Assembly (NCBI RefSeq): GCF_032118995.1
Contig: NC_092652.1
Coordinates: forward strand, 23,363,044-23,427,043
Reading direction: 5' to 3'
Length of the DNA: 64,000 nt
Origin: Asterias amurensis
Lineage: Eukaryota > Echinodermata > Asteroidea > Forcipulatida > Asteriidae
Shown here: one piece after another, positions 1 to 64,000 of the stretch
Numbering within the stretch: position 1 is the stretch's first letter
Layout of the letters: every line of letters begins with the position of its first letter
Notes under the pieces: model-generated
What the model was told of the DNA's origin: nothing
Database searches by the model: none
The model's input: only the letters and a program-made list of their open reading frames with translations
Position numbers and translations under genes: made by a program

Positions 1-192
1 ATGAAAGACAACGTTAGGATCTTCAACATCCAAAGCACGTTGCCCTAAAGGTATACAGGTATTCCTCCTGCTACAAATCGTATTTCAAAAAAAAAAAGAA
101 AAACAAAGATCAACCTTATCCAAAATACATTGGAAAAAAAAATGGTATCCAAGCATTGGGAAGGTAAAAACTAAACAGTTTGAAAACGAAGC

Positions 193-573
193 TTAAAGGA
201 ACACGTTGGATCGGTCGAGTTGGTCTTTGAAAAGTATTTGTAACAGTTTGTTATAAAATGCATATGGTTGGAAAGATGTTTTAAAAGCAGAGTACAATGA
301 TCCACACACAGTTGCCTCGAAATTGCGTGGTTTTTCCTTTACTTTGCAAACTAACACAGTCGGCCATTTATGGGAGTCAACAATTTGACTCCCATAAATG
401 GCCGACCGTGTTTGTCGACGAGGTAAAAGGAAAACCACGCAATTTCGAGTGATACTTGTGTGGATCATTTCTACTTTTAAAATATCTTTTTAATCATATG
501 CATTTTACAACAAACGGTTACACACGCTTTTCAAAGACCAACTCGACCGATCCAAGGCAACGTGTTCCTTTAA
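193..573. repeat. Palindromic TTAA element, family A, copy 1
   Basis: Almost the whole 380 bp is one imperfect palindrome. It opens with TTAAAGGAACACGTT and closes with AACGTGTTCCTTTAA, and its centre (about 361-410) is a near-perfect hairpin around ATTTATGGGAGTCAA. The TTAA at both ends fits a piggyBac-type target duplication, so this is probably a non-autonomous foldback element (MITE). Open frames inside it are artefacts of the palindrome. Confidence 0.85.
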
Positions 574-1930
574 GGTGCCATAGTAGATCTTATGACTAAA
601 CTTTGTAAATACTATTGTAACGTGATGTGTTTTTGCTTAAAGTGGTTTGCTATACACTCAGACAACGTTGCAAAAGTTCTCACCGTAACAAATACTGTTA
701 TACGTCTGTTTATTGTGTCATGATAATTAAGCAGTTCAAAGCGGCATCCCATAATAAGATTAATGGTATGTATATTGTCCGTAGAATCAAGAACATTTAA
801 AAATATAATTGTAAAATATTTTGAACAAGTTTTTGTTTTGTTTTTTGGTTTTTAATTGTTTTGAGAAATTGTCAATGTGTATTCCTCAATGTAGCCTATT
901 CATTGTTTCAAAAGAACTTTAGACGACTATTCAAAATAAACCCGCGCAGATGATTTCTAACACTACGAAAAAATGTTTTTAGAAGAAGTGTGTTTCTTAT
1001 TAACATTATATAGTGTACTCATTCAATCCCCTGGCCAATTTTAACAGAAATGCATCACTGTCTTTTTCAATTTCGCTTGGAAATTAATACTCCGTTGAAT
1101 CAGCATTCAAAAGTCAAAGCAGAGGGAGTGTTTTAATTTTACAGTTTTTGCATTCATTGGTCAAAAAATAAGGTCATTCAATTTCATTAGGCCGCAAGGT
1201 TCATTGAATTTCGTAAAAAGCCGGCAGCAAGAGGCTGGTCAACCCTTCAATTCCAAGTGAAAATAGGTTGTAGAAATACAACTTAAGAGTGTAGTCTGGA
1301 ATACCTATAAAAGAAACATAATGGCTGATAAAACGAAACCGAATGAGAGGAATGAAATCGTGTGTGCATTAAGACGAAATTTAACGTATTAGGCCTAATA
1401 GCTAAAACTATTGATGAATCCATTTGAGTGGATTTGTTAAAATGCGTGAATTTGAATGAGTGTTAATGACATTGTATGATGTTTTACTTGGCTGGGGTTG
1501 GCTGGGAAAATCTAGGCCTGCATAGTTATAAGGCCTATGGTGGAATTGTATTTTTTATTTTATTTTTTTTTTTTTGGGGGGGAGGGGACGTCTTGGTTTG
1601 GGATTGCGGGGGGGGGGGTCTCCAGGAGGACCCATCCACCTGTGGCCAAATAAAAACAGCGTCTCTAAACACCTGATCCGCCTTGAGATAATCTTGCATC
1701 CCGGATTGTTATCCAGTAGTCATCGTCACGTAGCAAGCAACTGGAATAACAACGCCAAGGGTGCACAAAGAGTAGATGTAAACCCATGGTGGAGAGAGCG
1801 AAATGGGAAAAGGTGAGTTTGTCTGCTATCGTTTGTTTCAACGAGGATTGTAGCTTATGGACTTCGGGAGGTTTGCAGATCGCAGATGAGTAACAAAAAA
1901 AAAAAAAAATTGTAAATAAATAAACGTCGT
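574..1930. other. Intergenic stretch, no gene seen
   Basis: AT-rich sequence between two repeat copies. It contains a T/G homopolymer stretch at about 1560-1620. Apart from the weak minus-strand GPCR-like relic near 1709-1832, no exon, RNA gene or clear regulatory site was recognised. Confidence 0.5.
1709..1832 (-). pseudogene. Possible GPCR transmembrane-segment relic
   Basis: Read on the minus strand, this piece encodes a hydrophobic run (WVYIYSLCTLGVVIPVACYV) with a proline in its middle followed by Cys-Tyr. That is the usual look of transmembrane helix 5 in rhodopsin-like receptors. A TAA stop (1709-1711) interrupts the frame about 6 residues later, and the downstream frame stays open for about 30 codons. 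A plausible acceptor (GATAGCAG) lies just upstream on the minus strand. No neighbouring helices were found. It could be a decayed receptor exon or chance hydrophobicity; confidence is low. Confidence 0.2.
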
Positions 1931-2387
1931 TTAAAGATAGTAGACACTATTGGTTATTGTCAAAGACTAGCCTTCACAGTTGGTGTATCTCAACATATGC
2001 ATAAAATAACTAACCTGTGAAAATTTGAGCTCGATCGGTCATCAAAGTTGCGAGATAATAATGAAAGAAGAAAACACCCTTGTCACACGAAGTTGTGTGC
2101 GTTTAGATGGTTGATTTCGAGACCTCAAGTTCTAAGTCTGAGGTCTCGAAATCATACTCGTAGAAAATTACTTCTTTTCTTGAAAACTATGGCACTTCAG
2201 AGGGAGCTGTTTCTCACAATGTTTTATACCATCAACCTCTCCCCTTCTTGAAAACTATGGCACTTCAGAGGGAGCTGTTTCTCACAATGTTTTATACCAT
2301 CAACCTCTCCCCATGACTCGTTTACCCAGAAAGGTTTTATGCCAATAATTATTTTGAGTAATTACCAATAGTGTCCACGGCCTTTAA
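1931..2387 (-). repeat. TIR element, family B, copy 1
   Basis: About 400-bp family with terminal inverted repeats of the type TTAAAGGCAGTGGACACTATTGGTAATT. The internal sequence is well conserved (GAGAAACGGCTCCCTCTGAAGT; a short hairpin GAGACCTCA...TGAGGTCTC). Orientation is called minus relative to the copy at 5208. This copy carries a perfect 68-bp tandem duplication (2177-2244 and 2245-2312). TTAA at both ends suggests TTAA target choice. Confidence 0.85.
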
Positions 2388-2866
2388 ATGGCGTTATCTT
2401 GTCAACACTGTTTTGGTATTTTATATGTTTAAAATAACTCCGATTGTTATGTACCAATCTATATTTGCTTTGGATCTTCTATACTTGTATCTTGAACTTG
2501 GTCATAAAAAAATATTATTTACATTTAATTGACATTACCAAGGTTTTTCAGAATAGAAAATAGCCCTGTTTCCAACGAAATTGAGTCCAAAGTTCCCCTG
2601 AGTGTTTCAGCCTTGTATCTGAAACAGAACGACAGCAACGCTTCCTATCAATTTGTTCATTTAACAGCTGACGTTTTTTTTTCCCTCAGACAAGAAGTAT
2701 CCAATCAATTGGAATTAATCTTGTGTCTTAAATTGACACCTTCTTAGAGTAAATCGAACCAAGACATCCCTGACACTCATACACAAATGTCGCCATACCA
2801 TAACCATCCTTTGTTGTCTATAATAACAGTCTGTCTATGTGTTGAGAGACATTCGGCCAGGCTGAC

Positions 2867-3256
2867 TTAAAGGAACACGTTGTCTTGGATCGGACGAGTT
2901 GGTCAAAACAAAAGCGTTTGTAACCGTTTTTTTATAAAATGCATATGGTTGGAAAGATGTTTTAAAAGTAGAATACAATGATCTACACAAGTTTGCCTCG
3001 AAATTGCGTGGTTTTCCTTCTACTGTGCGAACTAACATGGTCGGCCATTTATGGGAGTCAAAATTTTGACCCCCATAAATGGCCGACGTGTTAGTCGACA
3101 AGGTAAAAGGAAAACCACGCAATTTCGAGGCATGTTTGTGTGGATCATTTATTCTACTTTTACAACATCTTTCTACCCATATGCATTTTATAAAAAACGG
3201 TTACAAACGCTTTTCAAAGACCAACTCGACCGATCCAAGGCAACGTGTTCCTTTAA
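2867..3256. repeat. Palindromic TTAA element, family A, copy 2
   Basis: Same full-length palindrome as 193-573: TTAAAGGAACACGTTG at the left, CGTGTTCCTTTAA at the right, with the ATTTATGGG..CCCATAAAT hairpin at about 3045-3085. Confidence 0.85.
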
Positions 3257-3715
3257 AACAGAAAGATATTAATAAGAAGCCTGTAAGAAGCTTGGCGTTC
3301 TGTGAATTGTAACAGTGGCTGTGGAATGGTTTCACTTAATTACAGCCGTTGAAGAAAACTATCCACATTTTACGCAACTAGCCTGCGTCTACAACTCTTT
3401 ATCCAATTCAAATTGGATTGGTTGCTCTAGAAAAGGACACAGAGAGAGAGGTGGGAAGAAAGAAAAAACACGTTTCTAAGAGGCCACTCCAAAGTGGAAT
3501 ATTTTACTTGGATTCACTCAAGAAAGACGCGGTTCACTCAAACTCTCGAAACGAAAACCCGTGCGTGTAAAAATACCCTCGGTTTCCGGGCTCTTTGGGG
3601 AGTAGCACGCAAATCGTTTAGCGACATGTACAGTGATGAAATGTACAAATAGAAATAACTTTAAAAAAAATAAATAAATGGCTGTATACGTGGTTGGCTA
3701 CAAGATTTCATGTAT

Positions 3716-4098
3716 TTAAAGGCACCGGACACCATTTGATTAATTACTGAATGAAATTGTCAGCATAAAAACTTAAGGGGGAACGAGCAATGGGAGCTGT
3801 TGATCGTATAAAACAATGTGAGAAACGGCTCCAACTGAAGTTACGTAGTTTTTGAAGAAAAAAGTAGTTTCTCACTCAAATAATACAATATTTCAGCTCG
3901 GTTAGTCTTGCATAAGCCATCTGAAAGCACACAAATTTGTGCAACAAGGGTGTTTTTCTTTCTATATTTTCTTGCAATCACGAATTACCAATTGAGTGAA
4001 CATTTTCACAGATTTGTTATTTTATACTTTATATAGGGATATGCCAAGTGAAAATACTGGTCTTTGCCAGTGTAACAAAAGACGTCCAATGCCTTTAA
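3716..4098 (+). repeat. TIR element, family B, copy 2 (diverged)
   Basis: Starts TTAAAGGCACCGGACACC and ends GTCCAATGCCTTTAA. The interior keeps the family core (TGAGAAACGGCTCCAACTGAAG) but has lost the GAGACCTCA hairpin, so it is an older or separate subfamily. Confidence 0.75.
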
Positions 4099-4173
4099 TG
4101 TGTACCTTCGCTTGATTTCTATTTAGGATTCAGGAATAACATGTAGGCCCTATGCGCGTGTGATTGGAGATGA

Positions 4174-4209
<36 letters not shown>

Positions 4210-5207
4210 AGAAAAAGGAGAACAAAACCGGGGAAAAAACCGGCCCAGAGCAGATTTCGAGATTGCTCTTGGAGTGTTCTTTTCTTGTTTCCACTTCGAT
4301 CACTTTTTAAGGGGGGGGGGTAATGTGCGCTTATTGTACTGTATAAAATTACAGGGTTTAATTGGAGTGTATTGAACTGTTAAACTTGTTACTTATTTTG
4401 AGTTGGGTGAATATGTGATCAGAAATTAGTAGAAATATTTGTGAACTTCTAAGTATTTTAATTTAGCCGACGGGAAAACATCGCATGTTAATAGGATATT
4501 TTCATAGCTTGTTCAACTTGTGGATAAAAACAAAGCCTATAATATTGTTAGAAATGGGTAGAAAGCCGATTTTTGAAATGCCACACTACAGTTGAAAATG
4601 AAAACAGCACATTGTTTACTTGATGTGTTATTTTACACTGCATCAGTTTCTAACCGACACACCAAAAACACATTTTTTTTTTAATAACAACAGCCTCTGA
4701 TTTTCCAGAGTATACCTTTATGTGAGTGGGCATTCCATCAGAGTCTCGCTCCCTCAACAACAACACATCTAGATCATCGAAGAGCGATTCTTAAATTGCG
4801 ACCCTTGGGCACGACCAGGATTGTTAAAGCAAACAGACACATCGTATAAATCCACAAACCTCTGTTTAAAATGAAACTAATGCGAAACCCCTTCAAATTG
4901 ACCAGAAGGTGACGCAATTTATCGTGGGGGCACATTTACACTGGCCGTGGTAATTCGAGATGATTTGTTTCTGGCTAGGCGTAAAGGCAACACATTTTAG
5001 GAAGGGACGAAGAAACACCTCCAGCAAAATAACGAAGTATTTGCCACAAGACGAATTATTCTGAGCTGCGGTGAAGTGGGCCAGAACCAGTGACTAATAC
5101 AGCCGTACTCTCTCCCGACCTCTCTCCACATATAAAACAAAACCAATTCGGGAATTCTTTTGAATAAACCATGAGCGATTTGTGTCGGGCACTGTTTCAA
5201 TCTTGTT
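4099..5207. other. Intergenic stretch with poly(A) and poly(G) runs
   Basis: Between two family B copies. It contains an A-run at about 4177-4206 and a G-run at about 4311-4320. No exon or RNA gene was recognised on either strand. Confidence 0.5.
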
Positions 5208-5607
5208 TTAAAGACACTGGACACTATTGGTAATTACTCAAAATAATTGTTAGCATATTATTAAACAACTTACTTGGTAACAAGAAATGGAGAGTTGTTG
5301 ATAGTATAAAACATTGTGAGAAACGGCTCCCTCTCAAGTAATGTAGTTTTCGAGAAAGTAGTAATTTTCCACTAAAATATTTGAATTTAATTTCGAGACC
5401 TAAGATTTTGAGGTCCCAAAGTCAAGTATCTGAAAGCACACAACTTTGAGTGGCAAGGGTGTATTTTCTTTCACTATTTTATCGCAACTTCGACGACCAA
5501 TTGAGTTCAAATTTTAACCAGGTTTGTTATGTTGTGCATATGTTGAGATACACCTAGTGAGAGGAGTGGTCTTTGACAATATTACTAAAGGTATCCAGTG
5601 TCTTTAA
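5208..5607 (+). repeat. TIR element, family B, copy 3
   Basis: TTAAAGACACTGGACACTATTGGTAATTACTC at the left end and GTATCCAGTGTCTTTAA at the right end, with the full family B interior. Confidence 0.85.
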
Positions 5608-6205
5608 GGGTTTTAATGGTCGGTGTATAAAGCTACCTGAAGTAACATGTTTACTGCTGACACTGTGGAAATGACAGAGCTCTGAAATACAGGCTTGGAA
5701 TCATGTTTAGGAATGCTACATGCCGTGGTTAGGGTGAGTTGTTTGGGGAGGAGAGGGGAAACTGTGAAGAGCTTCTTCCCGGCTTTTCCTGCGAGTTGAC
5801 AAATTCACGGTCACGTTTTGTTTAGCTGCTTGTGATCTTACGATCGAAACGATCTTGGAGGCAGGCGTTATTAAATTAGTTACAACAGTCGTTGAGTAGT
5901 TTTGACATTATGCAGTGATGACAAAACATGGGCTGCAATTTGAAGGAATTACGTTGTGCTGAGAGTAGCATTAAAGCTGGATGTTTCTTTCTAGCCTATT
6001 ACACTTCTCTGCATACAGGAGGAAAAACTCTTCACCAATTCTCAATTTTTACCATTTTATCCTGAGCTGTCTATTGCCCACTACCCCCTTCAAAGTCTCA
6101 CTATTTAAAATTAGAATGTGAAAGAATTAACTCAATTGGACCAACGACGTAATAACGCACGTTTAAGCTTACCTCTTACCTCAAAGTCTCAAATTCTACC
6201 GTTCA

Positions 6206-6600
6206 TTAAAGGCTCTTGACACTATTGGTTATTACTCAAAATACTTGTTATCATAAAAACTTACTTGGTACAAGTAACTGAGAGCTGTTGGTAGTATAAC
6301 ACATTGTGAGAAACGGCTTCCTCTGAAGTAACGTTGTTTTCGAGACACAGGTAATTTTCCACTCAAACATTTGAATTTGATTTCGAGACCTCAGAATTAG
6401 ATTTTGAGGTTCCGAAATCAAGCATCTGAAATCACACAACTTCGTGTGACAAGGGTGTTTTTTCTTCCATTATTATCTCGCAACTTCGACGACCAATTGA
6501 GCTCAAATTTCCACAGGTTTGTTATTTTATGCTTATGTTGGGATACACCAGGTGAGAAGACTGGTCTTTGACAATTACCAAAGGTGTCCAGTGTCTTTAA
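6206..6600 (+). repeat. TIR element, family B, copy 4
   Basis: TTAAAGGCTCTTGACACTATTGG at the left and GGTGTCCAGTGTCTTTAA at the right, with a full interior including the GAGACCTCAGA hairpin. Confidence 0.85.
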
Positions 6601-7088
6601 ACAGCATCCATGTATTCGAAAAGATACCTTCTGATTTACAGACCGAGTAACAAAAGTCTCAGTTCACTGGCCGTATTTGGGTTTGTTTTTTGCTGTTGTA
6701 ATTGAAACGTTGATACCAATTTTATGATTCGTTTGGATTGTGTGTTTATTCTACCTTTAACGAACCCACCATAAACTCTAGCATCATACCGTATTTGCAT
6801 TACTTATGAGGGGAGCCACTGATCTGAATGGGAAAAATAAATTTATTGGTCATCCCAGCAAGTTTTTTAAACGTGGATTGTAAATAACACTTTGCGTTGA
6901 CAAGCTCATTCACCGGAGAGTCAGTTATTTCCCTTCTGAAAAAGCGCCTCTTCTCCAGCAGGGAGAAAGTGATAAATCCAACATTACTGATTACCTGGCT
7001 CAACAATTTCCCGAGATAATAATCCGAAACATTACCCCCAACAGTCCACACGGTGTGCACATCCGAGGCGCTTTTCACCACAGCAAAC

Positions 7089-7454
7089 TTAAAGGCACTG
7101 GGCGCTATTGGTAATTACTCAAAATAATTGTTAGAAATAACATAAATATAAACTTACTTGGTAACGAGCAATATAGAACATTGTGAGAAATGGCTCCCTC
7201 TGAAAAGGAGTTTTTGAGAAAGAGGTAATTCCTCACTCAAATAATAAAATACTTTGGCTGAAGCCTTTCATTAGGCATCATTCTGAAAGGACACAAAGTA
7301 CATGCAACAAGGGTATTTTTCCTTTTATTTTGCAAATTCGATGATCAATTTATCCCAAATTTCCACGGGTTTGTTATTGTATGCCTTTGTTGGGATTTAC
7401 AAGTGAGAGTACTGGTCTTTGGCAACAATTACAAAAGGTGTCTAGTACCTTTAA
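7089..7454 (+). repeat. TIR element, family B, copy 5 (diverged)
   Basis: TTAAAGGCACTGGGCGCTATTGG at the left and GTGTCTAGTACCTTTAA at the right. The hairpin is replaced by a GCTGAAGCCTTTCATTAGGC stretch, as in a diverged subfamily. Confidence 0.75.
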
Positions 7455-7925
7455 TCTGAACGGCATTTCTTTTTAATCAATCGACAAACGCCTGGAGCGT
7501 GTTTTGGCGATATCGATTAGACAGTCAGACGATTCCTGGACTCCACCGTCGATGGTGACATTGGCTTTCTCCTCTTTTCTCTCTCCCTCTCTGCTGACCT
7601 TCAATTTATGTCACTCCATCAAGGCAAAGAGTGAGACAGTGACAGGCCGAGACAGGGGGCTGACTAGTGTAAGCGGTCGCCTCATCCGTCTACCTGTTGT
7701 GTCTCGGTTCATTAACGGCTTGATGACTACATGCTCTCATCAAAATCATTCACGTGATTATTTTTTCTTCATGTTTCTCTATGCATCAAGAGACAAGCTT
7801 CAACCCTAAAGGGGAGGGCACGACAAATGGTTAAAAAAAAAATTATAGTTCTTATGAAGAGCATTTTACAATAATAAATGCGCTTTACTCTCGCATACAT
7901 TAATTCATATTCTTGAAAGAAAAGA
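7455..7925. other. Intergenic stretch, no gene seen
   Basis: A plus-strand frame of about 100 codons is open here (7504-7809), but it has no recognisable domain, signal or splice context, so it is not called as a gene. Confidence 0.4.
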
Positions 7926-7929
7926 AGCG

Positions 7930-8035
7930 ATTGTAACGAAGTGTCTTGCTCAAGGACACAAGTGTAATGACTGGAATTCGAACCCAAACAACCAGAACTT
8001 GAATTCAACGCTCTAAACCGCTTGGCCAAGACACC
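7930..8035 (-). repeat. tRNA-derived SINE head, type 2
   Basis: On the minus strand this reads GGTGTCTTGGCCAAGCGGTT (A-box-like) and then GGGTTCGAATTCCAG (B-box-like), followed by TGTCCTTGAGCAAGACAC, a motif seen downstream of the tRNA part in many marine animal SINEs. A C-run and A-rich tract flank it on the plus-strand right side. It resembles a Leu/Ser-type tRNA but is not a functional tRNA gene. Confidence 0.6.
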
Positions 8036-9384
8036 CCCCCCCCAAAAAAAAAAAAAAAAAGAAAAGAAAAAAAAAGAAAAAAAAGAATGCAACTTGTTGT
8101 GCCTTAAGAGGCGTATTTTCGTTAAATAAACGTCAGTGTACTTTACTTTTAACTCTCTGTAAAATATTTCCGTCTGAATTTGAGACATTCAAGAAAACTG
8201 TATCTGAAAAGCTCTTTTAAAAGCAACACTTTATTTCACTTTGTTACAACCAACGTTAAGGACAATGTGATTACATGTGCATGGTTTTTCACTAATTTCT
8301 CTTGACTCACACATCGGATTAAGCCCAAATTTCCACCGTTTTTTGCTTCATTTTACTATGGTTGATCACACAAATCATGAATACTGTAAGTGAATATTTT
8401 GTCACCACTGTACCAATCAATGTTTTGTCCAAGAACTTAAAAGTCCCCAACCACGGAAATGAAGGCACAAAATCCTGCACACTAATCCTTTTGACGCCGC
8501 GTGAAATATTCAAGATTAAGTTGGTGACAAGGAGTTTGTTCCAGGCTACGTTTAGGTCTCATGCAACATTATATGTGTCATTTTGTGACGTTCGTAACTG
8601 AGAAAGTGACAACTGGAGCTTTGGGTGATTTTTTTATGAATGGCGTCAAGTTTAAACTTTCAAGTGCATGTTCGGGTTGAAATCATGAATTTAAAATGCA
8701 GTGCTGTGTTTCACCCATTACTCCTGAAACCTGACACGTTGACTACACGAAGCTGTTGCATAAACCAACAGTGATTACAGGCGAGATTGCGCGAAAAGGA
8801 CACTGAAAAAAAAATCGAATTTAGAAAAAAAAAGTACTGTGTCAACAGTTTGTCTACGCGAGGTAAAAAAAAAACAGGTTCCCCCATTTTGTCCGATGAC
8901 TGGAAAAACAGTTGAAAGACGATGCTGTGTGTCAGTCGCCTGCCTGGATTAGGGGCAATCAACGGGTGAGATTATGGAAGACGATCCCGGTCGTGATGTT
9001 TCTCCGCAAAGAGTTTATATTAAACGGGTTGTCGTCACCGACACGCGTTTGCTGGATGCTCAGGTGTTTTTTTTCGCTCTGCCGAGCGTCTTTCATAGCA
9101 AGGAGGACTCGAGAAAACATCACCGACAGCACGTCTGTTCGGCTCGGTTACGTCTTGAGCAGGAAGAACAGGAAAAGAAAAACAAAACTGGAATCTGGAA
9201 AGATAATACACGCTTCAATCTCTGCTAATCAATTATTACCGATCGCAACTTACTGTATTATGGCTGTTTTGTTTTGGTGTAGTACAGAATAATTTGTCTT
9301 GATTTAAAGGTGGGAAAAGACTTTTCTCCTAAAGAGTATTTTGCGAAAAGGTCTGTGGCACTCACAATGCATCCAATATTAGGC

Positions 9385-9525
9385 CGTATCCGAAATGGCG
9401 GCTACAGCTACGGCTTTGGCTGTTGCATAAGGGTGTTGCTAAGGACGTCATTTATGCTTCCACGCATGGTGACGCGGAAATCTAGCTGTAGCCGTAGCCG
9501 TAGCCGCTAATTCGGACACGGCCTT
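9385..9525. repeat. Palindromic element with GGCTACGGCTACGGC arms (copy 1)
   Basis: The arms CCGTATCCGAAATGGCGGCT and the matching AGCCGCTAATTCGGACACGG are inverted repeats. The inside has repeated GGCTAC/GTAGCC hexamers. A second copy lies at 27715-27862. Confidence 0.7.
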
Positions 9526-9952
9526 TAGTAAGCCACCCTTTCAAAGTCACCCTTCCATATAGAGGGCGCTGTTCGTCAGTTTGACTGCATGTTTAAGTTG
9601 CTCTTCATTACCTATTTAAAATCTAATATATGGGGCTTGTGGTGTTTTTCCTGGCTGGACCAGAATTTTAATCATTGTCTATATGGTATTTTGCTTGTTG
9701 TAATTGTTTTGTGCTGTTGAGTGTTGTGGTATAATTATCCATAGTCTTTATTTAAATTTGGCTGTTTTTCTATTTTTAATATTAATTAATATTTTTATAT
9801 ACATATTTTTATAACAAAACAATTTTTTTTTAAATTTTAATGTGTATGTAGTTGCTGGGCACCTCTGAAAAACAGTGTTTCACTGAGAGGTTCTCCAGGG
9901 TAAAGAAGAAATAAATAAAATAAAAGTTAGTCTGGTGCATGATCTGTACGTA

Positions 9953-10333
9953 TTAAAGGAACACGTTGCCTTGGATCGGTCGAGTTCGTCCAAGAAAAGC
10001 GTTTGTTATAAAATGCACATGGGTAGAAAGATGTTGTAAAAGTAGAATACAATGATCCACACAAACATGCCTCGAAATTGCACGGTTTTCCTTTTACCTC
10101 GTCGACTAACACGGTCGGCCATTTATGGGAGTCAAACTTTTGACTCCCATAAATGGCCGACCGTGTTAGTTCGCACAGTAAAAGGAAAACCATGCAATTT
10201 CGAGGCAAATTTGTATGAATCATTGTATTCTACTTTTACAACATCTTTCCAACCATATGCATTTTATAGAAAACGGTTAAAAAACGCTTTTTATAGACCA
10301 ACTCGTCCGATCCAAGGCAACGTGTTCCTTTAA
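9953..10333. repeat. Palindromic TTAA element, family A, copy 3
   Basis: Full-length palindrome from TTAAAGGAACACGTTGCC to GGCAACGTGTTCCTTTAA, centre at about 10110-10160. Confidence 0.9.
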
Positions 10334-11032
10334 AGAGATGATTCGAACCCATCTTGAGTTAAATAGCGTCCCCAGGGCAAAGAGGAACCTTAAAGTTCAG
10401 CGTCTTTTAAATACAAGACATCTCACATAATACCCCTTCCCCCACTTTTTGGTTCTCTTACGTCTTCAGTACAGTACAAGAAAAAGTCTAGTGTGTCCAT
10501 CGTACACAGGTAAATCCCTCTCCCTAACTCTATTAAAACCTCACACAAACTTTGTAAATAGGTTTTAGCATCACACGCTATCGACCATGTCCCTCGTTGA
10601 CAAAACAACTCTGCCCTAGAAAACCCAGAGGTAAAAACATCAGGGGCACAATAATGTGTCACGATAATGTGTAAGATTTTCTGTAATTCCCTCTCAGCGC
10701 AAAGTGTCCGCCTCGGGGACAAAAACTACTCTTCAAAAATATCACACAATGCTTTGTCGTGATTTGTTTAGTTATATTTATATATGAACAGATATAGATA
10801 TAATATGCGATAGCTCTTTTTTGGAGCTTGCAAGTCATCCTTTGCGTGGGTTTGAATACCACAGGGACGGGTTAACCTTCGAACAAGTCAGAGGCAGGAT
10901 TCACCCGTGGAAAGATGCGTATGGCCACTAGCCGGTTCCAGGTCACTCAACAATTTCAATTTTGCATCTTATTTTTCGCTTTTTTCGGGGGGGGGGGGGT
11001 CAGAGAAGGTGATTCTGAACGAGGAGTCTGAT
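10334..11032. other. Intergenic stretch, no gene seen
   Basis: Contains a G-run at about 10987-10999. Open frames on the minus strand (about 10423-10862) show no domain or splice support. Confidence 0.45.
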
Positions 11033-11211
11033 TTGACTCCCATATTAGTCAACGAGTTAAAAGGAAAACCGTGCAATTTCGAGGCAAGTTTGTGTGGATC
11101 ATTGTATTCTGTACTCACAACATCTTTCTAATCATATGCATCTTATAACAAACGGTTATAAACACTTTTCAAAGACCAACTCAACCGATCCAAGGCAATG
11201 TGTTCCTTTAA
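11033..11211 (+). repeat. Half copy of palindromic family A
   Basis: Only the right arm is present, from GACTCCCATATTAGTC to the CCAAGGCAATGTGTTCCTTTAA end. The left arm is lost, so it can no longer fold back. Confidence 0.8.
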
Positions 11212-11639
11212 GTGTGAGACGCTATACATAGAGCAGTCAGGGATGACGTATAAAGCTGTGTCCGAATCGACAGCTTCTCTCAGCCTTGACTATGGCTGGA
11301 TCGATAAACATGTCTATTTGTCAACGTTGACGGCGCATCCAGCAGCCATGGCAGCAGTTGCACGTATGACGTATGGATTCCAAATTGTCAAGGAAACTCT
11401 TGTTTATAACATTATATCTTAGCACCGTTTCCTTATACAATATTATTTACAAAGGTGTGACGCCATGACGGGGGTGTTTGGCTTATAAAGTCATGTCCTA
11501 TTAATAAAGGACGATATCAATGGTAAGTATGATGCCACCTGGCATTCCAGGGTCTCCCATACCAAAAAAAAGAGACTGGCACCCTTCTCAAAAAACGCTG
11601 TATCTTCGGCTCCAGCTAAAAGTACACGTTTCTAATAAC

Positions 11640-11880
11640 CTACGGTGCCTAAAACTGACGATTAAGCTTTTGACAAAGCTGGAGCCTATCTTGACCGTTA
11701 GGATTTATCCTAAGCTGAATCCTAACCTGGAATGTAAGACAGGAGTATGAGCTTGAACCTAAGCTTGAATCCAATCAGGAGTCTAAGCTAAAGCCAAAAC
11801 TAGAACATAGGTGTGAGTCTATTATTAGTTAAGCTTGGCTCTTAGCTGAAGCCTGAACTGAAACCCTTTGGCAATTTTGA
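11640..11880. repeat. Degenerate short tandem repeat
   Basis: A run of diverged units based on CTAAGCTGAAxCC / CCTAACCTG-like hexamer-dodecamer words. No exact period survives; it looks like an old minisatellite. Confidence 0.35.
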
Positions 11881-12251
11881 AAGGGCCCTATTTTCAAACC
11901 GAAGCTGAAGTAGTCTGATCCCTTTCATTTATGACAATATATTGTGTACTGTCGCAAATCTAGAGAAGAAGACAGGGGTTTGGTAAAGGTCAAAACTGAT
12001 GATATTCAGTTAAGTTTCGACAACAAAATCGTCAAATACCTATTTATAACATACTCTTAGCGAAATATCTTAAGGGTGTTCCTTAAACTAGATAAAGCGG
12101 TTAATTTGGATCATTTGCTAGAAATTGTGTAATATTATTATTGTTATGGACAATAGAAACCACCATACAGCGCAAGTACGGTTATTGAGCAGATAAACCT
12201 GTAACATCAGTTCAATGCGTTATTTAGTCGTCTGCAACGGCACACCGCGGC

Positions 12252-12285
12252 TCAGAGAGAGAGAGAGAGAGGGGGGGGGGAGGGC
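12252..12285. repeat. (GA)n / poly(G) simple repeat
   Basis: GAGAGAGAGAGAGAG followed by a G-run. Confidence 0.9.
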
Positions 12286-12830
12286 AGAAAGAGGTTTCGG
12301 CTTTTACGTCTATTTATCTTTCGTTAACAGTCTTCGGGACTCAGCGAGCATAGTTGATGCTAAATCTGATAGGGCTGAGGGTCTGTAAGCCGCCAATAAT
12401 TGTCACTGTCATAAGTCAATATTGGATCAGTCCCTAAAGGGGGATATCGTCTATCGCTACGCGAACTCAGGGAGTATTATTACTCAAAGAATTGGTTCAA
12501 AAAGGTGCTGTCCACTTCAACACAGCTATACCTGATTTAGAAGCCACTCCAAACTGGAAAAGATAAAAGGGAATTTGTAATTTTCTCAGGTGCTTGTTCT
12601 ACGTCTATTTAAAGTTCATAATAAAACAGGCATAATTGATACGAACACACACAAGAAATACATACAAATAACTCTGGAACAAACAACATTTCTTTGACTA
12701 TACGTTTGCGTTATAAAATAAGTAACATACACAAATTTTAGTTAATAATAAATCAAACTGCAATATGGACGCTATGCTGTAGTTGACATGTAATCATATA
12801 CCAGTTTTTATAGTTTCGTACAAGATTGCC

Positions 12831-13084
12831 TTAAAGACCCTGGGCATCTTTGGTAACCACAAGGACGAGTTTATTCACTTGGTGTATCCCAACATTTGAA
12901 ATCAAATTCAAATGTTTTTGGTGGAAAATGTATTACTTCTTTCTCAAAAACTACGTTACTTCAGAGGGAGCCGTTTCTCACAATGTTTTATACTATCAAC
13001 AGCTCTCCATTTCTTGTTACCAAGTAACTTTTTATGCTGTAACTATTATTTTGAGTAATTACCAATAGTGTCCAGTGCCTTTAA
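12831..13084 (-). repeat. TIR element, family B, copy 6 (internally deleted)
   Basis: Both TTAA-bearing ends are present, but the middle has been shortened to about 250 bp. The ends read TTAAAGACCCTGGGCATC and GTGTCCAGTGCCTTTAA. Confidence 0.75.
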
Positions 13085-13104
13085 AATCAGCATGACGTGA
13101 TGGT

Positions 13105-13265
13105 TGCCGGTGTCCTATTAGGAAAATCTGTCCACCTGAGATTATGTTCCCCATTTGGGAAATTAACGTGGGATGAAGGAAGATTATTCAAAAGAGGGCG
13201 CTATTGGATGTAGTTTCGCCGTTAGGGGGGACCGAATCACCGGGGAGCAGAATCTTCTGCCACGC
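13105..13265. repeat. GTCCxxxTGAGATTATGTCCCC repeat, copy 1
   Basis: Dispersed motif group: TCTGTCCACCTGAGATTATGT ... GGGAAATTAACGTGGG ... CAAAAGAGGGCGCTATT. Related copies are at about 13705-13890, 14000-14110 and 36210-36350. Boundaries are approximate. Confidence 0.55.
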
Positions 13266-13704
13266 CGTGATGCTTGGTCATGCATGTGGGCTATAATATT
13301 ATTATCGGGATAATGGAGAAAATTGTTTGTTCCAATTTCCAAAAATTGGAGCTTATGAGGTTCGTATCACCAGACAATCCCCAGAGAAGTATTACTGCCT
13401 GAGTTACTGCAGTCAATGTCGAGGAAAATAACATGTGAAACACTCCACAGGTTATCGTTCTGTTTATAATAATGTTGATTGCCGTATAGTAGAAAAAACA
13501 CACAGGTGGTCGTGTGAGAAGCTGATAGCCTGCACACACTCAATGAATTTCGTTTTTCAACAAGACTTTTATAAAGCTCTTTAAAGAAGATATACCTCCC
13601 TTGAGGATAAATACTTCCTTTTATTTTTTTATAAGTAAGGTTTCATTGCGAAACTATAATATAGTCTTTAATTATGCATTGATAATCACAGCTTGATTTA
13701 TTGG

Positions 13705-13890
13705 CGGTTTTCTCGGGGAAACCTGTCCGCTGGAGATTTTGTCCCCTTATGGGAAATTAATGTGGGCTGACGGAGGATGTTTCAAAAGAGGGCACTATAT
13801 CATGTGTAAGTTGTACATAGTTCGCCGTTGGAGAGGGGGTGGGGGCACACACATAATCTCCGGGGACAAACTCTGCTGCCACACCGTTTC
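13705..13890. repeat. GTCCxxxTGAGATTATGTCCCC repeat, copy 2
   Basis: Same word order as 13105-13265, ending in the CTGCCACACCG motif. Boundaries are approximate. Confidence 0.55.
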
Positions 13891-14566
13891 ATTCAAACAG
13901 ACTTAACGGCACGACTTCATAGAGAATGAAATCTGTGTTTTATTTGAGAAATGAATTTAAATACAGATTACAACGACATAACCAGCGGAGACGTTTTATG
14001 GCAGGCCATTTAAAGTGTACCGTGTAATCGGATGCATGATTAATGGAAAAAGCGAAGATGGGGATTGAGGGAGATTAACTTCAAAAGAGGGCGCTGTTCG
14101 CTACTTGCACGCAGAGCTGTATATTGAGAGAGTTGCGAAACGGAGGGACTCGGTTTTTGGTTTTTGGTTTTCCAAGTGCGCTACAAATAATCGTTATGGT
14201 TTTCTGACTGATGCAAACAGACTCGGTCGGAAGTTGTACTTTATGATGAACAATGTGTGTGCACGGCGTTTAAGTATTTAATTTTTAAATAGTGTATTAA
14301 TATTCAAATAATTTATAAGAATTATTGTCATGCATGTATTATTGTGTTTATTATTTAAATTTGTGATTATTGTTTTCACTAAAGAACCCACGACTCCCCA
14401 CACTTTGTCTACCACCCTCTGTATGGATTTTCCTTCGTTTTGTGCACTTAAAGAAAGAACAACATATTCTTTAACACTGGTCTATTGCCCCGCCCCCTTT
14501 TGTATACACCTTTAAGCGAGAACCTCCTATTGCCCCACCTGCTTTCGTTCGTCCTTTCTGGCACCA

Positions 14567-14742
14567 AGGGTGGATTTCACAAAGGTAGTCCTAACTTAGG
14601 ACTAGTCCTAGGCAATGCTAAGAGATAGGACTGGTCCTAAGTTAGGACCAGTAACTCATCTTACTTAGGACTGGTCCTATCTCTTAGCATTGCCTAGGAC
14701 TAGTCCTAAGTTAGGACTACCTTTGTGAAATTCACTCCAGCT
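14567..14742. repeat. Near-perfect 175-bp palindrome (TTAGGACTAG family)
   Basis: The left arm GATTTCACAAAGGTAGTCC is mirrored by GGACTACCTTTGTGAAATTC. The interior alternates TTAGGACTAGTCCTA and AGGACTGGTCCTAT. Diverged relatives are at 35773-35850 and 62489-62652. This is likely a young foldback element. Confidence 0.85.
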
Positions 14743-15453
14743 CCCGTTGGATTTGAGCACACTTTCCTGGGGACCTTCAACCAACTCTTGAACCATTGAT
14801 CCCCCGGTTTGAATATGAATACCTACAGCTCTCGACAAGTTCGTTCATACCCTCATCATACCCACACAATACGTGTATTTACGCACACATGACAGAATGC
14901 CACAAGCTCACTTCAATATTCACAACAGTGTTTTGAATCAGCGCTCCTGAAAAGAAATGAAAAGTTATGACGGTGGTAAACTTCATTCATTGGATGGATG
15001 ACCTTACAACGCTACCAACTTATTCGAATTCGTGTGCATTCAGAAACTAACAAAAAGTTGTTTTTTAAATGCGGTTTGTGCATTGTATGTCATTCATTTA
15101 TTGGTTTCGGTTAGTAAACTCAAAGCATAATGTACGTGTATTATAGTTTTCAACATGTAGTAGACACAACATGCAACCAGCCCGTACGAACCCTGTATTT
15201 GGTGGGCGGGCCATGGTTTTTAGTGTATGGCACAACTAGCATTTTTAGTTAATTACTCCTCTTATGAATAAGGTAACTTGACTTCCTCCAATATACCAGT
15301 GAGAAATATAATGGAGAACTTCAGTGGCCAAGCTTATCTGGTTTACTTGCTACATCCATGGAGGCTGCCTTCCTGCTACTACATCCAATCAAACTGGCAC
15401 AAGTGGTCTAAGATCTATGGGGATTTCCCCACTGACTTTACCGAAATGCAGGG

Positions 15454-15839
15454 TTAAAGGCAGTGGACACTATTAGTAATAACTCAGAATAACTATTGGC
15501 GTTAAAATTAACTTGGTAACGAGTAATGGGGAGAGGATGATATTATAAAACATTGTGAGAAACGGCTCCCTCTGAAGTAACGTACTTTTCGAGAAAAAAA
15601 GTAATTTTCCACGAATTTGATTTCGAGACCTCAGATTCAGAATTTGAGGTCTCGAAATGAAGCATCTGAAAGCACACAACTATGTGTGACAATAGTGTTT
15701 TTTCTTCCATTATTATCTCGCAACTTCGACCACCAATTGAGCTCAAATTTTCACGGGATTGTTATTTTGTAATATGTTGAGATACAGCAAGTGAGAAGAC
15801 TAGTCTTTGACAGTTATCAAAAGTGTCAAGGATCTTTAA
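15454..15839 (+). repeat. TIR element, family B, copy 7
   Basis: TTAAAGGCAGTGGACACTATTAG at the left and GTCAAGGATCTTTAA at the right, with a full interior. Confidence 0.85.
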
Positions 15840-16227
15840 GGGGCAGATACAGAAAAAAACACTAAACAACAACAATAGTACACATCAACTACATTGTATA
15901 CGTACTACATCAGATGATGGACTGTTATTTCATGGAAGAAAATGAAAATGAAAACAAAAACTCTTCTGTGGTTGTATTAATCCAAGGCCATTAACAGTCT
16001 AAAAAAGTAAAGTTAACAAAAGTAAAGCTTCAACCATAATTATAGACAAAGGTAGTTAGACACTGCAGTGCCAAGTTTCGTACTTGGATAAAATACTCTC
16101 TTTTTTTTTGAAAAAAATGAGGAAATGCTTTGCTAAAACAATAGTTAGTACTAGATTATTATCGCCAAATCAATAGCTATTTTGGAACCAAAAGTCCAAA
16201 CAATGAATCATTCGTCCTGGATCAACT

Positions 16228-16502
16228 TTAAAGGCAACGAGTATTGGGGAGAGGTTGATAGTATAAAACATTGTGGGAAACGGCTCCCTCTAAAGTAACG
16301 TGGTTTTCGACAAAGAAGTACTCAGACTTAGAGTTTCAGGTCTCGAAATCAAGCATCTGAAAGCACACAACTTCGTGTGACAAGGGTGTTTTTCTGTCTA
16401 TATTATCTCGCAACTTCGACGACCAATTGAGCTCAAATGTTCACAGGTTTGTTATTTTATGCATATGTTGAGATACAAGTGAGAAGACTGGTCTTTGACA
16501 AT
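16228..16502 (+). repeat. TIR element, family B, copy 8 (truncated)
   Basis: Starts TTAAAGGCAACGAGTATTGG, so the left TIR is partly deleted. It stops at GGTCTTTGACAATTTC and has no right TIR. Confidence 0.75.
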
Positions 16503-16831
16503 TTCAAATTTGCATTTTTTTTTTTAAGCCGTTTGGTTTCGTTGTGTTTTAGAGGTTTATTTATAGGGTCAGAATCGGTTTGGTGTGGGCGTGATAAGGA
16601 CGCCCCACACACAAAACGAATGGCTAGGGGAAAACACGCATGATTAGGCGGAAGTAAACGCAAAAAAACAAGAATTCAAGAATAAGTACTGAATTCCATA
16701 GCAAGGCTTATGCTGGCCATGAAGCAGTGCAAAGGTCTTGTCATGAGCAAACACTGCCATTCAGCTTTGAACAATTTGCGTACGGAGTTCGATCCAGTAG
16801 TTGCGATGGAACAGTGTCTATGGAAGTGAGC

Positions 16832-17224
16832 TTGAAAGGAACACATTGCCTTGGATCGGTCGAGTTGGTCTATGAAAAGCGTTCTGTAACCGTTTGTTAT
16901 GAAATGTATATGGTTAGAAAGATGTTGTAAAAGTAGAATACAATGATCCACACAAGTATCGCTCGAAATTGCGTGGTTTTCCCTTTACTTTGCAAACTAA
17001 CACGGTCGGCCATTTATGGGAGTCAACAATTTGACTCCCATAAATGGCCGACCGTGTTTGTCGACGAGGTAAAACGAAAACCACGCAATTTCGAGGCATA
17101 TTTGTGTAGATCATTGTATTCTACTTTTACAACATCTTTCTAACCATACCGATTTTATAACAAACGGTTACAGAACGCTTTTCAAAGACCAACTCGACCG
17201 ATCCAAGGCAACGTGTTCCTTTAA
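16832..17224. repeat. Palindromic TTAA element, family A, copy 4
   Basis: Full-length palindrome ending CGTGTTCCTTTAA. It lies about 160 bp upstream of the lectin receptor start codon, so it sits in that gene's 5' region. Confidence 0.85.
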
Positions 17225-17382
17225 ATAGAAAACATGCTTCAATGATGTACACAGATGCATAACATAGAAACATCCAAAGTTGAATGATCACAGCTATAGT
17301 TCTAGTTTACCACTCGTTTGGTTGTGACATCCAAATCCTTAGATGTGAGTTTTGGCTGTTTTGTGGCCACATCTTTAGAATC

Positions 17383-17519
17383 ATGACTTCGGGAAACCGT
17401 CTGAAGTTTGTCCTCATCAGCTTAACCGCCTGGAGTGTTCTTTCATCGGTGGGTGGTGAGGGGACCGGCATCGGCGGGGATGGAACCAGGTTCCGACGGC
17501 GTAGAGATTACCACGGCGG
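17383..17519 (+). CDS. Receptor exon 1: signal peptide
   Basis: Encodes a basic n-region (NRLK), a hydrophobic core FVLISLTAWSVLSSV and a small-residue end (GGEG), then an Arg-rich stretch (RFRRRRDY) that could be a furin-type site. The donor is GG|GTAAGA, leaving two bases in phase with exon 2. An upstream in-frame Met at 17284 exists but would bury the signal peptide. Confidence 0.8.
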
Positions 17520-20500
17520 GTAAGAGTAACTGAGTAACAGTAAATTGACGAAACTGTTTCGTAAAGATAGTTTTACAATTTCAATCCCAAAGGCGGTACA
17601 ATTGTTTTATTTTATTACTCTTTTTTCTGATTGTATGCTGTTTTTCATCGCAGCATTTTATTTCCCTTTACAAAACCAATGCGGAAACTCCTGGAAAATT
17701 GTAAGACAAATTTAAGCACTTGATTCTTTAAGTGTACATGTATAGGCATAATACTTGTAAACGTGTGCTTTAAATGGCGTTATGTTAAAGGCATGGACAC
17801 TTTTAGTAATTACTCAAAACAATTGTTAGCGTAAAAACATTGTTAGCATAAAACAATACTCGGTAACGAGCAATGGAGTAGTAATATAAAACATTGTGAG
17901 AAACGGTTCCCTCAGAAATAACATAGTTTTCGAGAAGAAGTAATTTTTCACGAATTTGACCTCAGAATTAGATTTTGAGGTCCAGACATCAAGCATTCAG
18001 CACACAACTTCGTGTGACAAGGGTGTTTTTCTTTCATAATTATCTCGCAACTTCGACGACCAATTGGTTTCAAATTTTCACAGGTTTGTTATTTTATGCA
18101 TAATGCTGAGATACACCAAGTGAGAAGACTGGTCTTCGACAATTACCAAATGTGTCCAGTGTCTTTAAAGCACTGACTAAAGATTGACATGACGCAGTGT
18201 TCATGTACGATCTACCTTATGGTACCCTTATGGAGAGCGAGGTCAAAACACAAAGGGGGAACAATAGGGTCTCCTTATAGAAGGGTTTTAAGGGGAATTC
18301 CCGTTGCTATTTGTTTATGAATACGGCCCATTGTCTGTGTAAAGACTATGGGATAATGCCAATACGGGCATCTTCACTCTAAAATCTCCCGGGTCAGATT
18401 CGACCCGGATTCGATTCCGAGTCCTTCTAAGCCTGACCTAGTTCCGGGTCAAGTTGACCAGGAAACTGGCTAAAACAATGTCAACAAAATTCCTCAGATG
18501 CTATGTCAGTTTGAATCATTTTAAAGAATAATAGAGGTCTCCCCAGTGGAACAACAGACCCCACAAAGTTTTCTTTGCTCATCTTCGACCCTTATGCTTT
18601 AGAAAGGGGAATAATTAACAGATAAGAACAATATTATTAGCAGGACTCACAAACAGGATTCGAAAAGTGCAATGTGTGCTTGCGTTCATTATACTTATAA
18701 ACTTGTGGGCTTACAAGTGGTTAAAACAACTAGGTTCACGATTTGACTGTGTGTTACAAACAATTTGTTTTCTTTTATACTGCCTGCCCTTAAAGGCAGT
18801 GGACACTATTGGTAATTACTCAAAATAATTATTTCCATAAAACCTTACTTGGTGACGAGTAATGGGGAGATGTTGATGGTATAAAACATTGTGAGAAACG
18901 ACTCCCTCTGAAGTGACATAGTTTTCGAGAACGAAGTAATTTTCCACGAATTTGATTTCGAGACCTCAGGTTTAGAACTTGAGGTCTCGGAATCAACCAT
19001 CTAAACGCACACAACTGTGTGTGACAAGGGTGTTTATTCTTTCATTATTATCTCGCAACTTCGATGACAAATTGAGCTCAAATTTTCACAGGTTTGTTAT
19101 TTTATGCATATGTTGAGATACATTAAGTGAGAAGACTGGTCTTTGACAATTACCAATAGTGTCCAGGGTCTTTAACTTATGTCTAGATGTATCCCACTTT
19201 TTACTTGTTTTTCTACTAGATGTATTTTGTTTTCTAGAGTGTTATCGTATTCGTTAAAGACACTGAACACTATTGGTAATTGCCAAAGACCAGTCTTCTC
19301 ACTTGGTGTATCTCAACAATAATGCATAAAATTACAAACCTTTGAAAATTTTAGCTCAATTGGTCGTCGGAGTTGCGAGATAATAATGAAAGAAAAAACA
19401 CCCTTGTCGCACGAAGTTGTGTGCTTTCAGATGCTTGATTTCGTGCCTCACAATCTAATTTTGAGGTCCCAAAATCAAATTCGTTAAAAATTACTTCTTT
19501 CTCGAAAATTACGTTACTCAGAGAGAGCCGTTTCTCACAATGTCTTACTACCAACCTCTCCCCATTACTCGTCACCAAGTAAGGTTTTATGCTAATAATT
19601 ATTCTGAGTAAATACCAATAGTGTCCGCTGCCTTTAAAAGAAAAACTTCTGTCAGTTCTGAAAGTACATTAATTCAAACAATACCCTGATTAAAGGAACA
19701 CGTTGCCTTCGGGCTGCGCTTTGTTGGGCGTTTTTGGGCTATGACAAGCGTTTGATGTAAAATTATTACGGTTGGAAAGATGTTAAAAAAGTAGAATATA
19801 ATGATCTACACAAACATGCCTTAGAATTGCTTCACTTTTGCTAACTTTCTCGAAACAAAACGCTCCGCCATTTATGGGGGTCAAGATTTTGACTCCCATA
19901 AATGGCCGCCAAATTCACTAGTCTTATTTCCAGTCGCAGCCGTTGAACTATACGACTGAGCAATTATTAACAATTTTACGAACCCATTTGTATCTATCTC
20001 TTCCTCCATGGTTACTCAAAAAAAAAAAAACAGTTCATGAACAAAAATAAAAGGGCCTACGTTGAATTAGCTTTTTATTAATCTATCTAAGCAGCAAGTT
20101 CAGCTCACGTCCCGGGGCCGAGCGGCTGCCGTCCAGCGGGCCATCATCCCCCGCGGCCAGACCTCCCCAGACGCAGTGAACGGTTCTTGCTCGTACGGTG
20201 TAGGATTTTAGCGGGGCCAGTCTAGTAATGCGAACACTTTGTACACGAAAAAATGTCTAGTACCCGTATACTAACTAGCGAGTGGAGTTGAAAATGGACG
20301 TGTCATGACCTCCCATACCAAAACTACAGCTAGAGAATTCATCCTCTCAACAAAACATCTGCTCAGACATGTCAGAGGCGTTTACCGTGTTTACCGCGTA
20401 AGTATAGTATGCAATTGCGAGTCACATAGGCCTATACCCCACAGTTCGTTTTTAGACACAAAATTACAGGGACTTTACTTCTCTGTCCTTTCTCTATGCT

Positions 20501-23500
20501 GTTTGCATGTACGTATGTAGAGTCACAGGGCAACAGGACAGTGGTGTCTATTACTAATACTAGTCCATCGCCATAGGATAGATGATGTCACTTGTCTTAT
20601 TTGCCAACATGATCCTTTCTTCGGGGTATACATTCATTATTTTATAGATAAAATAATGTTTATGTCTATTATGGGGATGTAATTCCTTAACCTTGGTCTT
20701 GGACAGTACTATTTGAGGTAGCTCCTGTTTACATTGCTCAGAATCATTTGACAGCAACATTTACTGTTCGATGCATCTGAACAGGGAGCACATACTGCAA
20801 ATGGTAGTTGGCAAGGAAAGCTAAAATAAATTAATACTCTTGTCCACAAAAATGAAGCTTCCATAGGTCCTTTTCAAAACCACGGCTTCGGCTATGGATT
20901 CGGCTTCAGACTCCGTCCCCTTGTCTGAATCCCTACGCAAAGCACGCTCAGTATTGTCCAAACATCTGCGGGGCCAAGCTAGCCCGAGCTGAATCCAAAG
21001 CCAAAGCCGTGGTTTCGAAAAGGGCCATAGTCTAGAAGAACTCTTTTCAAAAATTACAAAACAAAATCAGAAACGGGGAACAATTTTATTATTTTGTAAC
21101 ATTTTTGTATTGATACTTGATTCCCAGGTCACAGTGAAAGTTGGGTGGTGATGTGATTATTGAAGCCGGTATGGACAAGAAAGAGTACACGTACATCAAA
21201 GAAGTTTTCCAAGCACGGTTAGATGACAACCAGCTTCTTCGCAGGACAGGAAAACTCTGCTAATTAGGCCTGGGCGACCAGTGAAAATTACTAATCGACT
21301 AGTCGCACCTCCATCCAATAGTTGCGACTACGACACTAGTCGCAACAAAATTTTAACTATCACGATGCACTGTGGCAATGTGTGCCGCAAGCACAATATA
21401 GTCTAATTCAAGCGGAAAAGATTGAAGATTTGTGTCACTGATGTCTGACTGTGTTCTGTAAGTAAATTATGTTGTCATGAATAGTCATGAGCGACTAAAT
21501 TGGTTCACCAAACAGGTAGACGCAATTTTTTTAAAACTATTTTTGTAGCACGTTTAACCGAATAGTTGAAAACAATAGTCGCGACTCGACTCAGGATTCA
21601 ATAGTTGGAGTGCGACACTAGTCGCCCAGGCTTACCGCTAATGGTGCAAGAATGGCCTCTACCCGCAGCCGCCATCCGCCCCCCCCCCCCCAATACCACC
21701 ACCCCCACTACTACCAACAGAAGAACTTGTAGCAAAACACAAATCCACATTTTCCACTTCTTAAATTTAATTTCCATGTAACTTTCCACAATTTGGCTAC
21801 AAAATTGTCTGTACAGGTGTGCATAAGATATAAGGTCAGTGCATTATTAGCATTATTGGCAAGTTCTAGAGTTTGTATGTAATCAAAGAGAATCTTTGTC
21901 ACAAATTTATAGGAACTTTATAAATAAATATGGACAATTTATTGAATGTTTTTACAATTTACAGCAGTACACGATGTATTTGCAAACATTAATTAAATTT
22001 GTCCTTTGCCAAAGAACACTTTAGTCCCATGCAGTATCCTTAGTAATAGTTGGTGTATCTCCTCAATATTTATGCATAAAATAATAAACCTGTGACAATT
22101 ATTTTGGGCTAAATTTGGCAATATAAGCTGCAAGAAACAGTGAAAGAAAAACACCATTGCAGTATAGAAACCAGCTCTTTGACATGCCTCTCATCACTTT
22201 ATCAAGTGAGTTTTATGATCACAAATTAGTAATTACCAACATCTAAGGTATAAAGTCCCTTTAGAGAGACCAATGCCTTAGATCAAGTGATTTGGTTGTA
22301 AAATGCATATGGTTAGAAAGGATGTTTTAAAAGTAGAATAGAATGATCAACACAAGTAGGACTTGAAATTGGGTGGTTTTCCTTTAAAACTTTTACTTAT
22401 TCGAACCAACATGGTCTGCTAGTCAACGCTAGTCAACAATATGACTAGTTCTAAAACATCATTCTGACCATGCATTTCATAACAGGCATGTGGTTGAAAT
22501 CAAAATATACTTGCAAGGGTTAAGGTTAAAAATTTGAAATGGCACTGTGTTTATCAAACTTGTTGCATCTATGATCCATGTCTCTTTATGAATACAGAAT
22601 AAAGATATTTCAGATAAATTTATTTGAATACAGATTGTTTATGTTTTTGTATTTGTTCTAGTGTGTTTGTTGTTACAAAATATCGAAATGTCAAATAAAT
22701 AATACAATAAATATGATGATTGTATAAACAATTGGCCATGTACTTCAAATTAAACTTAATCATATTATTTCGTTGTGATGAAAACAAACTCTGCTCACAT
22801 CACATTCAATGATTTGTTGACATAAGTAATGTGCAAAAGAAAATAATAATAAGTTGAAATATTGACATTATGTGTTAATTTAGGAATAAGAATCTACTTG
22901 TTGAATATTGCCATTTGTAAAACCTGTTTTGCATAAATCATGTGTACATGAAAGTTGAAACTATCTGGAAATATATCCCTGATTTTACAAACAGTAACTA
23001 GGTAGTGTTACTCTATTTCCAGTACCATTCTGACACGACACATGTTGTCTGTGAAGGCTGGCTGGGTGGCAAAGTCATTTGTTGTGTACATCATGCTCCC
23101 CTGGTGTACATGTCATTCCTGTGATGTCGTGCCAACTCTAATGGTGGTCCAGAACAAGGTGCCTCAAGATCTTTTCAAATATAAACACAAACATTTTTGA
23201 AACAATTAACAAAATAAAAATTGGTTATTTGTACATGTATATGGAATATAAAACCCATGCACTTGATGTTGATTCATTAAAGTGACATTTTTGCAAATAT
23301 TACCTACCTGCAGCCGATTTCACGAAACTTTACGCAACTGCTTGAGTTCACTTGCGCAATTTTAATGGCGCAAGTTGCTCCATAAACGTTGCACAAGTGG
23401 ACTTACGCAGTTGCGTAAAGTTTTGTGAAATCGGCTGCTGGTCAAAGACATGATGTTATTAAAATTTGGGATGTGGCTGTTCAGTGTATAGTTTTTTGGT

Positions 23501-26500
23501 AATGCAACGTTGGCGAAGGAGGCTGTTTACAAGTAACTACAATGAATGAAAGCTTAAATTTGTGTTTCCTTATTAAATGTTTGTTAACATATTTACTTTG
23601 TTTCCTTTTTTTTTTTGGGGGGGGGGGGGCGGACAGATCAAAATATCATGTAACAAAACTGGACTGCTTTGACAGTACATGTGTATATTATATTAATTTT
23701 GGTTTTACCCATACACGATGTGTGTTAGCACTGTATACTCAGTACTTTCCCCGAGTCCTGTGAAAAATATCACAGGCATGTTACTCGGGTGGGATTCGAA
23801 CCCACGACCCTTGCAATTCTAGAGCAGTGTCTTACCAACTAGACTACCGAGGTTGCCCGGCAGCTAGAGGCAGTTCGAATCCTATGTTTTGGCAGCGGGT
23901 ACCGCAACGATATATGCCATTGACAGTATGAAATAATCAGTCTCTTACTGCCAAGTTTGAGAAGCATTCATCCGGCCTTTGTTTGCAGCATGACCTCTCC
24001 TGTTGTGTTGGCATCTCCCTACAGTTGGTACAAACACACCAGCTTGGTTGGGTTTGATGAGGTCTCCAAGATGTTTACGCCAAGTCCTGGCATCTGCTCA
24101 CATAGTACCTTCAACAAGAAATTCATAACCATTGATATAACTTATTAGTTCTCGACAATTTTATTTTTTATTGTTTGAAAGGTCACACTTCTTTGAAAGA
24201 ATTCGGGCTGACTTGGGTACGAGTTGACTTGGGTACAATATTTTGGGTAAACTGTTAAAAATATACAAAAAACATTTAATAAATCTGTACTATTTAGTAT
24301 TTTTAAAATGTACTTCTACAATTTTTACAAAAGTCCTCCCCTTCCCAGCCAGATAAACGGCTCTTTTAATTGTAGCATCAAAGTAAATTCGGGTAAATTA
24401 TGCCAAGTCATTAGGACGCTGGACACTCGATGAAAATCCCCACCCCCCATCTATGCACCAAGTGAATAGATCTACAAAATTACATGTAAACTAGTCATAG
24501 TACATGTACATTTATGTACTCTCACAACTCAGTGTTGCGGCTGTCATGGCTGTGAATTTACGTGTCATGTCCACAATAATAACCAACAATAACATTGCAT
24601 TGGGTATAAACAATCACGGTCCGTTCTCTCTCTCTCGTCGGCTAGTCCATGTCCCACTACATTATTCTTACCCTGATTGGCGAGGTGTCCGTTCCTTCTT
24701 TTTGGACGTGTCTTCAATCATCTCTTTGCGTAGAGCAATGAGCTGAATCTGTGTTTTTCGGCGATCCATTTTGACAGCAAAATGGTGTGTTTACATTTCA
24801 CACAACGTCGTATGGTAGTGAACGGTATGTTACCTCGTGTTCTTCTGGTAGGTTTACCAGGCTACGGCGCCAGCCTAACTGCTGTACATCGCGCATAAAC
24901 GGACGATCGTTTTGACGGCTTGAAAAACGTATATATTTCGCGGGCCATGTTTCGGGGTCAGAGGTCAGTGTTTGTTTTTTTTAATTACCATTCACTAATT
25001 ACAACACATTAAATGTGTTTTATTGCAAGAACAACTCTAAATAAGTATAAGGAACACCCTCAAACGTGAAATTTTGTGAAATCTGAAGGCAACGTGTTCC
25101 TTTAACTTTTACAAGATTGCCGTGCGATGACGTTTTTCCAAAGATCAATTGTTGCGCATAAAATGGGGGCTAATCTGCAAATTGGCCCTGGGTATCGGTT
25201 TGTACAAAATGTTACGATGTTACATTAATGTTGATCGCATTATGCCTTGTAAATTATGATTTTATTTCCTCCTTTTAGTTATCCGGACGAGAACGAGGTA
25301 ACCACATGTAATTGCGCGTCGCAGTCATCCAACCTTGAATGTAAAACACCAATTTCAGGTAAGTGCTATCAGTTTAGTTTTGATGGCTATAGTAAAACAA
25401 ACACAACAACTAAAGACAAAAACAACCCCACTGGGATATCGCATCTATCCATAAACAAAGTCCATTGGAATTTGAGGTAAAACTCTTCCCTCTTCCCTCT
25501 GTTGCTTTGTTTTTGTCTTTTCAAGCGCTTTGAGCACCTTTTTATGTAGATATTTTGCAATATAAGTTTTCCTTTTTATTATGGAGGAAACATATAGACA
25601 CTGATGTAAAGCCTCATTATTTTACTGTTCTATTGGCACTGGACACGATTGGCAATTACTAAAAACAATCATTGTTAGCATATCATACTTATTGCTTAAC
25701 GTGCAATGGAGAGCTGTTGATAGTATAACACATTGTGAGAAACGAATCCCTCTGAAGTATTAAAGCCATTATACACTTTCGGTACAGAAAACAAATTAAA
25801 AGTTCACATATTTACAAATAATTTACAGGGTTTACAGAAGGTAATGGTGAAAGACTTATCTTGAAATATTATTCCATGAAGTGCTTTACTTTTTGAGAAA
25901 ACATTAAAACAATATAAATTCTCGATAGCGAGAATTACGGATTTATTTTAAACACATGTCATGACACGGCGAAACGTGGGGAAACAAGGGTGGGTTTTCC
26001 CGTTTTTTCTCCCGACTCCTAAGACCGATTGAGCCTAAATGTTCACAGGTTTGTTATTTTATAAATAAGTTGTGATACACGAAGTGTGGGCCTTGGACAA
26101 CACTGTTTGCCGACAGTGTCCAAAGGCTTTAACGTAGTTAAAAAATAAATAAATAATCAACCGTTGTTTGTTCTGATTAAAAGTTTTGCAGTCCTGAAGG
26201 TTCTTTTGGGGCATCTGGAAGCACACAACTTAATTTGTGTTTCATGTCATTATTCTTTTGCACAACTTCAAATTGAGTAAAAATTTTCATGGGTTTGTTA
26301 TTTTATGCATAGTTGGGATACACCAAGTGAGAATACGGGAATATACAACCGAGGGGGGAAATGGCACCCGAGGCGAAGCCGAGGGTGCCATTGCCCCCCC
26401 CCCCCCCCCGAGGCCATGGACCCCAATCACAGCGTGCAACAATTGTCTCGTTATACCTTTGTAACATTAATATTCCTCTTCTCAAAGTTCTATTGTTATC

Positions 26501-29500
26501 TTCAAACATTATTACGACGGACTATTCATTGTTTAATAAGCAGACGAACGAGAAACATTTCCTGACTGTTCCCTCGAACCCGCGGTTGTTTCGTACACAG
26601 CGCTGGAAATCGACCAACACTGGGAACGATTAAGGTGATGTACCCCGGTGTACATCACTTTTCATGTTACCCGACCCCCCGAGCCATGATGTAACACGCG
26701 TTTTTGTTGCACGTCACGTGATTGGTTCTCGACTAATCAAACTTTACAGTTTGTTACCGAGGTATAACAATGTTGTTTATCTTCAAGTACGCGCTAATCC
26801 TCCAATCAGATGGGCAGAATGGAGTGGTGATAAAAACCTTTATAACACCCCTTGCAAGTATTCTGCCTGCTCATTGGTTTAGAGCGCGTCACATGACATG
26901 TCTTAGTTTTGCTAGACGACGGCCGTCGGTTTGCCATGCGCTAGTCCGAAGACTAGCACATGGCGCCGTGCGCTAGTCCGACAGACTAGCACACGGCGTG
27001 CAGTACCCAGACGTTCGTTGCGTGTGCGAGTATGACAAATTAATAGTCTGTAACCATTTCGGATTGCACGACTCTACATGCAACACAGTAAGTAAAAGTG
27101 TTTGCAATCTGTATTCGCGTCGTCAGTGGATTGTAGCATTCAGGTCTGTAACTTAATAATAATAGTACAGTATTTAGAAATGTTTGGGGTGTTATAAAAC
27201 AAATATTGACTGCTTTTACTCGTGCAATGGTTAAAAACTATGACTCCCTCGGTGATCCCCGGAGCGTTTTATTTTCCCTCGGCTTCGCCTCGGGAAAATA
27301 GAACGCTACGGGGATCACCTCGGGAGTCATAGTTTTAACCATAGCACTCGACGCAGTCAATATTTGTATAATATTGCACGGCTAATATCACTACCATGCG
27401 TCTTGTGTGTTCTATGTCACGCGCCAAGTTTGCTTGAAGATAAATACGTTATCACACGCGCGCTCGTGGAAATACGGAAAATATAGCGCGTCTGCGTCCC
27501 ATATCCAACTCGGCCTTCGGCCTCGTTGGATATGGGACGCAGAAGCGCTATATTTTCCGTATTCCACTCGCGCTTGTGTGATAACTTATAGTGTTGCGTG
27601 CGTGCTTCATTGATGTACGCGTTTTGACGCGCATACGGTTTGATCTACAAGATGGCGACTTTCACAGCAAAAAAACAAACGGTTATTCAATATACGGTCT
27701 ACCGTGTATCTGAATAAGCGTGTCTGAATAAGCGGCTACGTCTACGGCTACGGCTACGGCTAGATTTCCGCGTCATCATGCGTTGAAGTATAGGACGTCC
27801 TTAGCATCACCCTTACCAACAGCCATAGCCGTAGCCAGCAATTCCGATAGTGCCTTAGTCTCATGTCAAACTTAAAAGCCTACTGTTCTTTTTCAGAGCT
27901 CGTAGATTTGACTTCGTGTCTCGTTTTCTCACTATAACTTAACTTAACTTATATGAATTTATAAAGCGCTTTAACACTGTCAAGAAAAACATTAAAATGC
28001 AGGATTAAAAAACATGAGCAAAAATAGCAATATGGTTTTTTTTTTTTTTTTTTTTTTTAATACACAACAGTTAAAAAAGTAGCAACAATTTAGTAAAAAA
28101 AAAATAGCAAAATTTAGTAATAATTACTACAAGTACTAGTACGAGAATCATTGATAATTTCCATTCCTTTGAACCAAGAACAAACATTATTATACAAATA
28201 TTGATTGGTTCGAGTGCTATGGTTAAAATTACGACTCCCGAGGTGATCCCCGGAGCGTTCTATTTTCGCGAGGCGCAGCCGAGGGAAAATGGAACGGTCC
28301 GGGGGTCACCGAGGGAGTCGTAGTTTTAACCATTCCACGAGTTAAAGCAGACAATGTTTGTTTTATAACACCCCCAACAGACTATTTATCATCCTCGCAC
28401 ACGTAACGTTCGTACGCGCGTTTCAGATACGCAGATGCACCACTGATTGGGTATGAGGTGGGTAAAAGACGTCTGGGTACTGCACGCCGTGTGATAGTCG
28501 TCGGACGGCAAACGATGCACTATCACACGGCAAACGATGCACTATTACACGGCCGCCGTCTAGTAAAACTAAGACATATCATGTGACGCGCTCTAAACCA
28601 ATGAAAAAACAGAATATTTGGAAGGGGTTTTATAATTTACTATAGCTTTTTAGCAACACTTGTTCTAGCCTAGCCCATGTTTTCAATCACGTACCTCTCT
28701 CGTATCTCTGTTTTTGTTTTCCAGGTTGTGAGCCGGGCGAGTTACAACACAATAACTCGTGTTACCGATTCGAGACGGGTGGAAAATCACGTGATGATTC
28801 TGTGGAGGACTGTATACAGCATTACAGCCACCTTGTATACGTAGAGACACGTGAAGAACAGACATTTCTGGCTGGAACTCTGCGTGGAAACTCTTCCTTG
28901 CGCGGTGAAGATTATTGGTTGGGACTGGTTGCCGTGGACGTAACATATGTTTGGATAAACGGGAATGCATCGATAGCTTCAATGTTGCTTTCAAGAATCG
29001 AGGACGATGGTGGCAACTGTGTCTTCCTAAGGTTTGGGGGATTTTTTGTGGCAAAGATAACAATTCAAACAGGCGATTGCAACGAATACAAACGTTCTAT
29101 CTGTGAAAAGACTGACCAGGGTATGTTAATTATATTAAGCAATATTCCAGCTTTAAATCTTCTATATGGTTAGATACGATAGTGAGAGTATAACGTACTT
29201 GGAACAGTCATTCCCATAAGAGTTACCAATAAATACATCGAAACATGTATGTCACACTGGAATAAAACCATACCCCACACCACCCCTCCCCGTCCCACTC
29301 AAAAGGGGGGGGGGGGTAAAGAAAAGTGAGAAACAACACAAAAAGAAAACTTATTTCAAGTTCATTCGTTCAAACGATTGCTTAATAAGTTTTTGAACGA
29401 CATTCATGGGAACTTGAAGATGGTTTAAACAAGATAATTAATCAAACGGTTGACTTATTCTCGACAAGTCACAGTTATAAATTCGAACGAACTAGTGAAA

Positions 29501-32500
29501 CGCTTGTTTCTCATCTTCGTTTGTTTCTAATCTTCGTTTTTGTTTATAGGTTGTTACACTTGGTGTATCTCAACATATGCATGAAATAACAAACTTGTGA
29601 AAATTTGAGCTCAATTGGTCGTCGAAGTTGCGAGATAATAAAGAAAGAAAAAAGCACCCTTGTCACACGAAGCTGTGTGCTTTCTGATGCTTGATTTCGA
29701 TACCTCAAATTCTAAATCTGAGGTCTCGAAATCAAATTCGTGGAAAATTACTTCTTTCTCGAAAATTACTTCTTTCTCGAAAACTACTCGTTTCGACTAG
29801 CTTGCTCTAGTCATCGTCAGGACCAAAGATTATAAAGCGCCGCAAGGCGCAAGATGCGGAACTCGGGCTGAAATGTGAAATCCCACTGGATACCATTTCG
29901 GCAAGTAACTCTTTTGATACAACAATAGATCAGTGCAGTTCAGTGCAGACAATGACCATTCCTATCAATGGGAAACACAACATTCACTTGCTGAAATGGC
30001 GCCCATGCGTATTTCACGTTCCAACAATAGATAAAGCTTCAGTTCCGCATCTTGCGCCTTGCGGCGCTCTATAATCTTTGGTCAGGACACTGAAGAGGTA
30101 GAGAGGAGTAGGCTTATTTATAGGGGTTCAGTGGACCCACTGCAGGTCAATCAATGCTCTGATTGGTTGTGTGGTTGGCGGGCTCAGGACCATTGTTAGG
30201 GTTGCCCATTGTGTGAGAAACCTCTCGGGTGTAGTGAGGCGTGTCAGTAGGTTGGTGGTTGTTAGAGGAGGAGGGTGGTAGGATAGTGTGCCAAATGCTG
30301 CTGATGAAATAGCCGATATCTTGTGGCACAGTGTCAACTCTACCTGTAAGTAGATATACACACATGGTGTTACCCCACCATGCAATGCCTCAAATCCTGA
30401 ATATGAACAAGTTAATTGGTGTATACTTCATTTAAACTATTAAATTGCATACACAAAATATTGTACACAAAGAGTACACAAAAGCCTTACTCTTCAAATA
30501 ACTATTGTATTTACTGGTAATTTGGTTATTATAACTTGTCCTTATCCAGAATGTTCACTATTATGTGTTGTCCTTGTAGCTTGTGACGAGTATCCGAATT
30601 CTTGCTACGCCGTTTCCGATGAGAGCACGGAGACGACAACACGTGACGAAGCCTCTGATGCGTGCAGTGACTTGGGAGGACACCTGCTGTACATCGAAAC
30701 GGACGAGGAACTGGAGTCCATACGAACAAGTAATTTGCCCGATGGAGACTATTGGATAGGTCTGAATGTGATTCGTTATCGATGGATGGACGGAACCCCA
30801 GCCCTGTTTGACACATTTGAGTCTCGTAACGGCGACGACGGTAACGAATGCTTTCGGATAAGACATAATAAAAACTTCCAGTGGAATGACAAGAGTTGCA
30901 GTGTGAGTTACGGTCGTATTTGTGAACGAAGAACTATGGCATCAGTTGTATCAGGTACTTTTTGTTGCTGTTTTTATAATTTTTTTATTTATTATTTTAA
31001 ATTTGAGCTACTTAAACTTAAAATTAAATAATACACCACAAGGGAAATTGACTGTGTGTATTTTAAATGATTTGGGATTGGACAAAACATGGTTATTAGA
31101 GCGGGATTTGAACCAACGACCTCACGATTAACGGAGACGAAACCGAGGTTTGGAAAAGGTCCATAAGCCTCATGAGATACCAAAGAGCTTCCGCTGCTAA
31201 ACCAACACTCAAATATGCTGTTAAAAAGGAAGATTCTTAATGTGGTCACTTAAGGTACACGCAGCGAGCTGAACAGGGGGACACCCAAACATTGACTGAA
31301 AGCAAGTAATTATGTCAATATATCTTATTTATATATTAAATATAATCTTCTTTTTGAATTATATTTCCTACTAATTTCATATTTTAACACATTTTGTAAT
31401 CAACTATTATATTTAAATTTAAACCTAAACAATGATGTTCTTTTTTTAAGAAACCCCTTTGTTTAACCATGCATCAATAGCTTTAGTGTGCGACCATATT
31501 ACAGGTTAATGACATCGCGTCAGTTGGGCTTTATTCTTAAGTATCTCGAAACGGAGGTCAATTCTTCTTTGGTTTTCTTTGATGAAGTTGTTAAATTGGT
31601 TTTACTTTAATATTTCATGGCAAACTTTTGCTTTACACGAAATAAATGTAATAGCCATCACTGCGTTAAACTGTTGTACAAGAAGTAACATATTCGCACA
31701 CACGTAACGCAAAAACATTCAGGAGACATTTCCGAGGTTTTAGTGAAGTGCTCGTGTGCAGATTGTTTGCAAAATGCTTCTGTCTAGTTAGACTTGGCTC
31801 AAGTCCCTAATCCCGTGCCATCGTCAGAAAACTGCTTTGTGATGCTCTGCATTCCCAAACCCGTTCCGTGCTCGGTACTGCAATAGCTACATTTGACGGT
31901 GAGGGCGGACTGGTGTTAGGCCTATCAGAGCCGTATATTGGGAAAGTTACGACAATGTGCGATTAGAAGCCATTTTGTTCCCCCAGAAAACGCATGGGTG
32001 AACACGAGGTGTCAGACTAGTCTGCCCATTGGGTTGTGCTACAAAGAAAACTGGTCCATCCATGTCGCAACTCTCTCGATACACAGCTCTGAGGCCTATG
32101 TGTCTGTACTTTGGCTGCATAAAACTGGCGCGTGTGTTGGCGCGTTACGTGTGTTTAGGGACCTCGCACGAGAATGGGACTTGAATAAATTTACGGTCTC
32201 GGCCAAACACTCGTGGTGATTATGATTATAATGATGACGATGATTATTGTGATTGAGATGGGGGGATGGTGATGATGATGATGACGATGATGGCACCATG
32301 CACTTTCCTAATTTTCTTATGTTCTCCGGGGGACGGATCCGTCGTCCCATTTTGTATAGATGCAGGGACTGATTGGTGCCAGTCTTCAATTCCTTATGAT
32401 TTGATGCGTCTTACTGGGCGTGGCGCCTTGTGTTTTGATGCCGGTGACGATAGCTCAACTCCTGTGCTCCGTAGATGTAATACTGGAGATAATGTCGAGG

Positions 32501-35500
32501 GATGCAGCTGCTACAAGGAAACGTGAGTTAAATCACAACGCAACACAAGTTCTAAAAAAAAAAAAACATCCAGTTTTGTGTTACTCACTTTTTTCTTAGT
32601 TCAAATAAAATTTAAAGGAGAAAGGGGAAACTTGCAAGAAACTGTTTAAGCTTGTTTTCAGCCTCGATGTCCAATGAATTGTCCAGATTTATAAAATGAA
32701 AACCAAATCTGATTTTTTTTTTTTTTTTTTTTGCAGCGATAAGCCGGTTAAATGCAGCTGTGGCTTTTGCAAACTCAGTTCCAACGAACAAGGTAAGAAT
32801 GTTATGCACCACCTGTTTTCAAAGAGTTAAAATAACATGTCCCCCAAAAAAACCTACACTTTCTAATTTAAAAAAGGGCACGAAATTGGTTTTCCCGGTT
32901 CTACCTCTGCTTTTTGTAAACCACTTCGAATTGTTTATTTTGTTCAGGTCAAGAACTGTGGCCGTCTGAGTTCAATTGTTCCTGCTCCAGTAGCTTATAC
33001 GAGACGAATTTCACTATCATAAAACCAGGAGAAGACGCTGGATTCCAATGTCCATCGGATGGAACGCCTGCAACACCAATTTCAACAGGTTCACAGATGA
33101 CAACCAGCATGTCACCGGTTCGAACTACTACTGATGATAGAACTCTACCGCCCTCTACCACTAGACAGCTTTATATCAGTAGTCATGGGACATTCCCAGT
33201 GGTGACTGCTGGTGCGGAGACTAGTTCGAATAGAGGCGTTGATACAGCCACTTCGACAGGACCGGTCACTTCTTCGACTACCGAAGAGAAGGGTAATGGG
33301 ACCGGCGACACTGCGGCTAGCAACGGCGGTGCAACTGCTGCTGGTGTCATTCTAGCCATTGTATTTTTGGTGCTGCTGCTCGTTGTGGCGTGCTTTGTTT
33401 GGAGGAGAAAGGGAAGGAAACTATCAGAGGAAAGGTCGGAGAGGCAAGTCTGGACTGTTGAACTTCAAGGGTTTGGGTACTTTTGTGTACCACAAAACAC
33501 AATGTCCACAGATTAACATTAAACATACATAGTTTGAAGATAAAGATGGTATAACGCTTCCCTTAAAATATTACTTCCTTAGTTGCTTTAGTTTTTGAGA
33601 AATATGGAAAAAAACAACGTCACGAAAATAATTGTCGTCTAAGTTTTAGCATGTAAAACGTATTTACCAGTTTTGGTATACAACTTTTGGTATATAGTGT
33701 GTACCGGTGGACATATTGTGTTTTATGTCAACAACATTGTCATACAAAGGTACCCAAAACCTTCAAACAGTGTTAAAGCAAGCAATAATTCATTATTACT
33801 TTTTCTATAAGTCTGGGCACATCAACCAAAGATCTGAAAGCGAAAAAACCTAGGGGTCGGATGTACTCTCTGACCAAGACTTAAACAGGGTTCTGACTAC
33901 TCTCATGACATGACCCGTGACGTCACTTCCAAGCCAAACTATGGGTGCGTTCGTTTAGCTTCCTTGGGTCGACCCCGGTGTGTGGCGTTTTTTTTTTCAA
34001 GGTCGAATGTGTACAGATTATAACCCACGTTCGTCCTGGGAAAAAAAAACCGCCACACACCGGGGTCGACCCAGGGAAGCTGAACGAACGCACCCAATAT
34101 CAACAAAGAATGTATGCGCCGCTCAAGATGACACGCTGAATTGTTCTAAAAGTTTGATTGTGGTTTATTATGTAACCGTTAATCAAGTTGTGTGTGTTTT
34201 TGTCCCTTGTAACATCCACTCTTAACAGATCGGGCAATTTACGAGCAGCAAAGAACCCCGGGGCTTCAGGACAACCTGAAACTGGTAAGTATTTTACTGA
34301 AAATGCTCAGTCTCACAGTTAACTATGGTTTGCTTGTCGTAGTTTCTGGTAGATAGCAGTTTGTAATCAATTTCCTTGACATTCCTTGCAATGATGTAAT
34401 CATGCCCAAGAGGGCGCTATTAGTTTGGATAAGTCCAGAGCTGTGTATTGAGCAAGTTGCGACAATTTGCGACTAGACAAAATTTTTGGTCCAAAAATCC
34501 GCGCGTGTGTTGGACCAAAGATGGCGTCTATAGTAGCCGCCTGACCGAAGCCAGCGACCCTAGAAATAAAAAAAAATTAAAAAACAGCAACAACAATGTT
34601 GAATTTATTTAAAAAAATTACAGATTATTAAAAAGGCTTGACTGTCTTATGATTAAGTATCGACGAATTATTTTTATTACAATTTAGCACAGTCACAACA
34701 AAAACGCATTAAAGGCAGTGGATACTATTGGTAATTGTCAAAGACAAGCCTTCATGGTTGGTGTATCTCAACATATCCATAAAAAACTAACCTGTGAAAA
34801 TTTGAGCTCAATCGGTCATCGAAGTTGCGAGATAATAATGAAAGAAAAAAACACCCTTGTCACACAAAGTTGTGTGCGTTTAGATGGTTGATTTCGAGAC
34901 CTCAAGTTCTAAATCTGAGGTCTCGAAATCAAATTCGTGGAAAATTACTTCTTTTTCGAAAACTATGGCACTTCAGAGGGAGCCGTTTCTCACAATGTTT
35001 TATACCACCAACCTCTCCCCATTACTCGTCACCAAGAAATGTTTTATGCTAATAATTGTTTTGAGTAATAACCAATTGTTCCCGAAACAAGGTTGTTGAT
35101 TGGTCCATCTTGTTTGCCGCGAGTGCATAATGTGTGTTGCCATTGTACACAGTATCATTTCGATCGAAGATGGCGGCGTGATGACGTTAATACACAAAGT
35201 CTACCTGGTCACACAGCAAGCGGAGAACTTACACATTGGCAGTACGCCTATGTATTTATACCTAATAAAGAATCAAGTATCAAAATCGTTTGCAGTATAC
35301 CCGCTGCTTAAACATAGGATTTGAACTGCCTCTAGCTATCGAGATAGCTAGTTGGTAAGACACTGCTCTAGAATTGAAAAGGTCGTGAGTTCGAATCTCA
35401 GCCGAGTAATATGCCTGTGATTTTTTTTTCATAGAACTTGGGTAAGTACTGAGTATACAGTGCTAAACACACATCGGTGTATATGTGTAAAAACCAAATG

Positions 35501-37648
35501 AATATTCTTCATCCCCGATGCAAATTTAACATCTATTAAAAAGACTCAAGCACGTTATCTTATACAATTTGCACTTTTTCTCCAGACAACCCTGCATACG
35601 GCCTCGATGAAATCGAGCTCTCAAGGCAAAACGATCTGATCTTGAAACCAGTTCAAGGCGTCGGTGTCCATGGCGCCAGCAACCCAACGTATGCCATCGG
35701 AGACGAACGAGAAAACTCAGTAGATTATACTAACATAAAGGTGGGTTCAACATGTTTGTATATAGTTAAAGGCACTGGGGTGGATTTCACAAAGAGTTAG
35801 GACTAGTCTTATCTCGAGTTAGGACCAGTTACTTGTCCTAACTTAGGACTACCCATGCAATGTGCGATGACTTGTGTGAACAGTATTCGTGCGATGTGAC
35901 AGTGTGTATACGGGTTGGTCATTCGGTGTGATCGCACACACCATGCACAGGGTATACGGCGGGTGGGTTTACAGCTGCGTCTTTTCGGAGCGAATAATGC
36001 GACTGCCTTGAGCAAGGCTACAGTTAAAACGGCTGGAAACACGTATACGCTGGCCTTTTACAGCTTTGGAGTTTTTTAATAATTGTTCGCTATGTACGTG
36101 ACATTTTTACAGCAACCATCTATAAAAACATTATTTACACCCCTAAATTGCGTAAACGGTGAGCCGGTGTGTCCCTTTAAGTTATTCTCGTGGAAAGTCA
36201 ATCTAGTTGCGTCCCAGGGATATCTGTCCGCCAGAGATTATGTCCCCTATGATGGGAGGGCGCTGTCAGAAGAAGTTCGTACAAAGTTTGCCGTATGGGA
36301 AAACTGATTCCAAACGGGGGGGGGGGGGGGGCTGAATTTCCTGCCACACCGGAACCGAGCAACCTGCCTTCCACGAAACTGTTGGTATAAATTACAGGTG
36401 GTGCACTTCATAGCTGATGGAGTTGCACGTATTATGCGTATCGCTCTCCGAACTTGGCCCTGCAATCCTCATCCATAAAATTGCCGATGCATTTCGTTAC
36501 TCTTATTATTTTGTATTATACATGTATTTGTTTATAGGCCTAAATATGATCATTGTTTTATGTTACAGTCGCCTGATGTTAAGAGCGAGTCTCGGACAAA
36601 TACCTACACAGACATCCAACCAAGAGGTTATGAAGCGTATCGCCCCAATCCTCAACCAGATCCTTACACGAGCTTAAAGGGTGCCACCAAGGATCACAAC
36701 GAAAATGACGGCCCAGCGATTTACACGCCGAACCCAGATAACACTGGAGAGAGTTACGCAACTATCGCCTCCAGCGGCTACACTGCGTATAACCCCACCA
36801 CCGAGCGAGACGATGACGTGTACACCGATCCTAAGAGTACCAGGGACACTAATGATGACGACCCGCTGGTGTACACGCCAATACCAAACAACGACCGAGG
36901 TAAACCAACGAAGAAAGTCACTGATGATGACGATGATAGGTATGTTGGCCTGGAGGATGTTGTCCCGCAACGTCCTGTCGCGGCTACTTCGACAACAACC
37001 CCATCGGCTCCAAGAGGCAGTGACGACGCCTACGTAGATTTCGATGCCGAACCCCGTGTGCTGAAGCCAATCGTATCACCAAAAAAGAAGAGTGGTGATA
37101 ATGGGAACTACGTCAGCATGGATGTTCCCACCTCAGAGGGGAACGAGGGCGATTACTACTACAAGCTTGAGAACTCCAATGCTCCCCATGATGTAGATAC
37201 TGAGGCCGCCAAAACCCCGCAAGAGGATCATACATACAATTCATTGGATATCAATGCAAGAAAGATAGCCCTTCGCCATAACAACGCAGTCGTCCCTGAC
37301 AACAACACATACAACTCATTCGACCGCACCCCTATGAGACACGATGTACCCAAGGGCACTGGTCAGTCTTCCGCACAAGGCAACATTCACGGCAAGGGTA
37401 ACGCCAAGGATACCAACGCGTACGACGTAATCAACCGTACCGGCCGTGGCGTGAAACACCCCGTAATAGTGGCTGACGATGGAGACTACAGTCTCACGGT
37501 TCCAGTACCCAGAGACGACACCTACAACTCCTTCGATCGTTCCCACCACGACAGAAATAACAAGTTGAGACCGAAAAATCAGGCTTCTGAGAACGAGTAC
37601 GGCTCGCTCGAGAACACCGACGATGGCGAATACTCTACGCTCAACTAG
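17383..37648 (+). CDS. C-type lectin type I membrane receptor with ITAM tail (10 exons)
   Basis: Predicted CDS: 17383-17519, 25279-25358, 28725-29120, 30580-30954, 32360-32522, 32737-32792, 32948-33443, 34229-34284, 35586-35740, 36569-37648. All junction phases agree and the total, 2994 nt, gives 997 residues. Order: signal peptide (1-25), Cys-rich piece, C-type lectin domains (about 73-204 and 205-329), Cys-rich module (330-440), Thr/Ser stalk, helix (about 533-554) followed by RRKGRK, and a 440-residue tail with about 26 tyrosines. The tail has two NPxY, a VDYTNI ITIM-like site and a C-terminal ITAM (Tyr982, Tyr993). Inferred role: surface recognition receptor signalling through SH2 proteins. 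The start was chosen because the Met directly precedes a hydrophobic leader. The exon 5 acceptor could instead be 6 nt later (32366). Intron 7 uses a GC donor. Homologous exons recur at 49.8-55.1 kb. Confidence 0.88.
17785..18168 (+). repeat. TIR element, family B, copy 9 (in receptor intron 1)
   Basis: TTAAAGGCATGGACACTTTTAG at the left and GTGTCCAGTGTCTTTAA at the right. Confidence 0.85.
18790..19175 (+). repeat. TIR element, family B, copy 10
   Basis: TTAAAGGCAGTGGACACTATTGG at the left and GTCCAGGGTCTTTAA at the right, with a full interior. Confidence 0.85.
19254..19637 (-). repeat. TIR element, family B, copy 11 (opposite orientation)
   Basis: TTAAAGACACTGAACACTATTGGTAATTGCC to GTGTCCGCTGCCTTTAA. 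It lies only about 80 bp from copy 10 in inverse orientation, so the pair could form a long hairpin. Confidence 0.85.
19690..19915. repeat. Diverged, partial family A palindrome
   Basis: TTAAAGGAACACGTTGCCTTCGG start and a GCCATTTATGGGGGTCAAGATTTTGACTCCCATAAATGGC hairpin in the middle. The right arm is missing. Confidence 0.7.
20105..20215. other. GC-rich, CpG-rich patch of unknown origin
   Basis: About 100 bp of GC-rich DNA (CCCGGGGCCGAGCGGCTGCC ...) in otherwise AT-rich intron. No frame, tRNA or rRNA fold was recognised. Confidence 0.3.
20872..21032. repeat. Palindromic element with CCACGGCTTCGGCT arms
   Basis: CCTTTTCAAAACCACGGCTT is mirrored by AAGCCGTGGTTTCGAAAAGGG. A related element follows the paralogue gene at about 55120-55262. 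Confidence 0.7.
21263..21640. repeat. Inverted-repeat element with GCCTGGGCGAC ends
   Basis: Begins GGCCTGGGCGACCAGTG and ends CTAGTCGCCCAGGCTTA. The subterminal GACTAGTCGC/GCGACTAGTC words recur near both ends. Confidence 0.65.
22258..22500. repeat. Strongly decayed family A copy
   Basis: Recognisable words are TGCATATGGTTAGAAAGGATG, GTAGAATAGAATGATCAACACAAG and GGTGGTTTTCCTTT. The right half is mostly lost. Confidence 0.55.
23008..24769 (-). CDS. Candidate small gene inside receptor intron 1 (unrecognised)
   Basis: First candidate exon 24672-24769 starts at an ATG in good context (CAAAATGG) and encodes a charged peptide beginning MDRRKTQIQLIALRKEM. It ends at a clean GG|GTAAGA donor. A phase-compatible acceptor at 24140 opens a frame encoding YINGYEFLVEGTM, then a TGA (24098-24100), then 50 more open codons (containing ARTWRKHLGDLIKP) to 23945. 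A possible last exon, 23008-23100, encodes GSMMYTTNDFATQPAFTDN... to a TAA, but its phase does not obviously match. No family was recognised. It could be a real nested gene with wrongly guessed inner exons, or a decayed copy. Confidence 0.3.
23311..23446. repeat. 130-bp palindrome with GCCGATTTCACGAAAC arms
   Basis: The left arm GCAGCCGATTTCACGAAACT is mirrored by GTTTTGTGAAATCGGCTGC. The interior has GCAACTGC/GCAGTTGC words. Confidence 0.85.
23693..23920 (-). repeat. tRNA-derived SINE, type 1 (minus copy)
   Basis: The minus strand reads GCCGGGCAACCTCGGTAGTC TAGTTGGTAAGACACTGC (A box), then GTCGTGGGTTCGAATCCCAC (B box). A non-tRNA body with TACTGAGTATACAGTGCTA and a GTAAAACCAAA end follows. 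The same body is found in the plus copy at 35326-35535. The tRNA part is well kept, but there is no sign of a free tRNA gene. Confidence 0.75.
25279..25358 (+). CDS. Receptor exon 2: small CxC...C module
   Basis: Encodes YPDENEVTTCNCASQSSN then LEC. The acceptor is CCTTTTAG and the donor AG|GTAAGT; it starts in phase 2 and ends in phase 1. The paralogue exon at 49842-49927 has the same phases and the same CxC-x(8-9)-C pattern. Confidence 0.75.
25631..26340 (+). repeat. TIR element, family B, copy 12, split by a family C insertion
   Basis: The family B left part (GGCACTGGACACGATTGG ... AAACGAATCCCTCTGAAGTA) is interrupted at 25760 by a complete family C element. B-like sequence resumes after it (GGCATCTGGAAGCACACAACTT ... 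GGGATACACCAAGTGAGAA). Confidence 0.75.
25760..26132 (+). repeat. TIR element, family C, copy 1 (nested in family B)
   Basis: Starts TTAAAGCCATTATACACTTTCGG and ends GACAGTGTCCAAAGGCTTTAA. The interior has CTCGATAGCGAGAATTACGG and CATGTCATGACACGGCGAAACG. TTAA is at both ends. Other copies are at 57002 and 62727. Confidence 0.85.
26830..27375 (+). repeat. Dispersed element J, plus copy
   Basis: Shared words with 28200-28640 in reverse: TCATTGGTTTAGAGCGCGTCAC, CACACGGCGTGCAGTACCCAGACG, GGGTGTTATAAAACAAA, and a CCCTCGGCTTCGCCTCGGG palindrome. It begins with TTTATAACACCCC and contains GGTGTTATAAA in reverse, so inverted-repeat ends are likely. Confidence 0.7.
27447..27590. repeat. Perfect-looking hairpin, about 140 bp
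   Basis: GGAAATACGGAAAATATAGC is mirrored by GCTATATTTTCCGTATTCC around the centre CCAACTCGGCCTTCGGCCTCGTTGG. Confidence 0.85.
27715..27862. repeat. Palindromic element with GGCTACGGCTACGGC arms (copy 2)
   Basis: Same family as 9385-9525: GGCTACGTCTACGGCTACGG, a CCGCGTCATCATGCGTTGAAG core, then CCATAGCCGTAGCCAGCAATTC. Confidence 0.7.
28037..28060. repeat. Poly(T) tract
   Basis: An uninterrupted run of about 24 T. Confidence 0.9.
28200..28640 (-). repeat. Dispersed element J, minus copy
   Basis: Reverse-oriented copy of 26830-27375. Its right end is 85 bp from receptor exon 3, so the two copies form an inverted repeat just upstream of the first lectin exon. Confidence 0.7.
28725..29120 (+). 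CDS. Receptor exon 3: first C-type lectin domain
   Basis: One exon encodes the whole domain with six cysteines in long-form spacing (GC..SCYRF..DCIQ..GNC..GDC..SIC) and the YWLGL core. The Ca2+-site motif EPN/QPD is absent, and the WND motif is replaced (FVAKITIQTGDC), so calcium-dependent sugar binding is unlikely by the usual rule. Asn-x-Ser sites: HNNS, GNSS, GNAS. It is bordered by phase-1 introns on both sides, the classic layout of a shuffled domain. Confidence 0.85.
29549..29795 (-). repeat. Partial family B element
   Basis: Starts at ACACTTGGTGTATCTCAACA and runs to a duplicated CTTCTTTCTCGAAAA word. Both TIRs are missing. Confidence 0.7.
29796..30090. repeat. 280-bp palindrome with GCGCCGCAAGGCGCAAGATG arms
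   Basis: GACCAAAGATTATAAAGCGC is mirrored by GCGCTCTATAATCTTTGGTC. It is flanked by GTTTCGACTAGCTTGCTCTAGT, a word also found near 61090. Confidence 0.8.
30580..30954 (+). CDS. Receptor exon 4: second C-type lectin domain
   Basis: Six conserved cysteines (AC..NSC..DAC..NEC..KSC..RIC), YWIGL, RWMDG and a FQWNDKSC motif, so the WND half of the calcium site is kept. The EPN/QPD motif is not seen; the loop reads GTPALFDTFESRNGDDGNEC. Phase-1 introns on both sides allow exon skipping or duplication without a frame change. It retains more of the ligand-site signature than the first domain. Confidence 0.9.
31080..31200 (-). repeat. tRNA-like SINE fragment
   Basis: The plus strand reads GCGGGATTTGAACCAACGACC, i.e. 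a reversed B box, then CCTCACGATTAACGGAGACG. Only the head is visible. Confidence 0.4.
32225..32292. repeat. (GAT)n-rich simple repeat
   Basis: Imperfect GATGATGATGATGACGATGAT run in receptor intron 4, ending near exon 5. Confidence 0.8.
32360..32522 (+). CDS. Receptor exon 5: Cys-rich module, part 1
   Basis: Encodes DAGTDWCQSS ... ALCFDAG ... RRCNTGDNVEGCSCYKE. The donor is AC|GTGAGT. The phase-1 start matches paralogue exon 50291-50429. The acceptor is taken as TTTGTATAG; CAG six bases on is equally in frame. Confidence 0.7.
32737..32792 (+). CDS. Receptor exon 6: Cys-rich module, part 2
   Basis: 18 codons (DKPVKCSCGFCKLSSNEQ) after a long poly(T) acceptor tract; donor AG|GTAAGA. Equivalent to the paralogue exon 50977-51020 (KTCSCYDED). 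Confidence 0.75.
32948..33443 (+). CDS. Receptor exon 7: stalk and transmembrane helix
   Basis: Starts with a last Cys group (FNCSCSSS ... GFQC), then a Thr/Ser/Pro-rich stalk suited to O-glycosylation, then the helix AGVILAIVFLVLLLVVACFV and stop-transfer RRKGRK. It ends GAG AG|GCAAGT, a GC donor. Read-through would add about 23 residues and stop at 33516, giving a short-tailed receptor. Confidence 0.85.
33475..33780 (-). repeat. Family E element in receptor intron 7
   Basis: Shares GGGTACTTTTGTGT, AATGTCCACAGATTAACATTAAAC and CTTCCCTTAAAATATTACTTCC with copies at 44936, 46965 and 61300-61680. It begins almost directly after the GC donor. Confidence 0.65.
33941..34099. repeat. 150-bp palindrome with GGGTGCGTTCGTTTAGCTTCC arms
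   Basis: The left arm continues GGGTCGACCCCGGTGTGTGGCG and is mirrored by CGCCACACACCGGGGTCGACCC and GAAGCTGAACGAACGCACCC. Confidence 0.85.
34229..34284 (+). CDS. Receptor exon 8: juxtamembrane tail
   Basis: Encodes SGNLRAAKNPGASGQPET between RSER of exon 7 and NPAYGL of exon 9; acceptor TTAACAG, donor TG|GTAAGT. Its phases (2 in, 1 out) equal those of paralogue exon 52619-52683. Confidence 0.7.
34709..35082 (-). repeat. TIR element, family B, copy 13
   Basis: TTAAAGGCAGTGGATACTATTGG at the left. The right TIR is eroded (TAATAACCAATTGTTCCC). Confidence 0.8.
35326..35535 (+). repeat. tRNA-derived SINE, type 1 (plus copy)
   Basis: TAGCTAGTTGGTAAGACACTGC (A box), GGTCGTGAGTTCGAATCTCA (B box), a body with TACTGAGTATACAGTGCTAA, and the tail AAACCAAATGAATATTCTTC ... 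CGATGCAAATTTAAC. A lone tail of this SINE is at 63590-63660. Confidence 0.75.
35586..35740 (+). CDS. Receptor exon 9: NPxY / ITIM-like tail segment
   Basis: Encodes NPAYGLDEIEL, NPTYAIGD and SVDYTNIK. Two NPxY motifs (PTB-domain or endocytic type) are followed by VDYTNI, which fits the ITIM consensus (I/V/L/S)xYxx(I/V/L) and also pYxN for Grb2. The donor is AAG|GTGGGT, phase 0. Confidence 0.85.
36210..36350. repeat. GTCCxxxTGAGATTATGTCCCC repeat, copy 4
   Basis: ATCTGTCCGCCAGAGATTATGTCCCC ... AGGGCGCTGTC, then a G-run (about 36317-36331) and CTGCCACACCGG. Confidence 0.5.
36569..37648 (+). CDS. Receptor exon 10: tyrosine-rich tail ending in ITAM
   Basis: 359 codons, Tyr- and Asp-rich, no membrane segment. 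Repeated YxxL/I/F words: YTDI, YTSL, YATI, YVGL, YKLE, YNSL, YNSF (twice). The YTPxP unit occurs twice (IYTPNPDN, VYTPIPNN), a sign of internal duplication. The last 17 residues hold YGSL and YSTL seven residues apart with acidic residues before each Tyr, matching the ITAM consensus. The paralogue tail ends before this point. Stop codon TAG at 37646-37648. Confidence 0.92.
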   Translation, partial: SPDVKSESRTNTYTDIQPRGYEAYRPNPQPDPYTSLKGATKDHNENDGPAIYTPNPDNTGESYATIASSGYTAYNPTTERDDDVYTDPKSTRDTNDDDPLVYTPIPNNDRGKPTKKVTDDDDDRYVGLEDVVPQRPVAATSTTTPSAPRGSDDAYVDFDAEPRVLKPIVSPKKKSGDNGNYVSMDVPTSEGNEGDYYYKLENSNAPHDVDTEAAKTPQEDHTYNSLDINARKIALRHNNAVVPDNNTYNSFDRTPMRHDVPKGTGQSSAQGNIHGKGNAKDTNAYDVINRTGRGVKHPVIVADDGDYSLTVPVPRDDTYNSFDRSHHDRNNKLRPKNQASENEYGSLENTDDGEYSTLN

Positions 37649-37734
37649 ATCTGTAGAAGTAAGGTGGCTTGAATAGACACCTGCAGATAATGTCAGAAAT
37701 ACTAGCGACCATGGTGTGCCTTAGCGTCCACCAT

Positions 37735-37740
37735 ATTAAA
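37735..37740 (+). terminator. Possible poly(A) signal ATTAAA for the receptor
   Basis: First ATTAAA after the stop codon, about 87 bp downstream; no further support. Confidence 0.25.
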
Positions 37741-37799
37741 CGAACCCACCAAACTCATGCAGCATCAAAGCTATTTAAATAATATCATCTTGCTACTCT

Positions 37800-38015
37800 A
37801 GAAACAACCGGGTCAGATTTACCCGGTTTCGCGGTCTCATGGAATCTCATGACCCGTTCCTGAGACGGGCTGACCCGGAAACTGATTAAAAAAAAAAAGG
37901 AAGTACCTTCACTTGTGCATTCTGCACCAGTTAGACCCATTTCTGTGTCATTTTGACACAGATTCCGGGTAATCCTGACTCAAAAAGGGTCAGACCCCAC
38001 GGGCACCCAAAATCT
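37800..38015. repeat. GGGTCA-type short palindromes
   Basis: AACCGGGTCAGATTTACCCGG and GACCCGTTCCTGAGACGGGC with related words. Similar sequence is at 18370-18480 and 58590-58660. Confidence 0.45.
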
Positions 38016-38519
38016 AGGTCAAGTCTTATCCGGAGTTTTTTTTTTTAGTTATTATAGTCAGGTTCCTTATCTGTAGTAGCAAAGGAAACACATAGCTCTG
38101 ACTATTTGGTCCTCCTAACCTCAGTTCGGTTTTCAATTGATTGAATCGGGGGGAAAAAAACAAGATGGCGGAAATATTGAGTTGAATTTAATTGTGTGTT
38201 TTTTTAGGGAGAGTCTAGATTGATGACGTGAGGCCAGATTACTTAAATATATGTTTTTATAAATTTTAAAAATATACACGGAAATGTATCTTTTTACATT
38301 ATTTTATTAACTCTCTTTACAACGAACTATATTAATCAAGATTTGCACTAGTGCTCAAAATTATCAATTGAAACTGAATGACAAGTGTATTAATTAAACA
38401 AGAAGTGTGTACATAACATTATTGCTCTGTCGTACAAAGTTAAGATGGCTTATTTCACTTCGCTTGTTCATTTTTTATTAAAGCGGTGTAAACCTTTGAT
38501 TTGTTTTAACCGTTCGATT

Positions 38520-39360
38520 GTTTTTATTCCCATGTTTTTAACAACATGAAAATCAATCCTCCCAAGTATCAAGCTTTGAGTATTTGTTTCCAACGCACCC
38601 CAGCTGTACCACCTAGTTTCCATATTGGTAATTCAGCCATCACTAACAGCTGTATGAAAATTCTTGGGGTTCATCTACAGAGTAATCTTAAATGGGATAC
38701 CCAGATAAGTTCAATGTGCAAAGCCTTCAACTATAAATTGTACCTTCTGCGCCAATTAAAACGGTGCTGCACTTCTATTGCTGGTTTGTTGAGTGTATAT
38801 ATTATGTATGTTAGACCAACTATTGAATATGCTTGCCCAGTCTGGTATTTGCAGCGCAAGGCTCTTCGTTTTATCTTGTCCTACGATTACTGTGAAACTA
38901 AGTCTTTTGCTGAAATTTATTCCCAGCTTGGCCTCCCTGCCATGGATGTTAGACTTGAGCTGCTCTTCGTTAATTTTGGTAAATCCCTCCTCACCTCTGA
39001 CAGATATAAACAATGGCTTCCCCCACCTAGAAACAACAACCTGAGAAATTCCAATAAACTTTGTACACTTAAATGTAGGACTAACCGTTTCAAAAACAGT
39101 TGCATCCCTTCCCTAGTTGAGCTGCTCAATCACCAATAATTGTTCTGGCCTGTAGATAGCTTGTTTTCATTGTGTAAATATTTGTAATGTATATACTTAC
39201 AGTTTTGAAATTTTATATTCTCATCTACTCTATTTTTATAATCTCGTATTGTATATTTGCTGGTTTTTGATGTTTGAATGTATTTTTATATTGTAAACCT
39301 AAACACAATTCAGCCTTTTGGCTGCTACGTTTGATTGTTAATAAACCAATAATAATAAAT
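38520..39360 (+). mobile_element. 5'-truncated non-LTR retrotransposon remnant
   Basis: Contains a 197-codon frame (38546-39139) matching the C-terminal end of CR1/Jockey-type LINE reverse transcriptases: KILGVHLQSNLKWDTQI, the LLRQLKR helix, YVRPTIEYACPVW and KALRFILSYDY. About 20 residues normally found between ACPVW and the next helix are missing in frame. The 3' end is an A/T-rich tail with TAATAATAA. The catalytic palm is absent, so it is inactive. It separates the two receptor genes. Confidence 0.85.
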
Positions 39361-39411
39361 ATAGTTGTATACAATAACATTTACCTGTATAGTCACGATT
39401 ACCGAGAAGCG

Positions 39412-39598
39412 GTAAGGCACGGTCACACAGGCCCCGATAACGAGAACGAAAACGAGAACGATAAAAATGCACGCTCGCGATTGGTTGGATTGCTCCACGC
39501 AGAATACGCCCATGCTCATTCAACCAATCGAGGGCGTGCATTTTTATCGTTATCGTTTTCGTTCTCGTTATCGGGGCCTATGTGACCGGGTCTTTACC
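39412..39598. repeat. 180-bp palindrome with CGATAACGAGAACGAAAACG arms
   Basis: GGCCCCGATAACGAGAACGA is mirrored by TCGTTCTCGTTATCGGGGCC. It contains CGATTGGTTG/CAACCAATCG. Confidence 0.85.
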
Positions 39599-39783
39599 GT
39601 TTTATATATTCAAATATTTGGAAGAAAAAATTATATATTTTTGCAAATCCGTAAAGTACTTCGCGATGAACTGTTTCTCAAAATGAATTATACACTATCT
39701 AAAGCTGCAGCTGTAATTCTTACCACGTCAAGTTTTTTTGTTGCAATTCATTTTCAGAATGATTACCAACCATAAACAGGCCC

Positions 39784-40161
39784 TTTAAAGGCAGTGGACA
39801 CTATTGGTAATTACTCAAAATAATTATTAGCACGAAACCTTACTTGGTAACGAGTGATGGGGGAGCGGTTGATAGTATAAAACATTGTGAGAAACAGCTC
39901 CCTCTGAAGTGACGTAGTTTTCGAGAAAGAAGTAATTTTCATCGAATTTGATTTCGCGACCTCAGATTTAGAATTTGAGGTCTCGAAAGCAAGCATCTGA
40001 AAGCGCACAACTCCGTGTGACAAGGTTTTCTTTTCTTTCATTATTATCTCCCAACTTTCATGACCGATTGAGCTCAAATTGTCACAGGTTTGTTATATTT
40101 TTGATAATGTTGAGATACAGCAAGTGAGAAGACTGGTCTTTGAAGTGACCAGTGTCTTTAA
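39784..40161 (+). repeat. TIR element, family B, copy 14
   Basis: TTAAAGGCAGTGGACACTATTGG to CCAGTGTCTTTAA. Its last TTAA is also the first TTAA of the next copy. Confidence 0.85.
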
Positions 40162-40527
40162 AGGCATGGAGACCTTTGGTAATTGTCAAATACGTATTTT
40201 CACTTGGTGTGTCCCGACATAATTATGAATAAAATAACGTACAACTTGAGCTCAATTGGTCATCAAATTTGCAAGATAATTATGAAAGAAAAACACCCTT
40301 GTTGCGTTACTTTGTGTGCTTTCAGATGCATACAAAATGCTTCAGCTGAAGTATTTTATTATTAATGGAGTGAAAAATTACCTTTTTCAAAAACCATGTT
40401 TTTTTTCAGAGGGAGCCGTTTCTAACAATGTTTTATACAATCAACAGCTCTCCATTGCTCATTACCAAGTAAGCTTTTATGCTAACAGTATTTTTGAGTA
40501 ATTACCGATAGTTTCCAGTGCCTTTAA
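40158..40527 (-). repeat. TIR element, family B, copy 15 (abutting copy 14)
   Basis: TTAAAGGCATGGAGACCTTTGG to GTTTCCAGTGCCTTTAA, in opposite orientation to copy 14 and sharing one TTAA with it. It belongs to the subfamily lacking the GAGACCTCA hairpin. Confidence 0.8.
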
Positions 40528-40863
40528 CCACGGTTTAAGTTTCATTATGACTAGTGGTATTATGATAGCCCCTCCCACAAACAGAAAGTAGATAATAGAA
40601 AGTAGAAGAAGAGATGGGATCCGAACAGGAATTTATGTAATTTAACATTTAACACAAACAACAACTAAAGAGAAACTACACAAACTGAGCATAACAATGC
40701 ACATCATGCATTGGGATGGATTGCTACAAGGAAATAAAGAATCAATGTAATTTGCTTTAGAAAATACCAGTGATCAAAACAAAATCCGTCACCAACGTAT
40801 ACCAAAGACACAACACGTATAAAAACAAATATTGATTAGCAGCCGTAGGCTTACTTGTATTGA

Positions 40864-41244
40864 CTCAAAGGCAGTGGACACTATTGGTAAAAACTCAAAA
40901 TAATGATTAGCATAAATAATTGGTAACGAGTAATGGGAAGCTGTTGATAGTATAAGACATTGTGAAAAACGGATCCCTCTGAAGTGATGTAGTTTTCGAG
41001 AAAGAAGTAATTTTCCACGAATTTGATTTCGATACCTCATATTTAGATTTTGAGGTCTCAAAATCGATCATCTGAAGGCACACAACTTCGTGTGACAAGG
41101 CTGTTTTTCTTTCATTATTAACTTGCACTTTCGATGACCGATTGAGCTCAAATTTTCACAGGCTTGATATCGTATGCATACGTTGAGATACACAAAGTGA
41201 GAAGACTGGTCTTTGACATTTACCAATGGTGTCCACTGCCTTTA
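40864..41244 (+). repeat. TIR element, family B, copy 16
   Basis: TCAAAGGCAGTGGACACTATTGG to GTGTCCACTGCCTTTA. The end TTAAs have mutated. Confidence 0.8.
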
Positions 41245-42111
41245 CCATGAAATAACATACCTGTATAAATAATTGCTCAACCTGTCATCGGATTCCCATG
41301 AAAATAGTGAACCCCCACCACACAACCAGCGATAAGTTTCACTGTTTTTATAACAATTTTATCAACAACTCTGCATTGCTCTGTACCGAGAAAGTGTTTT
41401 GATCTTATGAGTAATGACCAAATGTAAAATAGACAGTTTGGATGCGTGTTCACGTTTTTCCATTAAAAAAAAATCATTAAAAAAGAAGACTTCGTTGCCT
41501 ACTGATTAAGGAACTCGCAATTACATAGGGAAAACTCATGTGAGCTCGCTTAAAGAGACTCCCACAATACACAATAATTTTTATTTTTTTTTTACTTCAG
41601 TACACAATCAGTTTAATGTATGCATGCACGAGTTGTGTTTTTTTTATCTCTCGTCGATTTCGACCTTTACGAATCCAAATAATGGATTATCTTGTATTAA
41701 TTTAAAATAAAGAATAAACAACCATGTTGCCATTTCAAGCACATTCTATGTGGTTGACTTTTGTCCCATATTTTTCACCTCAATTGATAGAAAAAAATAT
41801 ATATGCATAAATACAACAACAACAAGAACAACAACACCCCCAATAAAACAAACAACCAGAAACCAGAAACCGTAAACCACGTACTGCCAAGGACAGACTT
41901 GTGGTCGAAGCTTAAGAGGAAACTCGCAGCAGAGTGCCGTTTCCTTGATATCATAACCGGTACCGGTATAACTGGAGTATTTCCCCCATAAAAAGAGGCG
42001 ATTAAAGTCACCCGGAAGTGGTATTTTTTATATGTGTTTTGATGAGTGGAATGTGAATAAACAGTTAACTAAGGTTTTTAAAAAATCAGTTATTATGTTA
42101 TTTACAAATCT

Positions 42112-42420
42112 AAGAGTAGACCCCGACCCGAGAGGGCGCTGTTCGTGACGTCAATCGAGGCAGACTTTTCTGTAATGCGTAGAGTAAACACAATTGCAAA
42201 GTACATACGGACCAAGTCGTGAGTTTGTACGTTTCAAAACAAGATTTTTTTTTTTTCCGGCAATGCCGACCAGGTGTATTGCTGCTGAATGCAGAAAAAC
42301 ACTTTTTGAAACGTACCAACTCACGACTTGGACGTACATGTACTTTGCACGTGTGTTTACTATACGCATTGCAGGCAAAGTCTGCCTCGATTGACGTCAC
42401 AAAAGGGGTAGGCGGAGTCA
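42112..42420. repeat. Palindromic element with THAP-like start codon region
   Basis: Long arms (AATCGAGGCAGACTTTTCTG ... and its mirror CAAAGTCTGCCTCGATTGACGTCA). The asymmetric centre (about 42257-42300) encodes MPTRCIAAECRKT on the plus strand, which resembles the start of a THAP zinc finger (C-x4-C). It is probably a deletion derivative of a THAP-encoding DNA transposon. No full gene remains. Confidence 0.55.
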
Positions 42421-42594
42421 GCCCCCAAACAACTTTACATATTTTTTAAACATATAAACGTGACAAACAATTACTAAAAAAATTGTTTTATTGTTCGTAA
42501 GCATATACTCTTATGTTTGAAAGAAAAAAAATTATATTTCCAGGTGACTTTAAATAAATTGTACAACGATTGCCGATAACTGCTTCCATTGTTC

Positions 42595-43121
42595 TTAAAG
42601 GCACTGAACACTGTTGGTAATTACTGACAATAAATATTGGCTTAACAACTTTGGTAACGAGCAATTGAGAGCTGTTGATAGTATAACAAATTCTGAGAAA
42701 CGGCCCCCTCTGAAGTAACGTAGTTTTTGAGAAACGGGTAATTTCTTACTCAATATTGAAGGCCTTCTCACTTGGTGTCTCTCAACATGTGCACACATCC
42801 AAAAATAAACTGTGACAGAATTTAAACTCAATTGGTCGTCGAAGTTGCGAGATAATAATGGAAGAAAAAAAAAACGCCCTTGTCATTGTCACATGAAGTT
42901 GTGTGCTTTCAGATGCTTAATTTTGAGACCTCAAATGCTAATTCTGAGGTCTCGAAATCAAATCGAGGAAAATTACTTCTTTCTCGAAAACTACGTTATT
43001 TCAGAGGGAGCCGATTCTCGCAATGTTTTATACTACCAACAGCTCTCCAAGCTTGTTACAAAGTAAGTTTGTATGCTAACAATTATTTAGAGCAATTACC
43101 AATAGTGTTCAGTGCCTTTAA
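42595..43121. repeat. Two fused family B elements in inverse orientation
   Basis: 42595-42760 is the plus-strand left half of a B element (TTAAAGGCACTGAACACTG ... TTTCTTACTCAATATT). It joins directly to a nearly whole minus copy (CTTCTCACTTGGTGTCTCTC ... GTTCAGTGCCTTTAA). Confidence 0.75.
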
Positions 43122-44935
43122 TGTACATATTAATTTTTACTCATATTAATTCAATGTTAATTAACACATAAACTTGTACTAAAATGATTCATATAAGTGG
43201 CATTGAACTGCACTTGACCTAGCAAAGGGGGTCAAACGGAAGTTTGTGTCCCGCATTGAAATGTGTACGCTGTTTACACCTCTAACAAACAAACACTGTC
43301 TATTTGTGTTGCATTTCTAGACACTGGTAAAAATCAACGTTTTAGAGATTATTATTAATTGTGTTACAAATAGTTTCAAAGCCTACTTAACTAAAATTTT
43401 GCAATTAGTTTTGTCCGGGTGTTTGGTGATGATGTGTAAACAAAAACAAATGGTTTCTTGAAATTAACACATTGTTTGGTGCTGAATATTGAGTTGTATA
43501 TATGCAGTTCATAAGGTTTTTTTTTTTATTATTTGAGTAAAATAATACTGTTATTCTCTATACTACATTTTGGGCTATCCTTGAATAAATGTCTACAGTA
43601 TTTCTACCTTGTGTTCTATTTTGGTTTATCTTAATTCATCATTTGCTCTCCTGTTGTTGAGTATACATTGTTGGCTTGTTGTTGCTGTATATTTAATATC
43701 CAAATAAATTAAACCAATCAATCACTCACTCATGCGGTGTACGTGTGTGTGATACTTTCAGTATCATTTCGTTCTACTCTACCGGAACTAGTAAGCCGGA
43801 TGGCAGATATAAGACCAGACCACATTTGTGCAATCTCATTAAAAGGCAACGCTTGTGCCAGTTAATGTTCAGAAATTTTGAAGTGCGTGGACAAGTCTTT
43901 CTGGTCAGCGACTCATCGTTATAAACAATCAGTATTAGACGTATTTGACATTGACTTGATGTACTGCATGGTCAGGGCAGATAACAGCGTACAGACATGA
44001 AAAAGGGCGGCAGAAACAAGGAGTATGTATTATACTTTGTGTTTACTTGTGTAGATGTTTTCAATTATTTGTTATTATTTGTTCATGATTAAGATATTCC
44101 ATACGGTAACCAATGTCCACTATAACTATTGACCCATTTCACCTGACGTCATCATCAGAAAAATCTTGAATGCGCCATACTGTTGGGCAATTTCATCGTG
44201 CGTTTTTATATATAACTCTATGAAGTGTGCATTTTAGGCGACGCGGCGTTAATATACCTAAACCTAACTGCCCACCAACAAGGTGAGCGTGGCATCAGTC
44301 GCCATGTGTGACGCGCGTGCAAGGGGTCAATAGGGCCAATGCGTGTCCCAATGCGCAGTCGCTGCGGGAGGCAATAATTATTGTTCTGCACTATACGAAG
44401 TTGTAATGTCGTAGTGCTTTTCAATGGGGTTTTGTTTTTTCTTCTAATTCGACTCAAAACAAATAAAAAAATAAAAACAATGAACCTTTATAGAACAAAT
44501 CAGGGACATTTTTTAGGATGGCAATTGTAAAGTGTAGAATAAAGAACGCCTGCGGGCGGAGGATTCCGGGTCAAATAGGAGTCAAAGCACTACTTACAAC
44601 GGCCCGCCGAATTTGAAAGAGCATCTAAAACTCGGTATACATTATGTAAACAACAGAATCATGGCGTCCATCTTGGTAGCTTGATCATTCGTTATGTGTA
44701 TCCAGCTAAGTGCGGAGCTTTAATGGGGTCTTTGTGGGAGCTCATTGACGAGTTATGATAAAGTTTCATACTCAAATGAGTTGATGAACTCCATACATCA
44801 GCATGAGCTCATGTTTAAAAACGATTTGAACGGAATCGCTGGCATACTGACGGGAACATTACTAAATAAGTGCTTACAAGAACGTTCACATAAATGCATG
44901 AATTTTCTGGTTCTCGATTGGCTGTTTAAAGGATT
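43122..44935. other. Intergenic stretch, no gene seen
   Basis: AT-rich DNA between repeat blocks. Short open frames are present but none has a domain, signal or splice pattern. It was searched for the missing first exon of the paralogue without success. Confidence 0.4.
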
Positions 44936-47131
44936 CAGTACTTTTTCAAAATGTCCACAGATTTACATTAAACTTACAGGGTTTGAAGATAATGATAGTG
45001 GAAAGCTTCCCTTCAAATATTACTAACTGAGGTTGTGTAGTTTTTGAGAAATGAGTAAAACAAGTCACACAATAATTTTCGTCTCAGTAGGGATGTACCA
45101 GAACCTAAACGAAAGGACGTACGGAAACCTAAAAATTTCGTCCACTAGTGTGCAGTAGGCCGCATCTGATAAGCCTGTACGTGTCACATGGGTACCTAAT
45201 TATTCCATTTGGCATACGCCCAGTTTTAAATAATGAGCAATGAACAGTGCACTGGATAATAGAATTCACTCGCAGAACTATACATACCGCCCATTTGGGT
45301 AAATAGGGGGGGTGGGGGGCTGCGCTATGTGGTTTTCTTTATAAATAATAGCCTAGTCCCGGTGGTAAAAACGCGTTTACAAATGGCGAAGGGAAATATT
45401 GTTTCCCCCCTTTAGCCATGTGTCTTCGTTTCGTGCATGTGACATCTTAATAGTGACCCTTGTTTTGTTTTCTCGGGGAAGTAATGTTTAAATTTTAACT
45501 TCAAATATTCAATTTCTAAGAGATTTTACATCTGAGTGTTGCTTCTAAAACAGCCCTTGACTCCCCTGAGAAAATCGGAATGTGCATTCAGCTCCTTAGA
45601 TACTTGAGTGGGGGTTGGGTGTATGTGGGGTGTACATTTACTCGAAGGACACACATGAAGAAATTAATGTAATCAATAAATTAGCACAAAACTAAAATAT
45701 TCACACAAAGCATAAGAGATGGGGGGGGGTCTACAGAATTCTACCCTAAATAGTTGAAGGTATTTAACACGTTTGGTAATTTGTCAAAGACCAGTATTCT
45801 CACTTGGTGTATCCCAACATATGCAAACAAATAACAAGCCTGTGTAAAAATTTGGACTCAATTGGTCATTGATGGCAAGAAAAAGCTGAAATAAAAAACA
45901 CCCTTGTTGTTAAATAGTGTGCTTTCAGATAGTAATAAAAGGTTTCTGGTCAGAAGTCTTTGAAAATTTTAGTAAGAATTTACCTCTTTCTCAAAAACCG
46001 TATTACTTCAGAGGGAGTCGTTTCTCGCAATGTTTTATACTATCAAAAGCTCTCCGTTGCTCTTTACCAAGTAAATTTGTATGCTCATTTATATTTTTAT
46101 TATTTACTAAACGTGTACAGTGTCTTTAACAAGCTCACCAACAATAAATAAATAAATAAATAAAATAGCGCGAAATGGACCAAAATGGCTTAAAATTGCC
46201 CACCCCCCCCCCCTTTATTTAGCATTGCAGGCGATCGGCGGCACTAATTTTTCATAAACTCCCGGGAAAAAAAATCCCTGGAGTTTTTAACCCCACCGTC
46301 ACAACAGCAATCGTTCTCACTATCCCGTTTTATATAGGTAACTTCCGGGAGTACTATTTCAAAGGAATATGCACGGCCGTTTCACACTTACGATCAAACC
46401 CAAGGAAACCCTTATGGTGTGAAAAGGGCTTTTCTTAGTAGTTTAAAAAGATCGACCAAAGGTTCCCGGGTATTTCCCGGGAATAACTATAGAGTGAAAA
46501 TGACTCATGAGATTCCACACTTCACTCAATTCAATTTGGCGGGTTGAACCAACGACATGCGGTTACACGTGCCGGGGCTCTAAGCTGTCTCTATCTCTTC
46601 TGTCAGGAGGTATGCCCATCCTTTGTGTGCCACAATTGAACAATAGGGCTACAGGTTAATCTGGGCCTGGTCGTGGTGCGCCCTTCAGACCGCCTCTCGG
46701 ACGATAAAGATTTGCATACGTTCCAGTAATGAGGGGACAGGCAGTGCTGCTGGTGCAAGAGTATCGAGTGAGCAATCAAAATTCTGGTGACACGCCTGAG
46801 CTTTTACCATACGTCCTATTTAGGTTTCCGTACGTACTTTCGTTTAGGTTATGGTACATCCCTAGTAAGACGAAAATTATTTTACATGTAAAATCCCATT
46901 TACCAGTTGTGATATTATACCATAACCATAGCATAATTGGTTAAAACGTTTGTACATGCTAAAACTGAGACGAAAATTATTTGTTTTACTCATTTCTCAA
47001 AAACTACAGCACCTCAGTAAGTAAAATTTCAAGGGAAGCTTTCTACTGTCATAATCTTCAAACTGTGTAAGTTTAATGTAAATCTGTGGACATTGTGTTT
47101 TCTGTTAGGAAAAAGTACATAGACCCTTTAA
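44936..47131. repeat. Long inverted-repeat element, family E arms
   Basis: The left arm, 44936-45150 (TTAAAGGATTCAGTACTTTTTC ... TAGGGATGTACCAGAACC), is the inverse of the right arm, 46812-47131 (... TGTACATGC, GACGAAAATTATTTG, GGACATTGTG, AGACCCTTTAA). TTAA is at both ends. The 1.65-kb middle holds a diverged family B copy (45753-46131) and poly(G)/poly(C) runs. Confidence 0.65.
45753..46131 (-). repeat. TIR element, family B, copy 18 (inside the long inverted repeat)
   Basis: GAAGGTATTTAACACGTTTGG to CAGTGTCTTTAAC. Diverged interior (CTTGGTGTATCCCAACATATG, CAGAGGGAGTCGTTTCTCGC). Confidence 0.65.
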
Positions 47132-48260
47132 GCTAGCCCTTTAAGTGATGTACTATCATCTTGCCTATAGCAACTTGTTTTAAATTACATGTCTTCTTTA
47201 TTTATTTGTTTTCTTGCCAAAGAAACTCCTCAGGAATTTTTAGTCTCGCGTATAACAATTTAGTACATTGTGACAATGTTTTGGCATTTACAATTGAGCA
47301 GTTCGATTAGCTTAAACATTTAAAACAAGAACTGTTTTGATAATCTTAATTTGTTTAGAAACAGAAAGCCATGTACAGTTTTGTCTTCATACATTTTCGA
47401 CTTATAGATTTTTAAACTAAGGCTTGTGTGGACATTGGCTTAAAACCACAAGCAAGGTAAAGCAATCACACAAAGAACATAATATATAAAATCCTATTAG
47501 ATTATAGTTACATGGTATTGAAAAGAACCAACACCATTTGCGTAAAAAATACAATGTTTTGATCGGTTGATCTTAAACACATACATGGTATTATTACAAG
47601 GCCCTATAAATAAACAATATTTTCTTTATAGGATTCGAACTACATGTCAAACAATTATAATTGTTGTTACTTCCGTGTGTTTATTGCTGGCCTTGGTTTG
47701 ATTGCACTTTGTCCCCGTTTGCTCTAACCACACACAGCACTTCCTTTTACTCGACCATTTATTTATACGTTTTGATCATGTTTCCTTTCTGTACCTATAG
47801 TGTGGATGGGCCAAATCAGTTTAAACCATATAGCTATATACAATATATAGCTCTATGGTTTAAACTTTCTATTCGGAACCATCATAAATGGGCTCTTGAT
47901 TTTAACACAAACGCAGAAAGACGATAAACCAATTTAATATTTAACATTAAAAAGAGTAAAACCTAGAATAGACCCAAACCCCAGCCCCACAGGAACCCTG
48001 TAATAGCGGTTCGTGGGTGATAGCAGTTGGTGGAGTGATAGCGCCCTCTATGTGAAAACACATGACCTGGTTTTCTATTGTACAGCGGTAAAAAAATAAT
48101 ACATTGAAAAGGGACTGTTTTAAGGACACTGTTCATTGTGTTTGTAATCGCTGCCAATTATTAGAGAATTAAAAAAAAAAAAAATAGAGACAAAAACAGC
48201 CCAACATTTTCAAAAAGGTGAATCACAAAAGTGAAAAAAGTGGAGGTCGGATTCGGCACA
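47132..48260. other. Intergenic stretch, no gene seen
   Basis: Contains a 50-bp hairpin at about 47818-47868 (GTTTAAACCATATAGCTATA / its mirror). No supported gene. Confidence 0.4.
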
Positions 48261-48264
48261 TTTT

Positions 48265-48410
48265 TCCTTACCTTGGTCCTTTGGCGACCTTCAATGTAGG
48301 TCAGATCCATAGACACAAAAGACACCAATGCCACATATCCATAGATCTTCAACTCCCATCTGGTCAGTCTCTTGGAGACATCGGCACTAAGATGTTCACT
48401 CTTTCTACAA
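48265..48410 (-). other. Weak candidate minus-strand exon
   Basis: Minus frame encodes SEHLSADVSKRLTRWELKIY then a hydrophobic run (GYVALVSFVSM), between a plausible acceptor (GAGTTGTAG) and a donor (AAG|GTAAGG). No partner exons in phase were found nearby, and the family is not recognised. Confidence 0.2.
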
Positions 48411-48949
48411 CTCGGGAAACAGTTTAATCAATGCTCGTGCAGCTTGGCTTGGCAGCTGGCTGCTGGGGTCTGCCTCGAGTTGTTTCCCGCCTACAGCTGC
48501 CTTAGTCGTCTATTCGAAACTTTATAATTTCGTGGAACTCACGATATGCAACAAAGAGCTCGACAGTGAAATTTGTTCAGATAACAGTCAAGATATGAAT
48601 CCAAACTCAAGTTAGTTCAAATTTTAAGTTCCAATCCCAAGTTAGAGGTGAAAGGTATGAGGGAATGACATCCATTCAGTCTGCCACACTGTACAAACTG
48701 AAAGCTATGTGATGTGGGATTCGACACAAAGTGATCCGTCAAAAAGAACACAAAACTCCCTATTTGCATAACAACCAAGACCTTGTAACAGGTGACACAT
48801 TCCACATATTTAAAGTCTCAGTCCTAGATGGCTTAAAGAATTAAACTGAGAAAATAAATGACGGGAAGTAGACCAGTGGGAAATGTATCATAAGAATCAA
48901 AGCGCTCTCATGGAATGTTCTTTTGTACGGTGCTCTGGATCCCAACAGG

Positions 48950-49150
48950 GCCCAGTTCAAAGAGCCGCTTAAGCACAAAAAGTAGCTAGCTAAGCACAAA
49001 ACTATTAAGCTTACCAAAATAAGGTTACTAGCCAAACTACCATTGCCAAATTTGCAATTTGTGAATTGTATCCTGCTAAAGTCTGCTAAAAAAAATATGT
49101 TTAGCAATATTTTCTGTTTAAGCAGCTCTGTGAAAATGGAACCGGGTCAC
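48950..49150. repeat. Family D-like element with AGCxGCTTAAGC ends
   Basis: CAGTTCAAAGAGCCGCTTAAGC to GTTTAAGCAGCTCTGTGAAAATGGAACC. Related to, but diverged from, the family D copies at 56.5 kb. The open frame on the minus strand here is repeat sequence. Confidence 0.6.
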
Positions 49151-49604
49151 GGTTCCAACGTTTACATTTTTGATTAGCTTAAAGTGTGGTTTAAGATATT
49201 CTTAGATCTGAGATTCACAATCTCTAACCAAGGTTTTGCCTTTAGTGAGCCGTAGGCAATCAAAATACACAAGCTCGGGGTGACTTGAGTTTTCCCGACA
49301 TTTTTTGTTCGCAGATTGTAAACTATTAAATAATCTCTCCACTCTATATTTTCCTCTTCAAATGATTCCTTTGCGACTAATGTGTTTGAGAGTAGTTGTC
49401 CTGATCGGGAAATTGAATATCATCTGTTAACTACTCTCGCCAAAAGCTGAGATTTATCTTTTAACTGCTAATAAATCGTTGTCTGTAGTGCGATGTCCCA
49501 ATTCAAATCACATTGGCAATTTTGTCAATTTGTGCTACGGTGGATTGTATTGCTTTGTGAAACCAGCCCGCGTTCTAACTAACAGGTTAAAGACAAAACA
49601 AATT

Positions 49605-49685
49605 ACAGGCATTTTGCTCGGTTGGGATTCGAACCCTTGAATTCTTGATTGAAGAACCACACTTAACACACCTACCGTTTCATAC
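49605..49685 (-). repeat. tRNA-like SINE fragment
   Basis: GCTCGGTTGGGATTCGAACCCTTGAATTC is a reversed B box as in the type 1 SINE. The head only is present. Confidence 0.5.
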
Positions 49686-49841
49686 TGGGGCACTCTGAGG
49701 GCGGTCGGGAAAAAAAAATCAAGTTCCCTTTCTCGAACATGATAGTATCAGTGTCAAGAAAGGGAAAAGAAAAAAACATATTTTTTTTCTTCAAATAAGC
49801 AGCTACATGACATGGTTTCAAATCTCTTCTAATTTGCACAG

Positions 49842-52800
49842 CCCCGTTGGAAACAACAGCCCAGCATCGGGTGATTGTAGATGTGGACCAGGGAAAAAGG
49901 ACCGATTTCAATGTACACCGGAAGACGGTAAGAAGAACTAGATATGTTGTTATTCTTTTCATCCTAGTGTAGCATTCGTATCAAAGGCTAGCAACAAAAA
50001 TAGACTCTCACTAGTGTCGAATAAAGAGCTTGCAAAAATATTTAGTTTATTTATTACTGCCTCTAGCGGAAAAAAATGTTGTTTATTTATAATGATAGAT
50101 TTCACACCCTCAAGGTAAAAATTAATAGCTATGAAAAACTTCATAGAGCCTCAGGGAACAAATTACACAATGATTCACATAAATAAAACATGTATACGAT
50201 AACTCTGGAAACACCTATGAATCACAAAAAAGTGTTTAGGAATATTTTTGATCATCAATATAATGATAGGTATTTTGTTTCCCTACTCAGTATTTATGTG
50301 TGTGCCAAATGGTAAAGAAAAAGACATTTTTTTGGAATCGTTCCGAGACGGAAACCAGGCATCCTACACGTTGTGCAACTCAGATAATACAGGCCCATTT
50401 GAAACGGAGTGCGTTGGAATGCAACTTGGGTAAGTAACTTGGGTTAGGGTTTGAAATACGGTTAAATCAAGGTGTAGGGCTGGCGTTGGAGCTGGTATTA
50501 GGGTAAGGGTTAGGATAAAGCTGATTAGATTGGGGTAAGGGCGAGGATTAGGGCTTGGTGAAGGGTGGGATTAGGGTAAGGGTTAGAGTTGGGGCAAAGA
50601 TAGGAGCTGAATTATGGCAAGGGTTATGTTTATGATTTGGGCTAGAGTAACGGTTAGGGTTGGGGTTAATATTTCAGAGGTAAATATATGATTATTTGAT
50701 TAGGATTGGGGCTGGGATAAGGTTGGGATTAAGGTTTCAGCTATGAATTGGTTTATGGTAAGGGTTAATAAGCTAGAATGGGTTGGGGTTAGAGTTAAGG
50801 TTAGGGTTAGGGTTAGAGTTATGGTAAGGGTATGGGTGGGGTAAGGGTTAGGGTTGGGAAAGGGTTAGGTCAAGTATTTTTGTTTAATACATAAGGGGTG
50901 TTAAAATAAATAATTAATTATGCCTAAACAGGTTTTTTTTTACTTAACAATCTTTGTTCTTTATTTCTAAAAACAGCAAGACGTGCAGTTGTTATGATGA
51001 AGATGACGTAACACACATGGGTTAGTGTTTAGTGGATTAAATTCATTATATACACAAATTTCCTTTGAAATTGTTGATAATAATACACGGCATCGCACGA
51101 CAATTTGTTGGCATACATGAAACAAGTGGAAGTTGGTGGTGTTTGAATAGGCGGCTGTTGCTATAAGTCTATTGCTATCAGCATATCACGATCTAAAATT
51201 TGTAACGAGGCAATAAAGCGTGAAATCAGAATTCCTGCTTCTCCTTACCTATACACTCTTGATCTGTTGAGATGTAGAACAAAGGGTCATTCAAACAGCT
51301 TTATTCCACGTACTGCTTTGTTTTTTTGGAACTCCCTGCCTGGTGGATGTTTCCCCCATCATAAAATCTGGACTGTTTAAGTAGAATATCAGTTCGTATT
51401 GTTTGCATACGAAACCTACGATAGCAATGACCCGCAGTGAAGTTTGTTGATCCTCTATGAGGCTTCCCATATTTCTTTTCTGGGGTTAAAATACTTGCAA
51501 CAAAATTATTTTGGTCTTACAGACGTGTTTTAAGGTTGATAAATAAATAATATTTATGTTCTATGTTGCTCTTTGCTTGTTCTCATAGCTTTCTCTGAAT
51601 CCGCATTTAGTTGCACTTTCGAGGATAAAATGATGATGTACACAATTTCCAATTCGGTTTGTGAATCTACGACTTTGAAGACCACAGGTTACGTCACCAC
51701 ATTGGAACAAACAGACCCAATCACTGCGATTGGACAACCAACGTCACCTACTCAGACGGACGCGTCCGTCACAAGTTCAACCGGGGGATCGCCGCCAAGC
51801 ACCCGCCTGGTGACTAACACCGCGATGACCACTGTAGAGAGCCCTACACCTTCTAACAGGCGTGGTAATAGTATACCTGTTGCAATCGGAGTATCACTTA
51901 CCCTCATCGTTCTCTTGGTGGCGCTCATTATTTTCGTGTGCTGGAAAAAAGGCGGGAAACGATTTTGCACAAAGTCTCGCAGGTGAGTTTGGCGTCAATG
52001 TATTTTTTTTATTTATTTATTATTTTTTTTTTTGGGGGGGTAAAAATATTCGTTAAAATGTATGATATCTCTATAATAAGCGAATTATTCTTGAAGCTTA
52101 TAACATTGGGTTACTACTGTAAAACAGATATTTAAACCAAATTGGGCATAAAGTGAACCGTTGATCTTGTTTTGTATTTGATTTTTTGCTTTTGTAATGT
52201 TTTATTTTCACAATTAGGTTTTGAGTTGATGCATAAGCTTCTACTCACTGTCACTGAGAAGCTAAATTCAAATTGACTTCTCTTTCCGTGAAAACAAAAG
52301 CAATTTTTTTTTTTCATTATCGTCTTTTGAAGAGTTAACTCCCATTTTCACGTTTTAGCAAACACCATTGTGAAAACAACGCATTTTATATCGGGCGTAT
52401 TACTATTGCGGCAATCAAAATAAGCAATAAGGTAATTAATGTTCTTCGAAACATTTCAAATGATGAATGGTGCTGGTTTGAACTTTTTTGAGTTGAGCAT
52501 AAAATTGTGGTGTTGTTTTTCCTCAACAGTTCCTTTGCCAGTAATAGGTTTGATTCATTTTCATTTTTTCGTTCTGATAAAAACTTTGTGGCATTTTCTC
52601 ATTTTTAACCATTTTAAGAAAGTTCAACCGTTCCCAGACGTCAACTTTGAACCCAGCAGATAGTTCTGCATCAGCAGGAAGAGGTGAATATAATGCGCGG
52701 TGTGTCATAGGTTTCTTGTAGAGGGTGTACAGTTTAATATTATTTGTCTTTTTTTAAAGACACTGCACACTTTTGGTAATTGCCAAAGACTAGTCTTCTC

Positions 52801-55083
52801 ACTTGGTATCTCAACGTTTTGCACAAAATAACAAATCTGTGAAATTTTGAGCTCAATTGGTCGTCGAAGTTGCGTGATAATAATTGGAAGAAAAAAAACA
52901 CCCTGTCACGTGAAGTTGTGTGCTTTTAGATGCCTTGAATTCGATACCTTAGCTGTATAAATTATTTTGGGTAATAACCAATAGTGACCACTGTCTTTAA
53001 AGGGCGGTACACCTGGTCTTTATTTAGATTTTTTTCCTCTTTATTATACTGTGCTATGAGTTTTATATTGAGCGTGTTTTCTGATTGTAACTAAACAATT
53101 ATTTTAAACACTACCGTACTAAAGATTATCTGCAATAGTAATGTTGTTCTCCTGTTATCTTTTTCAAGCTTAACAATAAAAATGAATGTTAAAAATCATT
53201 TTGCAATTAGGAGCCAGACTATTTTGTTCTTCCAGCCTCGGTTTGGTAACATTGATATCAATGGGAGAAATTCAAGATGGCTGCACCATGATAAAGGTCC
53301 ATTTTGGCATACTAAACGGCTTTACATTTACAAAAACCAACCTATGACCCTTAAGCCTCCTCTGTCAAACATAAATATATGTTTGTCTTTGTTGGAAAAC
53401 ACCTAAAGTATTACATTTATGCAAAGGCTTCTGGAAACCATCGATCTTTATTAAGGTACTGTTTTCTTGATTTTACTTGCAGTGAATCCCACATACGACC
53501 TTGACGGGAGACTAGCTGGTGGTGACGTCTTACATCTTACGTCACTCGCCAATGTGCAGAAGGTAAATGACGTCAAATGACGACCATCATCAATGTCAAA
53601 CAATAATCCTGGTGGACCGTAAACAAAACCAAAAAAAAAAAACACACTATTAACACGGTGTTTAAATTGTCATTACACACAGTACTTGTATGTTTATTTT
53701 ATAATTGAAAATCTTTAGTTTTGGTTGATATAAAAATCATTCTCCTTATCAACAACATCGCCATAGGCAAGGTGTATTTTGGTAATTACTCCACAAATTA
53801 GTATCCATAAAAAAACGTACTTTTTGTAAAGAGTACTGGAGAGCTGTTGATGTTATAAAACATTGTAAAAATTTATCTCTTTGAAGTTTTTCACCCCAAA
53901 ATTTGAACATGAGATCAGGCATCTGAAGCACAAAGTCATATATGCAAGAAGCGTAAGTGTGTGGGGTTTTTTCATATCCTTTTCGTTATATAATCAGATT
54001 AGCCCAAATTGTCCCAGGTTTCTCATTTAATGCATATAGGCCTGTTGGGATACACCAAGTGAGGATACTGGTCTTTGGAAATTACCAAAAGTTCACCTTT
54101 CCTTAAAAGTGGAAGACTTTCCCCCTAATTCATTGGTATCATTAATGTTGTATTTATACAATTTCCGAATTAATTTTCTCTCAACATATTAGGAAGAGGA
54201 AAGCTATGCCGAAATTCTGCCAAGAGACTACGCGTCGTACATGCCAGACCATCCGACAACCTCCTACACAGCCTTGCAGAAGGTCAGATCAACGGGCAGT
54301 GATGACAACGACGATCCGCCGGTGTACACCCCGATACCTGTAAGCAACAAGCCCGCTAAAAACTCCTTGACAGACGACTACGTCGAGCCCGATACGGTCC
54401 CGCTTCATCCGGGCGAGAGGGCCAACGGTGCGTCCGCCCTCAACTCCTCTGTGCTTGGTAAACGACAAGGGAGACACCAAGATGTCCGGTCACCGAATCC
54501 AAAGAGTGGTGGGTATGTTGACGTGGATTCCCCGCCAGTCGTATTCTCTGAGCCACCTAGCGCCCCGAGGACAAGCTTCGCAGAACCTCAAGACCAAGAT
54601 CCCGAAGATGTTTATTACTTTAAACTTCGGGGGCTCTCCGCGGATACAGCACCCGTCGAGCACTCTACTGCGGACAGTGGCCAGTATCAATCGCTTGGGG
54701 CTTCATCGGCAACATTATCTGCAGATACCAAGCTGGTGGATGATGGTGATGCGTATAATATGCTCGGTCGAAACGCGATTAATCTAGCTAAGACTGCAGC
54801 TAACGCCACCACCAACAGCAATTACGACCACATGGTCATCCAAGCAGCATCTCACAATAACGGGGGAAATAATGCGTACAACACCGTCGAGCGACCCCGT
54901 CTTGAGACCGCTCTCAAGAGCGGGGACGCGCAACATCAAGGGGCCACAGGTGGCATTATCAACAACAACACTGACCTGAAAGGACAGACTGCAGGGTATG
55001 ATGTCTTCGAACGTCCCGGTATGAAACATGCGATCAATACGACTGGGGAGGGAGACTACAGCCTGGCAATGCCGCTCGTCTAG
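49842..55083 (+). CDS. Receptor paralogue lacking lectin domains (7 exons, 5' incomplete)
   Basis: Exons 49842-49927, 50291-50429, 50977-51020, 51589-51982, 52619-52683, 53483-53562, 54193-55083 join in frame into about 566 residues. The first six match receptor exons 2, 5, 6, 7, 8 and 9 in order and phase, so both lectin exons are absent. It encodes the CRCGPGKKDRFQC module, Cys-rich pieces, a Thr/Pro stalk, the helix SIPVAIGVSLTLIVLLVALI with KKGGKR, an NPTYDL site, YAEI and YTAL sites, a VYTPIPVSN unit shared with the receptor, and a tail ending GDYSLAMPLV. No ITAM. It probably sits in the plasma membrane, type I. The signal-peptide exon was not found: it may lie in the 43-49 kb stretch or be shared from the upstream gene. 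Exon 1 could alternatively start at 49860 in the same phase. Alternative view: an alternative 3' half of the upstream gene. Confidence 0.82.
50440..50875 (+). repeat. Degenerate TTAGGG-type array in paralogue intron
   Basis: About 430 bp of GGGTTAGGGTAAGGG-like units on the plus strand. The purest part is at about 50795-50820 (AGGTTAGGGTTAGGGTTAGA). It starts within about 10 bp of the donor of exon 50291-50429. Confidence 0.8.
51589..51982 (+). CDS. Paralogue stalk and transmembrane exon
   Basis: Starts AFSESAFSCTF..., has a Thr/Ser/Pro stalk, the helix IPVAIGVSLTLIVLLVALII and the basic CWKKGGKR. The donor is a canonical AG|GTGAGT where the receptor's equivalent exon has AG|GCAAGT. Confidence 0.85.
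52754..53000 (-). repeat. TIR element, family B, copy 19 (internally deleted)
   Basis: TTAAAGACACTGCACACTTTTGG to GACCACTGTCTTTAA. It has lost the central CTCCCTCTGAAG part. Confidence 0.8.
53768..54105 (+). repeat. Decayed family B element
   Basis: Keeps GGTAATTACTCCACAAATTAG, GGAGAGCTGTTGATGTTATAAAACATTG and GGGATACACCAAGTGAGG. Both ends are eroded. Confidence 0.6.
54193..55083 (+). CDS. Paralogue tail exon (no ITAM)
   Basis: Starts EEESYAEILPRDYASYM, then TSYTALQKV, VYTPIPVSN, DDYVEPD, GYVDVD, VYYFKL, QYQSL, AYNML, AYNTVE, GYDVFE and EGDYSLAMPLV. It aligns word for word with the receptor tail (VYTPIPNN, YYYKL, AYDVI, DGDYSL) up to this point and then stops. Confidence 0.9.
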   Translation, partial: EEESYAEILPRDYASYMPDHPTTSYTALQKVRSTGSDDNDDPPVYTPIPVSNKPAKNSLTDDYVEPDTVPLHPGERANGASALNSSVLGKRQGRHQDVRSPNPKSGGYVDVDSPPVVFSEPPSAPRTSFAEPQDQDPEDVYYFKLRGLSADTAPVEHSTADSGQYQSLGASSATLSADTKLVDDGDAYNMLGRNAINLAKTAANATTNSNYDHMVIQAASHNNGGNNAYNTVERPRLETALKSGDAQHQGATGGIINNNTDLKGQTAGYDVFERPGMKHAINTTGEGDYSLAMPLV

Positions 55084-55119
55084 AGGGCGCTTTACGACAG
55101 CTCGATATTCGGAACCATA

Positions 55120-55262
55120 ACATCAACCAAAGCGCATTTTCGAAACTACGGCTTCGGTATATAGGATTCAGCTCCGTCAGCGATTTTGATTATCTTCGGA
55201 CACACGAACAAGGTGGACGGAACGGAACTCGAAACCGTGATTACGAAAAGGCCAACGGAGAT
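55120..55262. repeat. Palindromic element related to 20872-21032
   Basis: GCGCATTTTCGAAACTACGG ... CCGTGATTACGAAAAGGCC. It follows the paralogue stop by 40 bp, so it is in the 3' UTR. Confidence 0.6.
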
Positions 55263-55545
55263 ACACATTTCTTGTCATCTTGTTCATTCAGACGAACTGT
55301 TGTACGGAGTGCTGAAAAATCATGTTCCATGGGCCTAATTTTTTTTAGGCCATTAAAGCAGGGGAAGTGACATTACAAAACTAACGCTATGCCTGTTTTT
55401 CTAAGCAATTCATTTTATTTAGTATCACTTTACAGTTTTTACAAACCAAATTCGTGATATTCTACCAAATTTGGAATTCACACATTAACTTTTTAAGGAC
55501 TATCTACTGATGATGAAAGTCTGAGAGTTAAACAGATAACAAACA

Positions 55546-55551
55546 AATAAA
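55546..55551 (+). terminator. Probable poly(A) signal AATAAA of the paralogue
   Basis: AATAAA 460 bp after the stop codon, followed within 15 bp by a GT-rich CTGGTGTGTTC. Confidence 0.45.
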
Positions 55552-56490
55552 GTATATGCAACTGGTGTGTTCTACACAGTGACTTATTATTATTTGCAAT
55601 AATAATTGCAACAATTATTGTTCTCTTGCCTTTAACTTAAGTGTGACTTATTAGTATGATAAAGTTATAAAATTACTATAGAAATGTTATTTTCAAATAA
55701 TACACACATATAAATGTACATATATATCAATTCGCACAGAGTATATAATTAAAACAGCCAAATTTATCGTAAAAAAAAACACTTTAAAAAAATGTGATTA
55801 CTTATAAAAAAATAATTTAAAAAAACTAGCCGATTACTGCTTGGTTTAAACGACTCCATTTGGAAGCATCGTTGCATTTGGTGAGAAACCGTGACTTATT
55901 GATAGCACACAGTTGTTATATTTACATTATCGGAAATTCTCTTCACGTCTCTCCCTTTTTCATGTCTTTCTTTTTGCTTCTTCTCCTGTCAATACTTTAC
56001 GGTTGACCTTAAAGGAACATTACAGTTGTTATAAGAAAAAATAACAGATTGACATAAAACGTACAAGGTATAATGATTATTATGGTAGAAAACATGCTTT
56101 GAAATATTTCTGTCTGAAATGTCATAATTGTTGAGAAACAAATAAAACTAATTTCCCGTTTTGGAGTTTATTGCTCAGTGAGCGTTTTGTTCTTCTTTTT
56201 TAATCTAAGATATGCAAAATGTGTAGTCGATTTTTCACTATTTTCTTGTATAATGTGGATAACAATACAAATATTAATAATAATTTTAAGTGTTGATAAG
56301 TGTCACTTAAATATCATTCGTTAAATGAGTCTTTGGTGTGAACATGGTCTATCTTTGGCGACAACACGAACGAACTGGGCAGATTCCATGGCTCTGCTTA
56401 CCTCCGAATTTTGCGCTGACGATCACCTTTCACTGCTAACCCGTGAAATACGCTTGAGACGTAAGCGCGTTAACTCCCAGTTTCTGTAAG
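55552..56490. other. Spacer between convergent genes
   Basis: AT-rich; no exon recognised on either strand. Confidence 0.5.
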
Positions 56491-56494
56491 TGCA

Positions 56495-56740
56495 GGGCCC
56501 AATTTCATAGAGCTGCTTAAGCAAAAATTTTTGCTTAAGCAAAAAATTCATTGCTTAGTAAAATCAGATAACCGGCCAAGACTCAACTCAACTGTAATGC
56601 TAAGTAAACAACAGCTTAATACTAGTCATAAGCAATGTATATGGCAGGAAATTTTGGACAGTAACATGTGTAAAATAAGCGAGCTATTTTCGTGCTTAAG
56701 CAATTTTTTTGCTTAAGCAGCTCTATGAAATTGGCCCCAG
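56495..56740. repeat. Palindromic element, family D, copy 1
   Basis: GGGCCCAATTTCATAGAGCTGCTTAAGC is mirrored at the right by GCTTAAGCAGCTCTATGAAATTGGCCCC. The inside is full of GCTTAAGC words. Confidence 0.85.
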
Positions 56741-56774
56741 ATTGTTTGCTTACGGTAAGCAGAGCCATACAATT

Positions 56775-57388
56775 GGGGCCCAGTGGCCATTTCAATAGAG
56801 CTGCTGAAAAGCAACAAATTTGCTTAAGCGCAAAAATAGCTTGCTTATTTAACACATGTTACTGGTCAAAATGTCATGTCATATACATTGCTCGTGACTG
56901 GTATTTAGCTACTGTTTACTTAGCATAACAATTGAGTGGAGTCTTGGCTAGTAGTATGATTTTACTTAGCAAGGATTTGTGATTGAAGCAAAAGTGTGTG
57001 CTTAAAGCCATTGGACACTTTCGGAACAGAAAAAAAAATCAAAGATTTACAATTAAGCTACAGGGTTTACAGAAGGTAATGGTGAAAGACTTCTCTTGAA
57101 ATATTATTCCATGAAATGCTTTATTTTTTGAAAAAACATTAAAACAATATCAATTCTCGATATCGAGTATAACGGATTTATTTTAAACACATGTCATGAC
57201 ACAGCGAAACGTGCGTAAACAAGGGTGGGTTTTCCCGTTATTTTCTCCCGACTCCGATGACCGATTGAGCCTAAATTTTCACTTTATATATTATAAGATG
57301 TGATACACGAAGTGTGGGCCTTTGGAAAATACTGTTTACCGAAAAGTGTCTTATGGGTCTTGAGCAGCTCTATGAAATTGGGCCCTGG
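56775..57388. repeat. Family D, copy 2, interrupted by a family C element
   Basis: The left end GGGGCCCAGTGGCCATTTCA and right end AGCAGCTCTATGAAATTGGGCCC belong to family D. A whole family C copy (57002-57360) sits between them. Confidence 0.8.
57002..57360 (+). repeat. TIR element, family C, copy 2 (nested in family D)
   Basis: TTAAAGCCATTGGACACTTTCGG at the left; the right end is slightly eroded (CCGAAAAGTGTCTTATGGGTC). Confidence 0.8.
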
Positions 57389-57397
57389 TAGGTTGCT

Positions 57398-60300
57398 CTA
57401 CAGCACACTGCATCCCCAGCAGCATTGGTGTGGGTAGTCTGGTGCATGGACCTCGTGTTCAAAGCCGTACACCCAGAAGCGTGTACTCACGTCTTTCCAC
57501 GTATAGTGAGCCTCAGTCACTGGGACTGAACGAAGAGTCTGACGCTGTACACCAAAAAAAAACATTAAAAATAGTTTTAAACAATGAATCGTAATCATGC
57601 TTCTTTTGTTAATGTTTTAACTGAATGGCAAATGTTACATAACAATAGATATTAATGTATTGACATGTTCTCTACATGTATATAGACGCTGTGACCTCTG
57701 ACGTCACTCGAAAACCATAATACGATTCGCGCGCATACCGCCGGGCAAAACTTTTGTGTTTTGGCAGCCAGCTAGAAAGTGTATGCAATCTTAACATGAC
57801 AATGCGTCTTTTTGGCCGGCGAAACATGACGTACACAGTGTTTTGTCAACAGAGGGCGGTTTGAATGTAAACATAGGTCACATCGTCTATAGAATAATGA
57901 CTATGCATCTATACGGTTGTACAAAGAAATGGGGACAAGCAAGTTTTTTTATGATAATATGTTCAACTTGTTGGTGATCGTTTACTGCTCGGTGCTCAAG
58001 GGGTCAGGGAAATTTCATGAATGTTGTTCGTAAAGTAAAGTGAAATAAAGTGAATGACTCTATTTATAAGTTAATCATAGGGTGCAATAACATAAGGTTC
58101 TCTGTTAAAGATAATATTTTTTAAAATACACAGAGAAAGTTCCGCAAATTCATCCCCCCAAAAAAGAGAAAGTGTCGAACAGCTGTCATAGTTTCTCGTT
58201 TCTTTTGATATAAATTGTGTGATTAAAATAAAACACAATTTCACCTGTTTCAAGGTCCTGGCCTGTGGCCAGGCAGTACGGTGACTATCCACAATACGGA
58301 TTGAATTAGTATTGATCTCTTGCACTGGGAACTGGGATATCGGCCACACCTGTTTGAAAGCAAAATAAATTACAGTTTGTAAAACATCTCTTGCATTTTT
58401 AAGCGAGTCATTTGTTTCTGCTCATGTAGCATACTTTGCCCTACACATGAACAGTCTGTTTACAATATAATGAGCAATTTGCGAGTTGGGTTTTAGTGAT
58501 GTCTGGTACGATTACTTGATGCGTCACAAAAACTGTTTCGAAATTTCAAAAAATGATTCAAACTTACATAAAATCTAACGCAAAATCACATTTTCCGGGT
58601 CCACCTGACCCGTAAATAGTTCAGACTCAACGGGACTCAAAAACCAGGTCATTTCTGACCGAAGAGTTGTTTTACTTTAAAAAGTGTTTACGTGTACACT
58701 CTTGTAAGTCAATTAAATTCAATACAACATTCATTTAAAGTGCAGTTACAAAGACAAGTACAGGTGTACAAGTTATTTACAGTAATATACCATTAGATTT
58801 TTGTTTACAATAAGTGTGACATTGTACTTTACTTGGGTATTCTGGCAGGCACAATACTGTACAGGTCATATGGGAAAGTTGACATGTTGTGTCATAACTT
58901 CTACAGAAATCAAAGAGTTATGAAAGTAAAGCTGGTAAAGTTTTGAGATGTGCCCCCTTTTATCATAACAAAAGTTGATAAGAATTAGACAGTGCGATCT
59001 CCATAAAATATAAAATTTATTATTTCTTCCATTAGACTGTGAACAAATTGTGTCTGCAGAAAGTGCAGGCTTTGTGGATCTTCTGTAAACATGTGATGTC
59101 ACAGGTCATCGTCTATATTATGATTATGTAGGTGTGAATTTAATGTTACACAATAAACAACGCAACAAAAACACAAATCTTTGAAAATATTAAGAACCCA
59201 ATAAATCATACAGCATTATACGTGTGCAATCATAGCCATCAAGTAGAGAAAGGGTAGACTTACCCACGGCAGAGCCTGTTCGAAGATGACTTTGCCACTG
59301 ACGTCACGTATAAGTTCATCTGGCATATCAGTACCTTCCAAGATGTAGTCCGATACATTGTTAACGCTACAAAGTACAAAGTGTCAAACTATTAGTACAA
59401 TAAACGTCAGACCATTAACTATTTTTTAAACTTATACCATAGGTCGTTTTGGTTGGTAAGTTAATTTTATTTTCTTAATGAAATCAATGAAATAAACTTA
59501 CTAAGACGCCGTCATGAGAATGTAATGCCGAAGTGTACAGAAGCCTTCACAGACTGGACACGTGACTCTGCCGTCTCCGCCACACCGCATACACCTTCAA
59601 ATAAAAACAGATAAACGCAACGCATTTTTATTTACTCTGAATTGACTTCAAAAATGAAACTTCGAACCGCCATGGACTTAGACCGGAAGCTTACTCAGGC
59701 ATCTAAAAGCACACAAATTTGTCCTACAAGGGTGTTTTTCATTTTAACTTTTTCTTGCAACTTCGATTACCTTAATGGGGCCAAATTTTCACAGACTTAT
59801 TTTATGCATAATGCGGGGAAGTTAAGTACTGGTCTTTGCGAATAAAAGGTGTCGATTGCCTAAACAAAATTTGGGTGTTTCAGGATAATGTAATTTTTTA
59901 GAGACCTGGGGGAAAATTTCATAGAGCTGCTTAAGCAAACAAAAATTGCTTAAGCACGAAAATAGCTTGCTTTTTGTATACATGTTACCGGCCAAAATGT
60001 CATGTTGTATACATTGCTTGTGACTGGTATTTAGCTCTTGGCCGGTAATATGATTTTATTAAGAAAGGATTTTTTTGCTTAAGCACAATTTAATGCTTAA
60101 AGGCAGTGGACACTATTGGTAATTAGTCAAAATAATTGTTAGCATACAACCATCCTTGTTAACGAGTAATGGGGAGAAGTCGATAGTATAAAACATTGTG
60201 AGAAACGGCTCCCTCTAAAGTGACGTAGTTTTCGAGAAAGAATGAATTTTCCACGAATTTAATTTCGAGACCTCAGATTTAGAATTTGAGGTCACGAAAT

Positions 60301-63300
60301 CAAGCACCCGAATGCACACAACTTCTTGTGACAAGGGTGTTTTTTCTTTCATTGTTCTCTTGCAACTTCGACGACCAATTGAGGTCAAAATTTTCAGAGG
60401 TTTGTTATTTTATGCATATGTTGAGATACACCAAGTCAGGAGACTGGTCTTTGACAATTACCAAAAGTGTCCAGTGTCTTTAAGCAGCTCTATGAAATTG
60501 GGCCCTGTATGGCAGCAGACTTACCAGGTAAATCCATTGTTCTCATCAGAGAACTACGTACATGTAATCAATGCGAATTTACCCGAGTCTGCTGCCACCT
60601 AGAGTTGTAACGTCTGCCATTGTATGACGTCAGTACCAGCCTACCTTCTCCGTCCCCTCCCTCCGCACGAGCCGCAGGACTGCCGATGGGATTCTCCATT
60701 GCGATGTACGGTAACTCGCCCGCTCCCATGGCATCGTCCACAACGTACCTGTAGCCCCACATCCAATAGAAAACACATCAATAAACCATTGGTGATTTAG
60801 GATTTGAGGCATTGCATGGTGGGGTATCAATGTATATTTGGTTTGCAGTAACACCATGTGTGTATCTACTTGCCAGGTAGAGTTGTTCTTAGGGAACTGT
60901 CTTGCTTTATTCTACTGCCGTGGAGTAGATAATCGGAGGTTCGGGAGACTTCTCAGTTCTGAAAAGAACTGTCCTGCTTTTATAACTATTACCAGGGCGG
61001 ATGGTATAGAAATTAGACTGGACTACTACTTTAGCTTATAGGATTGTAATAACTGTACTGCCGCGGAGTCAGTTCTGAATTGGTCTCAACGTTTCGACTA
61101 GCTTGCTCTAGCTAGTCCACGGCAGTAGAATAAAGCAAGACAGTTCCCTAAGAACAACTCTACCTGGCAAGTAGATACACACATGGTGTTACCGTAAAAC
61201 AAATATACATTGGTGATTTGACAAAAATTATTTACGTCCTGTACTTTTGACCAAACCCCGGGCTTGTCAATGAAAATCTCACTAAATGTTGTACTTTACG
61301 CTGCATAGTGAAGCTTTTTGGGATAAGTGGCATTGTTTTACTCATTTCTCAAAAATTATACAGCACCTCGGCAAATATTTTTTGAGGGGAAGCTTTCTAT
61401 CATTATCTTGTGAATGTGTACGTTTAATGGCAATCTATGGACATTGTGTTTTATGTCTTACAAACAAATTACCTGAATCCTGAACACAAACTTTAAAACG
61501 AACATTACAAAACTGGTAAAAAAAACATGGAAAACATCCCTCGTTTCTCAAAAATCACAGCACCTCAGTAAGTAATATTTCAAGGGAAGGTTTTTTACCA
61601 TCATTAACTTTAAACCGTGCAAGTTTGTGGACATTGTTGTTTCCCCCCCCCCCCCCACAAAAAGTACCCAGACTCTTTAAGTAAAAGAAGGAAGACACTT
61701 ACAGTTCCTCTACCCGAGCATCGGGCACACCTGACAAAACCACACGAATTGCAACGATGACAACCCTGTGAGATTGGAAGATTAGAAACAGTTGAGAACT
61801 AATTAATTAATTGATTATATTATGGTTAGTAAATTTAAGTTAGTTGATAGTTTCGCATGATCAATTCAATTATTCATGGAGTCGATATTTCACGGAGTCG
61901 ATTGCCTCCATGCCCCTTGGTCATTGCCTTGATGCCCTTGAAATGCTCCAGTAGAAATTTATAATTTTTAATAGGGTGCCCTTTACTATTCCTTGCAACG
62001 AATCACACTGCAAATCTCGTTGGTCAAAAATTGCCCAACTTGTTTGCCCAACGTTGGTTCAAATATCAACTGGCTACATAATTGGGCAAAAGTTAACCAA
62101 CAGTGGTTGGGCAATGCAGTTAACCAATAATTTGGTCAACATTGCCCAAGCGTGTTGGGCAACGGTTTTGTTTAACCAACGTCAATTATTTGTGACCAAC
62201 AAATTAGTAATGCATTTACCCAACACATTTTTGACAAATAAATTTGCAGTGCATACAGGTCTGATAATTCAGATGCGCGCATACAGTAAGCCCATTGAAA
62301 CACTAAAACATTTAATTAAAAACATAAAAAGGTGATAGGTATCTAGGAAAAGAAAATATCAAGTACTCAAATACTAAAAGACGTCAGGCCTCAAGCCTCT
62401 TATTAGGCATCTATGGCTGTTGTGAGCATGTTGGGATACACCAAGTGAGATAACTGGTCTTTGACAATTTGCCTCATGTGTCCACCGTCGATTTCACCAA
62501 ACTCATCCAAACTTATGATTAATCTTAGGACTTAGGACGAGTTAAGTTCCCTATTTGAAGACGTAGGACGCATTGAACCCATCCTAAGTTAAGACGAGTT
62601 ACTCGTCCTAACTCGATATAGGATTAATCCTAGCGTTTCGTGAAATGGGCCTCGGTGCCTTTAAGAGGATAGGTTTACCTTTGACCTGCTAAGTAAGGCG
62701 CGTCTGGTGGTTGTGACGTCATATATTTAAAGCCATTGGACACTTTCGGTACAGAATTTTTGTTTTAAGGTCACAGATTTACAAATAACTTACAGGGTTT
62801 TTACAGAAGGTAACGGTGAAAGACTTCTCTTGAAATATTATTCCATGAAATGCTTTACTTTTTGAGAAAACATTAAAACAATATCAATTCTCGATATCGA
62901 GAATTACGGATTTATTTTAAACACATGTCATGACACGGCGAAACGTGCGGAAACAAGGGTGGGTTTTACCGTTATTTTGTCCCGACTCCGATGACCGATT
63001 GAGCCTAAATTTTCACAGGTTTGTTATTTTATATAGAAGTTGTGATACACGAAGTGTGGGCCTTGGACATTACTGTTTACCGAAAGTGTCCATTGGCTTT
63101 AAGGGGGTGTATTAGAGTGTCAAATGGTAAAAACAAAGCTACCTTGAGAAATGACGTGTGTGGTACTTCTTGATGTTTCTTATGGGTCCTGAACAGGTCA
63201 TTTGGTTCGCTTAGCATCTGCCAGGGAGTCGGAGGCATGCCGTTTTCAAAACCGTCGACAAGACCGCCTCTGTGTGGTTTGAATTTGCGGGACGTAGTTC

Positions 63301-64000
63301 GTGATTCGGTGAATGTCTCTAAAATATACTGGAAAGAAAAACAATTCAAAAAAACTTAACAAAAAATTCTTTTCAAATGTTTCATTTCTTCTAAATACAT
63401 TACTTCGGCGAATAATAATAATAATAATAAAAATAATAATAGTAATAACAAATACGACCTTTATATCGCCGTACATCTAAAGCATATACCTCATAGCACT
63501 TAAGGGAATCAATTACTGGACAACACAACTTTTTAAATGAGCTTAGACAAGGAACAAGCAGTATTATGACTGTTAAAACTATAAAGTGTACAGATTGGTG
63601 TAAGGGTAAAACCAAACTTAGCATTCTATATCCCTGATGCAAATTTATCACCTATTAAATATATTATGTATAGTGTTTTTAATAACAAGCACAAGGTGTT
63701 CGGATTTACTTTTTAGCAGTAAATAGTGAATACAGGTTTCAGCTGGAAGAATCTAAAAAAAATATGAAAAAATAAAAACAAAAACTCTTTAGCTCATTTT
63801 AAGTGAGAGATACAATATATGTGTGTTGTTATTGTTGAACTTTTTTTTCAGTGGAACGACATAACGACAGAAATACGTCCAAAACATTCAACATATACAA
63901 TAATTAATATTATATTTTGTTGAGCTTACATGGAGAGCGTTACTGGGGATGATGTTCTTGATGGCCATCTGTTTGGCTGGCCTGGATCCATAACAACATT
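57398..64000 (-). CDS. SSUH2: SSUH2 homologue (ssu-2 family), 5' end outside window
   Basis: Minus-strand exons, first to last: 63930-64000 (cut by the window edge), 63143-63328, 61703-61765, 60645-60748, 59502-59594, 59264-59366, 58245-58349, 57398-57544. All splice sites are GT...AG and all phases join. The product runs CCYGSRPAKQ..., YILETFTESR, VPHTSFLK, then repeated CxxCxGxG-type motifs (CHRCNSCG, CARCSGRG, CGRCHGSG, CGSCGGRG, CMRCGGDG, CPVC), then SVPVTEAHYTW, RFWVYGFEHEVH and a Cys-rich end CCWGCSVL. This order is that of SSUH2 proteins, which have a DnaJ-like zinc-binding centre; their molecular role is poorly known. No frame damage, so probably functional. The upstream exons lie beyond 64000. 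Confidence 0.92.
58350..59263. other. SSUH2 intron, no further gene
   Basis: Holds a GGGTCA-type short repeat at about 58590-58660; otherwise nothing recognised. Confidence 0.5.
59690..59880 (+). repeat. Decayed family B fragment in SSUH2 intron
   Basis: AGGCATCTAAAAGCACACAAA, ACAAGGGTGTTTTTC and GGTGTCGATTGCCT; no TIRs. Confidence 0.5.
59905..60507. repeat. Family D, copy 3, interrupted by a family B element
   Basis: The left end AAAATTTCATAGAGCTGCTTAAGC and right end AAGCAGCTCTATGAAATTGGGCCC are family D. A complete family B element (60097-60483) lies inside. Confidence 0.85.
60097..60483 (+). repeat. TIR element, family B, copy 21 (nested in family D)
   Basis: TTAAAGGCAGTGGACACTATTGG to GTGTCCAGTGTCTTTAA, complete. 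Confidence 0.9.
60840..61195. repeat. Inverted repeat with 70-bp arms
   Basis: GTAACACCATGTGTGTATCTACTTGCCAGGTAGAG (from about 60847) is mirrored near 61160-61193. CTAGCTTGCTCTAGCTAGTCC lies in between. Related words are at 29796-29820 and 30340-30405. Confidence 0.75.
61299..61680. repeat. Two family E fragments in SSUH2 intron
   Basis: CTCATTTCTCAAAAATTATACAGCACCTC ... GGACATTGTGTTTTATG (to about 61460) and CGTTTCTCAAAAATCACAGCACCTCAG ... CAAAAAGTACCCAGACTCTTTAA (to 61680). A C-run lies in the second. Confidence 0.6.
62020..62230. repeat. TTGCCCAAC / GTTGGGCAA word cluster
   Basis: About 200 bp in which TTGCCCAA, TTGGGCAA, GTTAACCAA and TTGGTCAA recur in both orientations. Confidence 0.6.
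62489..62652. repeat. Palindromic TTAGGA element (relative of 14567-14742)
   Basis: GATTTCACCAAACTCATCC ... GGATTAATCCTAGCGTTTCGTGAAATGGGCC, with AGGACGAGTTAA and TAACTCGTCCTA inside. Confidence 0.65.
62727..63102 (+). repeat. TIR element, family C, copy 3
   Basis: TTAAAGCCATTGGACACTTTCGG to CCGAAAGTGTCCATTGGCTTTAA. Both TIRs are intact; the best copy in the window. Confidence 0.9.
63411..63445. repeat. (AAT)n simple repeat
   Basis: AATAATAATAATAATAATAAAAATAATAAT run in the SSUH2 first visible intron. Confidence 0.9.
63590..63660 (+). repeat. Tail fragment of type 1 SINE
   Basis: GTAAAACCAAACTTAGCATTC ... CCTGATGCAAATTTATCACC aligns with the 3' tail of the SINE at 35326-35535. Confidence 0.6.

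Follow-up and report, generated by a model that had tools for sequence, protein, structure and literature searches.

We asked whether this sea star locus encodes, in one polypeptide, a lectin receptor that carries an ITAM of its own, and what place such a motif would have in a tail rich in tyrosines.

Gene model and predicted topology

Within the window, i.e., the whole stretch of 64,000 nucleotides that was analysed, a splice-junction search returned a single 10-exon solution; its translation of 1028 aa is identical letter for letter to P0001, the protein deposited for A. amurensis. Its nine introns start with GT in eight cases and with GC in one, and the A. rubens model (P0002) has its start Met at the position corresponding to 17383, within exon 1. 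The first-pass annotation had proposed that a single chain carries two lectin domains, a transmembrane (TM) segment and an ITAM-consensus tail, encoded by ten exons at 17.3-37.7 kb, in an invertebrate, echinoderm-like host; the gene model bears out this architecture and the host is the sea star A. amurensis. The features are as follows.

Exon 1, 17284..17519 (+): N-terminal hydrophobic (signal-like) segment; exact match to P0001 and splice sites
Exon 2, 25279..25358 (+): short linker with Cys, YPDENEVTTCNCASQSSNLECKTPISG; gene model
Exon 3, 28725..29120 (+): C-type lectin domain 1 (CTLD1); Pfam PF00059, E 1.6e-10
Exon 4, 30580..30954 (+): C-type lectin domain 2 (CTLD2); Pfam PF00059, E 5.4e-15
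Exon 5, 32366..32522 (+): membrane-proximal region, Cys-rich; gene model
Exon 6, 32737..32792 (+): Cys-rich, DKPVKCSCGFCKLSSNEQ; gene model
Exon 7, 32948..33443 (+): end of the Cys-rich part, Thr/Ser stalk, transmembrane helix, WRRKGRK; GC donor after it
Exon 8, 34229..34284 (+): juxtamembrane, SGNLRAAKNPGASGQPET; gene model
Exon 9, 35586..35740 (+): cytoplasmic, with NPAY and NPTY (PTB/endocytic type) and YTNI
Exon 10, 36569..37648 (+): cytoplasmic Tyr-rich tail, 359 aa, with 23 of the tail's 26 Tyr
C-terminal ITAM-consensus segment, 37589..37645 (+): ENEYGSLENTDDGEYSTLN, inside exon 10

In this protein a pair of C-type lectin domains is followed by a single TM helix and a tail of 444 residues. 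It was compared with five others, giving a small set of six proteins from four species: P0001, P0002 and the Valvatida relatives P0003-P0006 (Patiria miniata, Acanthaster planci), which are orthologues or paralogues; P0006 is partial, so five tails are C-terminally complete.

Both lectin domains score above the Pfam Lectin_C (PF00059) cut-off, and Lectin_C is the only family to pass a Pfam cut-off in the window ORFs with exons 3, 4, 5, 7, 9 and 10 and in whole P0003, P0004 and P0005; the ORF containing exon 5 had no Pfam family match at E<=1. By sequence, CTLD1 matches PDB entries such as NKG2-D, CLEC9A and dectin-1, and CTLD2 entries such as the mannose receptor and Mincle. The Ca2+/sugar site of C-type lectin domains is marked by EPN or QPD, plus WND. 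When the translation was read by eye, CTLD1 showed neither EPN/QPD nor WND, and CTLD2 showed WND without EPN/QPD. Sugar binding by the two domains is not assured.

The N-terminal hydrophobic stretch and the position of the TM segment point to a type I topology. The ITAM would be cytoplasmic, as it lies C-terminal of the sole recognised TM segment, which has WRRKGRK on its C-terminal side. In all six proteins the TM segment is free of charged residues, which suggests, by the general rule for ITAM adaptor chains, that such a chain may not be needed.

The C-terminal motif and its chance frequency

The last exon had been said to end in a textbook ITAM, and the full consensus is indeed encoded at 37589-37645 (+). 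YGSL-x7-YSTL lies at 37598-37642; its two Tyr codons begin at 37598 and 37631, and exon 10 ends with the stop codon TAG at 37646-37648. In both A. amurensis and A. rubens, YGSLENTDDGEYSTL, with x7 spacing, matches the consensus YxxL/I-x6-8(12)-YxxL/I. Acidic residues precede both tyrosines (SENEY, DDGEY), and DDGEYSTLN, with acidic residues and YxxL in the lectin receptor's own tail, presents the hemITAM feature. YSTL[ND] forms the extreme C-terminus in four of the five complete tails (P0001-P0004, not P0005). The presence of an ITAM-consensus motif in the sequence is confirmed. Pfam includes an ITAM model; neither the last 42 residues nor the 359 residues of exon 10 matched any Pfam family at E<=10, with HMMER filters that lose short motifs. 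The tail of the tandem paralogue (54193-55083) contains no ITAM match.

By itself, the ITAM regular expression is not rare: its x6-8 form has eight matches in 63,433 residues (six-frame ORFs of at least 30 aa), one of them being the C-terminal motif. Whole shuffles of exons 9-10 (411 residues) produced at least one ITAM in 2.2% (x6-8) or 4.9% (x6-12) of cases. With 11 YxxL/I sites fixed and placed at random, an ITAM-spaced pair arose by chance in 55% (x6-8) or 85% (x6-12), and in 81% or 91%, respectively, when labels were shuffled over the real Tyr positions. Given 11 YxxL/I sites, chance would probably supply such a pair (55-91% across the nulls), so that statistics alone do not single out one pair at ITAM spacing. 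The YxxL/I richness of the tail is clearly non-random: exons 9-10 hold 11 sites versus 1.8 expected, a number reached in 0 of 20,000 shuffles, and the same excess over the 444-residue tail was reached in 0 of 5000.

Tail tyrosines among sea stars

The A. amurensis tail contains 26 Tyr, the last at residue 440 of 444; 11 of them lie in YxxL/I sites, and there are two NPxY motifs. The two tyrosines reported in the first-pass annotation are among them, and the 24 others had been left out. The other complete tails also exceed their shuffles in YxxL/I sites (P0002, 11; P0003, 6; P0004, 6; P0005, 5), the weakest excess being that of P0005 (P 0.028).

Between the two sea-star orders, the tail tyrosines look selected. 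Aligned Tyr are kept at 21 of 24 positions in P0003 (Patiria) versus 34% of other residues (Fisher P 2.4e-7), at 19 of 23 versus 31% in P0005 (P 1.4e-6), at 16 of 19 versus 32% in P0004 (P 9.9e-6) and at 6 of 9 versus 30% in the partial P0006 (P 0.03); these tests assume that each residue is independent of the others, and duplicated repeats in the Patiria and Acanthaster tails can raise the number of Tyr matches. A. rubens shows no excess (25/26 versus 94%; Fisher P 0.52). All nine of the best-conserved 15-residue windows listed contain an aligned Tyr, the top one being DDDPxVYTPIPNN (0.74); the ITAM window scores 0.14, a value lowered by gaps there in two of five tails.

The strict x6-8 ITAM occurs in two of the five complete tails, both from Asterias, and in none of P0003, P0004 and P0005. 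In these three the C-terminal Tyr are also 11 apart, and the first sits in YSLT or YSLP, so that its +3 residue is Thr or Pro. The first-pass annotation had named orthologues without the two tyrosines or their spacing as a refutation, and the outcome is split: these relatives have a Tyr pair at the spacing of 11, and the x6-8 consensus is absent from them. Under the looser x6-12 rule, P0004, P0005 and partial P0006 have one x12 pair each, elsewhere in the tail, and P0003 none. A. rubens keeps the C-terminal pair exactly, which says little because its whole tail is 94% identical. The best reading is that the ITAM would be one lineage-limited module of the tail, found in the two Asterias species examined.

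These observations bear on a true ITAM receptor, the reading put forward in the first-pass annotation, in which doubly phosphorylated YGSL-x7-YSTL would be the main switch, recruiting the tandem SH2 domains of a putative sea-star Syk and activating defence. We consider this unlikely. The full consensus, the acidic residues ahead of both Tyr and the identical pair in A. rubens speak for it, as do the naming of Syk in transcriptome data from P. miniata eggs (PMC11593052) and the hemITAM and Syk signalling reported for oyster lectins (PMC13027682). It fits poorly with the missing consensus in P0003, P0004 and P0005, the low conservation of the ITAM window, the chance frequency of such a pair and the paralogue tail. 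Moreover, a table in PMC8662651 puts the emergence of Syk in Chordata, which is at odds with PMC5978004, PMC10253181 and PMC11593052.

Near the membrane, A. amurensis has NPAY and NPTY, and NPTY recurs in P0002, P0003, P0004 and P0006, whereas P0005 has NSTY where the others have NPxY. CED-1, Draper and MEGF10 share the single chain and a tail logic of NPxY, YxxL and ITAM-like sites, under an EMI/EGF ectodomain. In an engulfment or endocytic receptor of this kind, NPxY and YxxL would drive uptake, and the ITAM-like pair would be incidental or recruit Shark/HTK16; the YxxL/I sites are also compatible with YxxPhi sorting signals. HTK16 (Shark type) is named in P. miniata (PMC11593052). We regard such a receptor as improbable: protein searches, whose reach is relatives sharing short exact words, gave no CED-1/Draper/MEGF10-type match, the ectodomain is of lectin and not EGF/EMI type, NPxY is replaced in P0005, and many conserved tail sites do not fit sorting motifs.

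Each Asterias tail has two ITIM-pattern sites (VDYTNI or VDYTYI, plus LVYTPI); P0003 has three, P0004 one, P0005 three and the partial P0006 none. Such sites, one of which (LVYTPI) falls inside the most conserved block, could recruit SH2 phosphatases in an inhibitory or mixed receptor, with amphioxus BbLcLRR as a precedent (PMC8211107). This is very hard to credit, as the conserved VYTPI lies outside the ITIM pattern in Patiria and Acanthaster because the residue at -2 is Ala.

A probable docking tail and its closest known counterparts

Judged from the sequence, the protein is probably a lectin receptor complete in itself, with a tail in which many phosphotyrosines would serve for docking and the ITAM would form one module. 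The two lectin domains would bind a ligand, the charge-free helix would dispense with an adaptor chain, and the 444-residue tail would serve as docking platform. Upon receptor clustering, Src-family kinases may phosphorylate many of the 26 Tyr; NPxY sites could then engage adaptors with PTB domains or the machinery of endocytosis, and YxxL/I, YxxM, YxN and YxxP sites could recruit SH2 proteins. Assignments of SH2 partners to short tail motifs follow consensus rules. In Asterias, the C-terminal pair would additionally suit Syk-type tandem SH2. Transcriptome data from P. miniata eggs name Src-family kinases, Syk, HTK16, PLCgamma, Grb2 and Cbl (PMC11593052). Only the lectin domains point to a possible immune role.

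Dectin-1 and CLEC-2 likewise have a YxxL Tyr with upstream acidic residues, but are short-tailed type II proteins that have just one lectin domain. Vertebrate hemITAM lectins carry a single signalling Tyr in a short tail, a trait that the 26-Tyr tail does not match. CD3zeta resembles it in having several Tyr pairs at ITAM spacing, but lacks a sizeable ligand-binding ectodomain. The macrophage mannose receptor family shares tandem C-type lectin domains (PDB sequence matches) and the type I topology predicted for the sea star protein. It differs in having more than the two lectin domains seen here, in its ricin-type and fibronectin II domains and in its tail, which is short where that of the sea star protein is long. 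Hydractinia Alr has an immunoglobulin-type ectodomain.

The suggestion of an undescribed system goes too far, since invertebrate lectin-hemITAM-Syk signalling and receptors with hemITAM, ITAM or ITIM are already on record (PMC13027682, PMC12065747). As reviewed, the oyster transmembrane C-type lectins CgCLec-TM1 and CgCLec-HTM signal via hemITAM and Syk (PMC13027682), with signalling through Syk and ERK reported (PMC13027682, PMC12842671). They are also invertebrate membrane C-type lectins with a Tyr signalling motif in their own tail; compared by description, they have a hemITAM, whereas the sea star protein has two lectin domains, a full ITAM and 26 Tyr. Hydractinia allorecognition genes (Alr) encode ITAM/ITIM motifs, and Botryllus has hemITAM/ITIM receptors, so that both offer invertebrate receptors with motifs of this type (PMC12065747). 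Unlike the sea star protein, the fester co-receptors are described there with immunoglobulin-type ectodomains and, like Alr, with a function in allorecognition, and lectin domains are mentioned for neither (PMC12065747). The Botryllus fester co-receptors are, like the predicted sea star receptor, type I proteins with a long tail (PMC12065747).

Gene structure and sea-star relatives of the lectin receptor

A splice-junction search rebuilt P0001, the deposited and uncharacterized A. amurensis protein of 1028 aa that matches the window exons, letter for letter, and found one sole splice solution of ten exons at 17284-37648. As this unique solution equals the deposited protein, a gene-model artefact was ruled out. 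Of the nine introns, eight start with GT and one with GC (intron 7, GC donor at 33443/33444, GAG/gcaagt). The C-terminal ITAM that the first-pass annotation had noticed was confirmed, as indicated in the list below.

Main features of the receptor gene
Exon 3: C-type lectin domain (CTLD1), Pfam E 1.6e-10
Exon 4: C-type lectin domain (CTLD2), Pfam E 5.4e-15
Exon 7: stalk and transmembrane segment, the latter with 0 charged residues
From WRRKGRK (exon 7 end) to the end of exon 10: cytoplasmic tail, 444 residues
37589-37645: ITAM segment ENEYGSLENTDDGEYSTLN, with the stop codon immediately 3'

The Cys-rich membrane-proximal region (32366-32792 and the start of exon 7) gave no Pfam match above the cut-off when exons 5 and 7 and the whole of P0003 and P0005 were scanned; the whole-protein scan of P0003 contained a sub-threshold match to DUF1899 (E 0.52). 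AlphaFold2, run with a 6-sequence alignment, returned a mean pLDDT of 28.9, with values of 50-70 in 18 residues (567-584, the transmembrane helix) and none above.

Three protein searches yielded, among the matches listed, six proteins from four sea-star species, which are taken here as related sequences, with orthologues and paralogues not sorted.

Related sea-star proteins
P0001: A. amurensis, Forcipulatida
P0002: A. rubens, Forcipulatida
P0003 and P0004: Patiria miniata, Valvatida
P0005 and P0006 (P0006 partial): Acanthaster planci, Valvatida

Each of the six proteins has a Lectin_C label, a transmembrane segment and at least the beginning of the common tail. That the gene models of A. rubens, A. 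planci and P. miniata combine these parts likewise speaks against a gene-model artefact. P0004 (649 aa) has a single lectin domain according to Pfam. Compared with P0001, P0002 is without the end of lectin domain 1 and the start of lectin domain 2, which is either a gene-model fault or a genuine deletion. No relative from outside the sea stars was present among the matches listed (best 4 of 5740, 4 of 7991 and 1 of 6317, query record included), the second of these searches scoring only the candidates with most shared words. It should be noted that the third search, made with a tail alignment for shorter proteins, gave only P0006 and missed P0004, even though P0004 was within the length limits and its tail was in the query; the absence of relatives elsewhere is therefore weak evidence.

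Tail tyrosines and the possible origin of the ITAM

The receptor tail contains 26 tyrosines and 11 YxxL/I sites, when shuffles give 1.8 sites and reached 11 in 0 of 20,000 cases; this YxxL/I richness is a real signal. ITAM spacing is found in one pair among the 11 sites. When 11 sites were placed at random, at least one pair with 6-8 intervening residues (x6-8, the strict rule) appeared in 55% of trials and with 6-12 (x6-12, the looser rule) in 85%, and shuffling the YxxL/I labels over the real tyrosines raised these values to 81% and 91%, respectively. Whole-sequence shuffles contained an ITAM in 2.2% (x6-8) or 4.9% (x6-12) of cases, and the six-frame ORFs of the window hold 8 x6-8 matches in 63,433 residues, 7 of which are not the receptor ITAM. 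Given these frequencies, the pattern alone proves little, its statistical rarity was dropped as a stand-alone argument, and conservation must decide.

An origin of the Asterias tyrosine array in DNA tandem repeats was rejected, since the stretch around exon 10 (36560-37660) contains only two short repeat families, of 18 and 15 nt with two copies each, and thus no sign of recent DNA duplication.

We then compared the tails. On these alignments, the Asterias tyrosines are kept far above background in the Valvatida tails, while the comparison of A. rubens with A. amurensis (25 of 26 tyrosines and 94% of the other residues kept, P 0.52) is uninformative.

Asterias tail tyrosines kept in Valvatida relatives (the tests assume independent sites, and the Patiria and Acanthaster repeats can inflate the counts)
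P0003: 21 of 24 aligned tyrosines; other residues 34%; P 2.4e-7
P0005: 19 of 23 aligned tyrosines; other residues 31%; P 1.4e-6
P0004: 16 of 19 aligned tyrosines; other residues 32%; P 9.9e-6
P0006, partial: 6 of 9 aligned tyrosines; other residues 30%; P 0.03

In the five tails of alignment A3, which include that of a tandem paralogue in the window, the most conserved block is DDDPxVYTPIPNN (mean pairwise identity 0.74), followed by those around GYTAYxP (0.51) and DDGxYSLT (0.49); the ITAM window reaches 0.14, a value lowered by gaps in two tails. In Asterias the first block also fits the ITIM pattern (LVYTPI).

Tandem paralogue
51543-51983 (+): transmembrane exon
54193-55083 (+): 296-aa tail ORF

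This ORF has 15 tyrosines and 6 YxxL/I sites and retains the YTPIP and YYFKL conserved blocks; it holds no ITAM match and, its exon borders being approximate, ends in EGDYSLAMPLV, short of the terminal tyrosine region.

The x6-8 ITAM is restricted to P0001 and P0002, with none in P0003, P0004 or P0005; under the x6-12 rule a single x12 pair, at another place in the tail, is present in each of P0004, P0005 and P0006, and none in P0003. The tyrosine spacing, in turn, is shared, as indicated by the matched C-terminal pairs, whose matching was partly by hand and depends on the alignment.

C-terminal tyrosine pairs, all 11 apart
Asterias: Y-GSLENTDDGE-Y
P0003 (Patiria): Y-SLTGPPEGDV-Y
P0004 (Patiria): Y-SLPGAPADDV-Y
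P0005 (Acanthaster): Y-SLTDLPPGNA-Y

A3 aligns both tyrosines of P0003 and P0005 to the Asterias ITAM, and the second alignment, A2, offsets the first of these tyrosines by one residue; both align the P0004 pair with the preceding Asterias module (YSLT/YNSF, 12 apart), although it lies at the extreme C-terminus of P0004. The leucine after the first tyrosine is at +3 in the Asterias pair and at +2 in those of P0003, P0004 and P0005, and, with no outgroup, a gain in Asterias and a loss elsewhere both fit. Four of the five complete tails end in YSTL[ND], which in P0003 lies 23 residues past the last tyrosine pair; P0005 ends otherwise.

Moreover, the C-terminal halves of P0003 and P0005 contain five two-tyrosine modules of the DDGxYSLTxxPxxxxYxTFxR type, with tyrosines 11 apart and a period of mostly 33 residues. 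All five complete tails have more tyrosine pairs at distance 11 than shuffles do (4-6 seen, 1.2-1.6 expected, P 0.004-0.025), an excess that tandem duplication alone could explain in Patiria and Acanthaster; in each Asterias tail, 4 of the 5 such pairs combine neighbouring tyrosines in other ways and do not represent two-tyrosine modules. The ITAM is genuine by consensus and, on present data, is an Asterias variant of the two-tyrosine module within a larger putative docking tail. The proposed lectin-ITAM receptor is partly supported: it has lectin domains, transmembrane segment and ITAM on one chain, but among the relatives its strict ITAM is limited to Asterias: of the C-terminal motif, Patiria and Acanthaster have the spacing of 11 and not the leucine at +3.

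A candidate one-chain receptor and its precedents

The receptor anatomy and the tail conservation are established at the sequence level, and each biochemical step is one that we infer. The lectin domains would bind a ligand of unspecified kind. The usual sugar-site motifs of such domains are EPN/QPD and WND; as read from the translations, CTLD1 has none of them and CTLD2 has WND without EPN/QPD, so sugar binding is not assured. The need for an ITAM adaptor chain follows a rule based on charged transmembrane residues, and in their absence such a chain is unlikely to be needed. Src-type kinases would probably phosphorylate the long tail at its tyrosine sites, which are of the NPxY, YxxL/I, YxxM, YxN and YxxP types, and the phosphorylated tail would gather several SH2 and PTB proteins, assigned here by general partner rules. 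The last tyrosine pair of Asterias could also seat a tandem-SH2 kinase.

We tentatively propose, as a possibility we consider rather unlikely, that the family packs a ligand sensor, an ITAM-type kinase recruiter and a LAT-like scaffold in one chain, so far in sea stars only; that the tail grows by a tandem-duplicated Y-x10-Y module (with a period of mostly 33 residues in the Patiria and Acanthaster tails); and that, one Asterias pair being an exact ITAM, ITAMs can arise from a pre-existing scaffold of spaced tyrosines. If the tail is phosphorylated, a single sea-star lectin receptor would unite activating motif and scaffold, roles that vertebrates divide among receptors, ITAM adaptors and LAT. 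The contrast between Asterias and Patiria, where the spacing is common but the ITAM-making leucine is not, offers a test of ITAM evolution.

Regarding partners, PMC11593052, on the egg transcriptome of P. miniata, mentions Syk, HTK16, Src-family kinases, PLCgamma, Grb2 and Cbl there. Syk/Zap70 homologues occur in invertebrates having CARD-CC and Bcl10 according to PMC5978004, in whose text echinoderm names appear only within one reference title, and section 10.6 of PMC10253181 describes a single Syk-like gene plus HTK16/SHARK in invertebrates. Contrary to these three sources, a table in PMC8662651 puts the emergence of Syk in Chordata.

The oyster membrane C-type lectins CgCLec-TM1 and CgCLec-HTM carry hemITAMs and act via Syk and ERK (portions of PMC13027682 and PMC12842671); they resemble the sea-star receptor in being membrane C-type lectins, whereas Asterias has a full ITAM. 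PMC12065747 describes the Botryllus fester co-receptors, which bear hemITAM/ITIM motifs, and motifs of the ITAM/ITIM kind from Hydractinia. With these precedents, an invertebrate lectin receptor that is self-contained and bears an ITAM-type motif is not a new idea, and the suggestion of an undescribed system goes too far. The apparent novelty lies in the sea-star family as such, in the great length and the conservation of its tyrosine array, and in the complete ITAM of Asterias; no literature on the receptor was found among the matches listed, by titles and abstract openings, in open-licence PMC. Intracellular signalling by echinoderm lectins in immune cells is called a remaining gap in a passage of PMC13027682, for which a concrete candidate receptor is of practical use.

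Other sequence around the receptor gene

No lectin domain came up between 38 and 51 kb when six proteins of the family served as tblastn queries (E<=0.01). Further open reading frames were observed near and within the gene.

38510-39139 (+): 209-codon ORF just 3' of the receptor gene
15473-15679 (-): short ORF with the phrase RSRNQIRGKLL
18829-19041 (-): short ORF with the same phrase
34798-35052 (+): short ORF with the same phrase

The first presumably resembles the terminal part of a reverse transcriptase of LINE type, and the recurrence of RSRNQIRGKLL on both strands suggests a dispersed repeat.
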